64,000 nt of DNA from an uncultured Lachnospiraceae bacterium. Lineage in GTDB: Bacteria > Bacillota > Clostridia > Lachnospirales > Lachnospiraceae. Positions 1 to 64,000 of this stretch are shown here, one piece after another. The translations under genes were made by a program, and so were the position numbers. Numbering within the stretch: position 1 is the stretch's first letter; the number at the start of each line of letters is the position of its first letter. The notes under the pieces are model-generated. The model did no database searches and was not told the DNA's origin. It worked only from the letters and a program-made list of their open reading frames with translations. Location: contig CATLHM010000014.1 in NCBI GenBank assembly GCA_949949005.1, forward strand, positions 1 to 64,000. The letters are read 5' to 3'.

Positions 1-153
1 AAATCTGAAGCACGCTGATGCGTGCGCAGGTCGTAAGGAATCCTCCCGTCTGACGACGGGTCCCTCCTTACGACATTAAATCTGAAGCACGCTGATGCGT
101 GCGTAGGTCGTAAGGAATCCTCCCGTCTGCGACGGGTCCCTCCTTACGACATA
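1..153. repeat. Two tandem copies of a ~77-bp double-hairpin repeat
   Basis: Unit 1 spans about 1-77 and unit 2 about 78-153. The two are nearly identical: one C/T change (gcgCagg versus gcgTagg) and a short length change in the apical loop. Each unit holds a small perfect hairpin (GCACGC-TGAT-GCGTGC) and a larger imperfect one with outer arms GTCGTAAGGA and TCCTTACGAC and inner arms CCCGTC and GACGGG. The array starts at the window edge, so more copies may lie outside. It sits directly after the ilvA stop codon and could act as a transcript 3' end, but no T-run follows it. A REP-like or MITE-like intergenic element is the likeliest class. Confidence 0.8.
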
Positions 154-155
154 TA

Positions 156-1379
156 TTAAATATTCGTCCGAACCAGCTTGGGGTTGTAGGCGTTCTGCTC
201 TAGGGCGTGCATGATCTGGTTCTTATGCTCCGTTCCAAAGGCTTCTAAGGTGATACGCAGCTCCACGGCGGCATTTCTGTTGATCGACACAAACTGATTG
301 TGCTCTAACTTGATCACGTTGCCGTTTTCTTTTGCAATCACATCCGCCACCCGTCTGAGCTCTCCCGGTTTGTCAGGAAGCTGTACCGAAAGGGTGAATA
401 TTCTGTCTCTCAGAATAAGCCCTTGCTGGACTACGGAGGACATGGTAATCACATCCATGTTTCCCCCGCTTAGAATGGCCACTACCTTTTTGTTTCTAAA
501 GTCCATATGCTTTAAAGCCGCAGCCGCAAGCAGCCCGGAATTTTCCACCACAATCTTATGGTTTTCCACCATATCCAGGAAAGCCACCACAAGCTCCTCA
601 TCGGCCACCGTCACAATATCGTCAAGATTTTGGCACAGATAGGGGAAAATCTTCTCTCCCGGGGTCTTTACCGCAGTGCCGTCCGCTATGGTGCTTATCT
701 TATCTAAGGTAACCACCTTGCCGGCCTTGATGGACGCTTTCAGACAGCTTGCCCCCTCGGGCTCCACACCAATGACTCTGATCTTGGGATTTAAGAGCTT
801 GGCCAGGGTAGAAACGCCTGTGGCCAGGCCGCCTCCGCCAATGGGAACCAGAATATAATCCACCAGAGGCAGCTCCTTGAAAATTTCCATGGCAATGGTT
901 CCCTGGCCGGTTGCCACCACCGGATCGTCAAAGGGATGAATGAAGGTATACCCCTTTTCCTCGGCCAATTCATAAGCACGGGCGCAGGCCTCATCATATA
1001 CATCCCCGTGAAGGATCACCTCGGCCCCGTAATTCTTGGTTCTGTTTACTTTAATCAGAGGGGTACCCACTGGCATCACGATCACTGCCTTTGCTCCATA
1101 ACACTTTGCGGCGTAAGCTACACCCTGGGCGTGATTTCCTGCGGAAGCCGTAATCAGTCCCTTTGCACGCTCCTCCTCGGACAGGGTGCTGATTTTATAA
1201 TAAGCCCCTCTGAGCTTATATGCTCCTGTAAACTGCATATTTTCAGGCTTTAAATACACCTTGCCCCCTGTCTGGGCACTGTAAAAATCACTGTACACCA
1301 ACTTGGTTTCCTGTGTGACCTTTCTGACGATCTCTGAAGCCTCCTCGAATTTTTCCAGCGTCAGCATTTTATCTTCCAT
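156..1379 (-). CDS. ilvA: Threonine ammonia-lyase (threonine dehydratase), ACT-domain form
   Basis: PLP enzyme that deaminates L-threonine to 2-oxobutanoate and ammonia, the first step toward isoleucine or a catabolic step; cytosolic. The 407-residue protein shows the PLP-lysine region (TGAYKLRGAYYK), the SAGNHAQGVAYAA substrate loop, the phosphate-binding GGGGLATG and the late SGGN motif. A C-terminal ACT-like domain follows (about residues 325-400, LSVQLPDKPGELRRVADVI), which suggests allosteric control. The ATG at 1379 is chosen because GGGAG lies 7 nt upstream and homology begins there; an in-frame extension to 1535 would overlap ftsY and lacks family similarity. It is last in the apparent rnc-smc-ftsY-ilvA operon, 112 nt after ftsY. 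Biosynthetic versus catabolic role cannot be settled here. Confidence 0.93.
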   Translation of the reverse strand: MEDKMLTLEKFEEASEIVRKVTQETKLVYSDFYSAQTGGKVYLKPENMQFTGAYKLRGAYYKISTLSEEERAKGLITASAGNHAQGVAYAAKCYGAKAVIVMPVGTPLIKVNRTKNYGAEVILHGDVYDEACARAYELAEEKGYTFIHPFDDPVVATGQGTIAMEIFKELPLVDYILVPIGGGGLATGVSTLAKLLNPKIRVIGVEPEGASCLKASIKAGKVVTLDKISTIADGTAVKTPGEKIFPYLCQNLDDIVTVADEELVVAFLDMVENHKIVVENSGLLAAAALKHMDFRNKKVVAILSGGNMDVITMSSVVQQGLILRDRIFTLSVQLPDKPGELRRVADVIAKENGNVIKLEHNQFVSINRNAAVELRITLEAFGTEHKNQIMHALEQNAYNPKLVRTNI

Positions 1380-1491
1380 GTCTTTGCTCCCATCTGCGCG
1401 CTTTTTGCACGCCCATCTCACAGAAAGCCAACGGCCTCCTGCCTTTTGATCCTTCCTTATTCGTCCACAGCCACTAGCCCAGGGCCAGTCG

Positions 1492-2439
1492 CTACTGTTC
1501 TTCCTCATTCTCATCCTGCTGCTCTTCCCGGTCAAAGAGCGCGTTTACAAATTGCTCCGAATCAAACTTCTGCAAATCGTCCAGCTTTTCCCCTACACCG
1601 ATATATTTCACGGGAATGCTGAGCTCCGACTGGATGGCCACGGCAATGCCGCCCTTGGAGGTGCCGTCCATCTTGGTCAGGATAATTCCCGTAAGGTCGG
1701 CCACATCCCCAAATTCCCTCGCCTGGCTTAAGGCATTCTGTCCGGTGGTGCCGTCCAGCACGATCAGGTTTTCCCGGTGAATCTCCGGATATTCCCGGTC
1801 GATGATCCGGTTCATTTTCTTAAGCTCCTCCATCAAATTCTTTTTGTTGTGGAGTCTGCCTGCGGTATCGCACAAAAGCACATCCACCCGCCTGGCCTTA
1901 GCCGCATTTACCGCGTCGTAAATCACGCTGGAAGGGTCGGCCCCCTGAGCCCCGGTGATAATATCCACTCCCGCCCGTTTTGCCCATTCCGTTAACTGCT
2001 CGCAGGCCGCCGCCCGATAGGTATCGGCCGCTGCGATCAAAACCTTGCGTCCCTGGCTTTTTAACAGCCCGGCCAGCTTTCCCACCGAGGTGGTCTTCCC
2101 CACGCCGTTGACGCCAATGATCAGCACAATGGAAGGCTTATGCTCAAACTCGTAGGCGGTATCTGTCACCGCCATCTGCTCTCTGATGCTTTCAATCAAA
2201 AGCTCCTTGCATTGGGCAGGCTCCTTGATGTGTTTTTCCTTTACCTGGGTCCTGAGCCGCTCCAAGATATCGCCGGTGGCGTTCACCCCGATATCCCCCA
2301 TGATTAGTATCTCTTCCAGCTCCTCATAAAAATCCTCGTCAATGGAAGAAAAACCGCTGAAAACAGAATCAATTCCGCGGACGATATTGTTTCTGGTCTT
2401 GCTCAGTCCCTCTTTTAATCTACTGAAAAATCCCGCCAT
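1492..2439 (-). CDS. ftsY: Signal recognition particle receptor FtsY
   Basis: SRP-receptor GTPase that docks ribosome-SRP complexes at the membrane. The 315-residue protein has a short N-terminal stretch and a helical N domain (about residues 1-100), then the NG GTPase domain. Visible motifs are the P-loop GVNGVGKTTSVGKL, the DTYRAAA insertion-box motif, DTAGRLHNKKNL (G3), TKMDGTSKGG (G4) and GVGEKLDDLQ near the C-terminus. The long acidic A domain of E. coli FtsY is absent, as is usual in Firmicutes. The start codon overlaps the smc stop in a TGATG arrangement, which indicates translational coupling. The C-terminal tail is acidic and glutamine-rich. Confidence 0.97.
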   Translation of the reverse strand: MAGFFSRLKEGLSKTRNNIVRGIDSVFSGFSSIDEDFYEELEEILIMGDIGVNATGDILERLRTQVKEKHIKEPAQCKELLIESIREQMAVTDTAYEFEHKPSIVLIIGVNGVGKTTSVGKLAGLLKSQGRKVLIAAADTYRAAACEQLTEWAKRAGVDIITGAQGADPSSVIYDAVNAAKARRVDVLLCDTAGRLHNKKNLMEELKKMNRIIDREYPEIHRENLIVLDGTTGQNALSQAREFGDVADLTGIILTKMDGTSKGGIAVAIQSELSIPVKYIGVGEKLDDLQKFDSEQFVNALFDREEQQDENEEEQ

Positions 2440-5400
2440 CAGTCATCCAACTCCTTATCAATCAGATTTACGCTCACCAGCGTGGAAACTCCCTTTTCCT
2501 GCATGGTAATGCCGTAAAGCCTGTCGGCCTTTTCCATGGTTCCGCGCCTGTGGGTGATCACAATAAACTGTGTGTTTCTGGTAAGCTTATGTAAATAGGA
2601 AGCAAAACGGCTCACATTATTCTCATCCAACGCTGCCTCAATCTCATCCAGAAGACAGAAGGGCGACGGCTTCAAATTCTGGATGGCAAACAAGAGCGCA
2701 ATCGCGGTCAGGGCTTTCTCCCCGCCGGAGAGCTGCATCATGTTTTGCAGCTTTTTGCCCGGGGGCTGGGCCACGATACGGATTCCCGCCTCCAGGATAT
2801 CTTCGTCCTCCATCAGTTCCAGTGTTCCCTTTCCGCCTCCAAATAATTCCTTGAACACCTTGTCAAATTCCCTGACGATCTCCGCAAACTTCTCCGTAAA
2901 CTGCTTGCGCATGGCGGCGTCAAGCTCCACGATAATTCCCTCCAGTGTCTTTTCCGCCTCCACCAGATCATCGTGCTGAGTTTTTAAAAACTGGTAACGC
3001 TCCATCAGGTTTTTATAATCCTCAATGGCGTTTACATTCACATCCCCCAGCTTCCTGATTTGATCCTTGATAGATGCAATCTCCTTCTTCATGGAAGGAA
3101 GATCTGTCATTTCCTCATTTTTCAGGGCAGCCGCATCGGAGAGGGTAATCTCGTACTCGTCCCACATGTAGTTGATCTGGCTTTCCAGATTTTCCTGTAT
3201 TTTTTCTTTCTGGGAATTTAAGCGGTACACTTCTTTGTCCAGGCCTGTCATCTTCTCTGACAGCGCTTCCCGGTCTGCAAAGAAGTTTTTCTGTTTCAGG
3301 GTGAGTGCTTCCTTCTTCTCTGTATTCTCTTTCAGGCTTCTCTCCGTATCGCCTAAAGTGGTGTGGGAAGCGGCGATGGTCTCCTCAATGGAAGCGATAT
3401 TCTTTTCTTTTTCGATGGTGTCCCTGCCATTTTGCGCGAGGCTTTCATTGATCTCCAAAAGCTCTGCCGAGAGACGGGCAATTTCACCGGCAATTCGGTC
3501 CACATTCTGCTGGTGGAAATTCTGTTGCTGGTGCATTTTTTCTACTTCCACATCCCACTCGGAAACCTGGGCGGACTGCTCGGATTCCTCCTTGCGCTTT
3601 CCATCCAGCTCCACCTGGAACTTCCGGATTTCCTGCTCAATCCGCTTCTCTGATAGCTCTGAATCCTCGAGCTCCTTCAAAATATTCTGTTTGCCCGCTT
3701 TGATCTCCGTGATCTGCTCCTCTATCTCCTTCTCTTCCGCTTTCAGCTCCAAAGAGCCTTCCGATGCCTCGTCCTTGCGTTCCTGGGCTTTGATCACGTT
3801 GAGGCGGGCTGTATTTTGTTCGATAAATTTTCTCTGAAGCTGGGCTTTGTCCTCCTCCAGACTCAGGCGCAGCTTATTCCTTCCATCCTTTATCTGTTCA
3901 ATTTCATTTAAGAGGGCGTCGATTTCCACGAGAAATCCCTTGACTTTCCCTTCCAGCTCCTCCATCTCCCGGCGCCTTCCCAGGAGATTACTGCTATTTT
4001 TAAAAGCGCCGCCACTGATGGCTCCGCCAGGGGTGAGAAGCTCTCCTTCTAAGGTCACCATCCGGATACTGTAGTGATATTTCCTGGCAATCTGCACCGC
4101 ATGATCCACATGGTCGATCACAAGGATCCTGCCCAGCAAATTTTTTGCCACATTTTTGTATCGGGCGTTCACCTGCACAAGCTCATCGGCAATACCGATC
4201 ACACCCTTTTCCTTAAGGGCATCCTGATTTTTAAAGCTTTGGACGCCGCCAAGACTGGTAAGAGGCAAAAAAGTTGCCCGGCCGGATTTGGTCTGCTTTA
4301 AATGAGCGATCATCCTCTTGGCGGTCTCCTCATCCTCCGTGACGATATTCTGGATGCTTCCTCCGAGAGCGGTTTCGATGGCAGTCTCATATTTTTTGTC
4401 CACCTTGATGATATCTGCTACGACGCCGATGATTCCCTTCTCTTTGTCCTTGCACTCCATCACCTTTTTGACGCTGCCCCCATATCCTTCATAGCGCTCG
4501 GTAAGATTGGTGAGGGCCTCTAACTTTGACTTCTCCTGATGGTAGCTGACCTGGGTATCCCGGAGCTTCTGATCCTTCCCTGCCAGTTCCTCCCTGATTA
4601 GCACCAGCTTTTCCTCTTTTTGTTCCTGGGAATCGTTTAATGCCCTGATCTGTTCATTGATGCTCTCAAACTCCTTTTGAAGCTCCTCAATCACAGCCTC
4701 CTGCTGGGCCTCGTCGGATTTGATACGCAAAAGCCGGGAGGTCAGCTCTGCCCTGCGGATATTGATCTGCTCCATCATGGTATCGTAGCGCCCCAGCTTG
4801 GATTTGATGGTGGCCCGAAGGTTTAGCATATCTATAATGGAATTTTTACCGGTTTCGATTTCTCCGTTTAATTCCTCAATTCTGCCCTGAACCAACAGCA
4901 GCTTTTCCCTGGCTTCATTTCTCTGTTTTTCAATCTCTGCCACCTGCTCGTCGATGACCTGCTTGTCCGCCAGGATCCCCTCCTTGTTCAGGAGCTTGGC
5001 ATCCATCTCACCGGTGACAGCTTCTTTTCGGGAAAGGAAGTGTTCCTCATTGTTTTTGGCGGATTTGATCTGTTCCTTCAGAACATTGATCTCCCCTTCC
5101 AGTTTGCCCCGCAGCATGCTGGTATCGGTAAGGGAAGTTCTCTGAGCCTCTATAGTTCCGTCCAGCTCTTCGATCTGTGTCTGGATCTGTTCATACTCGA
5201 TTTTGATTTTTTCGTACTGAGCGCTGGTCTGTTCCAAATCCCCGCTGGCAATCTCAAATTTCTGGGAAATGTCCCCAAGCTGCTCCTGCAAGCGCCTGTT
5301 TTCCAGAAGAAAAACATTCACGTCCAGGGCCTTTAATTCTTCCTTTTTCTTAAGGTAAATCCTTGCTTTCTCCGACTGCTTTTCCAGAGGGCCGATCTGC

Positions 5401-5999
5401 TTTTCCAGCTCCGACAAAATGTCGTTGACGCGGATCAGATTCTGCTTTTCATCCTCCAACTTTTTCTGGGCAGCCACCTTGCGCTTTTTGAATTTCACAA
5501 TACCTGCAGCCTCATCAAAGAGCTCTCTTCGCTCCTCTGGCTTGCCGCTGAGGATCTTATCGATCTGTCCCTGCCCGATAATGGAATAGCCTTCTTTTCC
5601 GATTCCCGTATCGTAAAAAAGCTCGTTGACATCCTTTAACCTGCAAGGCGCGCCATTTAGGAGATATTCGCTCTCGCCGGAGCGGTATATCCTTCTGGCA
5701 ACCGTCACTTCCTCAAAATCAATGGCAAGCTGATGATCTGAATTGTCCAGCGTGATGGCCACGAAAGCATATCCCAGGGGCTTTCGCATCTCCGTGCCGG
5801 AAAAAATCACATCCTGCATGGAAGCCCCCCGAAGCTGCTTGATCCTCTGCTCCCCAAGCACCCAGCGCACCGCGTCCGCCACATTGCTCTTTCCGCTTCC
5901 ATTAGGGCCCACGATACCTGTAATTCCGTTATGAAACTGGAAAACCAGTTTATTTGCAAAGGACTTAAAGCCCTGGATCTCAATACTCTTTAAATACAT
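2439..5999 (-). CDS. smc: Chromosome segregation ATPase SMC
   Basis: Condensin-type ATPase that compacts and segregates the chromosome with ScpA and ScpB. The 1186-residue length is normal for bacterial SMC. The N-terminal head carries Walker A (GPNGSGKSNVADAVRWVLGE). Long coiled coils flank a hinge at roughly residues 510-660 (GGSIQNIVTEDEETAKRMI region and the GGAISGG segment). The C-terminal head carries the ABC signature LSGGEKALTAIALLFAI and Walker B PFCLLDEIEAALD. It overlaps rnc by 10 nt upstream and ftsY by one base downstream, the conserved rnc-smc-ftsY order of Firmicutes. AGGGG precedes the ATG. Confidence 0.98.
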   Translation of the reverse strand: MYLKSIEIQGFKSFANKLVFQFHNGITGIVGPNGSGKSNVADAVRWVLGEQRIKQLRGASMQDVIFSGTEMRKPLGYAFVAITLDNSDHQLAIDFEEVTVARRIYRSGESEYLLNGAPCRLKDVNELFYDTGIGKEGYSIIGQGQIDKILSGKPEERRELFDEAAGIVKFKKRKVAAQKKLEDEKQNLIRVNDILSELEKQIGPLEKQSEKARIYLKKKEELKALDVNVFLLENRRLQEQLGDISQKFEIASGDLEQTSAQYEKIKIEYEQIQTQIEELDGTIEAQRTSLTDTSMLRGKLEGEINVLKEQIKSAKNNEEHFLSRKEAVTGEMDAKLLNKEGILADKQVIDEQVAEIEKQRNEAREKLLLVQGRIEELNGEIETGKNSIIDMLNLRATIKSKLGRYDTMMEQINIRRAELTSRLLRIKSDEAQQEAVIEELQKEFESINEQIRALNDSQEQKEEKLVLIREELAGKDQKLRDTQVSYHQEKSKLEALTNLTERYEGYGGSVKKVMECKDKEKGIIGVVADIIKVDKKYETAIETALGGSIQNIVTEDEETAKRMIAHLKQTKSGRATFLPLTSLGGVQSFKNQDALKEKGVIGIADELVQVNARYKNVAKNLLGRILVIDHVDHAVQIARKYHYSIRMVTLEGELLTPGGAISGGAFKNSSNLLGRRREMEELEGKVKGFLVEIDALLNEIEQIKDGRNKLRLSLEEDKAQLQRKFIEQNTARLNVIKAQERKDEASEGSLELKAEEKEIEEQITEIKAGKQNILKELEDSELSEKRIEQEIRKFQVELDGKRKEESEQSAQVSEWDVEVEKMHQQQNFHQQNVDRIAGEIARLSAELLEINESLAQNGRDTIEKEKNIASIEETIAASHTTLGDTERSLKENTEKKEALTLKQKNFFADREALSEKMTGLDKEVYRLNSQKEKIQENLESQINYMWDEYEITLSDAAALKNEEMTDLPSMKKEIASIKDQIRKLGDVNVNAIEDYKNLMERYQFLKTQHDDLVEAEKTLEGIIVELDAAMRKQFTEKFAEIVREFDKVFKELFGGGKGTLELMEDEDILEAGIRIVAQPPGKKLQNMMQLSGGEKALTAIALLFAIQNLKPSPFCLLDEIEAALDENNVSRFASYLHKLTRNTQFIVITHRRGTMEKADRLYGITMQEKGVSTLVSVNLIDKELDD

Positions 6000-6703
6000 G
6001 AAGCTTCCCCTGACAAACGTTGTTTTCTTGCAAGCAGCGCCTGATAAGCGGCCTGCTGCTGGGCGGATTTTTTGTTCCGTCCCTGGCCCTTTCCTGCCGT
6101 CTGGCCGTCGATCCTTACTTCCATCTCAAAAACCTTGTCATGGTCAGGGCCAATTTCACTTATGAGCTCATAGGTAAGGCTTTTCCCTTCCTTCTGCACT
6201 TCCTCCTGGAGAATCGTTTTGCTGTCATAAAAAAGCTGCTTGCTCTCCAAATCGGATAGGATATATTTCTTCACGAAAACATCCGCCACCGCAAGCCCCC
6301 CGTCAAGATAAAGAGCCCCGATCACCGCCTCCATCACATCGGATATGATAGAGTCCCGTGTCCGTCCGCCCGTGGCTTCCTCCCCTTTCCCCAGCAAGAG
6401 ATAATCCCCCAGAGAAATGTCCCTGGCGCAATAGGCAAGGGCCAGCTCGCACACCATAGAAGAGCGGAGCTTGGTCATGTCTCCTTCCGGCATCTCCGGA
6501 TAGGTCTCAAAAAAGAACTGGCTGGAGAGCAGCTCCAAAACCGCATCCCCCAAAAATTCCAGTCTTTCATAATTTTTATATTTATTGATTTTCTGCTCAT
6601 TAGAAAAAGAGCTATGGGTCAAAGCCTGCCAGATCAGCTCCTTTTTTCTGAACTCATAGCCTATCTTTTCTTCCAGTTCCTTTATTTTTTCTTTTCTAAG
6701 CAT
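5990..6703 (-). CDS. rnc: Ribonuclease III
   Basis: Double-strand-specific endoribonuclease for rRNA and mRNA processing; cytosolic homodimer. The 237-residue protein has the catalytic RIIID domain (residues 1-155) with the signature YERLEFLGDAVLELL and the second acidic site in SDVMEAVIGALYLD. A C-terminal dsRBD follows (about residues 160-230), ending in the NKKSAQQQAAYQALL helix. The ATG at 6703 is preceded by AAAGGTGA. It starts the smc-ftsY-ilvA gene string and lies 135 nt downstream of acpP, with a terminator in between, so transcription is either by partial read-through or from a promoter in that gap that I could not identify. Confidence 0.97.
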   Translation of the reverse strand: MLRKEKIKELEEKIGYEFRKKELIWQALTHSSFSNEQKINKYKNYERLEFLGDAVLELLSSQFFFETYPEMPEGDMTKLRSSMVCELALAYCARDISLGDYLLLGKGEEATGGRTRDSIISDVMEAVIGALYLDGGLAVADVFVKKYILSDLESKQLFYDSKTILQEEVQKEGKSLTYELISEIGPDHDKVFEMEVRIDGQTAGKGQGRNKKSAQQQAAYQALLARKQRLSGEASCI

Positions 6704-6780
6704 AATTCACCTTTTACCGCCTGCCCTGCGCTCTCACTCAGCAGAGGGCCTCTACGCTCCACGCTCCGCCATATGTTAAC

Positions 6781-6804
6781 AAAAAAGCCCGCTATGGGCT
6801 TTTT
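6781..6804 (-). terminator. Intrinsic terminator after acpP
   Basis: On the minus strand AAAAAGCCC-ATAGC-GGGCTTTTTT forms a 9-bp stem followed by a T-run. Because the stem is flanked by A-runs and T-runs it could work on both strands. It lies 35 nt past the acpP stop and separates plsX-acpP from rnc-smc-ftsY-ilvA. Confidence 0.85.
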
Positions 6805-6838
6805 AATTAAGAAGCTGACTCATCAAGCGTAGCAGCGT

Positions 6839-7069
6839 TTAATTTACAGCATTTTTGATAAGATTAACTGCTTCCTCTACAGTTGTAATTTTTTCTGCAT
6901 CTTCAGCCGGAATTTCAATATCAAATTCTTCCTCTATTCCCATAATAATCTGGAATACATCCAGGGAGTCCGCTCCCAGATCGTCCACGAAGGTGGTTTC
7001 CATTGTGATCTCCTCGGGATCAACATTGAGCACATCAGCAATCACTTTTTTCAGTTTTTCAAATTCCAT
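6839..7069 (-). CDS. acpP: Acyl carrier protein
   Basis: Small acidic carrier that holds growing acyl chains on a 4'-phosphopantetheine arm during fatty acid synthesis. The 76-residue protein has the invariant GADSLD motif with the attachment serine at residue 35, and the four-helix ACP pattern. AAAGGA lies upstream of the ATG. The gene starts 16 nt after plsX, so the two are co-transcribed, and a terminator follows. The clustering with plsX links it to acyl-ACP and acyl-phosphate supply for phospholipid synthesis. Confidence 0.97.
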
Positions 7070-7085
7070 TTTTGATTTTCCTTTC

Positions 7086-8099
7086 TCAGTTTTCTTCCAT
7101 CGTTATTTTTTCTTTTATTTTTTGGTTGATATTCTGTTCTGTGAATGTGATACATTGCAGAATAGAATTTTTAATCTCAATTGCCGTGGAACTTCCGTGG
7201 GTCTTTACCACAAGCCCCTTAAGTCCCAGCATGGGGGCTCCCCCATATTGTTCCAGATCAAAGGCTTTTAATGTATCTTTGAGAGCAGGTTTTACCAAAA
7301 GTGCGCCTATTTTGCTGCGCAGAGAGGTCATCATACCCTCCTTCACCTTCTTGATCAGAGTGCCGCCTACGCCCTCGTACATCTTAAGGATCACATTTCC
7401 CACAAAAGCCTCGCAGACCACCACGTCAGCTTTCCCTGCGGGAATATCCCTTGCCTCGATACTGCCAATGAAATTGATATCCGGACAGTTTTTGAGAAGC
7501 GGGAAGGTCTCTTTCACCAGAGCATTTCCCTTCTCTTCCTCTGCACCAATATTTACAATGCCTATCTTCGGGTTTTTGACTCCCATAACGCTTTCCATAT
7601 AGACGGAGCCCATCTTGGCAAACTGCACCAAATGCGAAGGCCTGGCATCCACATTCGCCCCGCAGTCGATCAAAAGCGCACAGCCCTTTTCCGTAGGGAT
7701 CAAAGGCGCAAGGGGAGGCCTCTCCACACCCTTGATTCTTCCGACAATAATCTGTCCTCCTACCAGGGTGGCTCCGGTGCTTCCCGCGGAAACATAGGCA
7801 TCGCACTGCCCGTCCTTCACCAGGGTAAGGGCTTTTACAATGGAAGAATCCTTCTTCTTGCGGATCGCCATTACCGGCGGCTCTGCCGTCTCGATGACCT
7901 CCGAGGCATTCACCACTTCCACCTGCTTTTCGTTGTATGTATACTGAGAAAGCTCACGGCGGATTACATCCTCCCGCCCGGTCAGAAATACCTTTACATG
8001 ACTGCTCTCGTTCACTGCTTCCACAGCGCCCTTTATAATCTCTTTCGGCGCATGATCGCCGCCCATGGCATCCACTGCCACATTCACAAACTCTGCCAT
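7086..8099 (-). CDS. plsX: Phosphate acyltransferase PlsX
   Basis: Makes acyl-phosphate from acyl-ACP, the substrate used by PlsY for glycerol-3-phosphate acylation; peripheral membrane enzyme. The 337-residue protein begins [17 protein letters not shown], the PlsX hallmark, and contains [12 protein letters not shown], the [16 protein letters not shown] segment and [11 protein letters not shown]. It reads into acpP with a 16-nt gap. A near-consensus promoter lies about 80 nt upstream. A FapR-type operator was looked for and not recognised. Confidence 0.97.
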
Positions 8100-8175
8100 T
8101 TTTCCTCGCTTCTGCCGCCCCTGCCACGGCTACCCTCTATTATGGAAAAGAATGCTTTTCCGCAAATACATTTTT

Positions 8176-8204
8176 ACTATACTAGACCGCATAATAAAAA
8201 TCAA
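8176..8204 (-). promoter_or_regulatory. Sigma-A promoter for plsX-acpP
   Basis: On the minus strand TTGATT (8199-8204) and TATAGT (8176-8181) are separated by exactly 17 nt. The start point would fall about 70 nt upstream of the plsX ATG. The 8100-8403 gap otherwise holds the rpmF terminator and no recognisable gene. Confidence 0.75.
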
Positions 8205-8327
8205 GAGTAAGTTGTGAAATCCTGCGGGGTGTTTTTGGGGATAGATGGGAGGCCGCGCGGCGACGTAGAAATTCACACCTGTCCAGGCGGCCTTCTATCC
8301 ACCTACAAAAAGTACTCATAAAACCGC

Positions 8328-8354
8328 AAAAAAGCAACCCTTCCGGATTGCTTT
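8328..8354 (-). terminator. Intrinsic terminator after rpmF
   Basis: On the minus strand AAAGCAATCC-GGAA-GGGTTGCTTT forms a 10-bp stem with one mismatch, followed by TTTTTT. It lies about 50 nt past the rpmF stop and ends the yceD-rpmF transcript before the plsX promoter. Confidence 0.85.
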
Positions 8355-8403
8355 GTTTCTGGCTGACATAAGAGTGCTTGCGGTACATACAGACCGTTGT
8401 TAG

Positions 8404-8583
8404 TCAGTCAACGCTGATGATTTCTTTCTTGTTGTAAGAACCGCATGCCTTACATACTCTGTGAGGCACCATCAAAGCGCCGCATTTGCTGCATTTCACC
8501 AATGTGGGAGCGCTCATCTTCCAGTTTGCTCTTCTTTTGTCTCTTCTGGCTTTTGAAGATTTATTCTTAGGACAAATAGACAT
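8404..8583 (-). CDS. rpmF: 50S ribosomal protein L32
   Basis: Small structural protein of the large ribosomal subunit. Translation from the ATG at 8583 gives 59 residues starting MSICPKNKSSKARRDKRRAN and ending KKEIISVD. It carries the zinc-ribbon cysteines CSKC and CKAC (C4 type), so this is the zinc-binding form of L32. The basic N-terminus fits rRNA binding. The SD AAGGAGGTG lies inside the last codons of the upstream yceD-like gene, whose stop is 2 nt from this start, so the two are translationally coupled. Confidence 0.96.
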   Translation of the reverse strand: MSICPKNKSSKARRDKRRANWKMSAPTLVKCSKCGALMVPHRVCKACGSYNKKEIISVD

Positions 8584-8585
8584 CG

Positions 8586-9107
8586 TTACACCTCCTTATT
8601 TGCATTGAAGATATCTTTAATAGCCGCCATTCTGGGGTCGGGAACAAAGGTATCGCATCCGCATTCCCCATCATTTAAGTTGTGCCCGCACTTTTTGCAG
8701 ATTCCCTTGCAATCCGGCCTGCACAACACCTTAACAGGCATATTAATCAGGATTTCATTCTTTACAAAAGCTTCCGCATCCAGTTCATATCCATGCACAA
8801 AGCTCTGTTCATCCGCTTCCTCCTGCCCTAACACCTCCGGTGAATAGAGCTCCTGTGAAAATTGAATCTCCAAAGGCTCCTCCACCGTCCGCAGACAGCG
8901 ATCGCAGGGAATTTCCATCACCAGCCTTATGTGTCCCTCTAAGAGAACCTTTCCTTTGCCGATATTGGAAAACTCCATAACAAGCGGAGACTTCCCGCAA
9001 ATCCGATAATTACTTCCCATGTAGGAAATTTCGTCCAGCTCTGCCTGCAAGCTTTCTCTTCTGTCTTTTCCCTCAGATGTAAACACATCTGTCAGATTGA
9101 TCATCAT
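8586..9107 (-). CDS. yceD: YceD/DUF177 family protein
   Basis: Member of the DUF177 family almost always encoded just upstream of rpmF. The family is linked to 23S rRNA or ribosome assembly, with the biochemical role unsettled. The 173-residue protein has the conserved core (PCDRCLRTVEEPLEI) and a C-terminal cysteine cluster (CRPDCKGICKKCG then GECGC) that probably binds zinc. Start at 9107 (ATG, with a second in-frame ATG at 9104) is chosen because a promoter -10 box occupies 9203-9208, which rules out the longer in-frame start at 9203. GGGGTGA lies upstream. Confidence 0.9.
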   Translation of the reverse strand: MMINLTDVFTSEGKDRRESLQAELDEISYMGSNYRICGKSPLVMEFSNIGKGKVLLEGHIRLVMEIPCDRCLRTVEEPLEIQFSQELYSPEVLGQEEADEQSFVHGYELDAEAFVKNEILINMPVKVLCRPDCKGICKKCGHNLNDGECGCDTFVPDPRMAAIKDIFNANKEV

Positions 9108-9202
9108 TAAGACATCACCCCGCTGCGGCAGATGGCTTATCGCAATAAGCACCCGCTCTTTGATACATGACCTGAATCTATGCTTAACCGCACACTTTAA
9201 CA

Positions 9203-9231
9203 AGTATAATCGCGCCTGTGCCTTTTGTCAA
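9203..9231 (-). promoter_or_regulatory. Sigma-A promoter for yceD-rpmF
   Basis: Minus-strand TTGACA (9226-9231), 17-nt spacer, TATACT (9203-9208): close to perfect consensus. The leader of about 90 nt contains a small hairpin (GCTTAT-TGCG-ATAAGC) before the SD. Strong expression of a ribosomal protein operon is expected. Confidence 0.88.
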
Positions 9232-9262
9232 TAGCTGTAGAAATTATTTTACATGCAAAATT

Positions 9263-9904
9263 TTATACCAGCGACTCACTGTGTTCCATTTGGCAAAGCA
9301 CCCTTTTATAATATTGTTCCTGGTACAACAACCGCTCTGTGATCATTTGTCTGGCCGTCTCCGTACCGAATCTTCCACGCAGCTTTCCATGAATCCAGTC
9401 CAGCTTCTTTTCAAGCCATCTACGTTTTTCTTCTATTTTAAGCTCACGGAAATTTTCGTAAAACAATGTTTCATATATCCGGAAAGCATCAAAACGGTCG
9501 ATATCGTCCGCCTCGCCAATGCTAAGGACAAAGGGGGTCTCTTCGCCATAAAAATCCGCTTTCCCATCCACATGAATTGCTATACCATAGCAAATCTCAT
9601 CTACCTGACCGGTGGTCAGGTTCAACTGTTCCAGAAACGGCCGTGCCAGCCGTGCCGAAACGCGTCCGTGTTCTATCCAGTTGTCCTCCGGGCCAAGAAT
9701 ACTGTAGCCTAAATCATGGAGGAGCCCGCCGATGGTCAGCCCCTCCACGTCGAGCTTTTCCCGGCGGGCGATTTCCCGCGCCGCATTTGCCACCCGGTAA
9801 GAGTGTTGCAGACGGTATTCTCCCTCGGCGGGATGTTCCTTAAAATAACTGCATCCGGCAAAGGATTGTCTCAAAAAAACCTCTGTTTTCTGAATATTTG
9901 TCAT
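9263..9904 (-). CDS. HD-domain phosphohydrolase-like protein
   Basis: Likely metal-dependent phosphohydrolase of the HD superfamily; substrate unknown. The 213-residue protein (ATG at 9904, with GTGAGG 7 nt upstream) shows the first histidine in LQHSYRVANAAREIARRE, the HD doublet in GGLLHDLGYS, and further histidines (EHGR, IHVDGK) that may complete the metal site. No partner output domain such as GGDEF or RelA-type synthetase is visible. The gene follows ackA by 32 nt and so probably belongs to the pta-ackA transcript, but a functional link to acetate metabolism is only inferred from position. Confidence 0.75.
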   Translation of the reverse strand: MTNIQKTEVFLRQSFAGCSYFKEHPAEGEYRLQHSYRVANAAREIARREKLDVEGLTIGGLLHDLGYSILGPEDNWIEHGRVSARLARPFLEQLNLTTGQVDEICYGIAIHVDGKADFYGEETPFVLSIGEADDIDRFDAFRIYETLFYENFRELKIEEKRRWLEKKLDWIHGKLRGRFGTETARQMITERLLYQEQYYKRVLCQMEHSESLV

Positions 9905-9936
9905 GACTTTCCTCACGTTACAGATAGCCGCCCAGC

Positions 9937-11139
9937 CTAAACAAGGGCCGCCGTCTCCCTTGCAATGGCCAGCTCTTCATTGGTGGGGATCACCAGCACC
10001 TTTGTGCCGCTCTCAGGAGTGGATATGGCGATTTCCTCGCCTCTCTTGGCGTTGGCTTCCTCGTCCAGGGTAATTCCCAGATACCCCAGATAAGAAGCGA
10101 TCATGGTACGGATAAAGGGACTGTTCTCACCGATTCCCGCAGTAAAGCAGATGGCATCTACCCCGTTCATAGCTGCGGTGTAGGCTCCGATGTATTTCGC
10201 CACCCGGTAGGCAAAGGTCTGCATGGTGCGGATGGCAAATGCCTCTCCTGCCCGGTAGGCTTTCTCCAAATCTCTAAAATCCGAGGAAAAACCGCCGGAC
10301 ATACCGAAAACGCCTGACTCCTTGTTGAGTACATTTAAGATTTCCTGTACGGACTTATTTTCTTTGTTACATAAAAATTCGATAATGGCAGGGTCGATAT
10401 CGCCGGAGCGGGTTCCCATGATCAGCCCTTCTAAGGGGGTCAGCCCCATGGAGGTGTCCACGCACTTACCGTTTTTCACTGCGGAAACGCTGGCGCCGTT
10501 CCCCAGATGGCATACGATAATTTTCAGTTCGCCGTAATCCTTTCCAAGCACGTCCGCAGCCCGGCGGGACACATAGGAATGGCTGGTTCCGTGGAAGCCG
10601 TACCTGCGCACCTTGTAATCTTCATAATAGTGATAGGGAAGCCCGTAGAGGAATGCCTCCTGGGGCATGGTCTGATGAAATGCGGTGTCAAAAACCGCCA
10701 CCATAGGGGTCTTGGGCATCAGCTCCTGACAGGCCCTGATCCCGATGAGATTGGCGGGATTATGCAAAGGCGCCAGATCGTTACACTCTTCGATAGCCTT
10801 TATCACCTCGTCTGTAATCAGAGTGGAAGATGCAAAATTCTCTCCTCCATGTACGATTCTGTGTCCTACCGCCCCGATCTCCTCCAGGCTCTTCACAACA
10901 CCCTTATCCTTATCCACCAGCGCGTCCAGCACAAGACGGATGGCCGTTCTGTGATCCTCCATAGGGGTCTTTGTCTCATATTTTTCCCCTCCGGCAGGGG
11001 TATAAGTCATCTGACTTCCCTCGATTCCGATCCTTTCGCAGAGCCCTTTGGCGATCACTTCCTCAGAGGAAGAATTGATCAACTGGAACTTAAGGGAAGA
11101 ACTGCCGCAGTTTATTACCAAAACATTGATATCCTTCAT
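9937..11139 (-). CDS. ackA: Acetate kinase
   Basis: Converts acetyl-phosphate plus ADP to acetate plus ATP, the energy-yielding last step of acetate fermentation; cytosolic. The 400-residue protein shows VLVINCGSSSLKFQL, VFDTAFHQTMP, HLGNGASVSAVK and MGTRSGDIDP, all ASKHA/acetate-kinase hallmarks. Start: GGAGG lies 11 nt before the ATG at 11139 and only 2 nt before another at 11148, so 11139 is preferred though not certain. It follows pta by 66 nt in a shared operon. Confidence 0.97.
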   Translation of the reverse strand: MKDINVLVINCGSSSLKFQLINSSSEEVIAKGLCERIGIEGSQMTYTPAGGEKYETKTPMEDHRTAIRLVLDALVDKDKGVVKSLEEIGAVGHRIVHGGENFASSTLITDEVIKAIEECNDLAPLHNPANLIGIRACQELMPKTPMVAVFDTAFHQTMPQEAFLYGLPYHYYEDYKVRRYGFHGTSHSYVSRRAADVLGKDYGELKIIVCHLGNGASVSAVKNGKCVDTSMGLTPLEGLIMGTRSGDIDPAIIEFLCNKENKSVQEILNVLNKESGVFGMSGGFSSDFRDLEKAYRAGEAFAIRTMQTFAYRVAKYIGAYTAAMNGVDAICFTAGIGENSPFIRTMIASYLGYLGITLDEEANAKRGEEIAISTPESGTKVLVIPTNEELAIARETAALV

Positions 11140-11205
11140 TTTGCTCATGGCCTCCAAATCTGTTTCTTCTTAACCTTTATTTCACTTCTCTTTGTTTGCT
11201 GCAAT

Positions 11206-12207
11206 TTACTGCAACTGCGCCTGCACTGCCGTCAACGCAACCACGCCCACGATGTCCTGCCAGGAACAGCCTCTTGAAAGGTCGTTGACTGGCTTGGCAA
11301 TTCCCTGAAGCATAGGGCCGTAGGCTTCCGCCTTTGCCAGCCTCTGCACCAGCTTATAACCGATATTACCGCAGTCCAGATTGGGGAAGATCAGCACATT
11401 TGCCTTGCCTGCCACCTCGCTGCCGGGAGATTTGGACTTGGCAACCGAAGGCACCAGGGCCGCGTCGAGCTGCAGCTCGCCGTCCAAAGTAAGGTGGGGA
11501 TATTCCTCATGGGCAATCCTGGTAGCCTCCACCACCTTGTCCACCAGATCATGCTTGGCGCTTCCCTTGGTGGAATGGGAAAGCATGGCGATCACCGGCT
11601 TGGTGCCTACAAGGCTCTTAAAGCTCTTGGCGGAGGTATCCGCTATGGCTGCCAGTTCCTCTGCCGTAGGATCCTGATTCAATCCGCAGTCCGCAAAGAG
11701 GAAGGTTCCGTTATCACCGAACTCACAGTCCGGCACACACATCAGGAAAAAGCCGGACACCAGCTTCACGCCGGGAGCCGTCTTTAAAATCTGCAGCGCA
11801 GGGCGAAGGGTATCCGCCGTAGCATGGCAGGCACCTGCCACCATACCGTCCGCATCGTTGGCCTTTACCATGATAACGCCAAAGGTGAGATAATCGCTGA
11901 GCAGGATCTCCCTTGCCTTCTCCGGCGTCATGCCTTTATTCTTTCTGGTTTCGTAGAGCAGTTCCACATAATGATCCAGCTTATCGCAGTTTTCAGGATT
12001 GATAATCTGAACGCCCTCCAGCTCAATCTCCAGCCAGGTGGCTCCATCCATGATCTTCTCCTCGTTTCCGATCATGATGATATCCGCTATCCTTTCCTGC
12101 ATGATGTTGGCCGCTGCAATCAGAGTCCTCTTATCCGTAGTTTCCGGCAGAACAATCGTCTTTCTGTCCGCCCTTGCCTTGTCCTTGATCACGTCAATAT
12201 ATGACAT
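11206..12207 (-). CDS. pta: Phosphate acetyltransferase
   Basis: Interconverts acetyl-CoA and acetyl-phosphate, feeding acetate kinase. The protein is 333 residues from the ATG at 12207 (GGAG 8 nt upstream), the short single-domain Pta form without the regulatory N-terminal domains of enterobacterial Pta. Motifs include KTIVLPETTDKRTL at the N-terminus, VAGACHATADTLRPALQIL, and SKSPGSEVAGKANVLIFPNL near the C-terminus. It is the first gene of pta-ackA and is driven by the strong promoter at 12259-12287. Confidence 0.97.
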   Translation of the reverse strand: MSYIDVIKDKARADRKTIVLPETTDKRTLIAAANIMQERIADIIMIGNEEKIMDGATWLEIELEGVQIINPENCDKLDHYVELLYETRKNKGMTPEKAREILLSDYLTFGVIMVKANDADGMVAGACHATADTLRPALQILKTAPGVKLVSGFFLMCVPDCEFGDNGTFLFADCGLNQDPTAEELAAIADTSAKSFKSLVGTKPVIAMLSHSTKGSAKHDLVDKVVEATRIAHEEYPHLTLDGELQLDAALVPSVAKSKSPGSEVAGKANVLIFPNLDCGNIGYKLVQRLAKAEAYGPMLQGIAKPVNDLSRGCSWQDIVGVVALTAVQAQLQ

Positions 12208-12258
12208 ACCCCGTTCTCCTTTCATACCCCATGTTGTTTTTCAGAACATATTAAAAAA

Positions 12259-12287
12259 ATTATAACGTATTTGGCTTTTTGCAACAA
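12259..12287 (-). promoter_or_regulatory. Sigma-A promoter for pta-ackA
   Basis: Minus-strand TTGTTG (12282-12287), 17-nt spacer, TATAAT (12259-12264). It is divergent from the tmcAL promoter about 75 nt away. No clear operator was seen between the two. Confidence 0.85.
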
Positions 12288-12336
12288 GTATATCCTGCCA
12301 AAAATTTGTACAAATTGGAATACAAATTTTACACAT

Positions 12337-12365
12337 TTGCTTCATGAAAGGTTTTATGCTACATT
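12337..12365 (+). promoter_or_regulatory. Sigma-A promoter for tmcAL
   Basis: Plus-strand TTGCTT (12337-12342), 17-nt spacer, TACATT (12360-12365). The match is moderate and the site lies about 38 nt before the tmcAL start. Confidence 0.6.
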
Positions 12366-12402
12366 GATAGTAGCCAGTGCCGACAATTGAAAGGATCTTT
12401 TT

Positions 12403-13716
12403 ATGAAAACTGCTGCAATTATTGCCGAATACAATCCCTTCCACGAGGGCCACCGCTACCAGCTTGCGCAAACCTGTAAGCAAACCGGCGCGGACTTTTT
12501 TCTTGTAATCATGAGCGGAGATTTCGTCCAGCGGGGAGCCCCCGCCTTTGCCGACAAATATCTGCGAACCAGACTGGCTCTTCTCGGCGGCGCTCATGTG
12601 GTCATTGAGCTGCCCGCTCTCTATGCCACATCCAGCGCAGAATTTTTTGCCCAAGGGGCGGTGAGCCTGCTGGAACACCTTCATGTGGCGGATATTCTCT
12701 CCTTCGGAAGCGAGTCCGGGATTCTCTCTCCCTTTACCTTTTGCGCTGAGCTTCTCACCCAAAGGGCTCCCCAGGTGCAAAGCCTTACCCATACGTATCT
12801 CAAAGCAGGGCTTTCCTACCCGGCCGCCCGGGAAAGGGCCGTGTCAGAGCTTTTTGCCTCCGATAGCGCCCCCCGCAATATTTCCCCGGAAAGTATCTCC
12901 GGCCTTTTTTCTTCCCCCAACAATATTCTGGGGCTGGAATACTGTAAAGCCCTTTTGGCAGCTAAAAGCCAAATCCGCCCCTTTACCTTAAAGCGGGAAG
13001 GGATGGGCTACCACGATACCCTCTCCGCCGCTTCAAGAAGTGGCTATCTCTCCGCTTCCGCCCTCCGTGAATTACTGGCCGGGGATCCTTCCTCTGGTTT
13101 GGGGCACATGAGCGAGGTTTCCTGTGCGGTTCTCAGGGATGCCCTTTCCCTTTATTCCTTTGTTTCGGAGAACGCCTTTTCCCAAATGCTCCACTACAAG
13201 CTTCTCAGCCAGGGGGAAGAGGGCTTTTGCCAATACCTGGATTGCAGCCCCGCCCTGTCCCATAAAATCCGCAAAAACCTTCCTCTGTTTGAAAGCTTTA
13301 CCGGTTTCTGCCATTTGCTGAAATCCAGAGAACTGACTTATGCCCGCATCAGCCGGGTGTTGACCCATATTCTGCTGAATATAAAAACGCCCGAGGCCTT
13401 CAGGAAGCCTTTTCCCGAAAGAACCCTTCCCGTTCCCTATGCCAGGCTTCTGGGCTTTCGGCGAAGTGCAGCTCCTCTCCTTTCGGCCATAAGTAAAAAC
13501 AGCGCCATTCCCCTGATTTCCAAGCTGGCCGACGCCCGAAAGCTTCTGGATGACCAGGCGTTTGCCCTGCTTGGCCAGGATATCTTTTGTGCAAATATTT
13601 ATGAGGCGGCCCGTCCTAAAGCCATTGGCGCAGCCCAGCAAAACGAGTGGAAGCGCTCCCCCGTTGTCATTGATGACAGTTCTTCTGACAGCAGCGATTT
13701 TTCTTGTCCGAAATGA
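12403..13716 (+). CDS. tmcAL: tRNA(Met) cytidine acetate ligase TmcAL (YlbM)
   Basis: Family enzyme that uses acetate and ATP to make N4-acetylcytidine at the wobble position of elongator tRNA(Met). The 437-residue protein starts MKTAAIIAEYNPFHEGHRY, the nucleotidylyltransferase HxGH-type motif, followed by the family segments MSGDFVQRGAPAFADKY and SSAEFFAQGAVSLLEH, and FGSESG. AAAGGA precedes the ATG. In B. subtilis ylbM lies next to the yceD-rpmF pair, matching the neighbourhood here; its position divergent from pta-ackA also ties it to an acetate-producing locus. Length is in the usual range, and the serine-rich C-terminal tail (about the last 15 residues) looks poorly conserved. Confidence 0.9.
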   Translation: MKTAAIIAEYNPFHEGHRYQLAQTCKQTGADFFLVIMSGDFVQRGAPAFADKYLRTRLALLGGAHVVIELPALYATSSAEFFAQGAVSLLEHLHVADILSFGSESGILSPFTFCAELLTQRAPQVQSLTHTYLKAGLSYPAARERAVSELFASDSAPRNISPESISGLFSSPNNILGLEYCKALLAAKSQIRPFTLKREGMGYHDTLSAASRSGYLSASALRELLAGDPSSGLGHMSEVSCAVLRDALSLYSFVSENAFSQMLHYKLLSQGEEGFCQYLDCSPALSHKIRKNLPLFESFTGFCHLLKSRELTYARISRVLTHILLNIKTPEAFRKPFPERTLPVPYARLLGFRRSAAPLLSAISKNSAIPLISKLADARKLLDDQAFALLGQDIFCANIYEAARPKAIGAAQQNEWKRSPVVIDDSSSDSSDFSCPK

Positions 13717-13747
13717 CGCCGGCCGCCACACATTTTCCCTCTTTTCC

Positions 13748-13776
13748 TTGTAATTTTGTCCATGATACTGTATAAT
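13748..13776 (+). promoter_or_regulatory. Sigma-A promoter for uxaC
   Basis: Plus-strand TTGTAA (13748-13753), 17-nt spacer, TATAAT (13771-13776), about 80 nt before the uxaC start. No uronate-repressor operator could be recognised with confidence. Confidence 0.75.
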
Positions 13777-13859
13777 TTTAATTAATTTTTGGTGGTATTT
13801 CTGCCGATTGCGGACGAAAGAAACTGCAAATATTACACAAATATAAGGAGGATTTAAAA

Positions 13860-15266
13860 ATGAAAGCATTTATGGATAAGGATTTCCTTTTATCCACTCC
13901 CACCGCCCAAACCCTGTATCATGAGTATGCGGAAAAAACCCCCATTCTTGACTACCACTGCCATATCAACCCCAAAGAAATTGCCGAAGACCGCAAATTC
14001 GACAACATCACTCAGGTATGGCTCGGGGGAGACCACTATAAGTGGCGTTTTATGCGCTCCTGCGGCGTGGAAGAGCGCTATGTTACAGGAGATGCTTCTG
14101 ATAAAGAAAAATTCCTAAAATGGGCTGAGGTGATCGGGAAAGCCATCGGAAATCCACTCTATCACTGGAGCCATTTAGAGCTGCAAAGATACTTTGGCTA
14201 TACCGGAGCCCTGAGCAAAAAAACCGCCGAGGAGGTCTGGGAGCTGTGCAATGCCAAGCTGGCAGACCCTTCTATGAGCGCCCGCAATCTGATCCGTCAG
14301 TCCAACGTAACGCTTGTCTGCACCACGGATGACCCGGTGGACTCTTTGGAATGGCATGCTGCCCTGGCCGCTGATAAGAGCTTTGAGGTGCAGGTGCTTC
14401 CCGCATGGCGTCCCGACAAGGCCATGAACATAGAAAAACCGGATTATACGGACTATATCGCCAAACTGGCGGAAGTAAGTGGTATGGCGGTCAGCTCTTT
14501 TGCAGAGTTAAAAGCCGCCCTGGCTAAGAGAATGGATTTCTTTGCTTCCATGGGATGCAGCGTTTCCGATCACGGTCTTGAAGCTATGATGTATGCCCCT
14601 GCCTGTGACGATGAAGTAAACGCCATTTTCCAAAAGAGACTTTCCGGCTCCGCCCTCAGCCGTGAGGAAGAACTGAAATTCAAGACGGCTTTCCTGCTCT
14701 TCGTGGGAAGCGAATACCAGAAACGGAGCTGGGTAATGCAGTTCCACTATGGCTGCAAGCGGGACAACAACAAGCCAATGTACCGGAAACTGGGGCCTGA
14801 TACCGGTTTTGACTGTATCAACAGCGATACCCCTTCCGCACCTCTGGCCGACTTTTTGAATGCGCTGGCAGAAGCAGGGGGACTTCCCAAGACCATTATT
14901 TACAGCTTAAATCCCAACGACAACGAGGCCATCGGCACCATTATCGGCTGTTTCCAGGATTCTGAGGCCGTAGGCAAAATCCAGCAGGGAAGCGCATGGT
15001 GGTTCAATGACCACAAGATCGGTATGCAGAACCAGATGCTCTCTCTGGCTAATCTGGGCAACCTTTCCGGGTTTGTGGGTATGCTCACCGACTCCCGCAG
15101 CTTTTTGTCCTACACCAGGCACGAGTATTTCCGCAGGATTTTGTGTAACCTTATCGGCGATCTTGTGGAGAACGGAGAGTTCCCGGCAGACATGGATATT
15201 TTATCTGAGATCGTGAAAGACATTTCTTATTATAATGCAGTGAGATATTTCGGATTTAATCTCTAA
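13860..15266 (+). CDS. uxaC: Glucuronate isomerase (uronate isomerase)
   Basis: Isomerises D-glucuronate to D-fructuronate (and galacturonate to tagaturonate), the entry step of hexuronate breakdown; cytosolic. The 468-residue protein has the amidohydrolase-fold metal motif DYHCHINPKE near residue 30, the RSCGVEERY segment, CTTDDPVDSLEWH, SDHGLEAM and the C-terminal GMLTDSRSFLSYTRHEYFRRILC block. AAGGAGG lies upstream. It stands alone between its own promoter and terminator; the uxaB/uxuA/kdg genes of the pathway are not in this window. Confidence 0.96.
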   Translation: MKAFMDKDFLLSTPTAQTLYHEYAEKTPILDYHCHINPKEIAEDRKFDNITQVWLGGDHYKWRFMRSCGVEERYVTGDASDKEKFLKWAEVIGKAIGNPLYHWSHLELQRYFGYTGALSKKTAEEVWELCNAKLADPSMSARNLIRQSNVTLVCTTDDPVDSLEWHAALAADKSFEVQVLPAWRPDKAMNIEKPDYTDYIAKLAEVSGMAVSSFAELKAALAKRMDFFASMGCSVSDHGLEAMMYAPACDDEVNAIFQKRLSGSALSREEELKFKTAFLLFVGSEYQKRSWVMQFHYGCKRDNNKPMYRKLGPDTGFDCINSDTPSAPLADFLNALAEAGGLPKTIIYSLNPNDNEAIGTIIGCFQDSEAVGKIQQGSAWWFNDHKIGMQNQMLSLANLGNLSGFVGMLTDSRSFLSYTRHEYFRRILCNLIGDLVENGEFPADMDILSEIVKDISYYNAVRYFGFNL

Positions 15267-15288
15267 AAAGAAGAACTTCTGAGAAGAA

Positions 15289-15330
15289 AGGGCTGCCGCA
15301 TTCAATTACGGATACGGCAGCCCTGTTTTT
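15289..15330. terminator. Bidirectional terminator between uxaC and the lipoprotein gene
   Basis: AGGGCTGCCG (15289-15298) pairs with CGGCAGCCCT (15315-15324). The plus strand continues GTTTTT and the minus strand TTTCTTCTC, so it can end both convergent transcripts. The 15325-15358 stretch beyond is AT-rich with repeated ATCTGTTTTT-like words. Confidence 0.88.
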
Positions 15331-15358
15331 ATCTGTTTTTATACATTTTTATCTATCT

Positions 15359-17908
15359 TTATCTGTTCTCATTCACATAAATCTGCACCCGGCTCTGGAT
15401 AATGGAAGCCACTTCCGGCGCCTTTTTCTGACCTGCGAAAAATGGCCCTGCCTCCTCCCGGACAATATTGAGCAGCGTATCGTCCGCCCGGTAAAGCTGG
15501 GTGAAGCTGTAGAGCTGGGCAACGATCTCATCCGCTCTTTCCCTGGTTATGGGCGAAATCACCACCTCCACGCCATTGATATAGGCAGTCTCGTCGTACT
15601 CCACCTTGTTGTTTTTTTCATCCGTGTAGTAGGGCCTTTCCATTGCCCTCTCCACCTGCTCATTCAGGAATTTTATGCTCAGCGGGAAACCATATTCTAA
15701 ATCCCCCTGATACTCATCCATCAGGAAGGTTCGCAAAAATTCCCATGCCCCCTCACTGTTCTTTGATTTCGCTGAGAGCGCAAACCGCAGGCTGGGCCAG
15801 ATCACAGAACCATCCCCGTCAGAGGAGGGAAAGCCGATCATGGTGATCTCCTCCCCAAAGGTTCCCTTTTCTATACTGTTAAAGTTACGCAGATCGCCGA
15901 TACTTGCATAATTGGCGATTACTCTGCCCTCCCTCCACATGGAATCGTAATTATCCCAGAAGTCACTGGGCATAGCGTCCCAGTTTACCTCCTCCGGGAA
16001 GGTGGCAATGAACTCCAGCATCTGAATAAATCCGTCGGAATTAAAATTACAGGTACCGCTGTCCCAGTCTATGAACTGACTGCCTGACATGGTAAAGCAA
16101 TATTGCAGCATGGAGTCTCTGTCTATGTTGTTCAGGAACTGGGTACCTTCAGGCTTTGAGGCCAGAAGATCCTTCACATCCTGTACCGTCCATCCCCGCT
16201 CTTTCCCCACCTCCGAGGTCTTGGCTACAAGCGTGTCTATGGAATAAGAGGGAACAAGGCTGTAGAGCTTTCCGTCCACGCAGCAGGCTTCGATCACATT
16301 GGGCATAAAATCCTCAATGGAAAAAGCTTCGTCCTTTTCAATGAAAGGCTTTAAATCTGCAAAAAGCCCCTTGCTGATATAGCTGTCCACCGGCATGGAA
16401 TTGTCCAGAAGCAGGATATCCGGTACCTTTCCAGAGACAATATCCGTATTCAGCCGGTTAATCCCTGCCCGCCAGTCATCATCCGTGCCATACAGGGCAT
16501 CATAGTCCAGAATTGATATCCTGTATTCCTCGCTGTTTTTGTTAAAATCTATGGCAAGCCGTCTGATTCCCCAATCCGTATTGGTCATGGCAAGGGTAAT
16601 CACCTGCTTATCCTTTACCTCCCCCGGATCTACCTTGGTAAACCTGGTAAGGGTATCTGACGTATCCCAATCGCTGGTAATCGCCAGAAATTCCTGATCG
16701 CTCAGACCTGTCACCTGATAAACGGAATAATAGGAAAGATCGGAATCCACAAAACTCATAATCGGCGTTTTGTCCTCATCTCCCAGATTATACCCATACA
16801 CTCCATAGCTGCTTGTCAGATAAAGATCATAGTCAAACCCCGGATAGTAGGAATACTCATAAGACCTGCCGGGCAACGAATATTTCTCCCCAAGGGTTCC
16901 CGCCTCCAAATCCGCCAGGGCAAGAGACATACCGTTCTCCTCATAAATTATGGCCACCATCCGCCCATCGTCAAGAGTAATCAGAGTGGATACCTCCTCA
17001 AAGGGATTTTGCTGCCCTTCCTTTACCACACTTTTCACAAAATTTCCTTCCAGGTCAAATTGGAAGAACTGGTTATAGAGGTTGAAATACAGTGCCTTGC
17101 CCTGTTTCAGATACATATCTCCGATATAAAAATATCCGTTTTCTTCCCCCAGGGCCTTAAACTGAGGTACATCATTGAGTTTGACAGAGAAAATCTCCTC
17201 CCCCTCAAGAGTCATCTTCACCAGATAATAATCGTCAATAGACTCCCCTTCCTCAAAAATGGGTTCCTCGCTTGCCACTTCGCCGTATGACCCGCTCTCA
17301 GCCTCCGTATCGGCTTCCGGCCCATCCTCTGCCACAGTTTCATCCTCAGTTTCAGCTTCACCTTCTGCCTCCGCGCCCTCTTCTGCCCCTTCCTCTGCTG
17401 TATCTTCCTCATCCCTGGGTTGAGGCTCGCTTCCATCCTCCTGGGTATCCCCTGAAACAGGCTCCTCCGCGTCCAACACTGTGAGGGCCGAATTCCCCAT
17501 AATATTCTCTGACGAGGGAGAATAGTATACATTTTTCACACAATACAGATTGGCTTCCTCGTCCATGAGAATTCTGTTAATGCTTGAATTTGGTTCATTG
17601 TGAATCTCATAAGTCTCGCCGATGGTTCCATCCTCGCCGATCTCATTGAAAATGAGGACATACTCCCCGCTATCCATCCAGCGGCTTCCATAGGCATAGA
17701 GCTTATCTCCTGCCCTGAAAATCTGGTTCACGCTCTGCTCGTCATCGTCCTTCAGCCCCAGGGCCGTCGCGCGGTATACATAATCCTTTGACACGGCAGT
17801 TGTCGCTGTGCCCCCATCTTTCTGCTCTTTCCCGCACCCGAAAAGCCCTGCGGTTACAAGCAGAGCTACCGCCCCTATAACCCACTTCTTTTTCGTCAAC
17901 TTTTTCAT
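15359..17908 (-). CDS. Large lipoprotein: propeller-like domain fused to extracellular solute-binding domain (copy 1)
   Basis: An 849-residue predicted lipoprotein with signal peptide and lipobox LFGC (Cys25). Residues about 40-430 contain repeated short beta-strand-like blocks (GDKLYAYGSRW, EANLYCVKNVYYS, NGYFYIGDMYLK, DDGRMVAIIYEE) that resemble a sensor beta-propeller. Residues about 440-849 are a family-1 type solute-binding domain (RRLAIDFNKNSEEYRI, PDILLLDNSMPVD, LVPSYSIDTLVAKTSEVG, KNSEGAWEFLRTFL). An acidic Glu/Ala-rich segment at about 148-220 interrupts the propeller region. It is a paralogue of the 23267-25522 protein: same architecture, and both end in IQ(S/N)R(V/I)QIYVNEN. It is last in the six-gene cluster, 124 nt after the MacB-like gene. 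Ligand unknown; carbohydrate is inferred from the CUT1-like permeases. Confidence 0.85.
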   Translation of the reverse strand: MKKLTKKKWVIGAVALLVTAGLFGCGKEQKDGGTATTAVSKDYVYRATALGLKDDDEQSVNQIFRAGDKLYAYGSRWMDSGEYVLIFNEIGEDGTIGETYEIHNEPNSSINRILMDEEANLYCVKNVYYSPSSENIMGNSALTVLDAEEPVSGDTQEDGSEPQPRDEEDTAEEGAEEGAEAEGEAETEDETVAEDGPEADTEAESGSYGEVASEEPIFEEGESIDDYYLVKMTLEGEEIFSVKLNDVPQFKALGEENGYFYIGDMYLKQGKALYFNLYNQFFQFDLEGNFVKSVVKEGQQNPFEEVSTLITLDDGRMVAIIYEENGMSLALADLEAGTLGEKYSLPGRSYEYSYYPGFDYDLYLTSSYGVYGYNLGDEDKTPIMSFVDSDLSYYSVYQVTGLSDQEFLAITSDWDTSDTLTRFTKVDPGEVKDKQVITLAMTNTDWGIRRLAIDFNKNSEEYRISILDYDALYGTDDDWRAGINRLNTDIVSGKVPDILLLDNSMPVDSYISKGLFADLKPFIEKDEAFSIEDFMPNVIEACCVDGKLYSLVPSYSIDTLVAKTSEVGKERGWTVQDVKDLLASKPEGTQFLNNIDRDSMLQYCFTMSGSQFIDWDSGTCNFNSDGFIQMLEFIATFPEEVNWDAMPSDFWDNYDSMWREGRVIANYASIGDLRNFNSIEKGTFGEEITMIGFPSSDGDGSVIWPSLRFALSAKSKNSEGAWEFLRTFLMDEYQGDLEYGFPLSIKFLNEQVERAMERPYYTDEKNNKVEYDETAYINGVEVVISPITRERADEIVAQLYSFTQLYRADDTLLNIVREEAGPFFAGQKKAPEVASIIQSRVQIYVNENR

Positions 17909-17984
17909 ACTAATAGCCCTACCCTCTCCGTGACCTGCAAACTTTCATACATGCTGTACGTGTATTGGCAGGCACAATGTTTGC

Positions 17985-18031
17985 AAAACGAACACGTTCG
18001 TTTTAACCTCTAAGCCACCGCCAGGCGGCTT
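17985..18031 (-). terminator. Tandem hairpins between MacB-like gene and lipoprotein gene
   Basis: Right after the 18033 stop, minus-strand AAGCCGCC-TGGC-GGTGGCTT forms an 8-bp stem with one G-T pair. Then a palindrome AAAACGAAC/GTTCGTTTT follows (17985-18004). They may attenuate or process the transcript before the last gene. No convincing promoter was found in 17909-17984. Confidence 0.5.
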
Positions 18032-18032
18032 T

Positions 18033-19127
18033 TTAAAAATGCTCCCACTTATTCTTCTCACCGCGAACCTTTTGCAGCGCCTTATCTTTAATATCAATGG
18101 CAAAATTTTTTACATCCCTAAACCCAAAGGTTCTGTTCTTCCATTTTATGATGAGGAATACTACAAATATCACTGCCGGAATCAGAAGAAACAGGCACCT
18201 GAAAATCAGTGCCAGAGCCGCTACATCCTCCCAGCCCCTTCCAATATTCTCCCAATAGGGAAACTTGATGGCGGCGTTTTGCATGGAACGGGTGCCGAAA
18301 GAGAGAATCACAGGAATCAACGCCTCCACGCCATAGCGGGCGGAATTTTCCAGCGCCAGCATATCTCTTTCCTCCACTCCCAGATTTTCCTTCACACAGT
18401 TAAGCAAAAAGCCCTTTACCGGATTGGGGGCCGTCACCTCATAGACGCTGATTCCCTGGGTTTCCCCGTAAGCGCGAAGGGATTCGCTGGAAACATATAC
18501 CACAGTCTCGGACAGTCCCGCCCCTTCTGCAAAACGATCCTCCTGCCGTTTCACCACGCCGGATATATAATGGGGAACTCCGCCGATCAGCACACTCTTT
18601 CCGGCAATGTCACTGGAACCGAAAAGCTGCCACGCCGCGTCCTCATCCAGAACAACAAAATCTTTCATCAGATTATCCCCGGAAAAATAACTGCCTGACA
18701 CTAGCTCAAGGGGATGAAAGAGGAAAAAGTCGCCCCCGATCCCCACCGCATTGGCTTCCAGATTTCCTTTATCGCTGACTACTTTAATTCTGCCAAGAGC
18801 GCTGTAGGCGTCAATAAACAACCGCTTATTCTCCTGCTGGTTTTCCCGCAGCTCAGAGCTGACCTCCAAAAGGCTTTGTTCCAGCTTCTGCTGAAAACTC
18901 TTGATCGTAAACTCGTCTATCTCCACCCCCTCTGCCAGAAAACAACTAACCTGGGCGCTGCCGCCCTCCTGATCCCAGCGTCTTGCGGCCTGCTGGTCAA
19001 TGAGACTGCCTGTCTTGTGACGAATCCACAGAGACAAAATAAGATACAGGATAAGAGAGAGGAAAAATAGCAGGGAAAACACAATCTGTTTCAGAGTCAG
19101 ACCCTGTAGAAATCTTTTTATTTTCAT
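18033..19127 (-). CDS. MacB-like extracellular (PCD) domain protein with two membrane anchors
   Basis: A 364-residue protein with an N-terminal membrane segment (about 15-33), a large extracellular domain, and one strong C-terminal membrane segment (about 304-328) before a basic cytoplasmic tail. The middle resembles the MacB periplasmic core domain: VGIGGDFFLFHPLELVSG, then VVLDEDAAWQLFGSSDIAGK and VPHYISGVVKR. Normal MacB/YknZ permeases have four membrane segments, three of them C-terminal; here only one follows the core domain, so it is shortened relative to a working FtsX-type permease. It sits 66 nt after an HlyD-type adaptor gene, the usual MacA-MacB pairing, but no ATPase gene is present. 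Start ATG at 19127 has GGGGAG upstream. Function unknown. Confidence 0.7.
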   Translation of the reverse strand: MKIKRFLQGLTLKQIVFSLLFFLSLILYLILSLWIRHKTGSLIDQQAARRWDQEGGSAQVSCFLAEGVEIDEFTIKSFQQKLEQSLLEVSSELRENQQENKRLFIDAYSALGRIKVVSDKGNLEANAVGIGGDFFLFHPLELVSGSYFSGDNLMKDFVVLDEDAAWQLFGSSDIAGKSVLIGGVPHYISGVVKRQEDRFAEGAGLSETVVYVSSESLRAYGETQGISVYEVTAPNPVKGFLLNCVKENLGVEERDMLALENSARYGVEALIPVILSFGTRSMQNAAIKFPYWENIGRGWEDVAALALIFRCLFLLIPAVIFVVFLIIKWKNRTFGFRDVKNFAIDIKDKALQKVRGEKNKWEHF

Positions 19128-19153
19128 TGTGCTTCTCCCCTTTCTCCTATTCG

Positions 19154-19196
19154 TTAAACATCAAGATGTCTGGCAAAGCCTGCCATCTGTTTTTTA
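19154..19196. repeat. Dispersed hairpin repeat, copy C
   Basis: TTAAACATCA precedes an 11-3-11 hairpin AGATGTCTGGC-AAA-GCCTGCCATCT followed by GTTTTTT. Layout matches copies at 32018 and 51498, including the central T-T mismatch at stem position 8, but this copy has one further mismatch. It fills most of the gap between the adaptor gene and the MacB-like gene. Confidence 0.65.
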
Positions 19197-21248
19197 CGAT
19201 TCATTTAATCTGACCTGTTTGCCCGCCTCCACAGGCTTGGTGGAGGTGGTGATCACATACTCATACCCGTAAAGGGCCGCGGAAATCGCGGTGTTGGTAT
19301 CGTCTGAAGCCAATACCTCCACATCCACTCTGGTTGCGATATACCGGTTGTTTAAGGGGCCACTTCTGGACTCCACAATCAGTATAAATTTCCCGTTATT
19401 ATCCTCCCGGACAGCGCTGTTAGGCACCACAAATTCATATTCCGTGCTGCGCTGGCCCACGGAAACGCTCAGGGCCTGGCCAGCCTGGACGCTTTCCCCC
19501 GTCACATTAAACACCAAAAGCTTATTCTGGGAGGGATTATCCGGATCCGGCTTGATGGCCGTGAGGATCACCTGCACATCATCATAATACCAGGCATTTT
19601 GCAGCTCAGCGTTATCACCCACCTGCACCTTTTTCGCCTGCTCATTGGTAACGGAAATGGACATGGTATACCCCTTGCCCTCCACCTGAATCACAGCCGC
19701 AGCCTCCTCCGGTTTGGTGGTTTCTCCTGCCACATAGGCCAGATTCGTGACCGTTCCGGCCACCGGGGCATTGATGGTGGCCCCCGTGGAATTTTCTTTC
19801 AGCTTCTCAATTTCCGCCTTTTTCTCCGCAATGTCCTTGGTTGCCTTGGAGAGATCCAGCTCCGCATTGATATCGGCAGACAGCTCCGTCTGTTCTGTCT
19901 TAAGCAGCTCGTAAACGGCCTGGGCGTTTTTCAGGGCGGCTTCTGCGTTGGCAAGACGGTTCATTGCCTCTGCGGAGGCCAGCTTATTTGCACCTGTGAT
20001 CTCTCTGATATTTCGCTGGGCCTGTTCCAGCCGGCTTTTGGCCTCCTGTACATCGCCATTAGAGTTGACCGTAACAGCGCTCACCTCGTCCCTGGCCCTT
20101 TGAAGATCCCTTAATTCTTCCTCGAGACTTTCCAGCCTGGATTGCTGGGAATTATCGCTTCCATACTCCCTTAAGGTTTCCGCCGTTGCATTCATGGAAT
20201 CCACCGCAACACGGTACTCCCCGTAAGCTGCTTCATGTTTTTTTTGAATATCCGCTGCCAGATTTGCCCAAGGTAAATTGTTATACCAGTTTCGCACTGC
20301 ATCTTCCCAGGGCCAGCCCTGCTGTGTTTTACTATTTGGTATGTTGCCTCCCAGGGCATTGATGACATTAATTTTTTCTTCAACCAGCGCTCTCTGCTGT
20401 TCAAATAAAGTTCCGCTGGCACTCGATACGGTGTCGCTTCTACTAGGGTTGTTGTTTCCGCCTCCTGTCCCGCTTCCTGTCCCTGTGCCGATACCTGCAC
20501 TTCCCGTTGCCCCCTGGGCTTCACTGATCAGAAGCTTTAAATCATCGATCTGATATTGCTTTTCCTTTATATCACTGTCCAGCTCAGCTAACTTTTTACT
20601 CTTATATTCCTCAAAGGCCGCTGTCGCATTGGTAAGATCCGTATTTGCCGCCGCCTCTGCCATCTCGTCTACAACCGTACTTGCCCCGGCGTCATTGGTG
20701 CTGATGGTATTTTCCAGCGTAATGCTCTCCACCACCTTCTGGCATTCATTTACCCGGTCCTCCGCCGCCTGCAGCCGCTCCTGCATATCCGTCACCATTG
20801 ACTTATAGGAAGAGAAAGAATCCGTATTGCCGCTCGCCACCTTGTTTATGACCTCCGGCGACACCGTGCTGCCGAAAAGCCCCTTCATGTAAGCCAGCTC
20901 CAAATCCGACAGCTCTTTTTCAGCCTGCTTAAGTTCATCACTTTCCTTATCCTCAAGATAATAAAGAACCTGATCCTTTTCCACCGTATCGCCCTGCTTG
21001 ACGGCCACACTGGAAATCACCCGGGTGTCCTTTACCATCACGCTGTAAGGGTCTGTGGCCTCCACATTCCCTGTTCCCCGCACCTTAGCGGTAATGGAGC
21101 CGCTCTGCACATACTGGGTCGCCACCTCTGGCAGGGAATAATTCATAATCGTATTGGAAAAAAAGGTAAGGATCAACATGATCGTCAAAAAGATGATCGC
21201 CGCATTCTTTACCCATTCTCTTCTTTTCTTTCCTTCGTTCTCATTCAT
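19194..21248 (-). CDS. HlyD/MacA-family membrane-fusion adaptor with very long coiled coil
   Basis: A 684-residue protein with a cytoplasmic basic N-terminus and one membrane anchor (about 13-35). Then comes the first half of a biotinyl-lipoyl-like domain (GSITAKVRGTGNVEATDPYSVMVKD... GDTVEKDQVLYYLED), extensive alpha-helical coiled-coil arms (about 105-500) broken by a glycine/serine-rich patch near 255-275, and the second lipoyl half (TINAPVAGTVTNLAYVAGE). A beta-barrel and membrane-proximal part close it (VQVGDNAELQ, VPNSAVRED). Such adaptors normally bridge an export ABC permease (MacB/YknZ type). The coiled-coil region is much longer than in YknX-like adaptors. It follows the importer permease genes by 34 nt in the same direction, an unusual pairing. 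Confidence 0.85.
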   Translation of the reverse strand: MNENEGKKRREWVKNAAIIFLTIMLILTFFSNTIMNYSLPEVATQYVQSGSITAKVRGTGNVEATDPYSVMVKDTRVISSVAVKQGDTVEKDQVLYYLEDKESDELKQAEKELSDLELAYMKGLFGSTVSPEVINKVASGNTDSFSSYKSMVTDMQERLQAAEDRVNECQKVVESITLENTISTNDAGASTVVDEMAEAAANTDLTNATAAFEEYKSKKLAELDSDIKEKQYQIDDLKLLISEAQGATGSAGIGTGTGSGTGGGNNNPSRSDTVSSASGTLFEQQRALVEEKINVINALGGNIPNSKTQQGWPWEDAVRNWYNNLPWANLAADIQKKHEAAYGEYRVAVDSMNATAETLREYGSDNSQQSRLESLEEELRDLQRARDEVSAVTVNSNGDVQEAKSRLEQAQRNIREITGANKLASAEAMNRLANAEAALKNAQAVYELLKTEQTELSADINAELDLSKATKDIAEKKAEIEKLKENSTGATINAPVAGTVTNLAYVAGETTKPEEAAAVIQVEGKGYTMSISVTNEQAKKVQVGDNAELQNAWYYDDVQVILTAIKPDPDNPSQNKLLVFNVTGESVQAGQALSVSVGQRSTEYEFVVPNSAVREDNNGKFILIVESRSGPLNNRYIATRVDVEVLASDDTNTAISAALYGYEYVITTSTKPVEAGKQVRLNES

Positions 21249-21282
21249 AGCCTTATCCCTTCCGTTCCTGTTTCTAATATAT

Positions 21283-22278
21283 CTATCCTTTAATACCGCC
21301 CTGATAGGTGATTCCCTCTACCAAATAATCCTCTCCATACAAAAATACCAGAATGGGAGGAACCATATATATGGTAGCTACCGCAAAAGCCAGCCCGATC
21401 TCCCCTGCGTTAATCTTTGAGAGAAACACAGAAAGAGGATGCTTTTCCTGATCTGATAACAGAATCAGCGGCTGCTCCACCATATTCCAGTAGTCGATAA
21501 AAAGCAAAATTGCAATGGAGCACATGGCGCCCTTACATAATGGCATACAAATATGCCTGAAAATCTGCCACTCTCCGGCTCCGTCAATCTGCGCCGCTTC
21601 CATCATGGATACAGGAATTCTGCGCATATACTTGGTCAGGAGATATACCGCAAAAGGAGAAAAAATCCCGGGCAGCCAGATGGCCCAATTGGTATCCAGA
21701 AGATGAAGCCACTCTGACACCAGATAGTTGGGAACCAACGTTACCTGGTAGGGCATCAGCATCAGAATAATATATACAAAAAAGATGATTTCCTTGATCC
21801 TTCCCCGGTATCTGGTAAACCCGTAAGAAGCCCCTGCCGCCACCAAAAGCTGAAACGCCACAATGGGAACCACCAGAATTACGGAATTCCAAAACTTAAA
21901 CAGATATTCCGGGCTCTTAAACAATACCGTAATATATTGGCTGAAGGATACCATGTCCGGAATAAATTTCAGATTCACTTTTTCCGCAATATATACTTTG
22001 CCACCGGTATCGGTGGTGGCAAAAACCTGCCCGTAATTGGATGAAATTTCTGAGGCAGACATAAAAGAGTTGGTAATCGTGAGCACAATCGGCATCAGGA
22101 AAAGTACCGCAAAACATGCCGCCACCGTTGTGGCAATACAGACCCGAACCAAGTGTCTGGCGTTTCTTATCTTCTTTTTCTTTTTTACTTCTTTATCCCA
22201 TCGCTCCTGCGAAAGCTCTCCCAGATCTTTCTTTATTCTGATTTTCTTTTCGCTTTTCCCTGACGTTTGCTTTCTCAT
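21283..22278 (-). CDS. Carbohydrate ABC transporter permease, MalG/CUT1 type
   Basis: Second inner-membrane subunit of a CUT1-like importer. The 331-residue protein has a basic N-terminal tail of about 40 residues, then six predicted membrane helices. The EAA coupling loop reads EAAQIDGAGEWQIFRHICMPL, the surface that meets the ATPase. An extra extracellular stretch (about 75-110) lies between the first two helices. The start overlaps the upstream permease stop by 4 nt (ATGA). No msmX/ugpC-like ATPase gene is in the window; in many Firmicutes such importers share one encoded elsewhere. Confidence 0.92.
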   Translation of the reverse strand: MRKQTSGKSEKKIRIKKDLGELSQERWDKEVKKKKKIRNARHLVRVCIATTVAACFAVLFLMPIVLTITNSFMSASEISSNYGQVFATTDTGGKVYIAEKVNLKFIPDMVSFSQYITVLFKSPEYLFKFWNSVILVVPIVAFQLLVAAGASYGFTRYRGRIKEIIFFVYIILMLMPYQVTLVPNYLVSEWLHLLDTNWAIWLPGIFSPFAVYLLTKYMRRIPVSMMEAAQIDGAGEWQIFRHICMPLCKGAMCSIAILLFIDYWNMVEQPLILLSDQEKHPLSVFLSKINAGEIGLAFAVATIYMVPPILVFLYGEDYLVEGITYQGGIKG

Positions 22279-23246
22279 CCTTCCACATCCTTTCCGAAAT
22301 AATTCTCGGTCAGGAACAAGATACCGATAATAATGACCATGACAATCGCCATCATGATGGCCGCCGCCGACATTTTCTGGTAATCCAGCCTGCTGAAGGT
22401 GTTGTTCATAAAATGCTGTAACATATACATGGTGTCATAGGGATAATCTCCCTTTAAGAGATAGATTTCCCTGAAAACCTTAAAAGAATTTATGAGGGAC
22501 ATGATTGTCACAAACAAAATCGTGGATGACATATAGCGCAGCTTAATATGCCAGAAAATCTGAAAAGGGGTTGCGCTCTCAAGCACCGCCACCTCAAGGA
22601 TATCCTTGGGGATGCTGCTCAAAGCGGACATGAACAGAATCATGTTATAACCCAGATTTTTCCACAAAAAAAGAACGACAATCACCACCTGGGCAAAAGA
22701 AGAATTCAGCCAGTCCACCTTATCCCTCTGAAAAAGGGTAAGAACCTCATTCATCATCCCGTTATAGTGAAACAATACCTGCCAGATCAAAACCACTGAG
22801 GCTATGGGCACCATCATGGGGCTCAAAAAGAAAGTCCGAAACTGACTTCTGAAGGGAATTTTACTCTCAAGCATCATAGCCAGCATCAGGGACAATACTA
22901 CCGCCAGGGGCACCGCCACCACCGAAAAAGTCATGGTGTTTCGGGCCGCCTGCTTAAAGGCATTATTCTGAAATACGGATACGAAATTGTCCAGGAACAC
23001 AAATTGCCTGCTAATAGGGTTGTCCACCACGGAATAGAAAATCACGATCAGAAAGGGTAACACGAAAAACAGCAGTACTCCCAGAATGCTGGGAAACAAG
23101 TACCCAGCGGATACCAGCTTCCCCTTACGCGTTCTCGGACTGCTGCTTTTCTTGGACTTATTTTTTGTTATTTTTTTTCCTTTCCGCAGAAAATCCCACA
23201 GTAGATTCTGCGAAATTTTTCTGCGGAAACCTTCAGGAAAATGCAT
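22275..23246 (-). CDS. Carbohydrate ABC transporter permease, MalF/CUT1 type
   Basis: First permease subunit of the importer. The 323-residue protein has a long basic cytoplasmic N-terminus (about 1-45, KKITKNKSKKSSSPRTRKGK), six predicted membrane helices, and an EAA-like loop (EVAVLESATPFQIFWHIKLRYM) in which the usual EAA-G pattern is only partly kept. GAGGG lies 7 nt before the ATG. It starts 20 nt after the upstream binding lipoprotein gene and overlaps the next permease gene by 4 nt, so the three are one transcription unit. Confidence 0.92.
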   Translation of the reverse strand: MHFPEGFRRKISQNLLWDFLRKGKKITKNKSKKSSSPRTRKGKLVSAGYLFPSILGVLLFFVLPFLIVIFYSVVDNPISRQFVFLDNFVSVFQNNAFKQAARNTMTFSVVAVPLAVVLSLMLAMMLESKIPFRSQFRTFFLSPMMVPIASVVLIWQVLFHYNGMMNEVLTLFQRDKVDWLNSSFAQVVIVVLFLWKNLGYNMILFMSALSSIPKDILEVAVLESATPFQIFWHIKLRYMSSTILFVTIMSLINSFKVFREIYLLKGDYPYDTMYMLQHFMNNTFSRLDYQKMSAAAIMMAIVMVIIIGILFLTENYFGKDVEG

Positions 23247-23266
23247 CCTACATCCCTCACAGTTTC

Positions 23267-25522
23267 TTAACTGTTTTCATTTACATATATCTGAATCCGG
23301 TTCTGAATAATTCCGGCCACATCCGCCGCCGTCTTCTGTCCCTTAAAGAAGGGTTCCGATTCCTCCGTAATAATACTCACAAGCTGTTGATCCACACTGC
23401 CGGATATCTTTTCCGCAGACTCGATCAGCTTCCTCACCGCATCTACCTCTTCCTGGGTAGCCGCCATGATCTCCATCTGGAAATCGTCCCATCCCCAGGT
23501 GGTCTTTGCCTGCTCCACCTTATTTCCGTTTTCATCCTCATAATAGTCAGGAGTCATATCCTTTTCAAATTGCTTTTCAAGGGAAGCTTTTCTTATAGGG
23601 AATCCATATCCGCCGCGGCTCTCAACAAGACTGTCCTGATATTCTGCCGAAAGCAGGATCTGCATAAATTCCCATGCTCCCTCCTTATTCTTTGACTTGG
23701 AGGCAAGCCCCATGCAGCCCGCCGCAGGCTGGATCAGATTTCCTTTTCGCTCACTGTTGGGGTAGCCAAGGAAAGCCACCTCCTCCCCAAACATACCCTT
23801 TAACATCTGATACTCCTGTACGGAGCTGACGCTGGTATCCATGAGCAGAATCTTGTCAGAACGGATCCTGGAAGATATTCCTTCCTCCTCCTGCTGATAA
23901 TCATATTCCTCCGGGAAACCGGCGGCAAATTCCAGGGTTTTGATAAAGTCCTCCCCGTCAAAGGAGCACTTGCCGCTCTCCCAGTCGATAAATTCATCTA
24001 TATTATTGTAAATACAGTAATAGAATATACTGCTTCTGCTTCCATAGGAAAACAGGCTCTGAGGATCCTTATCCTGGGCAAATTCCAGCATTTCCTTAAG
24101 GGTCCAGCCACTCTTATCTCCCACCTTGGATGCCTTGGCCAACGTAGTGCTTACATAGAAATTGGGGAAAATGCCATAGAGCTTACCATCCTCCTCATAG
24201 GCCTTAAAAATATTCTCAAGGTAATCCTCTTTCTTAACACCGCTTTTTTCCATATAAGGATACAAGTCCTCTAATACGCCCTTGCTCACATACATGTGAA
24301 AGTCCACATTGCTCAGACTGATGATGTCCGGACAGTTGGCCGTGGTTAAGTCCGCATTGAACTGTGTGTAGGCCGCCTGATAGTCTTCCACGTTCTCCCC
24401 ATATTCCTTTACGGTAATACGGTATTTTTCGTTGGTCTTGTTGAAATCTATAATAGCCCTTTTGACATTACTGTCCACCCACATGGCTCCATAAGATATT
24501 TTTTCCTTTTGAGGAACCTCGGAGGCTTTCTTTTTGCTCAGAAGTATCAACTCACAGGAGGAAGGGCCATTCTCACTATACTCTCTTGTTACCGCCCACA
24601 CACGGCCGTCGGAGAGCTCTCCCTTCTGGGAAACCGAATCACTGTTGATATCCGCGTCAATCCACTTAAAGAGCACCTCTTCCTCTCCTGTGGAAAGGTC
24701 AAAGGTGGAAACCTGGCTCCTGTTGTCAAAGAGAAAGCTTTTCGTGGCTCCGGTCATAAACTCTGAATTTCCATAGCCTCCGCCAAATCCTTCCATGGGC
24801 TCTCCCAGCTTTTTGGTCCCCAGATCCACTTTTCGCATCTCCAGTCCCTTTTCCCCATAAGTGGAGATATATACGTCCCCTTCCTTGGAGGCCGCCATGG
24901 AATTGATCCACCCCTCTATGTCGATATCGCAGACCTTATTTCCATTCTGATCCACTACGTGGATTCCGCTGTCGCCGTCGCTCAAATAGATATTTCCCTG
25001 GCCATCGGTGCAGAAATTCTGTACATAGGCGTTGTCCGGATCGCTGAAAACCTGGCTGAGATCCTTTTTTTCCTGGATAGAGCCGTCTTCCGCAGACACT
25101 ACCCACAGCTCTTGTTTCGAGGAATAGTTTGTCGGTTCGCCGTTCTCATCCTCCTCATAGGAATAAGAATTCACCATCATAAGCAAACTTCCGTCCGCTC
25201 CTGCAGCCATGCCGTTGATATTGCTGTTCTCATCCAGTTCAAGAGAAAGGGACTCTCCCTTGTTTTCTGTCAAATCATATTTGTAAAGACTATTGCTGCT
25301 CTCCCCTGTCTCTTCGTCCCAGGAAACCGTGTTCAGATAGACGCAATCCTGCGCTGCCGTCACAGCACTGATATAATTACACTCAACATCCATCTCCACA
25401 TACTCGGGTACATATACATAACCGCCAGTCTCTGTCCCGGAATCGCTGCCTTTCCCGCATCCCCAGAGCACTGCCAGAAAGGCAGTGAGGGCTATCGCTA
25501 TCAGTTTTTTGTTTTTTTTCAT
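23267..25522 (-). CDS. Large lipoprotein: propeller-like domain fused to extracellular solute-binding domain (copy 2)
   Basis: A 751-residue predicted lipoprotein (lipobox LWGC, Cys22). Residues about 45-340 show beta-propeller style repeats (DGSLLMMVNS, GQGNIYLSDGDSGIHVVD, KEGDVYISTYG, DGRVWAVTREY). Residues about 350-751 form the solute-binding domain (VKRAIIDFNKTNEKYRITVKEY, CPDIISLSNVDFHMYVSKG, YGIFPNFYVSTTLAKAS, KNKEGAWEFMQILLS). It lacks the acidic insert of its paralogue at 15359-17908. It is the first gene of the six-gene cluster, directly behind a strong promoter and 20 nt before the MalF-type permease, so it is the likeliest primary ligand-binding subunit. Ligand unknown. Confidence 0.87.
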   Translation of the reverse strand: MKKNKKLIAIALTAFLAVLWGCGKGSDSGTETGGYVYVPEYVEMDVECNYISAVTAAQDCVYLNTVSWDEETGESSNSLYKYDLTENKGESLSLELDENSNINGMAAGADGSLLMMVNSYSYEEDENGEPTNYSSKQELWVVSAEDGSIQEKKDLSQVFSDPDNAYVQNFCTDGQGNIYLSDGDSGIHVVDQNGNKVCDIDIEGWINSMAASKEGDVYISTYGEKGLEMRKVDLGTKKLGEPMEGFGGGYGNSEFMTGATKSFLFDNRSQVSTFDLSTGEEEVLFKWIDADINSDSVSQKGELSDGRVWAVTREYSENGPSSCELILLSKKKASEVPQKEKISYGAMWVDSNVKRAIIDFNKTNEKYRITVKEYGENVEDYQAAYTQFNADLTTANCPDIISLSNVDFHMYVSKGVLEDLYPYMEKSGVKKEDYLENIFKAYEEDGKLYGIFPNFYVSTTLAKASKVGDKSGWTLKEMLEFAQDKDPQSLFSYGSRSSIFYYCIYNNIDEFIDWESGKCSFDGEDFIKTLEFAAGFPEEYDYQQEEEGISSRIRSDKILLMDTSVSSVQEYQMLKGMFGEEVAFLGYPNSERKGNLIQPAAGCMGLASKSKNKEGAWEFMQILLSAEYQDSLVESRGGYGFPIRKASLEKQFEKDMTPDYYEDENGNKVEQAKTTWGWDDFQMEIMAATQEEVDAVRKLIESAEKISGSVDQQLVSIITEESEPFFKGQKTAADVAGIIQNRIQIYVNENS

Positions 25523-25565
25523 AATCTACCTCTCATCTTGTATTTCTCTTCTCACCTATCTACAA

Positions 25566-25594
25566 ACTATAGCACAATAGCCTTTAAGAAACAA
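25566..25594 (-). promoter_or_regulatory. Sigma-A promoter for the hybrid transporter cluster
   Basis: Minus-strand TTGTTT (25589-25594), 17-nt spacer, TATAGT (25566-25571), about 45 nt before the first lipoprotein start. No dedicated regulator gene is next to the cluster. Confidence 0.8.
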
Positions 25595-25625
25595 CGCGAA
25601 TAATCTTAATTTTTTCCTAACCCAC

Positions 25626-26990
25626 CTAATTTTTGAAGCTATGGATCGGCGCCGGAATCCTCCCCCCGCGGCTTACAAATTCCTCGCAGGAAAAAGAATT
25701 CACCGGCATAATTGGTGCATAACCCAAAAGGCCGCCAAATTCCACGGTTTCTCCCACGCCCTTTCCGATCACAGGAATGATGCGCACCGCCGTAGTCTTC
25801 TGGTTCACCATGCCGATTGCCATCTCGTCCGCAATAATGCCCGAGATAGTGGAGGCTTTGGTATCTCCTGGTATGGCGATCATGTCAAGGCCTACGGAAC
25901 ACACGCAGGTCATTGCCTCTAACTTTTCTAGGGAAAGAGCCCCGGCTTCCACCGCGTGGATCATTCCCTGATCCTCGCTGACCGGAATAAATGCCCCGCT
26001 TAAGCCTCCCACATAGGAGGAGGCCATCACGCCTCCCTTTTTTACCTGATCGTTTAAGAGCGCAAGGGCGGCTGTGCTTCCCGGCGCTCCCGCATATTCC
26101 AGCCCCATCTCACAGAGAATGTCCGCCACGCTGTCTCCGATGGCAGGTGTGGGGGCCAGGGACAGATCCACGATTCCAAAGGGCACGTCCAGGCGTCTGG
26201 ACGCCTCCTGGGCCACGAGCTGTCCCACCCGGGTCACCTTAAAGGCTGTCTTTTTGATGGTCTCGCAGAGAACCTCGAAATTTTCTCCCCGAACCTTGCT
26301 GACGGCATTTTTTACCACCCCGGGCCCGCTGACTCCCACGTTAATCACCTTATCCGCCTCACTCACTCCGTGGAACGCGCCCGCCATGAAGGGATTGTCG
26401 TCCGGCGCATTGCAGAACACCACCAGCTTGGCGCAGCCCAGGGAGTCCTGTTCTTTGGTATACTCCGCCGTCTGCCTCACGATCTCGCCCATGAGCTTTA
26501 CCCCGTCCATATTGATACCCGTCCGGGTGGAACCCAGATTCACTGAACTGCATACCCGCTCTGTCTGGGACAGCGCAAGGGGGATGGAGCGGATCAAAAG
26601 CTCATCCGCAGCCGTCATCCCTTTGGAAATCAGTGCCGAATACCCTCCGATAAAATTCACGCCCACAGCCTTGGCCACCTCATCCAGGGTTTTTGCAAGG
26701 GATGCAAAATCCTCCACCGTCTTGCAGGCAGTCCCCCCGATGAGTCCCATGGGCGTCACTGAAATTCTTTTATTGACAATCGGAATCCCAAATTCTCCGG
26801 CAATTTCCTCCCCGGTCTTTACCAGATCCTTTGCCGCGCCGTAAATCTTGTTATATATCTTCTCCTTAAGCTTAACCAGATCAGAATCCATACAATCCAG
26901 AAGGCTGATACCCAGCGTAATGGTGCGAACATCCAGATTTTCTCTGGTAATCATCTCGTTAGTTTCCACCACTTCAAACAAATTAATCAT
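25626..26990 (-). CDS. UPF0210/DUF711 (PFL-like) family protein
   Basis: A 454-residue member of the UPF0210 family, whose fold is related to pyruvate formate-lyase type proteins but whose function is not established. Recognisable segments include [87 protein letters not shown] and the late [15 protein letters not shown]. It starts 11 nt after the UPF0237 ACT protein gene, a pair kept together in many bacteria and archaea. A regulatory partnership with the ACT protein is inferred. Confidence 0.9.
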
Positions 26991-27001
26991 ATCTATGCTC
27001 C

Positions 27002-27274
27002 TTATATTCTGTGCATCTTATCAAAAATCTCTTCTCTCTGACACTTGATATCCACTCCGATCTCTTCACCCAGAGCATGAAGCTCTTCCGACATCTGGCC
27101 GAATCCCTTGGTCATCATGCCTGTGTCCACGATCATCATCATATTGAAGAATCCCTGCACAATGGTCTGGGAAATATCCAGTATATTGATCTTATTGTCC
27201 GCAAGATAGGTACAAACCCTTGCAATGATTCCCACCGTGTCTTTTCCTACTACCGTAATCACTGTCCTGTCCAT
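27002..27274 (-). CDS. UPF0237 ACT-domain protein
   Basis: A 90-residue protein made of one ACT domain ([33 protein letters not shown]), a small-molecule sensing fold usually binding amino acids. It is related to the GcvR-like regulators. It is paired with the UPF0210 gene 11 nt downstream. Its own promoter is unclear; the 96-nt upstream gap carries an 11-bp direct repeat (27324-27334 and 27343-27353). Ligand unknown. Confidence 0.9.
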
Positions 27275-27370
27275 TTTTATATTCTTACTCCTTTCAGGTA
27301 TTTATATCGCAGTACTTTTTAAAATTTCTATGTAGCAATGATATTTCTATGTAAATACAATCCAAAATTT

Positions 27371-28195
27371 TTACAGACAGATGGCCGAAGACGGCCTGCT
27401 TCTGGAAGCCACATACAGGGGAAAGTCGGAAAATCCAATGTCCGGCTGATGCTCTTTTTCCTTGCTTTTTGCACAGGCCATGGTCACCTCCACCCGCACC
27501 GCCTCATAGGCCAGCTCCGGCAGGTTATTTTCCTGGCTCAAATGGCCCAAGACCACAGCCTCAAGCCCTTCATGCAAAAGCTCACACAAAAGCTGCCCCG
27601 CCCTCTCGTTGGAAAGATGCCCCCGATCTCCCAGAATCCTTTGCTTCAAATAATAGGGATATCTCCCTACCTGTAACATATTCACATCATGATTAGCTTC
27701 CAGGAGAAGGGCATTCATCCCCCGCAGGGATTCCACCGTATAGTCATTATAGGTTCCGAGATCGGTAATGATCCCCACCTTTTTCTTTCCATGGGAAATC
27801 CGGTAGGCCACCGGCTCTGCCGCATCGTGGGATATGGCGATGGGATTACAGGTTAAGTCCTTGATGATCACCTTTTCATCCGCCCTTATCACATGGAAGA
27901 GCTCTTCCGGGAGTATCCCCACCGAAGAGCAGCTCTTGATTGCCTCAATCGTCCCCGCAGTGGCATAAACCGGGACGCCATACTTTCTGCCAAGAACGCC
28001 TAGTCCGGCAATGTGATCTGCATGTTCATGAGTGATCAGGATACCGTCAATATCTTTCATAGAGAGCTCTAAGTCCCTGAGCCCTTCCTCCGTTCTCTTT
28101 CCGCTGATTCCCACATCCACCAGAAGGTGTGTGGCTTCTGAGCCAACATAAATACAGTTTCCGCTGCTTCCGCTGGCAATACTGCAAATTCTCAT
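27371..28195 (-). CDS. Metallo-beta-lactamase fold hydrolase, YycJ/WalJ-like
   Basis: A 274-residue cytosolic metallo-hydrolase. The ATG at 28195 is used because similarity begins MRICSIASGSSGNCIYVGS and AAAGG lies 8 nt upstream. The metal motif is THEHADHIAG; further ligands lie in SHDAAEP, ITDLGTYND and EANHDV, and GDRGHLSNERAGQLL follows. This matches the YycJ/WalJ family linked to the WalKR locus or DNA metabolism in Firmicutes, although no walRK genes are here. It begins 17 nt after coaE. The exact substrate is not known. Confidence 0.85.
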   Translation of the reverse strand: MRICSIASGSSGNCIYVGSEATHLLVDVGISGKRTEEGLRDLELSMKDIDGILITHEHADHIAGLGVLGRKYGVPVYATAGTIEAIKSCSSVGILPEELFHVIRADEKVIIKDLTCNPIAISHDAAEPVAYRISHGKKKVGIITDLGTYNDYTVESLRGMNALLLEANHDVNMLQVGRYPYYLKQRILGDRGHLSNERAGQLLCELLHEGLEAVVLGHLSQENNLPELAYEAVRVEVTMACAKSKEKEHQPDIGFSDFPLYVASRSRPSSAICL

Positions 28196-28212
28196 CCCTG
28201 TAACCTTTCCTT

Positions 28213-28809
28213 TCAAGAGCAAAAACAAAGCCTCTCGTCAATCTGCCTGCAGGCGCTCTCCAGGCTTTCACTGTTATTGACCACAAACCCGCAATGCCGC
28301 CGAAACGCTTCCTCTGTGAGCTGAGAGCGAAAGATTGCCTCTATCTTTTGGTCGGAGTAGCCTCTTTTCTCTTTAAGCCTCCTGCGCCGCACCTGCTCAT
28401 CCGCATAAATATACCACATCTCGTCCACGATTTCCAGATATCCCTCTTCGATCAGAAGGGCCGCCTCCAAAAACAGAAAGTCTGCCTTTCCCTCCGCTCT
28501 GGTCTTGGCAATCTCATTTAAAATAAAGGTTTTCACAGCCGGATGGATAATCTCGTTAACCCTTTTTAAAAGCTCCTGGGACTCAAAAATTCTCGCCGCC
28601 ATTTTCCCCCTGTTAATCTGTAAATCTTCCTCCAAAATATCCGCAGACAAAAGCTCCACCAGCGCTTCATAGCAGCTCTGCCCCGGCTCCTTCACCTTGT
28701 GGGCCACCTCGTCTGCCAAAATCACCTTGCAATTATATTTTTCTTTTACATAGGAAAGCAACGCGGATTTTCCACAACCCACGCCGCCAGTAATTCCAAT
28801 CACTTTCAT
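28213..28809 (-). CDS. coaE: Dephospho-CoA kinase
   Basis: Last enzyme of coenzyme A synthesis: phosphorylates dephospho-CoA at the 3' hydroxyl. The 198-residue protein starts MKVIGITGGVGCGKSALL (P-loop), followed by the ADEVAHKV acceptor-binding segment, the INRGKMAARIF region and the LFLEAALLIEEGY segment. ATG 28809 has GGAGG 6 nt upstream; the longer in-frame start at 28869 lies inside the hairpin at 28867-28894 and lacks family similarity. polA-coaE adjacency is common in Firmicutes. Confidence 0.94.
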   Translation of the reverse strand: MKVIGITGGVGCGKSALLSYVKEKYNCKVILADEVAHKVKEPGQSCYEALVELLSADILEEDLQINRGKMAARIFESQELLKRVNEIIHPAVKTFILNEIAKTRAEGKADFLFLEAALLIEEGYLEIVDEMWYIYADEQVRRRRLKEKRGYSDQKIEAIFRSQLTEEAFRRHCGFVVNNSESLESACRQIDERLCFCS

Positions 28810-28866
28810 TTCTAACCTCCATGCCGCGTTTTTTGCGGCAACGCAATGCGATACTGCCACCAATAT

Positions 28867-28894
28867 CAAGTTTGGAAGCAGACTTCCAAACTTG
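28867..28894. other. Perfect 12-bp hairpin between polA and coaE
   Basis: CAAGTTTGGAAG-CAGA-CTTCCAAACTTG is a perfect inverted repeat with a 4-nt loop, 19 nt after the polA stop. No T-run follows on the minus strand, so it is more likely an mRNA stability or processing element than a full terminator. A second small inverted repeat (GCCGC/GCGGC) lies just before the coaE SD. Confidence 0.6.
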
Positions 28895-28913
28895 CTTTCC
28901 TAACATTCAAGGT

Positions 28914-31562
28914 CTATTTTGCCTCATACCAGTCGCTTCCCTCATGGAGATCAATCTCAAGAGGCACGGAAAAGTCCGCTGCCCGGCTCATTTCCTCCTC
29001 CAATATAGTTCTCACCTGCTCTGCCTCTTCCCGGTAGGTCTCTATCAAGAGCTCATCGTGTACCTGAAGGATCAGTTTTGATTTCAGCCCTTCCTCCTTT
29101 AACCGCTGGTACACCCGCACCATGGCGATCTTGATCACGTCCGCCGCCGTTCCCTGTATGGGGGAATTCATGGCGACTCTCTCCCCGAAGGAGCGCTGCA
29201 TGAAGTTAGAGGAGGATAGCTCAGGCACCGGCCTTCTTCTGCCGAACAGGGTAACCGCATAGCCTTTTTCCTTTGCCTCCTTTACCGCATTGTCCAAAAA
29301 CCTTTTTACCCCCGGATAGGTGGTAAAATACTGCTCAATGTACTCCGCCGCCTCCTTCTTGGTAATGCTCAGGCCCTGGCTTAAGCCAAAGGAACTGATT
29401 CCATAGACAATTCCGAAGTTTACCGCCTTTGCGTTACGGCGCTGTAAGTCCGTCACCTCCTCGAAGGGAATGTGGAATACCTGAGAGGCCGTAGTTCTGT
29501 GAATGTCCGCATGCATTTTGTAGGCGTCAATAAGCTGCTCATCCCCGGACATATGGGCCAGAATCCGCAGCTCAATCTGAGAATAATCCGCATCCGTAAA
29601 GAGGCATCCCTCTTTCGGCACAAAAACCTTCCGGATTTTTCTTCCCAGCTCCATCCGCATAGGGATATTCTGCAAGTTAGGGTCTGTGGAGCTGATCCGC
29701 CCCGTAGCCGTGATGGTCTGGTTAAAGGTGGTGTGAATCCTCTTATCCTCTCCGATAAAGGCCGAGAGCCCCTCCGCATAGGTGGACTTTAGCTTGGCAA
29801 GTCCCCGGTATTCCAGCACATCCGCCACTATATGATGATCCCCGGCCAGCTTATCCAGCACATCCGCCGCTGTGGAATAACCCGTTTTGGTCTTTTTCCC
29901 GCCGGGAAGCTTTAGCCTTTCAAAAAGAATCTCTCCCAATTGTTTGGGGGAATTGATATTAAACTCCGTCCCTGCCTGCTCATAGATCTTTTGCTCCAGC
30001 TCGCCGATCCGGCCCGTCAGAGCGTCCCCATAGGCTTTGAGCTCCTGGGGCCTGACCAAAATCCCTTCCCTTTCCATATCATAGAGCACATAGGTGAGAG
30101 GCATTTCGATCTCTCTCATAAGAGAAGCCATACCGGCTTCTTCCAGCTTCCTTTGGAGCACCGGAGCTGCCGCCAGAGACACATGGGCCAGGAAACAGGC
30201 ATACTCCGTAAAAGCCTTTGGCTCCTCCTCATAGGCCTGGGCCAGCTTCTTTTTCCCGAACCGCTGGCTTCGCTCCTGAATCATCAGCCCCAGATGTTCG
30301 TTTGCCACATCCGCAAGAGAATAGTCGTTTTTCAGGGGATTCAAAAGATAGGACGCCAGTATCACGTCAAAAAACCGCTCCGTCTCGTCGCACTGTAAGT
30401 ACTCATAAGCGCTCTTGATATTTCCGCAGGCGATCTTACTGCTATGGGCAAGTACAGAAATTTTCCCTTGCAAATATCCTTCTGTGACCAGCCCCTGGAG
30501 CGGGATAAAAACGCACTCCCTGCCAAATGCCAGGGAAATTCCCGTAAGCTCCCCCTTTACCCCCGGCTCCTTAAGCACCCCAAGGCCCACTTCCTCCTGG
30601 CTCCTGGCCCTCTCAAAAAGGGCCTCCACCTCCGAAAGCTCTTCTGTCATGCAGAACCTAGCGGTAAGCTTTTCATTGCTCTCTCCCCCATTGACAGAGC
30701 CGTCAAAACGGGAGAGCATATTTTTAAATTCCAGCTTTTTAAAAAGTGCATAGGCTTCCTGAGTATAGAAGTTCCCCACTTCTGCCTCCTCAAACCGAAA
30801 CTCCAGGGGACTCTCCACATTGATGGTAGCCAGAACCTTGCTTAAATCCGCCAGTTCCTTATTGGTCAACAGGGATTCCCTGACAGATTTTTTGGTCACC
30901 TCTTCCAGGTGGGCGTATATATTTTCCAGGGAGCCAAACTGCACCATCAGATCCGTAGCTGTCTTCTCCCCCACCTTGGGAACACCCGGAATATTATCCG
31001 CCGTATCGCCCATAAGCGCTTTCAGGTCAATAAACTGAATGGGATTTACCCGGTATTTGCTCTCCACATCGGCGGCATAGTAATCTTCGATCTCCGTCTT
31101 TCCTCCCTTGGTCTTGGGAATCCTGATTTTGATATGCTCCGTGGCCACCTGAAGCAAATCCCGATCGCCGGACACAAGGGAAACCTCCATCCCTTCCTTC
31201 TCTCCCCGCTTTGCCAGGGTGCCTAAAATATCGTCCGCCTCAAGCCCGGCCTGTTCAATGATCCGGATACCCATCGCCTTCAAGACCTCCTTGAGCACAG
31301 GCACCTGCTCCCGCAGCTCTTCCGGCATGGGCTTGCGGGTTCCTTTATATTCCTTATAGATTTCATGGCGGAAGGTAGGCGCATGTACATCAAAGGCCAC
31401 TGTCAGATAATCCGGGCTCTCCTCCTCCAAAATCTTGAAGAGGATATTTAAAAACCCATACACCGCATTGGTGTGCAGCCCTTCGCTGTTGGTGAGATCG
31501 GGCACGCCATAAAAGGCCCGGTGCAAAATACTGTGTCCGTCTATCAGTACCAGTTTTTTCAT
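28914..31562 (-). CDS. polA: DNA polymerase I
   Basis: Repair and Okazaki-fragment polymerase of 882 residues. The N-terminal 5'-nuclease (about 1-290) shows KLVLIDGHSILHRAFYG, LEADDILGTLAKRGEK and ALMGDTADNIPGVPKVGEKTA. The middle region (about 300-465) is the 3'-5' exonuclease fold, but the usual DTE metal motif is absent (EEVGLGVLKE), so proofreading is probably lost, as in Bst-type enzymes. The polymerase domain (about 470-882) has DADYSQIELRILAHMSGD (motif A), RRNAKAVNFGIVYGIS (motif B) and LQVHDELLIE (motif C). The SD is AATGGAGGATTATTATG. A small zinc-finger gene precedes it by 65 nt. Confidence 0.97.
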   Translation of the reverse strand: MKKLVLIDGHSILHRAFYGVPDLTNSEGLHTNAVYGFLNILFKILEEESPDYLTVAFDVHAPTFRHEIYKEYKGTRKPMPEELREQVPVLKEVLKAMGIRIIEQAGLEADDILGTLAKRGEKEGMEVSLVSGDRDLLQVATEHIKIRIPKTKGGKTEIEDYYAADVESKYRVNPIQFIDLKALMGDTADNIPGVPKVGEKTATDLMVQFGSLENIYAHLEEVTKKSVRESLLTNKELADLSKVLATINVESPLEFRFEEAEVGNFYTQEAYALFKKLEFKNMLSRFDGSVNGGESNEKLTARFCMTEELSEVEALFERARSQEEVGLGVLKEPGVKGELTGISLAFGRECVFIPLQGLVTEGYLQGKISVLAHSSKIACGNIKSAYEYLQCDETERFFDVILASYLLNPLKNDYSLADVANEHLGLMIQERSQRFGKKKLAQAYEEEPKAFTEYACFLAHVSLAAAPVLQRKLEEAGMASLMREIEMPLTYVLYDMEREGILVRPQELKAYGDALTGRIGELEQKIYEQAGTEFNINSPKQLGEILFERLKLPGGKKTKTGYSTAADVLDKLAGDHHIVADVLEYRGLAKLKSTYAEGLSAFIGEDKRIHTTFNQTITATGRISSTDPNLQNIPMRMELGRKIRKVFVPKEGCLFTDADYSQIELRILAHMSGDEQLIDAYKMHADIHRTTASQVFHIPFEEVTDLQRRNAKAVNFGIVYGISSFGLSQGLSITKKEAAEYIEQYFTTYPGVKRFLDNAVKEAKEKGYAVTLFGRRRPVPELSSSNFMQRSFGERVAMNSPIQGTAADVIKIAMVRVYQRLKEEGLKSKLILQVHDELLIETYREEAEQVRTILEEEMSRAADFSVPLEIDLHEGSDWYEAK

Positions 31563-31627
31563 AATAATCCTCCATTCTTTCCCGCTTCAAAGCTTTCTGC
31601 TGCACTGCACAAATATCTTCTCTTATC

Positions 31628-31954
31628 CTATAGCAGCGCAAACAGCAGTATGGCCAAAACCGTACCCGCCAGCGCCACAAGACCTTCCAGCAAATACAAA
31701 AAACGCTGCATGTTCTCCCGCCGCCACAGGGCATGTTCGGCCTCCTCCATCCGAAAATCCAGCTCGTTTTTCAGATCAAACACGTTGCCCGCCTCCAGCC
31801 TGGATAAGCCCTCCAGAACCAGAAACTGAATGGAAAGCTCCTCCATGCACTCATCGCATTCCTCTATATGCTCCAGAAATTCTCTCAGATCATCGGTGTC
31901 CAGATCGTCCTCGAGAAATAACGGAATTGTTTTCTCCACTTCTTTACATGTCAT
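31628..31954 (-). CDS. Small membrane protein with anti-sigma-type zinc finger
   Basis: A 108-residue protein. The N-terminal half matches the zf-HC2 pattern of anti-sigma factors: Cys3 in MTCKEVEKTIPLFLEDDL and the later HIEECDEC (HxxxCxxC). The C-terminal part has one strong membrane helix (about 86-108, LLEGLVALAGTVLAILLFALL) with almost nothing beyond it, so there is no extracellular sensor. No ECF sigma factor gene is adjacent, which is unusual for the family. GTGAGGA lies before the ATG at 31954. It could be an orphan anti-sigma factor or a zinc-dependent membrane adaptor. Confidence 0.7.
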   Translation of the reverse strand: MTCKEVEKTIPLFLEDDLDTDDLREFLEHIEECDECMEELSIQFLVLEGLSRLEAGNVFDLKNELDFRMEEAEHALWRRENMQRFLYLLEGLVALAGTVLAILLFALL

Positions 31955-32017
31955 AGCAGTTCCTCACGGTGATGCGTTTACAGGAAACCACCCTGAAATA
32001 CATTGTTCCGCTTTTCA

Positions 32018-32060
32018 TTAACATAAGGATGCCTGGCGAAGCCTGGTATCCGTTGTTTTC
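32018..32060. repeat. Dispersed hairpin repeat, copy A
   Basis: TTAACATAA, then an 11-3-11 hairpin GGATGCCTGGC-GAA-GCCTGGTATCC, then GTTGTTT. The apex contains GCGAAGC. It shares flanks and layout with copy B at 51498 while most stem bases differ in a compensating way. It lies in the leader of the zinc-finger gene, between the promoter at 32090-32118 and the start at 31954. A GTGGCCAC palindrome follows at about 32064-32072. Confidence 0.75.
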
Positions 32061-32089
32061 TCAGTGGCCACTGTTTGCTCACTTACATA

Positions 32090-32118
32090 AATATACACTA
32101 AAACGGTGGTAAAGTAAA
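32090..32118 (-). promoter_or_regulatory. Possible promoter for the zinc-finger gene
   Basis: Minus-strand TTTACT (32113-32118), 17-nt spacer, TATATT (32090-32095). It gives a leader of about 130 nt containing hairpin repeat copy A. The -35 box is weak. Confidence 0.5.
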
Positions 32119-32204
32119 CAATAGTATTTTCACCCAAATGGAGCGTAGGACGAAAAAAGGCCCTCACTCCTGTGATCTTTTAGTCATCAGTGCGACAGCC
32201 TCTT

Positions 32205-32300
32205 TATTCCCGCGAGCAATGAGCCAAGCGGCTGCGAAGCAGACATTTGGCGAATGCCGCGAGGGTGAAATCCCCCGCAGCTTGCTGCGGGGGATTTCAC
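32205..32300. repeat. Intergenic palindromic element with a 16-bp perfect hairpin
   Basis: GTGAAATCCCCCGCAG (32265-32280), loop CTTG, and its exact complement (32285-32300) form a 36-nt hairpin. Just before it, GCCAA...TTGGC arms enclose CTGC-GAA-GCAG (32223-32252), again a GCGAAGC apex, between two direct copies of CCGCGAG. No T-run follows on either strand. The 31955-32314 gap holds this element, copy A and a weak promoter, and no gene. Confidence 0.7.
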
Positions 32301-32314
32301 TGTCTGCTCTGCCT

Positions 32315-33593
32315 TTAATTATCTGTCAATGGCGGTTTCCCGATCAGAACCTTCTTCCCGCAGAAAGCAAACCCGTATTTTCGGATCCGTTCTTTCGGGA
32401 TTCCCTTTGCCACAAGCGACGCCTGATAATCCTTCTCCTCAATCTGCCACAATGCCTCCTGCACCGTGTCCGCCAATTCCCTTTCCTCTTCCTCCTGCAC
32501 TTTAAATTCTATAATTATTGCATCATTTGCTCCGGGGCCTGTTTCCCTGGGTTCCAGCATAATATCATACCGCCCAAACCCGCTTTCCCGATTTGACGTA
32601 ATCACATAACGGTCAGAGAGTTCCACCATAAGCCCCAGCACAAAGCCATGATAAAAGCGTTCCGGCTCGTCCATGGAAGGCCTTTTCCCGGTGTCAAAAT
32701 AGCTGAACATCTCCACGCTCACCCTGTTCATATAAGTGTTCATCGCCTTTAAATCCCCGATCAGCAAAGCTTTGATAAAATCATTGTACCCGGAGGATGC
32801 ACCGGCAAACCATTTACGCACTATATACTTCTTCCTCCGTAAATCCATAACAATCTTCATATTTCTCCGTTGTCATTGTCACTACCCTTAGATTGTTCAA
32901 ATCTGAAAAAATAGATTCTTTACTCACCCGTGTAATACCTGTCATAAGGGCGCGTTCCAGATAGGGATTCGTTTTGAAGGTGGCATTGAAAAGGTTTCTG
33001 GTAAAAGACACCATTTCCCTCCAATACCCATTCACATAGGCTTCCTGCATGGGCGTATCATACTCATCCAAAAGCAGGATCACCTTTTTCCCATAATACC
33101 TCATCAGATAATTCGACAGCACATTCAGGGCATCCACTGCAATATAATCCTCCATATCCACCGATACCCTGCCATAGAACTCCTTTTCTTTTTCATTCAA
33201 TAGCCCACACTCAACCAGAAAATCGAATTTATTGTACAACTCGGTAATGATCTGGCAGATTCTTTTTTTGGCGCTTGGAAAAGAAGTCTCCTTCACCTTT
33301 GCAAAGCTGAGCGCAATCACGGGCCATGTTCCCTGCAGCTTACGGAATTTCTCATGCCGCCATATAAAAAGATCTTCAAAAAGCTCCCCTCTGCCTGCAT
33401 ATTCTATGGAAAAGAACTTCTCCAGCATGCTCATGTTCAATGTTTTTCCGAACCTTCTTGGCCTTGTGATCAGCGTCACGTCATCATCCGTTTCCCACCA
33501 CTCTCTGATAAAGTGTGTTTTATCGATATAGAAATTGTGGTTGATTCTCACTTTTTCGAAATCCTGCTTGCCAATCCCTATGGTTCTGCTCAT
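32315..33593 (-). pseudogene. Decayed AAA-ATPase/PD-(D/E)XK-like gene (internal deletion and frameshift)
   Basis: Two overlapping reading frames are parts of one family protein. Frame 1 (33593 to 32814, 259 residues) carries NFYIDKTHFIREWW, the P-loop-like ITRPRRFGKTLNMSMLEKFF, the Walker B-like VILLLDEYDTPMQEA and TGITRVSKESIFSDLNNL, then stops just after YGFTEEEVYSA. Frame 2 (to 32315) resumes at RKWFAGASSGYNDFIKALL and ends with the nuclease-like part: ESGFGRYDIMLEP, then IIEFKV. The segment normally between them in this family (WYDGFTFG and NPWSI blocks, roughly 100-150 residues) is missing. A deletion with a frame change therefore split the gene. The intact family is abundant in gut anaerobes and of unclear function. 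The intact SD (GGGAGG) suggests recent decay. Confidence 0.8.
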
Positions 33594-33712
33594 CGTTTGA
33601 TCCTCCCGGCAATATCCCAGCCCTGTTTTTTGCTATTCATATTGTATCATAGAATGGAATAGTTATCTATCTGCAAATACCGGTATTCATTTAATTCGAT
33701 GCTTTAAGGCTA

Positions 33713-33741
33713 TTGACAGAGTTCTGTAAGATATATATAAT
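33713..33741 (+). promoter_or_regulatory. Sigma-A promoter for the tetR-like gene
   Basis: TTGACA (33713-33718), 17-nt spacer, TATAAT (33736-33741), nearly perfect consensus. The putative operator begins at the end of the -10 box, well placed for autorepression. Confidence 0.88.
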
Positions 33742-33769
33742 GACTATATAAAGGAAATTGGTCAAATAG
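33741..33769 (+). promoter_or_regulatory. Putative TetR-family operator, copy 1
   Basis: A 29-bp element starting TGACTATA and ending GGTCAAATAG, with TGAC/GTCA half-sites 16 nt apart. The same ends at the same spacing recur at 34409-34437. It overlaps the transcription start region of the regulator gene. Confidence 0.6.
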
Positions 33770-33780
33770 GAGGCAATAAA

Positions 33781-34368
33781 GTGCCAAAGAGTTATTCAGA
33801 GCAGGAGCGGGAATATATCAGAAAGCGGTTGAAAGAAGAAGCGGCTAAATGCCTTGCGAAGTATGGCGTCCGCCGCACCACGGTCGATGAAATCGTCAAA
33901 AGGGTTAAGATTCCGAAAGGAACTTTCTATCTCTTTTATAAGTCAAAGGAATTGCTTTTGTTTGAAGTCATTCAGGAACAGCAGGAAAATGTCAATCGCA
34001 AGCTGTATCAAGCCATTTCCGGCATTGCCAATACGGAGCTTTCGGCCAAAAAACTGACCGATGTGATATTCGAATTCTATAAAATGACAGAAAAAATGCT
34101 GATTCTGAAATTGATCGATGTAGATGAAGTGGAATTGCTTGTGCGTAAACTGCCAAGGGAAATTGTAGAGGAGCATTTTCAGGATGATACAGATACGATT
34201 GAAAAAATGCTTGCTCTGTTTCCTGTAAAAAAGGAAGCAGACGTAAAGGTTCTCAGTGCCGCATTCCACGCAATTTATTTTGCAACGCTGCATAAAGCAG
34301 AGATTGGCGAACAGTATGATGAAGCATTGTATTCCCTGATTTATGGTATTGTAACACAAATTATTTAA
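33781..34368 (+). CDS. TetR/AcrR-family transcriptional regulator
   Basis: A 195-residue repressor-type protein read from a GTG start with AGGAGG 8 nt upstream. The N-terminal helix-turn-helix is clear (RLKEEAAKCLAKYGVRRTTV then DEIVKRVKIPKGTFYLFYKSKELLL). The C-terminal ligand domain has no recognisable specificity. It is followed by a three-gene ABC-2 exporter in the same direction. Matching 29-bp elements before both units suggest that it represses itself and the exporter until a drug-like ligand binds. Base composition by eye is more AT-rich than the flanking genes. Confidence 0.92.
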   Translation: MPKSYSEQEREYIRKRLKEEAAKCLAKYGVRRTTVDEIVKRVKIPKGTFYLFYKSKELLLFEVIQEQQENVNRKLYQAISGIANTELSAKKLTDVIFEFYKMTEKMLILKLIDVDEVELLVRKLPREIVEEHFQDDTDTIEKMLALFPVKKEADVKVLSAAFHAIYFATLHKAEIGEQYDEALYSLIYGIVTQII

Positions 34369-34408
34369 GGAGTCTGGCCGCCGGCCGGACTTAAAACAGC
34401 TTTTTATT

Positions 34409-34437
34409 TGACTATACAGATTAATCAGGTCAAATAG
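34409..34437 (+). promoter_or_regulatory. Putative TetR-family operator, copy 2
   Basis: A 29-bp element with the same ends as copy 1 (TGACTATA and GGTCAAATAG). Including flanking bases it forms a perfect 8-bp inverted repeat, TATTTGAC and GTCAAATA, 16 nt apart. It lies just before the SD of the ABC ATPase gene; TTGACT at its left edge may double as a weak -35 box. A GTCTGGCCG/GGCCGGAC hairpin (34372-34390) precedes it. Confidence 0.6.
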
Positions 34438-34450
34438 CACGGAGGCAGGT

Positions 34451-35296
34451 ATGATAACAGTAGAAAATCTTTCATTTAGTTACTCGAAAAGCCCATTCAT
34501 TTCCGGTATGAGTTTTTCCGTTTCGGAGGGTGAAATCTTTGGATTTCTGGGACCATCCGGAGCCGGTAAAAGCACATTACAGAAAATCTTGATTGGAATG
34601 TTGCGGACATATCAAGGTTCTTGTATCGTAAATGGCGTTGAGTGTAAAAACCGCACAAAGCATTTCTATGAGAATATAGGGGTTGATTTTGAATTTTCAA
34701 CAATGTATGAAAAGCTGACGGCAAAAGAGAATTTGCAGTTTTTCTCATCACTATACAAAAAACAGCCTCGTCCGGTGGATGTTCTTTTGAAAATGGTGGG
34801 TTTGGAGCAGGATGCCGATAAGCGTGTAGCCGATTATTCAAAGGGAATGAAATCCCGCTTAAACTTTATAAAAGCATTGTTGCATGACCCACCCTTGCTC
34901 TGCCTTGACGAGCCGACCAGCGGGCTTGACCCCGCAAACAGCCGTATGATGAAAAATATGATTTTAGAGGAAAAGGCAAAAGGGAAAACCATTCTTTTGA
35001 CCACGCATAATATGCAGGACGCCGCCGAGCTTTGTGACAGGGTAGCGTTTATTGTAAATGGTAAAATATGCGCCCTTGACAGCCCACATAATCTGATCAT
35101 GTCAAAAGGTGCGGCGGCCGTAACCTATACATGGATTGAGAATGGGGAGCATAGCGCAAGCTGCTCTTTGGAACAAATATCTTCCGATGAGCGGCTGAAA
35201 AGCCTGATCGCTGAAAACCGGCTACAATCCATTCATAGCAGTGAACCAACCTTAAATGACATTTTTATGGATATTACGGGGAGGACGCTGTTATGA
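34451..35296 (+). CDS. ABC-2 type exporter ATP-binding protein
   Basis: The 281-residue ATPase subunit, probably of a drug exporter. Walker A is GPSGAGKST, the signature is the degenerate YSKGMKSRL (normally LSGGQ), Walker B is LLCLDEPTSGLDP and the switch histidine is in LLTTHNMQDA. The C-terminal 60 residues are a short extension seen in DrrA-like ATPases. SD GGAGG precedes the ATG. It overlaps the next permease gene by 4 nt (ATGA). A narrow family label such as fluoroquinolone exporter would be a homology-based guess. Confidence 0.93.
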   Translation: MITVENLSFSYSKSPFISGMSFSVSEGEIFGFLGPSGAGKSTLQKILIGMLRTYQGSCIVNGVECKNRTKHFYENIGVDFEFSTMYEKLTAKENLQFFSSLYKKQPRPVDVLLKMVGLEQDADKRVADYSKGMKSRLNFIKALLHDPPLLCLDEPTSGLDPANSRMMKNMILEEKAKGKTILLTTHNMQDAAELCDRVAFIVNGKICALDSPHNLIMSKGAAAVTYTWIENGEHSASCSLEQISSDERLKSLIAENRLQSIHSSEPTLNDIFMDITGRTLL

Positions 35297-35973
35297 GGTT
35301 AAAAAGGTTGTTTTTAATGGATATGCGCTTTCAGGCAAAATATGGCTTCTATTTTTTATATGAAGCGCTGACCATAATTTATATAGCAGTTCTTTTTGCA
35401 CTTCCCGAAAACTGGAAAGAAAAAGCTGCTGCGATTTTAATCTTTTCCGACCCTGCCTCAATGGGACTGTTCTTCATGGGGGCGATTGTCCTTTTGGAAA
35501 AGAGCCAGAATACAACCTGTGCATTGGCGGTTTCTCCTGTCCATGCAACGGAATATGTGATTGCTAAAGTCAGTTCATTATCCGCCATTTCCCTTGTCGT
35601 TGCAGCTATTTTAGCGTTAGCTGCGGGTGTGGATCATTTGTTCATTGTGCTGTTTGGTACGTTTCTATCCAGTGTGATTTTTACATTGTTTGGAATCATC
35701 GTTGCAACAAAAATTGCAAGTCTTAATCAATTTATATTATGGACTGTACCAATCGAAGCCATTTGCTTTGTTCCTGCAATTTTGCATTTATTTAGAATTA
35801 CTCCTGCATGGTGGGGACATTATCCTGTCAATGTTTGTATGGATATGGTTTCAGGTCGTTCTCTGTCTGCAACAGGTTTTTTGGCCACAACAGCACTGAC
35901 GGTAGTTTTATTTATGCTTTCGAGATTTTGCGTCTTGAAAATGTGGGATCGTATGGGAGGGGTGAAGTTATGA
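35293..35973 (+). CDS. ABC-2 type exporter permease, subunit 1
   Basis: A 226-residue integral membrane protein with about six hydrophobic segments (such as FYFLYEALTIIYIAVLFAL, GLFFMGAIVLL, ISLVVAAILALAAG and FLATTALTVVLFML). It resembles the small permease of fluoroquinolone-type ABC-2 exporters. It overlaps its neighbours by 4 nt on both sides (ATGA), so the three proteins are probably made in step. No extracellular domain is seen. Confidence 0.85.
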   Translation: MRLKRLFLMDMRFQAKYGFYFLYEALTIIYIAVLFALPENWKEKAAAILIFSDPASMGLFFMGAIVLLEKSQNTTCALAVSPVHATEYVIAKVSSLSAISLVVAAILALAAGVDHLFIVLFGTFLSSVIFTLFGIIVATKIASLNQFILWTVPIEAICFVPAILHLFRITPAWWGHYPVNVCMDMVSGRSLSATGFLATTALTVVLFMLSRFCVLKMWDRMGGVKL

Positions 35974-36695
35974 GAGCGATCAGATTAAGCTTTTTCCAAA
36001 TGATAGCTGTTTTGCGTCGGGACATGATGCTGCTTGTATCCTGCCTTGCGCCAATTCTTGCAGGTTTTTTCTTTCGATTTGCCATCCCTTTATTAGAAAC
36101 TGCTTTGACAGACAGTTTTCATATAACGTCAATCATCTCACCCTGTTACGAGTTGATTGATCTACTATTTGCAATGCTCCCGTCCACTATGTTCTGCTTT
36201 GTCTCAGCAATGGTTTCTTTAGAAGAAAGGGATGAAAAGACAGTCAGCTATTTATTCATTACGCCTTTAGGAAAAACAGGCTATCTATTTGCACGGTTTG
36301 GTATTCCTGCTGTTATTGCATTTTTTGCAACTGCTATTCTGTTATCTGTCTTTAAGCTGACGGCTCTTTCTCCACTTACCATTTTATTACTGGCGGCAGG
36401 AGGAACTTTGCAGGGCATGATTGTCGCATTGCTTGTTTTAACGTTTTCGTCAAACAAGCTGGAGGGTATGGCAGTGGCAAAGTTATCTACGCTGACCATT
36501 TTAGGCGCCGTTACCCCGTTTTTCATTCAATCAGACACCCAATACGTAACATCTCCACTGCCCTCTTTTTGGATTGGAAAAGCAATTCTAGAAGATGTAC
36601 CACTTTATATGCTTCCCGCATTTGTTTTGTCTGCCATGTGGATTTACTTTTTGCTAAAACGATATTTGGGTAAAATCCAGGAAAAAATTAATTGA
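35970..36695 (+). CDS. ABC-2 type exporter permease, subunit 2
   Basis: A 241-residue integral membrane protein. The ATG at 35970 is chosen because it overlaps the upstream stop as ATGA and has GGGAGG 8 nt upstream; the longer in-frame reading from 35808 lies inside subunit 1. About six hydrophobic segments are visible (MMLLVSCLAPILAGFFFRFAI, FGIPAVIAFFATAILLSVF, LLLAAGGTLQGMIVALLVL, MLPAFVLSAMWIYFLL). It pairs with subunit 1 as an asymmetric channel. The gene ends 12 nt from the convergent deacetylase gene with no terminator in between. Confidence 0.85.
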   Translation: MRAIRLSFFQMIAVLRRDMMLLVSCLAPILAGFFFRFAIPLLETALTDSFHITSIISPCYELIDLLFAMLPSTMFCFVSAMVSLEERDEKTVSYLFITPLGKTGYLFARFGIPAVIAFFATAILLSVFKLTALSPLTILLLAAGGTLQGMIVALLVLTFSSNKLEGMAVAKLSTLTILGAVTPFFIQSDTQYVTSPLPSFWIGKAILEDVPLYMLPAFVLSAMWIYFLLKRYLGKIQEKIN

Positions 36696-36707
36696 GGCTT
36701 CATTCTC

Positions 36708-37757
36708 CTACCCCTTCACCAACTCCCCCAGCGTCCCAAAGGAATACCCCATCTCCTCCCACCTGGTCAAAAGCTCATCCATTATCTCCCCGTTTGTCTG
36801 GGAGGTGTTATGCAGCAGCACAATTGCCCCTGGATGAATACGCTTTGTCAGCTTGTCTAAAGCCTCCTCATGGCTGGGCTGATCGTCGGTGATCCAGTCC
36901 ACATGGGCCAGGCTCCAGAAGATTGTATAATAGCCAAGCTCCTGGGCCATCTCCAGATTCCTTGTATTGCACTTTCCCTGGGGCGGCCTGTAAAAAGGGG
37001 AAAGCTCCGTGCCGGTAATCTCCTGAAACAGATTCGCCACGTCATCTACTTCCTTCTGAAAGGAAGAAAGTTCGGAGATCGCCGACATATCCGGATGGTG
37101 GTAGGTATGATTCCCCACCGTGTGGCCCTCCTCCACCATGCGCTTTACCATATCCGGAGCCGTCTCCAGAAAATGTCCCACCACAAAGAAGGCTCCCGGC
37201 GCATTGTGCTTTTTCAGGGCGTCCAGAATAGGCGCCGTGTTTCCGTTTTCATAACCGCAGTCAAAGGTGAGATAGATCACCTTCTCGTCGCCGCCTCCCA
37301 CAAAATAAGCGTCGTACCACAGGAGGTCTTCGGCGGAAGCGTTTCCCCTGGGGGCAGCGCCCTCCTCGCCAAAGGAAAGCCCCCAATCCTCGGAAGCCAG
37401 CGTAAGGGACCACCCCTTTGGCCTGTCTTTTACCTGGGCAGGCAGCACCTTGCCGGGCTCCTCTTCCGATGCCGCGCTGTCGTCCTTTTCCCTGCCTACC
37501 CTATTGTCTTCCCTATCCCCGGATGCCTGATCGGCCAGCATCTCATCGGCCGGTGCGCCCTTCGTTGCCCCGCCATCCTCCGCAGCCTCTTCCTCCAAAG
37601 GAATTTTTTCGACTTTCACCTCCGGCACTTCTTCTGCCGCTTCCCTCGAATTTCCGCATCCGGTCAGACAGGTTCCATATCCGGCCAGGCAAATCGCTAA
37701 AAACAAGAAAGGCAATAATCGTTTTGTTCTTTTTATCGGTTCTTTTCCACGTTTCAT
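36708..37757 (-). CDS. Polysaccharide deacetylase lipoprotein, PdaA-like
   Basis: NodB-fold carbohydrate deacetylase of 349 residues, probably acting on peptidoglycan at the cell surface. A signal peptide with lipobox LTGC (Cys34) leads into an acidic linker (about 40-105). The catalytic domain shows YLTFDCGYENGNTAPILDAL (motif 1, with Asp-Cys-Gly-Tyr as in PdaA), GHTVGNHTYHHPDM (the metal histidines), YRPPQGKCN (motif 3) and AIVLLHN (motif 5). This pattern fits PdaA, which makes muramic-delta-lactam. Standalone gene; its leader carries a terminator-like hairpin that points the other way. Confidence 0.9.
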   Translation of the reverse strand: MKRGKEPIKRTKRLLPFLFLAICLAGYGTCLTGCGNSREAAEEVPEVKVEKIPLEEEAAEDGGATKGAPADEMLADQASGDREDNRVGREKDDSAASEEEPGKVLPAQVKDRPKGWSLTLASEDWGLSFGEEGAAPRGNASAEDLLWYDAYFVGGGDEKVIYLTFDCGYENGNTAPILDALKKHNAPGAFFVVGHFLETAPDMVKRMVEEGHTVGNHTYHHPDMSAISELSSFQKEVDDVANLFQEITGTELSPFYRPPQGKCNTRNLEMAQELGYYTIFWSLAHVDWITDDQPSHEEALDKLTKRIHPGAIVLLHNTSQTNGEIMDELLTRWEEMGYSFGTLGELVKG

Positions 37758-37784
37758 CCCATAATCCCCCGCGTCTTTTGTTAC

Positions 37785-37822
37785 GGCAGGAAAGAGCGCC
37801 CCCAGCTTTCCTGCCTTTTTTT
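37785..37822 (+). terminator. Intrinsic terminator on the plus strand, antisense to the deacetylase leader
   Basis: GGCAGGAAAG (37785-37794) pairs with CTTTCCTGCC (37806-37815), followed by TTTTTTT. No plus-strand gene ends nearby; the nearest upstream plus-strand unit is the ABC-2 exporter ending at 36695. On the minus strand the same hairpin sits in the deacetylase 5' leader without a T-run. Confidence 0.8.
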
Positions 37823-37847
37823 GTCGTTTTCTGTCGGTATGGATTCT

Positions 37848-37880
37848 ATTATAAAACAGGGTTGCATCAAAGTTGCATCA
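37848..37880 (-). promoter_or_regulatory. Deacetylase promoter with direct repeats
   Basis: Minus-strand TATAAT (37848-37853) has no good -35 box. Two copies of TGATGCAAC occur 11 nt apart (37861-37869 and 37872-37880) over the expected -35 region, the pattern of an activator-dependent promoter. The 37881-37955 stretch shows nothing further. Confidence 0.5.
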
Positions 37881-37955
37881 TGGTCTGAAAGTCTCCCGTT
37901 TTTACAAAATTTTATTTCGTCTTAGAGGAAACAAGTATATAATAACCGATAAATC

Positions 37956-40019
37956 CTACTCCATTTCAAACACGGGAATACTGTCAATGGGGGCCTGGGC
38001 GCAGATCACTCTCCCGCCCTCATAACTTTTGCCGTCCCGGAAATCCTTCCAGCTTCCCGCTGGCAGATAAACCTCCCTCTCCCGCTGTCCGGCATTTAAA
38101 ATCGGGGCAACCAGATACTTAGAGCCGAACATATACTGATCGGACAGATTCCAGCATCTTTCATCCTCCGGGAATTCATAAAACATGGTACGCATCAGAG
38201 GCGTACCGTTTTCACTTGCCTCCTTCATCAGCGTCTCGATATAGGGCTTTAAGGCAAGTCTTTTTTCCAGCCATGTCTTCATGATGGCAAAGGCGTCCTC
38301 CCCATAACTCCACAGCTCGTTGGGCTGCCCGGTATAAAGACTTCCGCCCCCATACTCCTTGTCGGAAAGCGGCGGTATGTTGTGAGGCCCCCGGTCGCCG
38401 TGCATCCGCAGAACCGGGCTGAACACCGCGAACTCGAACCACCGCAGAAGAAGCTCCTTAAACTCCACACTGGCTGCGTCCGTGGTCATAAAGCCGCCAA
38501 TATCCGTGGTCCACCAGGGAATCCCCGCAAGCCCCATATTCAGGCCAGCGCTGAGCTGATCCCTTAAAGATTCAAAGGTGCTGGGAACATCTCCGGACCA
38601 GATCAGCGCCCCATACTTCTGGCTTCCCACCCAGCCGCTCCGCACCAAATGAAGCATTTCCTCTTCTTTACCGTTTTCCCTGATCCCGTCATAAAAGGCC
38701 TGAGTGAACATTTTGGGATAAATATTGCTGACCTCCAGGGCACACCCCAGATCATAACGGTAGTTATCGAAATCATAAACCGCATAATCCGGCTCTGCGT
38801 TGTCCAGCCAGAACATATCGATGCCATAATCAAAATAATTCTTTTTACACTTTTCCCAGATAAATTCCCTGGCTTCTGGATTGGTCACATCAATTTCCAG
38901 ACAGTCCCCCTGAAAATCATAGGTCTGAGTGCTGCCCCGCTCCGTACGGATCAAAAGGCCCCGGTCAAAAAGCTCCTTGAAGTGAATGCTTTTCTTATCC
39001 ACAGAGGGCCATACGGACACCATCACTTTGGTTCCCATGGCATGGAGTTCCTGACACATAGCTTTGGGATCGGGCCAGTATTCGGGGTCAAACTGCCAGT
39101 CCCCCTGCCTGGTCCAGTGGAAAAAGTCGATCACAATCACATCCAGATGGATCCCCAGTTCCCGGTACTTCCTTGCCACCGAAAGCACTTCCTCCTGGGT
39201 GCGGTAGCGAAGCTTGCACTGCCAAAGCCCCAACAAATTTTCAGGCATCACAGGCGCACGACCTGTCACCGCCGTATAATTTTTGACAATGTCCTTGGGA
39301 GTATCGCCCACGGTGAGCCAATAGTCCATTTCCTTTGTGGCCTGCGCCTGCCACTGGGTATAGTTTTTCCCGAAGCTGGCGTGTCCTACGGCGGGATTGT
39401 TCCACAGAAAGCCATAGCCAAGGCTGGACACCGCAAAGGGGATGCTGATCTGGGAATTGCGCTGGGCAAGCTCCAACACACATCCCTTCAAGTCCAGATA
39501 AGGCTGCTGATACTGCCCCATCCCGTAAAATTTCTCTTTGTCGTTGCTCTCAAAGCGCACCGTAAGCCCGTAATCACCGCCTGTAATAGGTTTGTAATCC
39601 CGTCCCACAATCTTAAGGCAGCAGCTCTCTTTGCTTTCCGTGCCAAGATAATTCCGGTAATATTCACGCAAAAACAGCTTTCCGTCCCGGTAAAAAGAAA
39701 TAACACCCGCTCCGTTTACCCTGATTTTCAGTCTGCCGTTTTGGATGGTAGCGTAACTTTGCATCTGAAGCGCCCCCGGGTCAGTGTCGGCCTCGGCACT
39801 GTCTGTTCCGGCGCCTTTCTTCCCGTCGGGCCGGCTGATAAAAATTTCCGCTTTCCTCTGTTCTTCCGGCACATCCTCTGTCAGCGCCCAGTTTCTTCCC
39901 GTAAACTCCCGATAACGCGACGCCCTTACCCGGAGAGAATCCGCGCCCCAAGCCTCAATCCTGAGCCTTTCTCCCTGGTGGGATACCAATAACACATGAT
40001 TTTTTTCTTCAAACCTCAT
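37956..40019 (-). CDS. Glycoside hydrolase family 31 protein (copy 1)
   Basis: Retaining alpha-glycosidase of GH31 (alpha-glucosidase or alpha-xylosidase class), 687 residues, with no signal peptide, so it probably acts on imported oligosaccharides. The N-terminal beta-domain includes FYGMGQYQQPYLDLKGCVLE. The catalytic barrel has the nucleophile Asp in FWLDNAEPDY (about residue 406) and the acid/base Asp in WSGDV (about 477), then WWTTDIGGF and RMHGDRGPH. The ATG at 40019 is chosen because GAGG lies 8 nt upstream; an in-frame GTG at 40043 has poor spacing. It follows a paralogous GH31 gene by 87 nt. Exact specificity cannot be read from sequence. Confidence 0.9.
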   Translation of the reverse strand: MRFEEKNHVLLVSHQGERLRIEAWGADSLRVRASRYREFTGRNWALTEDVPEEQRKAEIFISRPDGKKGAGTDSAEADTDPGALQMQSYATIQNGRLKIRVNGAGVISFYRDGKLFLREYYRNYLGTESKESCCLKIVGRDYKPITGGDYGLTVRFESNDKEKFYGMGQYQQPYLDLKGCVLELAQRNSQISIPFAVSSLGYGFLWNNPAVGHASFGKNYTQWQAQATKEMDYWLTVGDTPKDIVKNYTAVTGRAPVMPENLLGLWQCKLRYRTQEEVLSVARKYRELGIHLDVIVIDFFHWTRQGDWQFDPEYWPDPKAMCQELHAMGTKVMVSVWPSVDKKSIHFKELFDRGLLIRTERGSTQTYDFQGDCLEIDVTNPEAREFIWEKCKKNYFDYGIDMFWLDNAEPDYAVYDFDNYRYDLGCALEVSNIYPKMFTQAFYDGIRENGKEEEMLHLVRSGWVGSQKYGALIWSGDVPSTFESLRDQLSAGLNMGLAGIPWWTTDIGGFMTTDAASVEFKELLLRWFEFAVFSPVLRMHGDRGPHNIPPLSDKEYGGGSLYTGQPNELWSYGEDAFAIMKTWLEKRLALKPYIETLMKEASENGTPLMRTMFYEFPEDERCWNLSDQYMFGSKYLVAPILNAGQREREVYLPAGSWKDFRDGKSYEGGRVICAQAPIDSIPVFEME

Positions 40020-40057
40020 ATCCTTAACCTCTTTTCCTCTCACTCCTGTGTATAGCG

Positions 40058-40099
40058 GCCTGTTACGGGACCAGTCCTTTGTATAGGCCCGTAACAGGC
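40058..40099. other. 12-bp hairpin between the two GH31 genes
   Basis: GCCTGTTACGGG (40058-40069) and CCCGTAACAGGC (40088-40099) are perfect complements around an 18-nt loop, placed between the upstream GH31 stop and the downstream SD. No T-run follows, so it probably tunes expression of the second gene or marks an mRNA processing site. Confidence 0.6.
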
Positions 40100-40106
40100 T
40101 ATGGGA

Positions 40107-42113
40107 TTATATCATCCCGGCCAGCTCTTTTAAGCTGTCGTTTTTGAGAAACACCGGGATCACTTCCAGGGGAGCCTTTACCCTGATGGTCTGCCCGCCC
40201 TCATATACGGTTTTGTCATGGGCGTCCGTCCACTTTGCCCCTTCCGGAAGATAAACCTCCCGCTCATAGCTGTCCTGGTACAAAACAGGGGCAACCAAGA
40301 TCTCACTGCCGTACATATACTGCTCTTTCATATCCCAGCAGCAGGACTGCTCAGGGAATTCATAGAACATGGGCCGCATCACAGGACGCCCCAGAGTATG
40401 CGCTTCCTCCATAAGCCTTCTGGTGTAGGGACGCATGGCTTCCCGGAAACGGATATACTTCACCAGTGTGTCCGTATTTTCCTCCCCATAGCTCCATACC
40501 TCATTGTCGGCTCCGGTGGGATTCATCACTTCCCCGGCTTTGTTTACAATGGGAGTAGAGGGCACCCTGTCTCCGTGCAGACGCATCACAGGGCAAAAGG
40601 CGCCCCACTCAAACCAGCGAATAAAGAGTTGGCGGAAGGCTTCCTCTTTTGGATTTCCGCCGGTAAAGCCTCCGATGTCCGTAGTCCACCAGGGAATCCC
40701 TGCAATTCCCATATTCAGCCCCGCACACACCTGCCTGCGCAGAGTTTCCCAATTGGAATGGATGTCTCCGCTCCAAACAAGGGCCCCATAACGCTGGCTC
40801 CCTGCCCAGGCGCACCGGAGCAGGTTTACAATCTTCTCCTGTCCCTGAGCCTGCATTCCCTCATAAAAGGTGCGGGCATAGGCCTGGGGATAAATATTCC
40901 CCACCTGGGCCACGGAGCCCTGATAATAACGATAGTTATCAAAATCGTACCCGGTGTATTCCGGCTCCGCCTCGTCCAGCCAGAAGATTTTGATCCCCTT
41001 ATCATAATAGTTCTTCTTACATTTTCCCCATACATAAGCTCTGGAGCGGGGATTGGTGGCGTCATAGAAAGTGCTGTTCCCGTTATAGAGCATGGCAATG
41101 TCCACGCCCTTATCCGCTTTGACTAAAAGCCCCTGCTGTTTCATCTCCTGGTAGTTTTCGCTCCTCACATCCACCTGGGGCCACACCGACACCATCAGCT
41201 CGATCCCCATTTCCGTAAGCTCCCGCACCATGGCATCCGGATCCGGGAAAAATTCCTCGTCGAAGCGGTAATCCCCCATCCTTGGCCAGTGGAAGAAATC
41301 GCAGACAATCACGTCAATGGGAATATTTCTCCTTTTATACTCCCTTGCCACGGAAAGAAGCTGTTCCTGATTCCAGTAACGCAGCTTGCATTGCCAGAAG
41401 CCCATGCCATACTCCGGCATCATGGGGGCTTTGCCGGTTGCGTCGGCATAGGAACCCTCGATCTCATCCGGCGTATCTCCCGCCGTGATCCAATAATCCA
41501 TCTGCTTCGTGCTCTCCGCATACCACTCCGTGGTATTGCCCCCGAAACTCACCCGCCCTATGGCAGGATTATGCCACAAAAACCCGTATCCCAGACTGGA
41601 AAGCACAAAGGGTACGCTTGCCTGGGAATTTCTGTGGGCCAGCTCCAGATTGCAGTTCTTCACATTCAGCAGATCCTGCTGGTACTGCCCCATTCCATAA
41701 AGCTTTTCGGAAGGGTCGGAGGCAAAGGTTACCGTCAGCCTGAAATCCCCGCCGATGATAGGCTTAAAAAAGCGGTTCTTTTTGTTCAGCGCACCGCCGC
41801 TGCCTGCTTCTTTCAGGAGCAGCTCTCCCTTCTGGTTGTAAAAGGCAACATCGCACTCATGATTCCATGGATTCACCGTAAGAACCGCCGTAATCTTACC
41901 GTTTTCGATCCTTGCAGAATATTCCTCCACACCGATCTTTACTTCCTTCTGCGTTGTCCCATCCACAGGAAGCAACGCAAAGTCCGTATCCTCCACCTCG
42001 CCCAAAACAACGGCGCGCACCCGCAGGCTGTTCTCTCCCCAGGGCTCAATGCGAAGCGCCTCTCCGTCCCATCGATATACAAGGGCGTTTCCCTCTTGTT
42101 TCATTGTGTTCAT
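40107..42113 (-). CDS. Glycoside hydrolase family 31 protein (copy 2)
   Basis: GH31 retaining alpha-glycosidase of 668 residues, no signal peptide. Core motifs parallel copy 1: LYGMGQYQQDLLNVKNCNLE, the nucleophile Asp in FWLDEAEPEY, acid/base Asp in WSGDIH, WWTTDIGGF and RLHGDRVP. Differences from copy 1 near the active site (DEAEPEY versus DNAEPDY, and a different stretch after HGDR) suggest related but distinct substrates. GGAGG lies 5 nt before the ATG at 42113. It is the first gene of the pair, divergent from an AraC regulator that probably controls both. Confidence 0.9.
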   Translation of the reverse strand: MNTMKQEGNALVYRWDGEALRIEPWGENSLRVRAVVLGEVEDTDFALLPVDGTTQKEVKIGVEEYSARIENGKITAVLTVNPWNHECDVAFYNQKGELLLKEAGSGGALNKKNRFFKPIIGGDFRLTVTFASDPSEKLYGMGQYQQDLLNVKNCNLELAHRNSQASVPFVLSSLGYGFLWHNPAIGRVSFGGNTTEWYAESTKQMDYWITAGDTPDEIEGSYADATGKAPMMPEYGMGFWQCKLRYWNQEQLLSVAREYKRRNIPIDVIVCDFFHWPRMGDYRFDEEFFPDPDAMVRELTEMGIELMVSVWPQVDVRSENYQEMKQQGLLVKADKGVDIAMLYNGNSTFYDATNPRSRAYVWGKCKKNYYDKGIKIFWLDEAEPEYTGYDFDNYRYYQGSVAQVGNIYPQAYARTFYEGMQAQGQEKIVNLLRCAWAGSQRYGALVWSGDIHSNWETLRRQVCAGLNMGIAGIPWWTTDIGGFTGGNPKEEAFRQLFIRWFEWGAFCPVMRLHGDRVPSTPIVNKAGEVMNPTGADNEVWSYGEENTDTLVKYIRFREAMRPYTRRLMEEAHTLGRPVMRPMFYEFPEQSCCWDMKEQYMYGSEILVAPVLYQDSYEREVYLPEGAKWTDAHDKTVYEGGQTIRVKAPLEVIPVFLKNDSLKELAGMI

Positions 42114-42176
42114 TCTTGCCTCCGTTCCGCCGCCTGCCGACGGCTTTTTTTACAAAATGTTTTTTCAGATTTGTGG

Positions 42177-42204
42177 TTGTATCGAATCTCCGATTTGCTA
42201 TAAT
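42177..42204 (+). promoter_or_regulatory. Possible promoter for the AraC-type regulator
   Basis: TTGTAT (42177-42182), 16-nt spacer, TATAAT (42199-42204) on the plus strand. The GH31 promoter on the minus strand must lie in the same 42114-42299 gap but only a weak TATAGC-like box was seen, as would fit an activator-dependent promoter. Confidence 0.5.
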
Positions 42205-42299
42205 AAAAATATAATGACTAAAAAAGGGATTTTCTTTAACTGAATTGATAATTATTAACACGATTTTGATGTTATTGGCTGAGAACGCCGGGAGGAACT

Positions 42300-43217
42300 A
42301 TGGCGGACAAATTTCTGCAAAATTATGACCTTTTGAAAGAGCTGATGCCCCACGGAAATATGATGTTTCCCCTTACCGTCCATGAGGTAGAGACCGATGT
42401 TCGTTCTGCGGAGCGGGTAGGCTGCCACTGGCACGATGAATTTGAAATTCTGGCGGTAACCTCCGGCGCAGCGCAGATTCGTGTAGGTGAAAAAAGCTAT
42501 GATGCGGAAAAGGGCGATATTGCCTTTGTTCCCGCAGACCACCTCCATATGGTGATTGCCCGGGAAGGCTCACCCTTTTCCTTTCTCGCAGTGGTTTTTC
42601 ACCCCTCCTTTTTAAGCAGTTATTCCAACGACACCATCCAACAGCAATATCTGGACGGCGTATTGACCGGCAAAACCCTGTTTCCGGAGCTCCTTTCCTC
42701 AAAATCTCCCGCCGCCCGGCAGGTATTTGGACTGCTTGAGGAAATCAGCCGGGCTTTTTCCCATAGGGAGCCCGGTTTTGAACTGCTGGTCAAAGCCAGG
42801 CTTTTTGAAATCTGGTATCTTCTTTTTACCCATGCAGCACAAAAAGAGGATCGCACGGCCAAAAGCGATGACTACCGTACCATCCTCACAAAATCCATCA
42901 TTGAATATATCAAAGAACACTATGAAACGGGGCTTTGCCTGTCGGAGCTGTCCCAAAGGTTCAATATCAGCGAAGGACATTTATGCCGATTTTTTAAATC
43001 CATGACCAAAATGTCCATCCTAGAGTACACCAATGCCTACCGCGTAAGCGTAAGCGCCAGCCTGCTTCGAGAAACCTCATTAGGTATCGGAACCGTGGCA
43101 GGCATGACCGGGTTTAATAACATTAGTTATTTCAACAAAATATTCCGCCGGTTCATGCATATGACGCCCTCTCAGTACAGACATTTATCCCTGCCTGAGG
43201 ACACGCTTTTACAGTAA
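42300..43217 (+). CDS. AraC-family regulator with N-terminal cupin domain
   Basis: A 305-residue regulator. The N-terminal cupin sugar-sensing half shows WHDEFEILAVTSGAAQIRVG and GDIAFVPADHLH. The C-terminal double helix-turn-helix shows LCLSELSQRFNISEGHLCRF and GIGTVAGMTGFNNISYFNKI followed by FRRFMHMTPSQYRH. GGGAGG lies before the ATG. It is divergent from the two GH31 genes, so a role as their sugar-responsive activator is likely by position. Inducer unknown. Confidence 0.92.
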   Translation: MADKFLQNYDLLKELMPHGNMMFPLTVHEVETDVRSAERVGCHWHDEFEILAVTSGAAQIRVGEKSYDAEKGDIAFVPADHLHMVIAREGSPFSFLAVVFHPSFLSSYSNDTIQQQYLDGVLTGKTLFPELLSSKSPAARQVFGLLEEISRAFSHREPGFELLVKARLFEIWYLLFTHAAQKEDRTAKSDDYRTILTKSIIEYIKEHYETGLCLSELSQRFNISEGHLCRFFKSMTKMSILEYTNAYRVSVSASLLRETSLGIGTVAGMTGFNNISYFNKIFRRFMHMTPSQYRHLSLPEDTLLQ

Positions 43218-43246
43218 GCAAAATCATTTGCAGCAGGCAATGCCTG

Positions 43247-44647
43247 TCAAACCGCTTTATTTTTCCAGCTTCCTTTTTTGTAAAAGAAGAAAGTGATGAC
43301 CGCGCCCATGAGCCAGGAAACCAGAAGGGAAATGAACACACTCTCCTGTCTGCCCCCCGGGAACTGCTCTGACCTGGTAAGAAACGCAAGGCCATAGGCA
43401 ACCGGCACACGGATCAGTATGGTGGTTGCAATGGAGATCCACATAGGTGTCACCGTATCTCCCGCGCCGCGCATGACGCCGGAAAGTCCCTGGGTAACTG
43501 CCATGGCAATATAGCCCACCGCAAGAATGCCCATCATCTCACGGCTTAAATCCACCAGCTCCGGCGTCTTTGTAAAGATTCCCATCAGCGCCTTTCCAAA
43601 AATCAGAATCAGGGAGGTGAGTACAATGGACACGCCCATGGCAATAGCGGTACCCTGCCTGGCTCCCTTTTCCACTCTGTCATATCGTTTGGCCCCCACG
43701 TTCTGTCCGGCATAGGTGGTAAGAGCCGTACCAAAGGAAAAGTTGGGCATCATGGCAAAACCGTCCACACGCATGACAATGACGTTAGCGGCGATAAACA
43801 TCTCCCCGAAACTGTTGGTCAGGGACTGCACCACGATCATTGCCATAGAGAATATGGCCTGGGTAACACCAGAAGGAAGCCCAAGCTGTACAATCTTGGA
43901 GGTATGTTTGCGCTTTAATTTAAGGTAGCAAAGTTTTAAATCAAAATGCTCTGTCATGCGCATCAGCCGAAGCAGGCACAAAAGGGCGGAAATCGCCTGC
44001 GCGATCACGGTAGCCAGGGCAACGCCGTTGACCCCCATTCCCAGCTTCGCCACAAACAGAAGATCCAGCACAATGTTGACCACGGTTGACACTAAAAGGT
44101 ACAACAGAGCGGACATGGAATCTCCCAGCCCCCGCAGAATACCGCTTAAAATATTGTAAAACGCAAGCCCTGCAGAGCCCACAAACAAAATAATCAGGTA
44201 GGACTGGCACCAGTCAATGATAGACTCCGGCGTGTCCAAAAGCTCCAAAAGCGGCCTTGCCACCAGGGACGCCACCACCATCACAAACAGGGAGGCGATC
44301 AGCGTTAAGGTGATACAATTGCCAATGGTAAGGGAAAGCTCCTCCCTTTCCCTGGCGCCGTAATACTGGGACACCATGATGCCGGCCCCCACACTGATCC
44401 CCACAAACAAAACGATCAGCAGGTTTAAGATCGGGCCCGCGCTGCCTACTGCCGCAAGCGCATTATCCCCCACATAATTTCCCACTACCACACTATCCAC
44501 CGTATTATAAAGCTGCTGGGCAATATTTCCTACCAGCATTGGGAGCGTAAACAATACGATTTTCTTCCACGGGGAACCCTCTGTCATGTCCACCGGCGCA
44601 AAAAGTCTCTTCACCAATTCCATAGCGTCACGTATCCTTTCTTCCAT
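43247..44647 (-). CDS. MATE-family efflux transporter
   Basis: Na+ or H+ driven multidrug/metabolite exporter of 466 residues with about 12 membrane helices. Family segments include TEGSPWKKIVLFTLPMLVGN, QQLYNTVDSVVVGNYVG, GLGDSMSALLYL and the second-half repeat (NVIVMRVDGFAMMPNFSFGTA, TYAGQNVGA). The start is uncertain: ATG at 44647 has no clear SD, ATG at 44623 has AAAGGA 12 nt upstream, and MTEGSP at 44587 matches many homologues. It is the last gene of the leftward 48-43 kb run and is separated from the kinase gene by a hairpin. Confidence 0.93.
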   Translation of the reverse strand: MEERIRDAMELVKRLFAPVDMTEGSPWKKIVLFTLPMLVGNIAQQLYNTVDSVVVGNYVGDNALAAVGSAGPILNLLIVLFVGISVGAGIMVSQYYGAREREELSLTIGNCITLTLIASLFVMVVASLVARPLLELLDTPESIIDWCQSYLIILFVGSAGLAFYNILSGILRGLGDSMSALLYLLVSTVVNIVLDLLFVAKLGMGVNGVALATVIAQAISALLCLLRLMRMTEHFDLKLCYLKLKRKHTSKIVQLGLPSGVTQAIFSMAMIVVQSLTNSFGEMFIAANVIVMRVDGFAMMPNFSFGTALTTYAGQNVGAKRYDRVEKGARQGTAIAMGVSIVLTSLILIFGKALMGIFTKTPELVDLSREMMGILAVGYIAMAVTQGLSGVMRGAGDTVTPMWISIATTILIRVPVAYGLAFLTRSEQFPGGRQESVFISLLVSWLMGAVITFFFYKKGSWKNKAV

Positions 44648-44665
44648 ATGTATCAGAGTTTAAAC

Positions 44666-44692
44666 AGGACAGCGCAAATGACGCGCTGTCCT
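44666..44692 (-). terminator. Hairpin after the histidine kinase gene
   Basis: AGGACAGCGC (44666-44675) and GCGCTGTCCT (44683-44692) form a perfect 10-bp stem with a 7-nt loop. The minus strand continues GTTTAAA, a short T-run, so it is a moderate terminator between the kinase and the MATE gene. Confidence 0.6.
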
Positions 44693-44734
44693 CACAAATA
44701 TCATTATACAACAAGTATTTTTGTTTGTCACCCC

Positions 44735-45646
44735 TCATTTCTCCGGAAACCTAATCAAAATACGCAGCACCGATTCCCTGTACTCGGCCCGGATTTCCCC
44801 GCCCATCTGCTCTGTAAGGCTCCTGGCAATGGACAGTCCCAGACCGGTGGCATTATGGGCGTTCTCAACAGTATAAAACCGGTTAAAAAGCCGGGCAGTC
44901 TGCACCTCGTCCAGACAAGCGGCATGATTCTCAAATGTGATCTCTCCGTTTTCCCTTAAAGTCACCCTGAAATCTCCGTCGCTGTATTTCAGGGCATTAC
45001 TCAGTATATTTTCAAAAATCCGCGACAGGGCCCTGGGGTCAAGACAACGCACGATCTTTTGATTCGGCATGGAGATGCAGGGCTCGATGCGACGTTCCTT
45101 AAACAATCCGTAGCAGGCCGAAATACTCTCCTCCAGCACACTGTTTATGGAAACTTCCACGTACTCCCGGATCCGGGGCTCACTGGCAGCAATGGTATAT
45201 TTGAAAAGCTCCTCGGTCAGCTCCTTCAGCTTTCCCGTGCGCTCGTCAATGATTGCCAGATAACGGCTCACCGCCTCGCTCTGCACATCCGGACATTGTT
45301 CCTCCTCCCTCAGCAGTTCCAGATAACCGCGGATGGCGGTCAGAGGCGTGCGCAGATCATGGGAAATATTTGTGATGGCCTCCTTCATCTCCAAATCCCC
45401 CTGCCTGAACCGATGCCTTTGACTGCGAAGGAGCCTGAGCTCTTCATTGAGTCTTTCGGCCAGCCTGCGCATGGATTTATCCCGGCTGGAAATAGCGATC
45501 AGATTGTTGGTTTCATGGGAAAGGCTGTAGGCAAGCTCCTCCCCGATCTCCCCGGCCGCCTTTTGAAGCAGCCGGATTTTGATCAGCAGCATGAAAATAA
45601 TGAGTACCAAAATAATACAGACAAGCCAAAGTCCCGGCATAGCCAT
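44735..45646 (-). CDS. Sensor histidine kinase without an extracellular domain
   Basis: A 303-residue kinase. One N-terminal membrane helix (about 5-25) is followed directly by a cytoplasmic linker, so there is no extracellular sensor. The H-box is NISHDLRTPLTAIRGYLELL; the N-box is FENILSNALKYSDG; the G-box is ATGLGLSIARSLTEQMGG. It is encoded 31 nt after the ABC permease gene. Kinases of this shape often sense through an associated ABC transporter. Its cognate regulator is probably the gene at 47527-48195. GGGAGG lies before the ATG. Confidence 0.92.
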   Translation of the reverse strand: MAMPGLWLVCIILVLIIFMLLIKIRLLQKAAGEIGEELAYSLSHETNNLIAISSRDKSMRRLAERLNEELRLLRSQRHRFRQGDLEMKEAITNISHDLRTPLTAIRGYLELLREEEQCPDVQSEAVSRYLAIIDERTGKLKELTEELFKYTIAASEPRIREYVEVSINSVLEESISACYGLFKERRIEPCISMPNQKIVRCLDPRALSRIFENILSNALKYSDGDFRVTLRENGEITFENHAACLDEVQTARLFNRFYTVENAHNATGLGLSIARSLTEQMGGEIRAEYRESVLRILIRFPEK

Positions 45647-45677
45647 CCTGCCTCCCGCTTTTATTGAATATCCTTAC

Positions 45678-46523
45678 TTATCTAATATCCTTACGTCCGA
45701 ACAAATACAATCCGCCCCCTGTGACGACGACCACAATCATGGCCGAATAAAGCGGTATCTGCCATAAATCCTTTGGATGCTCCTCAAACATATCGGAAAT
45801 CTGCAAAGCCTGGCCGAATGGGTTCAGGTCATAAAAAATTTCATAGAGCCGCCGTTTCTGCCCTTCCAAATAGGAAGGATTAGAGATCCGCTCTCTCTTC
45901 ACAGGAATTTCCCCTGTATCCTGTGTGTAAAAGCCTTCGGTGGTAAGAACCAGGTATTCGCTCTCCTTCAAACGCGATTCCGTATTAAGCGCCGCATAAA
46001 ACAGAAAGAAAGTCAGCAGAATACAGCTCACGGCCATCACTGCCTTGTTCTGAATCAGGTGCCCCGCCAAAGTAAAGATGGCAGAAAAAGCCCCCAGAGT
46101 CAAAATGCTCTCCAACAGCAGAATCAAAGTGATCTGCCAGTCTGATTTCAGCCCTCCAAACAGTGGGATTCCTACCCCGCAGGCCACCGCCAGAAAAACC
46201 AGGCTCAAGATCAGCGCGGTTACAAAGACCGTCGCCAGATTCGCCAGATACACCGCGCGCCTGGTATGCCCTACGATCAGCTTATTGCGCAGAGTCCCCT
46301 CCGCATATTCCGTTCCCAGATACAGACCGCTTACCACCGGCAGCAAAAATCCCACCAGCATCGGGTAGCCAAAAAAGAAACCGTCCAGGATGGTTTTGCG
46401 GCCGGTCAGAAAATAGTGGTCGATGCAGACCAGAAGCACCAGTCCTGCCATGACAGCGTTTGCCAGCCAGAATACCCGACTCTTTTTCATCCGTTCCAGA
46501 TTTGCTGATAACAGTTTTCTCAT
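45678..46523 (-). CDS. ABC-2 type permease of the two-component-linked transporter
   Basis: A 281-residue membrane protein with about six hydrophobic segments ([111 protein letters not shown]). The [18 protein letters not shown] coupling segment is typical of lantibiotic-immunity or bacitracin-type ABC-2 permeases. The ATG at 46523 is chosen (AGGAG 5 nt upstream, 4-nt overlap with the ATPase gene). It probably exports or protects against a membrane-active peptide. Confidence 0.88.
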
Positions 46524-47443
46524 ATGCACTCCTCTCCTTTCCCGTTTCCCACCAGATTCACATAGTAGCTCTCCAGGCTTTCCTCCCTCTCATTTGCAGA
46601 AAGCACTTCGCAGCCCTTTTCATGCAGGGACAGGACTACCGGAGAGAGTGCAAATTTTCCGAATACATCTGCCTGGTTATCGGAAAGAATCTTATATTCC
46701 ATCCCCATCCCGTCCAGCACCCGGGCCAGAATTTTGGTATTAGTCACCTCCATGCGGACGCATTTCCTACAGGCTTTTTCCAGCTCGGCAGCGCTGATCT
46801 CTCTTATGATACGTCCGCTCTCAATAAATCCGTAATCCGTTGCCATTTTGGACAGTTCATCCAAAATATGGCTGGAAATCAGAAAGGTAATCTGATATTC
46901 CCGGTTGAGCTTTAAGATCAGCTCCCGCATCTCGATAATGCCCTGAGGGTCAAGGCCGTTGATGGGTTCGTCCAGAATCATAAAATCCGGATCCCCCACC
47001 AGAGAAACCCCGATTCCCAGTCTCTGCCTCATCCCTAAGGAAAAATCCCCGGCTTTCTTTTTTCCTGTCTCCTCAAGGCCCACCAGCTTTAGGATTTCCC
47101 GGCATCCGTTCTCAGAGGGAAGTCCCAGGATACGGTATTGCTGTCTTAAATTCTCCTCCGCGGTCAATCCGGAATAAATGGAGGGAGTCTCCACGATTGC
47201 CCCCATCCTTCTTCGGACTCTTGCAAGCTTCTGATCCGTGCTTTTTACCCCATATAGGGTGTAATCGCCGGATGTTGGATGCTGCAGACCGCAGATCAGA
47301 CGAATCAGGGTGGTTTTCCCGGCTCCGTTTTTCCCCACAAAGCCGTAAATTCCCCCTTTGGGTACATGCATGGAAACTCCGTTTAATGCCTTAAAATTTT
47401 TATAATGCTTACAAAGAGCATTGGTTGTCAAAACATATTCCAT
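46520..47443 (-). CDS. ABC transporter ATP-binding protein (bacitracin/lantibiotic-immunity type)
   Basis: A 307-residue ATPase. Walker [10 protein letters not shown], signature FSLGMRQRL, Walker [14 protein letters not shown] and switch ISSHILDEL are visible, followed by a C-terminal extension of about 80 residues typical of BcrA-like ATPases. AAAGGAGG lies before the ATG. It overlaps the permease gene by 4 nt. It is driven by a promoter whose -35 area is replaced by three evenly spaced CTTAA repeats. Confidence 0.93.
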
Positions 47444-47466
47444 CTCTCTGCCTCCTTTCAGCTCCC

Positions 47467-47512
47467 ATTATAAAAAAATAAGGTTAAGAAAGCGGTTAAG
47501 GAAATCATTAAG
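47467..47512 (-). promoter_or_regulatory. Activator-type promoter with three phased CTTAA repeats
   Basis: Minus-strand CTTAA occurs at 47508-47512, 47496-47500 and 47484-47488, exactly 12 nt apart. A TATAAT box (47467-47472) follows, and the position 17 nt upstream of it reads CCGCTT, a poor -35. This is the expected form of a response-regulator-activated promoter, here for the ATPase-permease-kinase genes. The nearest candidate activator is the OmpR-type regulator ending at 47527. Confidence 0.65.
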
Positions 47513-47526
47513 AAAGGGTAAAGATT

Positions 47527-48195
47527 TTATTCTTTCATTTTGAAGCCAATGCCCCATACGGCTTCGATATAGTCTTTGCCGGACTTCTCCCGGAGCTTTC
47601 TTCTCAGATTGCTGATATGAACCTTTAAGGAGCTCTCCATACAGTCCGGCGTATCCTCACCGATTCTTTCAAGCAGTGCGGACTTGGTGATGACCTGGGC
47701 GGGATTTCCCATCAGAAGCTTTAGAATCGCGTATTCTGTCCTGGTAAGCCGGACCGCCTGCCCCGCTGCCGTCACCTCGTGAGACGTCGTTTCCAGAACA
47801 ATATCCTGAAAAGTAAGCCTCTCCCCCTCCCGGCGGGCCAAAAGCTCCTTTTCCCGCAGCCGCACCGCGATCCTCGCTGTCAGCTCCCGTATCTCAAAGG
47901 GCTTGGTCAGATAATCGGAGGCTCCCCCGAGCAGCATTTCCACCTTATCGTCCATTGAGGCCTTTGCGCTGACCACGATCACGGGAATACCTTCTAAGCG
48001 GGGCAAAACCTCTTCCCCCCTAAGCCCCGGCAGCATCAGATCCAATAAGACCAGATCCGGCTTTCCTTTGGAGAGCATCAGCAGCGCTTCGGTTCCCGAA
48101 TAAGCCCTGCGGGTCAGATAGCCTTCCTTTTGCAGCGCTTCTTCCAGCATATTTCCAATGGTGACATCATCGTCTATGATCAAGATTGTTTTCAT
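47527..48195 (-). CDS. OmpR-family response regulator
   Basis: A 222-residue regulator. The receiver domain has the acidic pocket IIDDD, the phosphoacceptor Asp in LVLLDLMLPGLRG (about residue 52) and the conserved Lys in SDYLTKPFEIREL. The C-terminal winged helix shows LTRTEYAILKLLMGNPAQVI then SSLKVHISNLRRKLREK and the terminal VWGIGFKM. It is upstream of the ABC and kinase genes in the same direction, with a regulated promoter in the 83-nt gap, so it probably activates the transporter under control of the kinase at 44735-45646. Confidence 0.94.
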   Translation of the reverse strand: MKTILIIDDDVTIGNMLEEALQKEGYLTRRAYSGTEALLMLSKGKPDLVLLDLMLPGLRGEEVLPRLEGIPVIVVSAKASMDDKVEMLLGGASDYLTKPFEIRELTARIAVRLREKELLARREGERLTFQDIVLETTSHEVTAAGQAVRLTRTEYAILKLLMGNPAQVITKSALLERIGEDTPDCMESSLKVHISNLRRKLREKSGKDYIEAVWGIGFKMKE

Positions 48196-48231
48196 AATTT
48201 CAGCTCAATTTCATCTGTGCGCCCCTGCGCA

Positions 48232-48263
48232 TAAGAAAGCCGCCACACCAAAAGCATGACGGC
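48232..48263 (-). terminator. Probable terminator after gpmI
   Basis: Minus-strand GCCGTCA (48257-48263) pairs with TGGCGGC (48239-48245), with one G-T pair and an 11-nt loop, followed by TTTCTTA. It separates gpmI from the response regulator gene. No separate regulator promoter could be picked out in 48196-48231. Confidence 0.6.
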
Positions 48264-48275
48264 CCTCAATCCTTT

Positions 48276-49814
48276 TTATTTTACAAGCAGCGACTTTCCT
48301 GTCATCTCCTCTGGCTGTTCCATTCCCATCAGTTCAATTAAGGTGGGAATAATATCGGCCAGGCATCCGCCCTCTCTCAAACGGTAAGCCGGGTCAGCGT
48401 TTACCAGGATAAAAGGAACCGGATTGGTGGTATGAGCGGTAAACGGCGCCCCTGTCTCATAGTCCACAAGCTGCTCTGCATTTCCGTGGTCGGCGCAGAT
48501 AAAGAGCTGTCCGTCCACTTCCTTGATGGCGTCCACTGCCTTTCCGACACACTCGTCCACTGCCTCAACCGCCTTGATCGCAGCGGCTTCCACACCGGTA
48601 TGTCCTACCATATCCGGGTTGGCAAAATTGATGATGATTACATCATATTTGCCGGATTTAATGGATTCCACCAGTCTGTCGCAGACTTCGTAAGCGCTCA
48701 TCTGAGGCTTTAAGTCATAGGTTGCCACATCCTTGGGGGAATTCACTAAAATTCTATCCTCTCCCTCGTTGGGCTCTTCCACACCGCCGTTGAAGAAGAA
48801 GGTAACATGGGCATATTTCTCTGTCTCCGCGATCCTGGCCTGCTTCATATGGTTTGCGGCCAGCCATTCCCCAAAGGTGTTGGTAACGGAAATTTTGTGG
48901 AAAGCCACATCCTTGTTGGGGATGGTAGGATCATAGTCGGAGAAGCAGACATAAACCAGATCCAGCCTCTTTCCTCTCTCAAATCTGGAAAAATCGTCGT
49001 CACAGAAGCTGTGAGTGATCTCTCTTGCACGATCCGGGCGGAAGTTAAAGAAAATCACGGAATCCCCGTCCTTTATCGTGGCAACCGGCGCGCCCTCCTT
49101 TACGATAACGGTGGGTTTTACAAATTCGTCGGTCTCATCCCTGTCGTAGGAAGCCTGTATCCCTGCAGGGCCGCTTTCTGCCTTAAGCCCCTCGCCCTTA
49201 GTGAGGGCGTCATAAGCCAGCTTCACCCTGTCATAATTGTTATCTCTATCCATGGCGTAATAACGTCCCATCACAGTGGCGATCTCGCCTACGCCGATTT
49301 TTTGCATTTCCGCTTCCAAATCCTGCGCGTAGCCCTTCCCGCTGGCAGGAGGCGTATCACGGCCGTCCAGGAAGCAGTGTACATACACCTTGGAGAGCCC
49401 GTTTCTCTTTGCCAGCTCAAGCAGTCCGTACAGGTGGGTATTGTGGCTGTGAACGCCGCCGTCCGAAAGGAGCCCGAACATATGAAGGGCGGAATCTTTT
49501 TCCTTACAGTTCTCCACCGCTTTTAGCAAGGCAGGATTCTCAAAAAATGTACCGTCCTGAATTTCCTTGGTAATTCTTGTAAGCTCCTGATAAACGATCC
49601 GTCCGGCTCCCATATTCAGGTGCCCTACCTCGGAGTTTCCCATCTGTCCCTCGGGAAGCCCCACCGCCATACCGCTGGCATTTCCCTTGACAAAAGGATA
49701 CTGAGCCATCAGGCCGTCCATCACAGGAGTTTTGGCTTCTGCCACCGCGTTGCCGTCCTTACGGTCATTTAAGCCATATCCGTCCAAAATCATCAATACT
49801 GTAGGTCTTTTCAT
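48276..49814 (-). CDS. gpmI: 2,3-bisphosphoglycerate-independent phosphoglycerate mutase
   Basis: Glycolytic enzyme that interconverts 3- and 2-phosphoglycerate using manganese; cytosolic. The 512-residue protein starts KRPTVLMILDGYGLNDRKDGN and has the phosphoserine site MGNSEVGHLNMGAGR, HCFLDGRDTPPASG, GRYYAMDRD, NFANPDMVGHTG and CADHGNAEQL. Start at 49814 (second of two adjacent ATGs, with GGAG 6 nt upstream); the extension to 49907 would begin inside the promoter. Normal length. Confidence 0.97.
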   Translation of the reverse strand: MKRPTVLMILDGYGLNDRKDGNAVAEAKTPVMDGLMAQYPFVKGNASGMAVGLPEGQMGNSEVGHLNMGAGRIVYQELTRITKEIQDGTFFENPALLKAVENCKEKDSALHMFGLLSDGGVHSHNTHLYGLLELAKRNGLSKVYVHCFLDGRDTPPASGKGYAQDLEAEMQKIGVGEIATVMGRYYAMDRDNNYDRVKLAYDALTKGEGLKAESGPAGIQASYDRDETDEFVKPTVIVKEGAPVATIKDGDSVIFFNFRPDRAREITHSFCDDDFSRFERGKRLDLVYVCFSDYDPTIPNKDVAFHKISVTNTFGEWLAANHMKQARIAETEKYAHVTFFFNGGVEEPNEGEDRILVNSPKDVATYDLKPQMSAYEVCDRLVESIKSGKYDVIIINFANPDMVGHTGVEAAAIKAVEAVDECVGKAVDAIKEVDGQLFICADHGNAEQLVDYETGAPFTAHTTNPVPFILVNADPAYRLREGGCLADIIPTLIELMGMEQPEEMTGKSLLVK

Positions 49815-49878
49815 CATCTTCTCCTCTTTCCTTTTATTCTCTATTCCGGTTGTCACAGACACTTTTTTCCATCTATAA

Positions 49879-49907
49879 ATTATACACGCTTTTAGGGGCC
49901 CGCGCAA
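49879..49907 (-). promoter_or_regulatory. Sigma-A promoter for gpmI
   Basis: Minus-strand TTGCGC (49902-49907), 17-nt spacer, TATAAT (49879-49884), about 60 nt before the gpmI start. Confidence 0.78.
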
Positions 49908-49924
49908 TAGTTTTCGTTTTCATC

Positions 49925-51097
49925 TCAGGCGTAAGCTTTATCCACATCAATCACCGCAAAATAATTTCCCTCCAGCTCTCCGATTTTTTCTTCGATGTAG
50001 GAAACCACCTCGCCGTCCGAAAGGGGATAGTCGAAGGGCACCACCACATCAAAAATCAGGTTGGTGTGGGTGGGGCCGTGAACCATGCGAAAATCATGAA
50101 ACGCCACTTTTCCATCCATCCCCCCGATAATATCCGCCACACGGCTCTTCATCTCGTTGGTCAGAGCATCATCCACGCATACCGGATCCATGTGGATCAC
50201 GGCGCTGCAGCTCAATTCTCTTGCAAGTTTATGTTCGATCAGGTCGATCATATCATGGAGAGCCAGAATATCTCCTGAAGAAGGGACTTCCACATGAACG
50301 GAAAGCATCACTCTGCCGGGCCCGTAATTATGAACCACCAGATCGTGAAGCCCCAGGACTCCCTGCCCTTTATATTCCATAATGATTCTTTCCACCTTTT
50401 TTACAAATTCCGGCTCCGGCGGCTGTCCCAAAAGGGGGCTCACCGTATCTTTCATGGCGTCCACCCCTGTCCAGAACACGAAAAGGGCAACTAAAATGCC
50501 GCACCAGCCATCAATCTGGACATCGGCAAACACGGCAAGCAGGGTGGTCGCAAGCACCACTGTAGTCGAAATACTGTCGCTGATACTGTCCTTCGCCGTG
50601 GCCATCATGGCCGCACTGTCTATTTTTCGCGCCACCATCCGGTTATAAAAAAACATATAAAGCTTCACGCAGATAGAAATAAGCAAAACGGCAAGAGCCG
50701 CCCCGCCTGCTTTGACCGGAACGGGATTTATGATTTTGTCCAGGGAAGATTTAAACAGCTCCGCCCCCATAAGCAGGATGAGTACCGACACCAAAAGCCC
50801 TGCGATGTACTCGATCCTGCCGTGCCCAAAGGGATGGTCGCTGTCCGGCTTTTGTCCCGCCATCTTAAAGCCCACCAGCGTAATCACGGAAGACCCTGCA
50901 TCCGAAAGGTTATTGAAAGCATCCGCCGTGATGGCTATGGAGCCGGAAATCTGGCCCATTACAAATTTAAGGAAGAACAAAAGAATATTGAAGCATATTC
51001 CTGCGCCGCCGCAGAGCATACCGTATGCCTGCCTTACCCTGGGCATCGAAGTGTCCTGATAATCCTTAATCAACCATTTTGCCAATACTGAAATCAT
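49925..51097 (-). CDS. Cation diffusion facilitator family transporter
   Basis: Divalent-metal/proton antiporter of 390 residues. The start at 51097 is set by GAGG 7 nt upstream. About six membrane helices occupy residues 30-215, with the metal-site motifs TADAFNNLSDAGS and DSISDSIST in helices 2 and 5 and the cytoplasmic loop motif DHPFGHGRIEYIAG. A cytosolic C-terminal domain has histidines (HVEVPSSGDILALHD, HMDP, HDFRMVHG), and a second regulatory-like stretch of about 80 residues makes it longer than minimal CDF proteins. The metal may be manganese, zinc or iron; manganese is a guess based on similarity to MneP-type proteins. Confidence 0.92.
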   Translation of the reverse strand: MISVLAKWLIKDYQDTSMPRVRQAYGMLCGGAGICFNILLFFLKFVMGQISGSIAITADAFNNLSDAGSSVITLVGFKMAGQKPDSDHPFGHGRIEYIAGLLVSVLILLMGAELFKSSLDKIINPVPVKAGGAALAVLLISICVKLYMFFYNRMVARKIDSAAMMATAKDSISDSISTTVVLATTLLAVFADVQIDGWCGILVALFVFWTGVDAMKDTVSPLLGQPPEPEFVKKVERIIMEYKGQGVLGLHDLVVHNYGPGRVMLSVHVEVPSSGDILALHDMIDLIEHKLARELSCSAVIHMDPVCVDDALTNEMKSRVADIIGGMDGKVAFHDFRMVHGPTHTNLIFDVVVPFDYPLSDGEVVSYIEEKIGELEGNYFAVIDVDKAYA

Positions 51098-51164
51098 ATC
51101 TTTTCCTCTTTTTCTTTGAACTTTTCGGCCCGGTTTTACCACATAACCGGAAGCCATAATTATC

Positions 51165-51193
51165 ATTCTATTTCATTTCCGCCCAAAATACAA
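51165..51193 (-). promoter_or_regulatory. Sigma-A promoter for the cation transporter gene
   Basis: Minus-strand TTGTAT (51188-51193), 17-nt spacer, TAGAAT (51165-51170). It is back-to-back with the plus-strand promoter at 51218-51246. Confidence 0.75.
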
Positions 51194-51217
51194 TTCCAAA
51201 ATATATTAAAAATGTGG

Positions 51218-51246
51218 TTGACAAATCCATTGAAACAGCGTATGTT
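51218..51246 (+). promoter_or_regulatory. Sigma-A promoter for the leader peptide and ABC exporter
   Basis: TTGACA (51218-51223), 17-nt spacer, TATGTT (51241-51246). It starts a leader of about 410 nt before the exporter genes, containing a short ORF and a terminator. Confidence 0.8.
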
Positions 51247-51288
51247 GGATTTGTATCTATTCACCGGCACACAAGAAAGGAGGGTATT

Positions 51289-51435
51289 ATGATCACTGTA
51301 CGTTTTAACTTAAATGCGATGAGCTCCAACTTTACAACGATTTCAACTTTCCCATTACCTGACTGCCTGTGCTGGTTTGACCCTTTTTGTCGGAAGCAAA
51401 GTATGACAAACTTCCTCCCCTCTTCCCAGGAGTAA
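51289..51435 (+). CDS. Leader peptide upstream of heterodimeric ABC exporter (BmrB-like role)
   Basis: A 48-residue ORF with a strong SD (AAGGAGGG, 5 nt before the ATG), placed 40 nt after a near-consensus promoter. It has no recognised domain; residues run MITVRFNLNAMSSNFTTIST then a Cys/Trp/Phe-containing stretch (LPDCLCWFDPFC). Its stop lies 31 nt before a strong intrinsic terminator, itself 160 nt ahead of a BmrC/BmrD-like exporter. In B. subtilis a short ORF (bmrB) in the same place controls bmrCD by translation-dependent attenuation in response to ribosome-targeting antibiotics. The same role is inferred here from layout. An in-frame GTG at 51214 would lie within the promoter. Confidence 0.65.
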   Translation: MITVRFNLNAMSSNFTTISTFPLPDCLCWFDPFCRKQSMTNFLPSSQE

Positions 51436-51466
51436 TTTTCATACCAAACAGAGTATGCAGCTTTCT

Positions 51467-51499
51467 ACAGCCACGGTAATTGCCGTGGCTGTTTTTTTT
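51467..51499 (+). terminator. Strong intrinsic terminator (putative attenuator)
   Basis: ACAGCCACGG (51467-51476), loop TAATTG, CCGTGGCTGT (51483-51492), then seven further T residues. It lies between the leader ORF and the exporter genes with no second good promoter seen before the first exporter start, so read-through must be regulated. Just upstream, CATAC (51440-51444) can pair either with GTATG at 51401 or with GTATG at 51453. Confidence 0.88.
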
Positions 51500-51540
51500 A
51501 ACATAAGGACAGTTCGCGAAGCGTACTGTCCGTTGTTTGC
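51498..51540. repeat. Dispersed hairpin repeat, copy B
   Basis: TTAACATAA, then an 11-3-11 hairpin GGACAGTTCGC-GAA-GCGTACTGTCC, then GTTGTTT. The flanks and GCGAAGC apex match copy A at 32018; the stems differ by paired changes and share a T-T mismatch at position 8. Three further small hairpins follow (51556-51571, 51580-51593, 51622-51641) before the exporter SD. Confidence 0.78.
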
Positions 51541-51662
51541 GCAGGCCCATGCACAAAGCGCTACAGCGCTTGGAAATATGCCGCAAAAGCGGCGCTCGAG
51601 TAAGGAGAAAATCAAGTAACTGACGCCCCAATTTACAGGCGTTGGCAAAATGGAGGATTATT

Positions 51663-53396
51663 ATGAAAAAAGTATCAACTTACATCTGGGAGCACAAATT
51701 TGCTTATCTGCTGGCCTTTTTGTCGCTGGTCATCAGTGTGGCTCTGGATATGCTCTCTCCCCAGCTCACTCGTCTGATTGTGGACGACGTGATCTTGGGT
51801 GGAAAAACGGAAATCCTCACCCCCCTGCTGGCGGGAATCCTGCTGGTGGGCCTGGGCCGGTGCGTTTTTCAGTACATAAAGGAATTTACCTGCGACACGG
51901 CCGGCTCTAAAATCTCCGCCGATCTGCGCCGGGATCTGTTCCACCACGTCCAGTCCCTGAGCGCAGAGTTCTTTGACCGCACGGGCACCGGGGAATTGAT
52001 GAGCCGGGTTAAGGACGACGTGGACAGGATCTGGGACGGCCTTACCTATGTGGGAATGCTGATCACGGAAGTGGTGGTACATACCTCCATCGTCCTCTTC
52101 TGCATGTACAGCTTAAACTGGCGGCTGGCAATTCTCCCCACGGCCTGCATGGCCATCGCCGCCGGCATCGCCATTTTCATGGAAAAAAAGCTGGATGAGG
52201 TTTATGAAGCCATCAGCGAGGAAAACGCAGCCCTGAACACCGTGGCAGAAGAAAATCTGGCGGGAGTTCGGACCGTGAAGGCCTTTGCTCGGGAAAAACA
52301 CGAGATTTCCAAGTTCTTTTCCCACAACCAGCGCTACTACGACCTGAATATGAAACAGTCCAGGCTGTTTGTGAAATACCATCCCTACCTCTCCCTGATT
52401 ACCAAGCTGCTTCCCCTTGCGGTTCTTTTGTCCGGAGGCTTTCTGGTAAGGGATGGAAAAATGACGCTGGGAGCCTTAAGCGCCTTTATCCAGTATTCCA
52501 CCAATATTGTGTGGCCTATGGAAATGCTGGGCTGGCTCACCAACTCCCTCTCCTCGGCAGTGGCTTCCAACCGGCGGATCAAAAAACTCTACCAGGAAAA
52601 GCCGGCTATCCTGGAAACGGAAAAGCCCCAGAAGCTGCCCCGGATACAGGGAAAGGTCACCTTTTCCCATGTCTCCTTTCACAAGGCGGATCAGCACGAA
52701 ATCCTCCACGATATTTCTTTTACCGTGGAACCGGGAAAAACCGTGGGAATTATGGGCGCCACCGGAGCGGGCAAGAGTTCGCTCATTTATCTGCTGCAAC
52801 GCCTCTATGACGCAACAGAGGGCTCTATCTCTCTGGACGGCGTAAATGTAAAAGAGCTCACTCTGCAACAGCTTCGCAGCTCCATCTCCGTGGTTATGCA
52901 GGATGTTTTCCTGTTTTCGGATACCATTCTGGAAAACGTCAAGCTGGGGCAGAAAAACCGGATCAGTCCGGAGGCGGTTCGGGAAGCTGCCGCCCGGGCC
53001 CAGGCAAAGGGCTTTATCGAGAAAATGGATCAGCAATATGACACCGTCATCGGGGAGAGGGGCGTAGGCCTTTCCGGGGGACAGAAGCAGCGTCTGACCA
53101 TTGCAAGGGCTCTGGCCAAAAAAATGCCGGTTCTGGTACTGGACGACTCCACCTCCGCCCTTGACATGGAAACGGAGCAATCCATTCATGAAACTTTAAA
53201 AAATTTACCGGACACAACCAAGATTATTATCGGGCACCGGATCAGCGCCGTATGCCATGCAGACGAGATTTTGATTCTCGAAAACGGCAGAATCGCTGAA
53301 AGGGGGACTCACGAAAGTCTGCTCTCCCAAAAGGGACTGTATTACCAGACCTATCTCTCCCAGTACGGTGCGCCCAAGGAGGAAATTTCAGCATGA
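51663..53396 (+). CDS. Heterodimeric ABC exporter half, degenerate-site subunit (BmrC-like)
   Basis: Membrane-ATPase fusion of 577 residues: six membrane helices (about 1-310) followed by the nucleotide-binding domain. Walker A is GATGAGKSS, the signature is canonical LSGGQKQR, and Walker B ends VLVLDDSTSALD, with Asp in place of the catalytic Glu. This is the hallmark of the inactive-site partner in heterodimeric multidrug exporters. The ATG at 51663 has GGAGG 6 nt upstream. It overlaps the partner gene by 4 nt (ATGA). The substrate is unknown; drugs are likely by family. Confidence 0.92.
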   Translation: MKKVSTYIWEHKFAYLLAFLSLVISVALDMLSPQLTRLIVDDVILGGKTEILTPLLAGILLVGLGRCVFQYIKEFTCDTAGSKISADLRRDLFHHVQSLSAEFFDRTGTGELMSRVKDDVDRIWDGLTYVGMLITEVVVHTSIVLFCMYSLNWRLAILPTACMAIAAGIAIFMEKKLDEVYEAISEENAALNTVAEENLAGVRTVKAFAREKHEISKFFSHNQRYYDLNMKQSRLFVKYHPYLSLITKLLPLAVLLSGGFLVRDGKMTLGALSAFIQYSTNIVWPMEMLGWLTNSLSSAVASNRRIKKLYQEKPAILETEKPQKLPRIQGKVTFSHVSFHKADQHEILHDISFTVEPGKTVGIMGATGAGKSSLIYLLQRLYDATEGSISLDGVNVKELTLQQLRSSISVVMQDVFLFSDTILENVKLGQKNRISPEAVREAAARAQAKGFIEKMDQQYDTVIGERGVGLSGGQKQRLTIARALAKKMPVLVLDDSTSALDMETEQSIHETLKNLPDTTKIIIGHRISAVCHADEILILENGRIAERGTHESLLSQKGLYYQTYLSQYGAPKEEISA

Positions 53397-55174
53397 GCAT
53401 CAATTCCTATAAAGAAGACGAGCAGCTAAGCCAAAGCAGCAAGGGACGCACCCTGCTGCGTATGCTTTCCTATCTGCTTGCCTACAAAAAAGAAATCATT
53501 CTGGTACTGTTTATCATGGCTTTTTGTGTGGCAGTATCCCTTCTCAATCCGCTGATTATGGAGGAGGCCATCGACAATTATATTTCCCGGGGAGATATTC
53601 CCGGCCTTGTGCGGCTCATTGCCTTTGCGGCTGTGCTGAACCTTTTGATGGTGGGAGGAATCAAGCTCCGCATGTACACAATGGCAAAGGTATGCAACAG
53701 CATCCTGGTAACCATCCGACAGGAACTCTATACCCACATACAGACTTTGGATCTGCAGTTTTTTGACAGCCGACCTACGGGAAAAATTCTCGCCCGCATT
53801 ATCGGCGACATCAATTCCTTAAAGGATGTGATGAACAACTTTGTAACTACCCTGATCCCGGAATTTATTACTGTAATTGCAGTGGCCGTGATTATGTTTC
53901 TCAAGAACCCGAGGCTGGCCGCGGCGTCTCTGTGCAGCCTTCCCTTCCTGATGATCTGCGTGTGGCTGATCGAGTACTACTCCCACAAAAAATGGCAGGA
54001 TTTCCGCAAGAAATCCTCCAACCTGAACGCTTTTATTCACGAGGATATGTCGGGGATGCGGATTATCCAGAGCTTTTCCGCAGAGGAAGAAACCAGCCAG
54101 ACCTTCGACGTGCTATTAGAGGAACACCGCCGCTCCTTTATCAGGGCGGTGAGGCTGTCAGACGGGATGGGTTCCGTCATTGATTTAAGCTGGGGCGTGG
54201 GAATCGCCGCCCTCTATTTTGTGGGAATTTGCATCATCGGGGCAGAAAATGTTTCCATCGGAACCTTCCTGGCCTTTGGCAGCTACATCGGAATGTTCTG
54301 GAACCCAATCCTGAACCTGAGCAACTTTTATAACCAGATCATTACTAATATCGCGGCGGCAGAACGTGTCTTTGAAATTCTGGACACCCCGGCCGGGATC
54401 ACGGATGCCGAAAATGTCTCCCAGATCCCTCCGATCCGCGGACAGGTCAGCTTCTCTCACGTCAGCTTCGCCTATAAAAAGGACGTAAAGGTATTAAACG
54501 ACGTGAGCTTTGACATAAAGCCCGGAGAGACCATCGCTTTGGTTGGGCCTACGGGAGCGGGCAAAACCACCATTGTCAATCTGATCAGCCGCTTTTATGA
54601 CGTGCAGGAGGGCATCGTCAGTATCGACGGCTTTGACGTAAAAAAGGTGTCCATCGAAAGCCTGCGCCGTCAGATGGGGATCATGACCCAGGATAATTTC
54701 CTGTTTACAGGCACCATCCGGGACAATATCCGCTACGGCAAGCTGGATGCCACAGAGGATGAGATCATCGCGGCCGCCAAAGCGGTACACGCCCATGACT
54801 TTATTTCTCGGCTTCCAAAAGGGTACGACACCGAGCTATCGGAACGGGGCGGCGGGCTTTCCGTGGGCCAGAAACAGCTTCTTGCCTTTGCAAGAACCAT
54901 GGTGTCCCAGCCCAATATCCTGATTCTGGACGAAGCCACCTCCAGCATTGATACCCAGACAGAGCTTCTGGTGCAGGAGGGAATCGACGCTCTCTTAAAG
55001 GGGCGTACCTCCTTTGTGATCGCCCACAGGCTCTCAACCATCCAAAAGGCCGACCGGATCTTTGTCATCGACAACGGCGGAATCGTGGAGGAAGGCACTG
55101 CGAAAGAGCTGATTGCAAAGAAGGGAGTTTACTACCGTCTGCACTGCGCACAGATGATGACAGGGACGGCTTAA
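53393..55174 (+). CDS. Heterodimeric ABC exporter half, catalytic-site subunit (BmrD-like)
   Basis: Membrane-ATPase fusion of 593 residues: six membrane helices (about 20-330) and a nucleotide-binding domain with Walker A GPTGAGKTT, Walker B ILILDEATSSID (intact catalytic Glu) and switch VIAHRLSTI. Its signature reads LSVGQ instead of LSGGQ. In the dimer this altered signature faces the Asp-type Walker B of the partner, so both changes fall in one composite site, as in TM287/288- and BmrCD-type exporters. Start overlaps the upstream stop by 4 nt. A hairpin overlaps its stop codon. Confidence 0.93.
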   Translation: MSINSYKEDEQLSQSSKGRTLLRMLSYLLAYKKEIILVLFIMAFCVAVSLLNPLIMEEAIDNYISRGDIPGLVRLIAFAAVLNLLMVGGIKLRMYTMAKVCNSILVTIRQELYTHIQTLDLQFFDSRPTGKILARIIGDINSLKDVMNNFVTTLIPEFITVIAVAVIMFLKNPRLAAASLCSLPFLMICVWLIEYYSHKKWQDFRKKSSNLNAFIHEDMSGMRIIQSFSAEEETSQTFDVLLEEHRRSFIRAVRLSDGMGSVIDLSWGVGIAALYFVGICIIGAENVSIGTFLAFGSYIGMFWNPILNLSNFYNQIITNIAAAERVFEILDTPAGITDAENVSQIPPIRGQVSFSHVSFAYKKDVKVLNDVSFDIKPGETIALVGPTGAGKTTIVNLISRFYDVQEGIVSIDGFDVKKVSIESLRRQMGIMTQDNFLFTGTIRDNIRYGKLDATEDEIIAAAKAVHAHDFISRLPKGYDTELSERGGGLSVGQKQLLAFARTMVSQPNILILDEATSSIDTQTELLVQEGIDALLKGRTSFVIAHRLSTIQKADRIFVIDNGGIVEEGTAKELIAKKGVYYRLHCAQMMTGTA

Positions 55175-55187
55175 CTGCCGTCCCTGT
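55160..55187 (+). terminator. Hairpin overlapping the exporter stop codon
   Basis: ACAGGGACGGC (55160-55170) and GCCGTCCCTGT (55177-55187) form an 11-bp perfect stem whose loop contains the TAA stop. It is followed by AAAAA rather than T, so termination is more likely helped by the CCGCC/GGCGG hairpin and T-rich stretch at about 55218-55252. Confidence 0.5.
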
Positions 55188-55250
55188 AAAAACCTATTCC
55201 TATCTGCGCTTTCTTCTCCGCCCCGGCGGCGAAGCAGCTCTTTTCATTTT

Positions 55251-56576
55251 TTAATATTCCATCATCCACTCATGCTCTCCGCCCCAGTCTCCGACCAGCT
55301 CTGAGGTCATGCCCTCCGGCGTTACCACTCTGGTCTCAAACCGATAGTTCATCTGAGGCACATATTCGTTTCCGATTTTCACATTGCTGTAGAGATACAC
55401 AAATTCATAAACCTTGTGGGGATAGTACTCCCCGTTTTCCGCTGCCGGCTCATAAGAAATGCAAAGCCGCTGTACCCCCGCGTCCTCCTGCTTGGCTCCC
55501 CACACATTGACCACGCCCTGGGTGGCGGGATATTCCTCATAATCGGCAAAGGAAAAGCTCCACTGCCCCTCCTCTGTGCGGGTCAGATGCATTTTTTCCC
55601 GGCTCACCGGAATATAGGTCTTTCCTTCCCAATATTCCATGCTGCCTGCAATAAACTGATCCCGGATGGAGACATAAGTTTCTGACTGCATAAAGTCCCT
55701 GATCTTCTCAAACTCCCCGGACTCAAAAATCTGAAAGGCCTCCGAAAATCTCTCCTGTACCCACATTGCCTTGACAAGACAGGCCTGCATCTGGGATAGC
55801 TCCTGACTCCCTCCCAGAGCCGCCACCTGCTCCAAAAGCTTCCGGTAATCTTCTATATGGCTCACCTCCAGCTCTAAGCTGCCGCTCTGGGGGATCGCAA
55901 ATTTCAGGATTTCCTCCTTCAGTTCCTGAGCAGGCTGGGCGGCATAAACCGCAAGCATCCGTTCCATTTCCTGCCTGTACTGTTCAAAGAGACAGCTTCC
56001 TTCACTGTCGCAAAACAGGCGGCTCTCCGGGCCCAAAAGGCGCACATAACAGGCATCCAACAGCTTATAGGCATCCGGACTTTCCGTATCCTGCTCCAGG
56101 GCAGTGATGCTCTTTTCTAATGTGTCAAAGGTGCAATTCCCCTCGTTAATGTCCGCCACCGCATCATTTAAAAGATGCACACAATACTCCTGCAGAAGGC
56201 TCTCATCCTGGGTGGTTTCCCATCCCCGGTACAGAACCTGCTCCGCATTTGTCCGGTCATTCTGATCCAAATAGACTCCGGCCATGGCCCGGTAGGCGTC
56301 CACAGACATGGAATCAATCTCCAAAGCCTCCTCGCAGGAGGCAATAGCCTGCTCATAAGCCTTGGTCTCCACATAATCATTTGCCGCGTCAAGCTGCCTG
56401 GCCACACGAATCCCCGGCATAAAATGAAGGGTGAGGGCTATCCCGCCGCCAACTGCCAGCACAATACTAAGCCCCACTGCAATTCTTCCTATCAGAACCT
56501 GCCTTCTCCTCCGGCGCCTTCGTTGCTCTCTCTTCGCCGCCGGCATCTTTTTTCTTCTACTTTCTTTTTGCTGCAT
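55251..56576 (-). CDS. Membrane-anchored TPR-repeat protein of unknown function
   Basis: A 441-residue protein with a very basic cytoplasmic N-terminus (KREQRRRRRRRQ), one membrane helix (about 30-52) and an extracytoplasmic part. TPR-like repeats are visible at about 60-200 (AANDYVETKAYEQAIASCEE, SMSVDAYRAMAGVYLDQNDR). The C-terminal 130 residues are beta-rich (YEEYPATQGVVNVWGAKQED, MNYRFETRVVTPEGM) with no known domain. AAGGA lies before the ATG. It follows the DEAD-box gene by 26 nt. A role in envelope assembly would be a guess. Confidence 0.75.
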   Translation of the reverse strand: MQQKESRRKKMPAAKREQRRRRRRRQVLIGRIAVGLSIVLAVGGGIALTLHFMPGIRVARQLDAANDYVETKAYEQAIASCEEALEIDSMSVDAYRAMAGVYLDQNDRTNAEQVLYRGWETTQDESLLQEYCVHLLNDAVADINEGNCTFDTLEKSITALEQDTESPDAYKLLDACYVRLLGPESRLFCDSEGSCLFEQYRQEMERMLAVYAAQPAQELKEEILKFAIPQSGSLELEVSHIEDYRKLLEQVAALGGSQELSQMQACLVKAMWVQERFSEAFQIFESGEFEKIRDFMQSETYVSIRDQFIAGSMEYWEGKTYIPVSREKMHLTRTEEGQWSFSFADYEEYPATQGVVNVWGAKQEDAGVQRLCISYEPAAENGEYYPHKVYEFVYLYSNVKIGNEYVPQMNYRFETRVVTPEGMTSELVGDWGGEHEWMMEY

Positions 56577-56602
56577 ATCTGCTTCCTTACTCTGTCAATC
56601 TT

Positions 56603-58243
56603 TTATTTTCTTTTCGACAAGAGCCTTCCTAATGGCTTATCCTCCAGAATCCTCTTTCCGCCCTGACGGCTCTTCTTACCATAATCGGAGGCTTTGCCCT
56701 GCCTTTTTCCGCTCCGGCCACGCTCCAGGTATCGCTCTTCCCGTCTTCCTCCAAAGCGTTCGCCCCGTCCCTTCTCAATGTCTCTTCGTCCCAGATCTCT
56801 TCCGTCACGTCTTCTTCTCTCTGGGCCGGCTTCTTTTCGCCTTCTCTCGGGATAAGGCTTTTCTTCCTCGATTTCTTCAGGGATTTCCCCCATATTCATC
56901 TGCATAAAGGCCGCCGCAAGGTCAAGGACTGTAAAGCCCTTTTCCTCCGCTGCTTTTTCAATAGAAGCCTTTTCCTCCGATAAGTCTCTGCTGTCCATCA
57001 CTTCCATGGCATTGGTAAAAAGCTTTTCGGATTTCACCCTCATAATATCCTCGGGCGTAGGCATCTTTCGTTCTCTGATGGTGGTGTGACAAACCTTTTC
57101 AATACTCCGTATCTTAAAAATCTCCCTTCCGGAAATGAGGGTAAAGGATCTTCCCTTTCTCCCTGCCCGTCCGGTTCGTCCTATCCGGTGTACATAATAC
57201 TCAATATCCTCCGGCACATCATAGTTGAACACCGCGTCCACTCCACTGACGTCGATCCCCCTGGCCGCCACATCGGTGGCAATCAAAACCGCACACCTGC
57301 CGCCCCGGAAGAGGTTCATCACCGTATCTCTCTGGTTCTGGGACAAATCCCCGTGAAGCCCTTCTGCCTCATAGCCCTTATCCTTTAATTGCCCTGCAAT
57401 CTCGTCCACCATACGCTTGGTGTTGCAGAAGATCAGGCTACGGGCGGGTTGATAGTAGTCCAGGAGCCTGCAAAGAGCCTTCACCTTGTCCTTTTTCGCC
57501 ACCCGATAATAGGCCTGCTTGATGGCGGAAACCGTAAGCTCCTTTGGGGTTACCCTGATATACACCGCGCTGTTCTGATAAGCCCCTGCAATATCCAAAA
57601 TCTCCTGGGGCATGGTGGCCGAAAACAGCGCCATCTGATGCTCTGCAGGCATGTCCGCCAGCACCGTCTCGATATCCTCCCGAAAGCCCATATCCAGCAT
57701 TTCGTCCGCCTCATCCAATACGATCATCTTCACCTGAGCGGTCTTGATGGTATGGCGCCTCAAATGATCCATCACCCGTCCCGGGGTTCCCACAATGATC
57801 TGCACGCCCTGGCTAAGGGCCCTAATCTGCCTTCCGATATCCTGTCCCCCGTAAATAGGCAGTACCTTGATTCCGTGCATGTATTTCGATAATCTGCGTA
57901 TTTCCTCCGCCGCCTGCATGGCCAGCTCCCTGGTGGGACAAAGGATAATCCCCTGTGGCTTTCTGATTGCCGGGTCAATGCTCTGGATCATGGGGATGGC
58001 AAAGGCCGCCGTCTTCCCGGTTCCGGTCTGGGCCTGGCCGATAATATCCTTTCCCTCCAAAAGTACTGGAATGGACTGCTCCTGGATGGGGGTCATATTT
58101 TCAAATCCCATCTCATGAACAGCCCTTAAAATGTCGGGATGAATTCCCGACTCACTAAATTTCAAAGCTTCTTTTAAAACTACGTTTTTTTCTTCCCACA
58201 TTTCTTCCACGTTGTTACCATCCATTTCTTCATTCTTTTTCAT
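56603..58243 (-). CDS. DEAD-box ATP-dependent RNA helicase (CshA/DeaD type)
   Basis: RNA helicase of 546 residues for ribosome assembly, RNA decay or cold adaptation. The Q motif (GFENMTPIQEQSIP), Walker A AQTGTGKTAAF, PTRELA, TPGRV, DEAD box VLDEADEML, SAT and the C-terminal HRIGRTGRAGRKG (motif VI) are all present. After about residue 450 a disordered Arg/Gly/Glu-rich tail follows (ERRRRDGRDLGRRDIEKG), typical of RNA-binding extensions. The ATG at 58243 (GAGGAG 7 nt upstream) overlaps the glycosyltransferase gene end by 14 nt. Confidence 0.95.
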   Translation of the reverse strand: MKKNEEMDGNNVEEMWEEKNVVLKEALKFSESGIHPDILRAVHEMGFENMTPIQEQSIPVLLEGKDIIGQAQTGTGKTAAFAIPMIQSIDPAIRKPQGIILCPTRELAMQAAEEIRRLSKYMHGIKVLPIYGGQDIGRQIRALSQGVQIIVGTPGRVMDHLRRHTIKTAQVKMIVLDEADEMLDMGFREDIETVLADMPAEHQMALFSATMPQEILDIAGAYQNSAVYIRVTPKELTVSAIKQAYYRVAKKDKVKALCRLLDYYQPARSLIFCNTKRMVDEIAGQLKDKGYEAEGLHGDLSQNQRDTVMNLFRGGRCAVLIATDVAARGIDVSGVDAVFNYDVPEDIEYYVHRIGRTGRAGRKGRSFTLISGREIFKIRSIEKVCHTTIRERKMPTPEDIMRVKSEKLFTNAMEVMDSRDLSEEKASIEKAAEEKGFTVLDLAAAFMQMNMGEIPEEIEEEKPYPERRRKEAGPERRRRDGRDLGRRDIEKGRGERFGGRREERYLERGRSGKRQGKASDYGKKSRQGGKRILEDKPLGRLLSKRK

Positions 58244-59183
58244 TCAAAATCTCCTCAATAATAAACCGGGGCCGGGCCTTGGTTTCCAAATAGATCTTCC
58301 CGATGTATTCCCCCACCACTCCCAGGGAAAGCAGGATCAGGCCGCCAATCGCCCAGACGGAAACCATCAGCGTCGTCCATCCCACAATGGTAGCCCCTGT
58401 AAAGTGCCGCACAAGACTGTAGATCAGCATACCGATACTCACAATAAAGATCAAAAATCCAAGCCCTGTGATCATCCTGATAGGCTTTATGCTAAGAGAG
58501 GTAACCCCCTCTACGGCAAAGGACAACATCTTTCCCAGAGGATATTTGCTCTCACCGGCAAAGCGTTCCCCTCTCTCATAATATATGATATCGGAAGAAT
58601 ATCCTATCATCGGAACGATTCCACGCAAAAACAGATTGACCTCCCCGTACTGGGCCAGCCCATCCAGCACCCGCCTGCTCATAAGCCGGTAGTCCGCATG
58701 GTTAAAAACCGTGTTGGCTCCCATGGCATTCATAATCTTATAAAAACACTCTGCGGTAGCCTTCTTAAAAAAGGTGTCTGTCCTGCGGCTGCTACGCACA
58801 CCATACACGATATCGGTTCCTTTCAGGTACTTTTCGATCATCCCGTCGATTGCGTCAATATCATCCTGTAAGTCCGCGTCCATGGAGATCACCATGTCCG
58901 CCCATTCTCTCACCGTCATAAGCCCTGCCAGCAATGCGTTCTGATGGCCTCTGTTCCTGCTCAGGTTAATGCCGCCGAACATTTTTTCCTTCTCATGAAG
59001 CGCTCTGATGATCTCCCAGGTTCTGTCCCTGGAGCCATCATTCACAAATATGACACGGCTTTTTTTGTCAATCTTATTCTGTCTCATAAGACTGTGCATT
59101 TTTTCCAGAAGACGGGACGCTGTCTCAGGCAATACCGCTTCCTCATTAAAACAAGGAATTACCAGATATAAGACATTCTCCAT
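58230..59183 (-). CDS. Family 2 glycosyltransferase with C-terminal membrane helices
   Basis: A 317-residue DPM1/GtrB-like enzyme that probably transfers a sugar from a nucleotide sugar to a polyprenyl phosphate. Motifs: LVIPCFNEEAVLPETASRLL, VNDGSRDRTWEII, SRNRGHQNALLAGL, the metal site in SMDADLQDD and the QXXRW-like region replaced by VNLFLRGIVPMIGY. Two membrane helices lie at about 235-260 and 275-298 (GLGFLIFIVSIGMLIYSLV, LMVSVWAIGGLILLSLGVVG). ATG 59183 is set by GGAGAG; the longer in-frame start at 59267 falls inside the -10 box. Its leader has mutually exclusive hairpins. Confidence 0.92.
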   Translation of the reverse strand: MENVLYLVIPCFNEEAVLPETASRLLEKMHSLMRQNKIDKKSRVIFVNDGSRDRTWEIIRALHEKEKMFGGINLSRNRGHQNALLAGLMTVREWADMVISMDADLQDDIDAIDGMIEKYLKGTDIVYGVRSSRRTDTFFKKATAECFYKIMNAMGANTVFNHADYRLMSRRVLDGLAQYGEVNLFLRGIVPMIGYSSDIIYYERGERFAGESKYPLGKMLSFAVEGVTSLSIKPIRMITGLGFLIFIVSIGMLIYSLVRHFTGATIVGWTTLMVSVWAIGGLILLSLGVVGEYIGKIYLETKARPRFIIEEILNEKE

Positions 59184-59194
59184 GTAGCACTCTC

Positions 59195-59255
59195 CATACC
59201 GCTGCATTGTATGCTGCTTTACACAAAATTGAGCAGCGGCTTTCATACCGCTGCT
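59195..59255 (-). promoter_or_regulatory. Leader with alternative pairings before the glycosyltransferase
   Basis: Minus-strand GCAGCGGTATG occurs twice (59244-59254 and 59195-59205), the second overlapping the SD region. Between them CCGCTGCT (59232-59239) can pair with either copy: with the first it forms a compact hairpin, with the second it would cover the SD. This is the layout of a translational switch; no ligand class is recognised. Confidence 0.4.
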
Positions 59256-59262
59256 GTCTCCT

Positions 59263-59291
59263 ATCATATACTATTACCAAAAAAGATACAA
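59263..59291 (-). promoter_or_regulatory. Sigma-A promoter for the glycosyltransferase-helicase-TPR genes
   Basis: Minus-strand TTGTAT (59286-59291), 17-nt spacer, TATGAT (59263-59268). It lies 80 nt before the glycosyltransferase start. Confidence 0.75.
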
Positions 59292-59357
59292 TGACTTTTT
59301 GAAGAAAGATTTAAAAATATACCGCTAAACCGGCAGCATCCGAGCAACACAGGCCTT

Positions 59358-61070
59358 TTATTGCGCCCAGGAGAGGGCTTCCTTAAGCGAATCCGCCCCG
59401 AGGATATCAAGCATAAAGTCCGTATAATGGCTGGCTTCATCAGTATCAATATATTTAAATACGTCAAATATGTATTTAGGCGACTGATTCACGTCATAAA
59501 TTCCAAAGGCAAGCCCCTGTTTAACCTCCTCTGCGGCATCCGTCTGCCGATTCATGATAAATGAATCTACATAAGGATTGGCATCCAAAATGTAATAACA
59601 ATAGGCAAAGGCCGCTGCCTGTAGCTTTTCACCCGGAAGAGATGAAAATCCAAGCTCCGTAACTGTAATGCTCCGTACTTCTCCACTCCTGTCACGGAAA
59701 TTATCCTGCTCCAACACATCTGTCAGAGTGCTTAAATTCATCATGGTAAGAATGGGCGCTTGCGGCGTCTTATCGTAAGTCTCCGTCCAGTAATCCACTC
59801 TGGTAAGCGGATCCGGGTAGGGATGGATTGCCAGTCCCCAGTCATAATTTCCTTTTTCCGTTACGATATTATTGATTGTTTCCAGAATTTCTTTTGCATT
59901 ATAGTGATCCCCGTTATTTCCGCCGTTATTGTTCCAATCATGGTCGATACTAAAATAGACATTGGCATCCGCATAATTGCTCTTTGCCGCATTATAAAAA
60001 ATGCGCATTGCTTTCTCAAACTCCCGTGAATAATATTCTATATCCTCCGTCTCCATATAATTCCACATCTTATATTGGTTAATCTCATTGGCAACTACCC
60101 AATTTGAGACCAGCCCATGCTCCTTTCTGGAATACCGCTGTGTCAAAAAGCTGGCAATCGCCTCCAAATATCTGCATCCTGCTTTTTCTGCGGTATTGAT
60201 CGCGTAGTAATAGGCTTCTGATTCCTTATTTCTTGACATCGGATGAATCAGCTCCAGACAATTATCATTCCAGTCATTCAATATAATTGCCGTGGCGTTC
60301 ATCCCCGTATCCGTAAGATATTTGAAAAGATCATCATAACCATTGATATTTGCGCCATTAAATTTGTAAGTCTCTCCCTTATATTCATACAAAATAGTGG
60401 GAATAGCCTCATTTGTGGTCTCCCCAACGATAAGGGAAAGAGGAATATTATAAATAGCATATTTTACGCCTAAGTCCGTCAACATGGGAGTTTTGAGCAT
60501 CAGTGGGTCTAAAAGAAGCCCCTTCTTAGATTTCGGCTGTGGAGCTTTGACCGAATTGACTGCCAACAGCTCAGGATTCGTGATACATCCTCCGGGAGAA
60601 AGGGGAATATATTCTCCATCTTTTAACAATGCCGGGACAAATTTCTGAAAAAGCTGTCCACTCTCGAAATTCCATTTAAGCTCACATGTGGTCTTCTTCC
60701 TCGTACTTGTAACGGGCTCCCGGTCAAAATTCTCCGGAAACGCGCAGGTCTCATAGAGGTCAAAAGCAAAGAGATATAACATGGAATCATCGCTCTGCGG
60801 AATCTCCGGCAACTGATAGGTAAGACAGGCAGTTTTGTCATTCTTCAAAAGACAACTGACCATGCTGCCATAAAAAGTGGAATTTTCATCGGAAGAATCC
60901 TCAATCTCCGTGCCAGGCTCTGTTCCCCCGCCGGAGGTCTCCTGTTCGGACGAGTGGGAAAGAGTAGAAGCTGCCCCTCCGCATCCTGAAAAGGAAAAAA
61001 TAATCACTAAAACTGAAAATAAAACTGCAAAAAAACGATGACAAACGATTGGGACATTTCCTGTATTCAA
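59358..61070 (-). CDS. DUF5722-like, glycosidase-fold lipoprotein
   Basis: A 570-residue predicted lipoprotein read from a TTG at 61070 with AGGAGG 10 nt upstream; the in-frame ATG at 61133 lies in the -35 box. The signal peptide ends at lipobox SFSGC (about Cys28). A Ser/Glu/Gly linker and a beta-rich domain (about 60-170) precede a barrel-like domain with GVKYAIYNIPLSLIVGE, NWVVANEINQYKMWNY and SITVTELGFSS. The Glu in VANEIN and the Glu in VTELGF are spaced like the acid/base and nucleophile of clan GH-A glycosidases. I recall the DUF5722 family with moderate certainty. Substrate unknown; it lies between a glycosyltransferase and a MotA/OmpA-like pair. Confidence 0.7.
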   Translation of the reverse strand: MNTGNVPIVCHRFFAVLFSVLVIIFSFSGCGGAASTLSHSSEQETSGGGTEPGTEIEDSSDENSTFYGSMVSCLLKNDKTACLTYQLPEIPQSDDSMLYLFAFDLYETCAFPENFDREPVTSTRKKTTCELKWNFESGQLFQKFVPALLKDGEYIPLSPGGCITNPELLAVNSVKAPQPKSKKGLLLDPLMLKTPMLTDLGVKYAIYNIPLSLIVGETTNEAIPTILYEYKGETYKFNGANINGYDDLFKYLTDTGMNATAIILNDWNDNCLELIHPMSRNKESEAYYYAINTAEKAGCRYLEAIASFLTQRYSRKEHGLVSNWVVANEINQYKMWNYMETEDIEYYSREFEKAMRIFYNAAKSNYADANVYFSIDHDWNNNGGNNGDHYNAKEILETINNIVTEKGNYDWGLAIHPYPDPLTRVDYWTETYDKTPQAPILTMMNLSTLTDVLEQDNFRDRSGEVRSITVTELGFSSLPGEKLQAAAFAYCYYILDANPYVDSFIMNRQTDAAEEVKQGLAFGIYDVNQSPKYIFDVFKYIDTDEASHYTDFMLDILGADSLKEALSWAQ

Positions 61071-61104
61071 AGTCGGGGTTCCTCCTGCTGATTTTTCTTT
61101 TACT

Positions 61105-61133
61105 ATACTATCACGAAAGCTTGGCGGATTCAA
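61105..61133 (-). promoter_or_regulatory. Sigma-A promoter for the glycosidase-like lipoprotein
   Basis: Minus-strand TTGAAT (61128-61133), 17-nt spacer, TAGTAT (61105-61110). It places the transcript start about 10 nt before the AGGAGG and supports the TTG start at 61070. Confidence 0.65.
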
Positions 61134-61163
61134 GGAAAACCCCGCTAGTGTTTCTCCAGTACC

Positions 61164-62075
61164 TTATTCCCCGGATAAAATTCCGGAAATCTTTTCAATC
61201 ATTTCGTCCTCCTTCAGACGAAACTTGATCTCTACACGCCTGGAAGCAGCCATATCCACTTCTCCTGTACTGCCCCTTTTATAGACAGGATTACTCCAGG
61301 ACTTACCGTTGACCGTGAGTAGCTGCTGGAGCTGTTCGATCTTTGCATCATCCAGCCCGTTCCTCTTGTCCAGGCAAAAGCCTGCCACAGCATCGGCCCT
61401 CTCATAGGACAGCTCCATATTACTGCGGTAGCCTCCATCCGTGTCCGTGTGTCCTTCGATAATGATCTCCGCAATATAATCCCGGAACTGATCCTGCAAA
61501 AGCACATCCAGATACATGGGAATGATCTCCTTCAGGGTTTCTCGGCTCTCCTTGGTCAGAGTGGCGCTGTTGTAGCGAAATAATACATCGGAGGAAAAGG
61601 TGATAGAACCGGTCTGGGCGTCTACCTTCATGCTGGAATTGTTAAAAGCGCTCTGAAGCGCGCCGATGATATCCGTGCGGACTCCCACAATATCCTGTAG
61701 CTCGTTTTTGGTAACCGTGAGCTCATTCCGGGCGTCCTCGATTTCCAGATATGCCTTATTCAGCTCTTCCTGAGTCAGGGCCGCCTGCTCATAGGCCTGC
61801 TGCAGCTCCGCCAAGGAGCTGGCCAGTTCCTCATTGGACTTTTCAATCTCCGCCTTGGATTTCTCAAGGTCATCCATCGTCAGGTCAAGCTGGGCCTGGG
61901 CCTTACCTAGCTCCAGCCGGGTCTTTTCAAGGGCCGTGGTCTTCTGTTTATAAATCGCCAGGGTTATAGCTATGATCAGAATAAAGATCAAAAGCAGCGC
62001 AGCCATCATATCTGAGTAGGATTGCCAATAGCTGTGCTCTGCAAAAGCCTCCCTGTTTTTCTGCCTATTCCTCAT
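61164..62075 (-). CDS. OmpA/MotB-like protein (ZorB-like)
   Basis: A 303-residue protein. The short N-terminus leads into one membrane helix with an acidic residue at its edge (SYSDMMAALLLIFILIIAI), the place of the proton-relay Asp in MotB/ZorB/TolR. A long coiled coil follows (about 45-130, KSKAEIEKSNEELASSLAEL). The C-terminal OmpA peptidoglycan-binding domain shows IIIEGHTDTDGGYRSNMELS and SYERADAVAGF, with ASRRVEIKF near the end. It overlaps the MotA-like gene by 11 nt. Together they make a predicted ion-driven stator or ZorAB-type complex; no flagellar or Zorya C/D genes are nearby. Confidence 0.85.
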   Translation of the reverse strand: MRNRQKNREAFAEHSYWQSYSDMMAALLLIFILIIAITLAIYKQKTTALEKTRLELGKAQAQLDLTMDDLEKSKAEIEKSNEELASSLAELQQAYEQAALTQEELNKAYLEIEDARNELTVTKNELQDIVGVRTDIIGALQSAFNNSSMKVDAQTGSITFSSDVLFRYNSATLTKESRETLKEIIPMYLDVLLQDQFRDYIAEIIIEGHTDTDGGYRSNMELSYERADAVAGFCLDKRNGLDDAKIEQLQQLLTVNGKSWSNPVYKRGSTGEVDMAASRRVEIKFRLKEDEMIEKISGILSGE

Positions 62076-63228
62076 ACAGCCCCCTCATCTTATCAAAAGC
62101 ATACAACTGACTGGATATCTCGCTGCTCATCTCATCACAGGCAGTTTCCAGCTTTTCTCTCTGGTCTCTCAGTTCTCCTGCGAATGTTTCCTGCCTGTCC
62201 ATCACCTTTGCAAGGGCAGACTGTATCTTCTGATTGCCCTCCACCAGAACCGTAAGGGCCTCCATCAGCTCCCGGGCATTGGCCGCACTGGCCACCTGGG
62301 CATCCCCTGCCCTTTTCAGCGTGCTGCCAAGCTTCTCAAAGTCCTCTCCCAGGGACATTTGCATTCGCTCAGTGAATTTATCCACAATACGCTCCAGCCC
62401 GGCAGTCTGCTCTCTGGCCTCCCCCTTCATCAGCTCCACCATCTGTTTCAGGGCGCTGAGCATTCCCGCCTGATATACCACCATAACCGCATTGTTCTCA
62501 TCCTCCCGCATAGCCTGAGGCTGCGCTGTCTGACGGAAAACAAAGAGAAAATTTTCCAGCTTTTCATAGGCATCGGACATGATGCTTCGGTAAACCACGT
62601 TAAAAATCAGAGAGAAAAGAATGCCGTACACCGAAGTGTGGAAGGCCACCTTCATACCGGAGAGCAACGGACCCACATTGTCAGAGATGGTATAAATATC
62701 GTCTCCCTTAAAAGAGCCAAGTCCCATAGAAAGGCCAAGGAAGGTTCCCAGAATTCCCAGACCTGTGAGGGCACCGGAAACCCCGGAATTAAAATAAGTC
62801 ATACCCACCTTGTCTAAGAGATCCTCATTGATGAACTCTTCAAGATCACAGGTCTTCACACTCCCCCGCTTACCGGTAAGGCTTTTGATCCGCAGGCAAT
62901 ACCTATTAAAAGCGCTTTGAAGCTCACTGCTCTCAAAAATATCCTTGTGATCCTGGTAGTTTTCCCAGAGGTTTTTTCCGTTTGCCTCCTTATACTCTTT
63001 CTGAAGCTGATATGTGAAATCCTGCAACTCATCAGTGACGAAATTCAGCCTGCTGAATTTTATGGCAGAGATCACAAATATCACGCCTATAATAATCAGA
63101 AAGCCCACATTAATGGCAAGATTGATCCCGGAGCCCTCCTCTGGTGTAAACACACCGTTCACATACAGGATAAAGGCCACCACAATGGCATAGACCGGAA
63201 ATAGTATATAGTATAATCTGTTTTTCAT
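62065..63228 (-). CDS. MotA/TolQ/ExbB-family proton channel protein (ZorA-like)
   Basis: A 387-residue protein. Two N-terminal membrane helices (about 5-25 and 36-56), a cytoplasmic loop, then the channel-forming pair (GALTGLGILGTFLGLSMGLGSF and VAFHTSVYGILFSLIFNVVY) at about 150-225. The final 150 residues are a helical coiled-coil tail (EQTAGLERIVDKFTERMQM, NQKIQSALAKVMDRQETFAG), like a short version of the ZorA tail. Its partner OmpA-like gene overlaps by 11 nt. The leader carries competing hairpins. Probable function: ion-powered envelope machine of unknown output; defence is possible but unsupported by neighbours. Confidence 0.85.
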   Translation of the reverse strand: MKNRLYYILFPVYAIVVAFILYVNGVFTPEEGSGINLAINVGFLIIIGVIFVISAIKFSRLNFVTDELQDFTYQLQKEYKEANGKNLWENYQDHKDIFESSELQSAFNRYCLRIKSLTGKRGSVKTCDLEEFINEDLLDKVGMTYFNSGVSGALTGLGILGTFLGLSMGLGSFKGDDIYTISDNVGPLLSGMKVAFHTSVYGILFSLIFNVVYRSIMSDAYEKLENFLFVFRQTAQPQAMREDENNAVMVVYQAGMLSALKQMVELMKGEAREQTAGLERIVDKFTERMQMSLGEDFEKLGSTLKRAGDAQVASAANARELMEALTVLVEGNQKIQSALAKVMDRQETFAGELRDQREKLETACDEMSSEISSQLYAFDKMRGLYEE

Positions 63229-63240
63229 CTGTACTCCTAT

Positions 63241-63299
63241 CTAACATCCTTCTGGTAAGAAAAGGATGTTAGAGGAATTTTATTCCTTTAACATCCCTT
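63241..63299 (-). terminator. Terminator with competing downstream hairpin in the MotA-like leader
   Basis: Minus-strand AAGGGATGTTAAAGGAAT (63282-63299) pairs with ATTCCTCTAACATCCTTT (about 63261-63278), an 18-bp stem with one mismatch and one G-T pair, followed by TTTTCTT: a good terminator after tpiA. The same 3' arm can instead pair with AAGGATGTTAG (63241-63251), an 11-bp perfect stem ending just before the SD of the MotA-like gene. Confidence 0.75.
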
Positions 63300-63306
63300 T
63301 ATACTT

Positions 63307-63340
63307 ATAGTGAACGACAAAATAATTTGTCGTTCACTAT
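63307..63340. other. Perfect 15-bp palindrome between tpiA and the MotA-like gene
   Basis: ATAGTGAACGACAAA (63307-63321), loop ATAA, and the exact complement (63326-63340). It may be an operator for a dimeric regulator or an RNA hairpin. A TATAGT box-like sequence overlaps its edge, so it could sit on a promoter for the MotA-like gene, but no good -35 was found. Confidence 0.6.
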
Positions 63341-63388
63341 ATATCATATTGGTTTTTCACAAGATTCTTGGCTCATTTCCGAAAGGGA

Positions 63389-64000
63389 TCAATAGTTGAC
63401 GATCTTGCCAAAATCAGCTTTGAGAGAAGCGCCGCCTACCAAACCGCCGTCGATGTCGGGCTGTGCAAAGAGCTCTGCCGCATTGCCTGCGTTTACGGAG
63501 CCGCCGTACTGAATGCGGACTGCCTGCGCCGTAGCGTCATCATAAATCTCTGCGATACAGTCACGAACCGCCTTACATACCTCCTGGGCCTGCTCGGTGG
63601 TTGCGGTCTTGCCGGTTCCGATCGCCCAGATCGGCTCATAGGCAATTACCATGGAAGCAACCTGCTCTGCGCTCACGCCTACCAGATCGGATTTGATCTG
63701 CATACGAATCCAGTCAAGGGTAATCCCCATCTCTCTCTGTTCCAGTGTCTCGCCACAGCAGAGAATCGGAGTAAGTCCGGCCTCAAAAGCCTTCTTCACC
63801 TTTTTGTTCAACAAAGCGTCGTCTTCCTTGAAGTAATCGCGTCTCTCGGAATGGCCGATGATCACGTACTTAACGCCTGCGTCTACCAGCATGGAAGCGG
63901 AAATTTCTCCGGTGTAGGCTCCCTTTTCCTCAAAGTACATATTCTCTGCGCCTACGGCAACGTTACTGCCCTTAACGGCCTCCACTACAGGAACAATGTC
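63389..64000 (-). CDS. tpiA: Triosephosphate isomerase (5' part cut by window edge)
   Basis: Glycolytic enzyme that interconverts dihydroxyacetone phosphate and glyceraldehyde-3-phosphate. The visible 203 residues are the C-terminal four fifths of the protein. The frame is open through position 64000 ([20 protein letters not shown]), so the real start is outside the window. The active-site His is in [12 protein letters not shown], the catalytic Glu in [16 protein letters not shown], the flexible loop is in the same segment, and the phosphate-binding [10 protein letters not shown] and [10 protein letters not shown] close the barrel. A terminator follows. Confidence 0.97.

Follow-up and report, generated by a model that had tools for sequence, protein, structure and literature searches.

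A CUT1-type importer gene cluster with a MacA/HlyD-type adaptor and a two-helix MacB-core protein, conserved in Lachnospiraceae

The window, a stretch of 64,000 nucleotides from an uncultured Lachnospiraceae bacterium (contig CATLHM010000014.1), belongs to an assembly of 3.0 Mb in 41 contigs that is 59.2% complete. It contains six neighboring genes in which the parts of a sugar importer of the CUT1 type stand together with two proteins of exporter families. The genes and the features around them are as follows:

25566..25594, reverse strand: weak promoter-like site TTGTTT-17-TATAGT (8/12 consensus bases, read from the sequence)
23267..25522, reverse strand: SBP1, a lipoprotein with an N-terminal propeller-like part and a solute-binding part (ORF, Pfam, tree, profile)
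22275..23246, reverse strand: MalF-type permease with an EAA loop lacking Pro (ORF, Pfam, motif)
21283..22278, reverse strand: MalG-type permease with a canonical EAA loop (ORF, Pfam, motif)
19194..21248, reverse strand: HlyD/MacA-type adaptor of 684 aa with a hairpin insert of 398 residues (ORF, Pfam, NCBIfam, PDB matches, model)
18033..19127, reverse strand: MacB-core protein of 364 aa, composed of a helix, the periplasmic core, and a helix, without FtsX domain or ATPase (ORF, Pfam, hydropathy)
17985..18004, no strand: inverted repeat of 20 nt between the MacB-core gene and SBP2, a possible operator
15359..17908, reverse strand: SBP2, a second large solute-binding lipoprotein of its own lineage (ORF, Pfam, tree)
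15289..15324, no strand: terminator-like inverted repeat of 10 bp just after SBP2 (read from the sequence)

The sequence-only reading had described six genes on one strand, and the ORFs and their coordinates agree with that description. The spacings it gave, namely, a gap of 20 nt between SBP1 and MalF, an overlap of 4 nt between MalF and MalG, and a gap of 34 nt between MalG and the adaptor, are exact; 66 nt separate the adaptor from the MacB-core gene, and 124 nt the MacB-core gene from SBP2. The cluster had also been said to lack an ATPase, and no ABC ATPase was found among the six genes by ORFs and Pfam. The promoter at 25594-25566, by contrast, was called strong and is not, as it shares only 8 of 12 bases with the consensus and is absent from the promoter-scan list, which holds 15 sites in the window against 16.5 expected by chance. 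The inverted repeat at 15324-15289 could mark the end of the operon; it falls outside the hairpin listing, which was limited to loops of 3-8. For the palindrome at 17985-18004, no further copy was found in the window at three or fewer mismatches. The cluster is flanked by a DUF711 gene on one side and a convergent glucuronate isomerase gene on the other (Pfam).

Both permeases match BPD_transp_1 in Pfam, with E=3.8e-15 for MalF and E=3.2e-13 for MalG. The EAA-loop Pro of MalF was absent from 113 of 115 sequences in a pattern search, with the loop still recognizable, and it was kept in all four readable ordinary MalF neighbors; its loss may point to an unusual mode of coupling with MalK. The solute-binding lipoproteins of a CUT1 importer are represented by two SBP-family proteins (SBP_bac_8 and SBP_bac_1 in SBP1, SBP_bac_1 in SBP2; Pfam) with a lipobox read from the translations. 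A propeller had been claimed for each of them. The claim held for SBP1, where a profile of the N-terminal part built from 24 relatives matches beta-propellers of the PDB with E-values down to 1.9e-9, single members matching propeller families of Pfam weakly (Reg_prop in 5/24); in SBP2 a propeller is putative, and the C-terminal part of this protein matches sugar-type binding proteins, CbpC being the best (E=4.6e-17). A tree of 173 SBPs placed 84 of 85 downstream and none of 88 upstream proteins in one clade (support 0.92), and the two types are, as judged from their sequences, separate lineages.

The adaptor is of the MacA/HlyD type found in MacAB exporters by HlyD_3 (26.4 bits, Pfam cut-off 22.2), by its PDB matches, which include MacA chains, and by its structural model; RND_mfp of NCBIfam was also matched (E=4.2e-20, under the curated cut-off). 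In place of the four-helix FtsX-type permease of MacAB, the cluster encodes a protein that has the MacB periplasmic core (MacB_PCD, 36.9 bits against a cut-off of 27) but lacks an FtsX domain by Pfam, and an ATPase of the LolD/MacB type is missing. The helices of the MacB-core protein, claimed earlier to be too few, number two by hydropathy, and exactly two were predicted in 22 of 27 MacB-core sequences; proteins of families f24 and f71 have five to seven hydrophobic stretches. The motif P-[YFSW]-[WF]-E-[NT] before the second helix was present in 95 of 98 MacB-core sequences from Lachnospiraceae and in 2 of 17 others. The periplasmic part of MacB is described as the contact of MacA (PMC5985334).

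The gene set was found to be conserved from two starting points, which have some contigs in common. The MacB-core protein as seed gave matches at E<=1e-5 in 29 of 250 Lachnospiraceae genomes; 25 of these reached E<=1e-30, a number that is a lower bound. The order MalF-MalG-adaptor-MacB-core was seen in 24 of 28 stretches obtained in this way; of the remaining four, L037 and L040 are cut by the start of their contigs within the cluster, and L057 and L058 were matched weakly and lack MalF and MalG. With a MalG alignment as seed and one genome per species, at least 588 stretches were confirmed, and the best 80 of these were scored in six frames with profiles built from the MacB-core-seeded set. 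Among these best 80 of at least 588, the adaptor came next after MalG in 80/80, MalF stood ahead of MalG in 73/74 evaluable loci, and a MacB-core protein was present in all 73 loci that continue downstream for over 3.5 kb; the MacB-core gene was followed by one for a binding protein in 62/63 evaluable loci, and such a gene lay upstream in 53/68. Most of the named records with a close MalG belong to Lachnospiraceae or to genera placed there, and we assign the window to this family accordingly. Median spacings were 28.5 nt (MalG/adaptor), 14 nt (adaptor/MacB-core), and -4 nt (MacB-core/SBP2). The same gene order was also found in four further families of the source's class and in three families outside it.

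A MalG profile run on the 250 genomes gave more than 470 bits in 25 of them, followed by a gap down to 279 bits. At the cut-offs used, and for "neither" only at these, 24 genomes had both the MalG type and the MacB-core protein, 2 had one alone, and 224 had neither (Fisher p=3e-31, kinship ignored); in the two one-sided genomes, G100 and G147, contig ends cut the clusters. The composite loci formed one clade of the MalG tree that excluded six ordinary CUT1 MalGs, with a support of only 0.60. A search of relatives for conserved co-occurrence and order, proposed beforehand as a check, came out positive in 24 of the 28 stretches and in all evaluable loci of the best 80, and it supports counting the adaptor and MacB-core genes as members of the importer operon. 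The two outcomes that had been named as fatal to the sequence-only reading were an order not conserved in relatives and a separate promoter with a distant partner ATPase, which would mark the two genes as an ordinary exporter inserted by chance; the results on both points favor that reading, the chance insertion being ruled out by conserved order together with co-occurrence. The adaptor and MacB-core genes are inherited as one unit with a sugar importer and are no chance mixture.

The motor of this importer is indicated by relatives outside Lachnospiraceae. In 31 such loci (L169-L185, L197-L200, L218-L226, and L257; the quartet or the part of it contained in the contig), a MalK-type ATPase was the next gene after the MacB-core gene in 15 and was not directly behind it in 16. 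By family, it was found there in 7/8 loci of f105, 4/4 of f153, 2/2 of f85, 2/3 of f24, 0/1 of f71, 0/3 of f42, and 0/10 of f45, and in the eighth f105 locus MalK is a divergent neighbor of SBP1. All four operon-encoded ATPases that were scanned have ABC_tran, OB_MalK, and TOBE_2. In 12 of 14 genomes with a MalK operon, a single MalK was matched at E<=1e-90, and its gene is part of the operon or adjacent to it; two complete operons, each with its own MalK, are present in G917, and G780 has two extra MalKs, both within ordinary CUT1 gene sets.

In the stretches around 106 Lachnospiraceae loci, no MalK-type gene above 200 bits was found (0/106 after the MacB-core gene). OB_MalK is present in 226 of 250 Lachnospiraceae genomes, and a MalK match at E<=1e-80 was obtained in 23 of the 24 genomes that, besides the window's own, have a strong MacB-core match; in 18 it is full-length and 57-61% identical. 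The exception, G029 (93% complete), shows no more than a weak match of 207.6 bits and lacks OB_MalK. MalK was not found in the window nor in the source genome, which is 59% complete. Sharing of one ATPase by several CUT1 importers is described for C. bescii (passages of PMC8579813). The missing ATPase is probably explained by the MalK-type gene in 15 of the 31 outside operons, which also fits the earlier claim of a borrowed ATPase, and the lineage of the window probably uses a MalK encoded elsewhere. The MalK tree grouped mainly by lineage and did not separate ATPases encoded in cis from those in trans, suggesting that the operon linkage may have arisen more than once.

We consider it probable (roughly 0.6) that the six genes encode one multi-subunit importer of the CUT1 type, in which a MacA/HlyD-type adaptor and a MacB-core protein of two helices are integral parts with a scaffold role. 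Points against this reading are the 16 outside loci and 106 Lachnospiraceae loci with no MalK directly behind the MacB-core gene, the source genome and G029 with no MalK or only a weak match, the altered EAA loop of MalF, the MalK tree that follows lineage, the lack of a relation between hairpin and SBP length, the other ABC ATPases or FtsX-type permeases near some loci, and the lack of widely recurring degradation genes. MalF and MalG would form the pore, driven by an ATPase of the MalK/MsmX type that is supplied in trans or encoded in the operon depending on the lineage. The MacB-core protein has the adaptor-binding core and two helices without the parts that couple to an ATPase and would most likely be a passive dock; the loss of the ATPase and FtsX parts makes it a probable docking site for the adaptor beside the permease. 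The adaptor would assemble on it next to the permease, and its very long coiled-coil hairpin would reach outward as a scaffold in the cell wall, which may hold the two large binding lipoproteins near the permease and let them feed MalFG with their ligand; the most likely ligand is an oligosaccharide. We infer the single physical complex, the import direction, the docking role, the ligand, and the use of a MalK in trans by the window's organism.

A second, divergent branch extends the distribution of the gene set and bears on a different role for the two exporter-type proteins. MalG matches that scored 240-279 bits proved to stem from related forms of this composite, with 25 matches among the 250 genomes, of which 22 were examined (L292-L313), L055 was in the earlier set, and G170 and G179 were left out. 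Two of these loci, L292 and L293, had been chosen as presumed ordinary-importer controls and proved to be divergent members with an adaptor and a MacB-core-like gene. The adaptor lies beside MalG in 21/22 loci and a MacB-core-like gene with two to five predicted helices (18-62 bits) is present in 16/22, so that the composite is wider than the first search showed; L304 has neither gene. MacB_PCD was found at E<=0.001 in two of four scanned MacB-core-like proteins, one of them above the cut-off, and one of two scanned adaptors had no Pfam match. The EAA-loop Pro of MalF is kept in 13 of 15 readable sequences of this branch, one locus of which (L294) is in the window's own genome and has no recognized MacB-core gene.

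Upstream of 14 of the 22 loci lies a pair of genes of the size of a kinase and a regulator, and both of the pairs that were scanned combine a histidine kinase with an OmpR-type regulator. Such pairs would agree with the coupling of ligand binding to signaling that the sequence-only reading had offered, and they could mean that the adaptor and the MacB-core protein act as a sensor or brake, sensing the wall or the occupancy of the receptors and gating MalFGK or reporting to the kinase. The large extra N-terminal parts of the SBPs are in keeping with this, as is the description of MacB-type proteins as able to transmit motion across the membrane (passages of PMC5985334). However, no kinase/regulator pair was found beside the window's cluster by ORFs and Pfam, and none of the 22 commonest neighbor groups of 118 loci, which are partly named, was identified as a part of the cluster. 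We regard sensing as a rather unlikely role. The neighbors gave no hint of the substrate: those recurrent ones that could be named in the 118 loci have housekeeping functions or encode transporters of other kinds, genes for degradation are not widely repeated next to the clusters, and a GH13 amylase-type group (one member scanned) was found in 7/118.

The shape of the adaptor raises the question of a tube in place of a scaffold. An AlphaFold2 model (mean pLDDT 78.7, pTM 0.38) predicted an N-terminal helix (9-35), a lipoyl-like part whose strands are split, helical arms between 104 and 249 and between 365 and 487 that include one helix of 90 residues, and C-terminal strands, with residues 249-280 and 301-330 poorly predicted; as read from this model, the layout is that of MacA. 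At the alpha-helical rise of 1.5 A per residue, the 90-residue helix would be approximately 135 A long. The Gram-positive adaptor Spr0693 is described as a hexameric nanotube with a hairpin barrel of 56 A (passages of PMC5768738). The hairpin insert comprises 398 residues in the window and 99 in four loci of f153 and f85. By analogy, a ring of adaptors on a dimer of the MacB-core protein might form a conduit that spans the wall and brings the ligand to the permease, as the sequence-only reading had also suggested; the conduit might be combined with a sensing role. The pTM of the model speaks against building much on such a ring, the insert varies in length (median 284, range 99-498, n=131 sequences), and a narrow tube would need to accommodate the two binding proteins or cooperate with them; a conduit across the wall is judged improbable. 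Hairpin length and SBP length showed no significant correlation (Spearman 0.14, p=0.16, n=111 loci), and in six loci with short SBPs and no problem of contig cutting, the inserts have 99-139 residues.

It is very improbable that the two genes are ordinary exporter genes which stand beside an importer and use an ATPase and an FtsX permease encoded elsewhere. Both proteins are of exporter families, and ORFs of other ABC ATPases occur in 5 of the 28 MacB-core-seeded stretches and in 16 of the best 80 of at least 588 MalG-seeded ones, with 229-271 or 496-612 aa, LolD-sized ones included and none MalK-sized; an FtsX-type permease is a neighbor in 7/118 loci. Against this stand the invariant linkage to MalFG, the two helices and missing FtsX domain of the MacB-core protein, and the 15 operons that continue with MalK and not with a LolD-type ATPase. 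A LolD-type ATPase was also considered as the motor of the cluster and is rejected in view of the MalK-type gene in relatives. Solute-binding lipoproteins are a hallmark of import, and MacA/HlyD-type adaptors are known mainly from exporters. Export by the complex itself, with MalFGK-like permeases pushing a substrate outward into the adaptor, would suit such an adaptor and the altered EAA loop of MalF and is hardly credible given two dedicated solute-binding lipoproteins in fixed positions and a MalK-type ATPase in relatives.

The importer with a built-in scaffold, which we prefer, shares features with three kinds of described systems. CUT1 importers served by a shared MsmX or MsmK in C. bescii, S. 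pneumoniae, and B. subtilis, or by the multifunctional ATPase of C. phytofermentans, likewise have clusters of MalF, MalG, and binding proteins that contain no ATPase; the passages concerned (PMC8579813, PMC3899296) describe neither an adaptor nor a MacB-core protein for them, whereas the window's cluster has both, and its MalF lacks the EAA-loop Pro. Gram-positive MacAB-like exporters such as Spr0693-0694-0695 and YknXYZ likewise combine a MacA-type adaptor with the MacB periplasmic core (passages of PMC5768738 and PMC5985334), but the window's cluster has no LolD-type ATPase or FtsX permease and is linked to MalFG and SBPs and, in relatives, to MalK. Mce lipid importers, such as Mce1 of mycobacteria, are described as ABC importers with an elongated outward part as well (passages of PMC9882608); no MCE domain was found in the six proteins by Pfam, and no relationship of the parts was seen. 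No description of a composite of an adaptor and a CUT1 importer was found in the open-access literature, in agreement with the earlier remark that no described system of this make-up was known to the sequence-only reader. Each part is of a known family, and what looks new is their combination and its conservation, which together look like an undescribed form of nutrient importer in gut-type Clostridia.

Among the loci examined, the importer of the window's type never stood without the adaptor. A widespread importer of this kind would mean that adaptors also serve in uptake, and it would suggest a testable explanation of how bulky ligands get through a thick wall to an importer in the membrane. 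It would also give a likely function to many genes, in Lachnospiraceae of the gut as well as in other Clostridia, that annotation would take for a stray efflux adaptor or a shortened MacB. More speculatively, and as a possibility we hold only tentatively, the cluster may represent a class of monoderm ABC importers in which a ring of MacA-type adaptors on two-helix MacB-core proteins crosses the wall and leads oligosaccharides from propeller-carrying receptors to the MalFGK pore, so that the tripartite principle of exporters would be run inward. In favor of the preferred importer reading, a single ORF encodes both the MacB-core protein and SBP2 in two genomes from goat gut (L071 and L077), and the lipoprotein signal persists where the two parts join. 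Such a fusion would keep the topology of both parts; translation may, however, also start internally, and both fused ORFs may go back to one event.

Upstream of the gene for SBP1, the first of the two large solute-binding lipoproteins, a GH13 amylase-type neighbour occurs in seven of 118 loci (locus L062:4910-6688, the one copy of the seven that was scanned, and six others), a hint of alpha-glucan ligands. A large FtsX-type permease gene, whose product has MacB_PCD and FtsX domains, lies close to the cluster in 7/118 loci (L082:2181-5627 and six others).

In two goat-gut loci, the MacB-core protein and SBP2 are covered by a single open reading frame (L071:13006-16293 and L077:12918-16151), in which the SBP2 lipoprotein signal is retained as an additional hydrophobic stretch. 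The importer–adaptor composite also has a divergent branch of loci (L292-L313), and a gene pair of kinase/regulator size is found close by in 14 of these 22. The window's own genome carries a second MalF–MalG–adaptor locus, L294 (G000:C8:70000-87000), at which no MacB-core gene was recognised.

Further features of the window are as follows:

17985-18004: inverted repeat of 20 nt in the gap separating SBP2 from the MacB-core gene
32814-36695: region of higher AT content that holds an AAA-ATPase-like gene, along with a plus-strand set of ABC-2-type transporter genes
37956-43217: two GH31 glycosidase genes, side by side, and a divergent AraC-type regulator gene
61164-63228: OmpA-family domain protein and an adjoining 387-aa protein

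The inverted repeat is a possible operator. The 387-aa protein has no Pfam match, and its OmpA-family neighbour occurs in a presumed monoderm.
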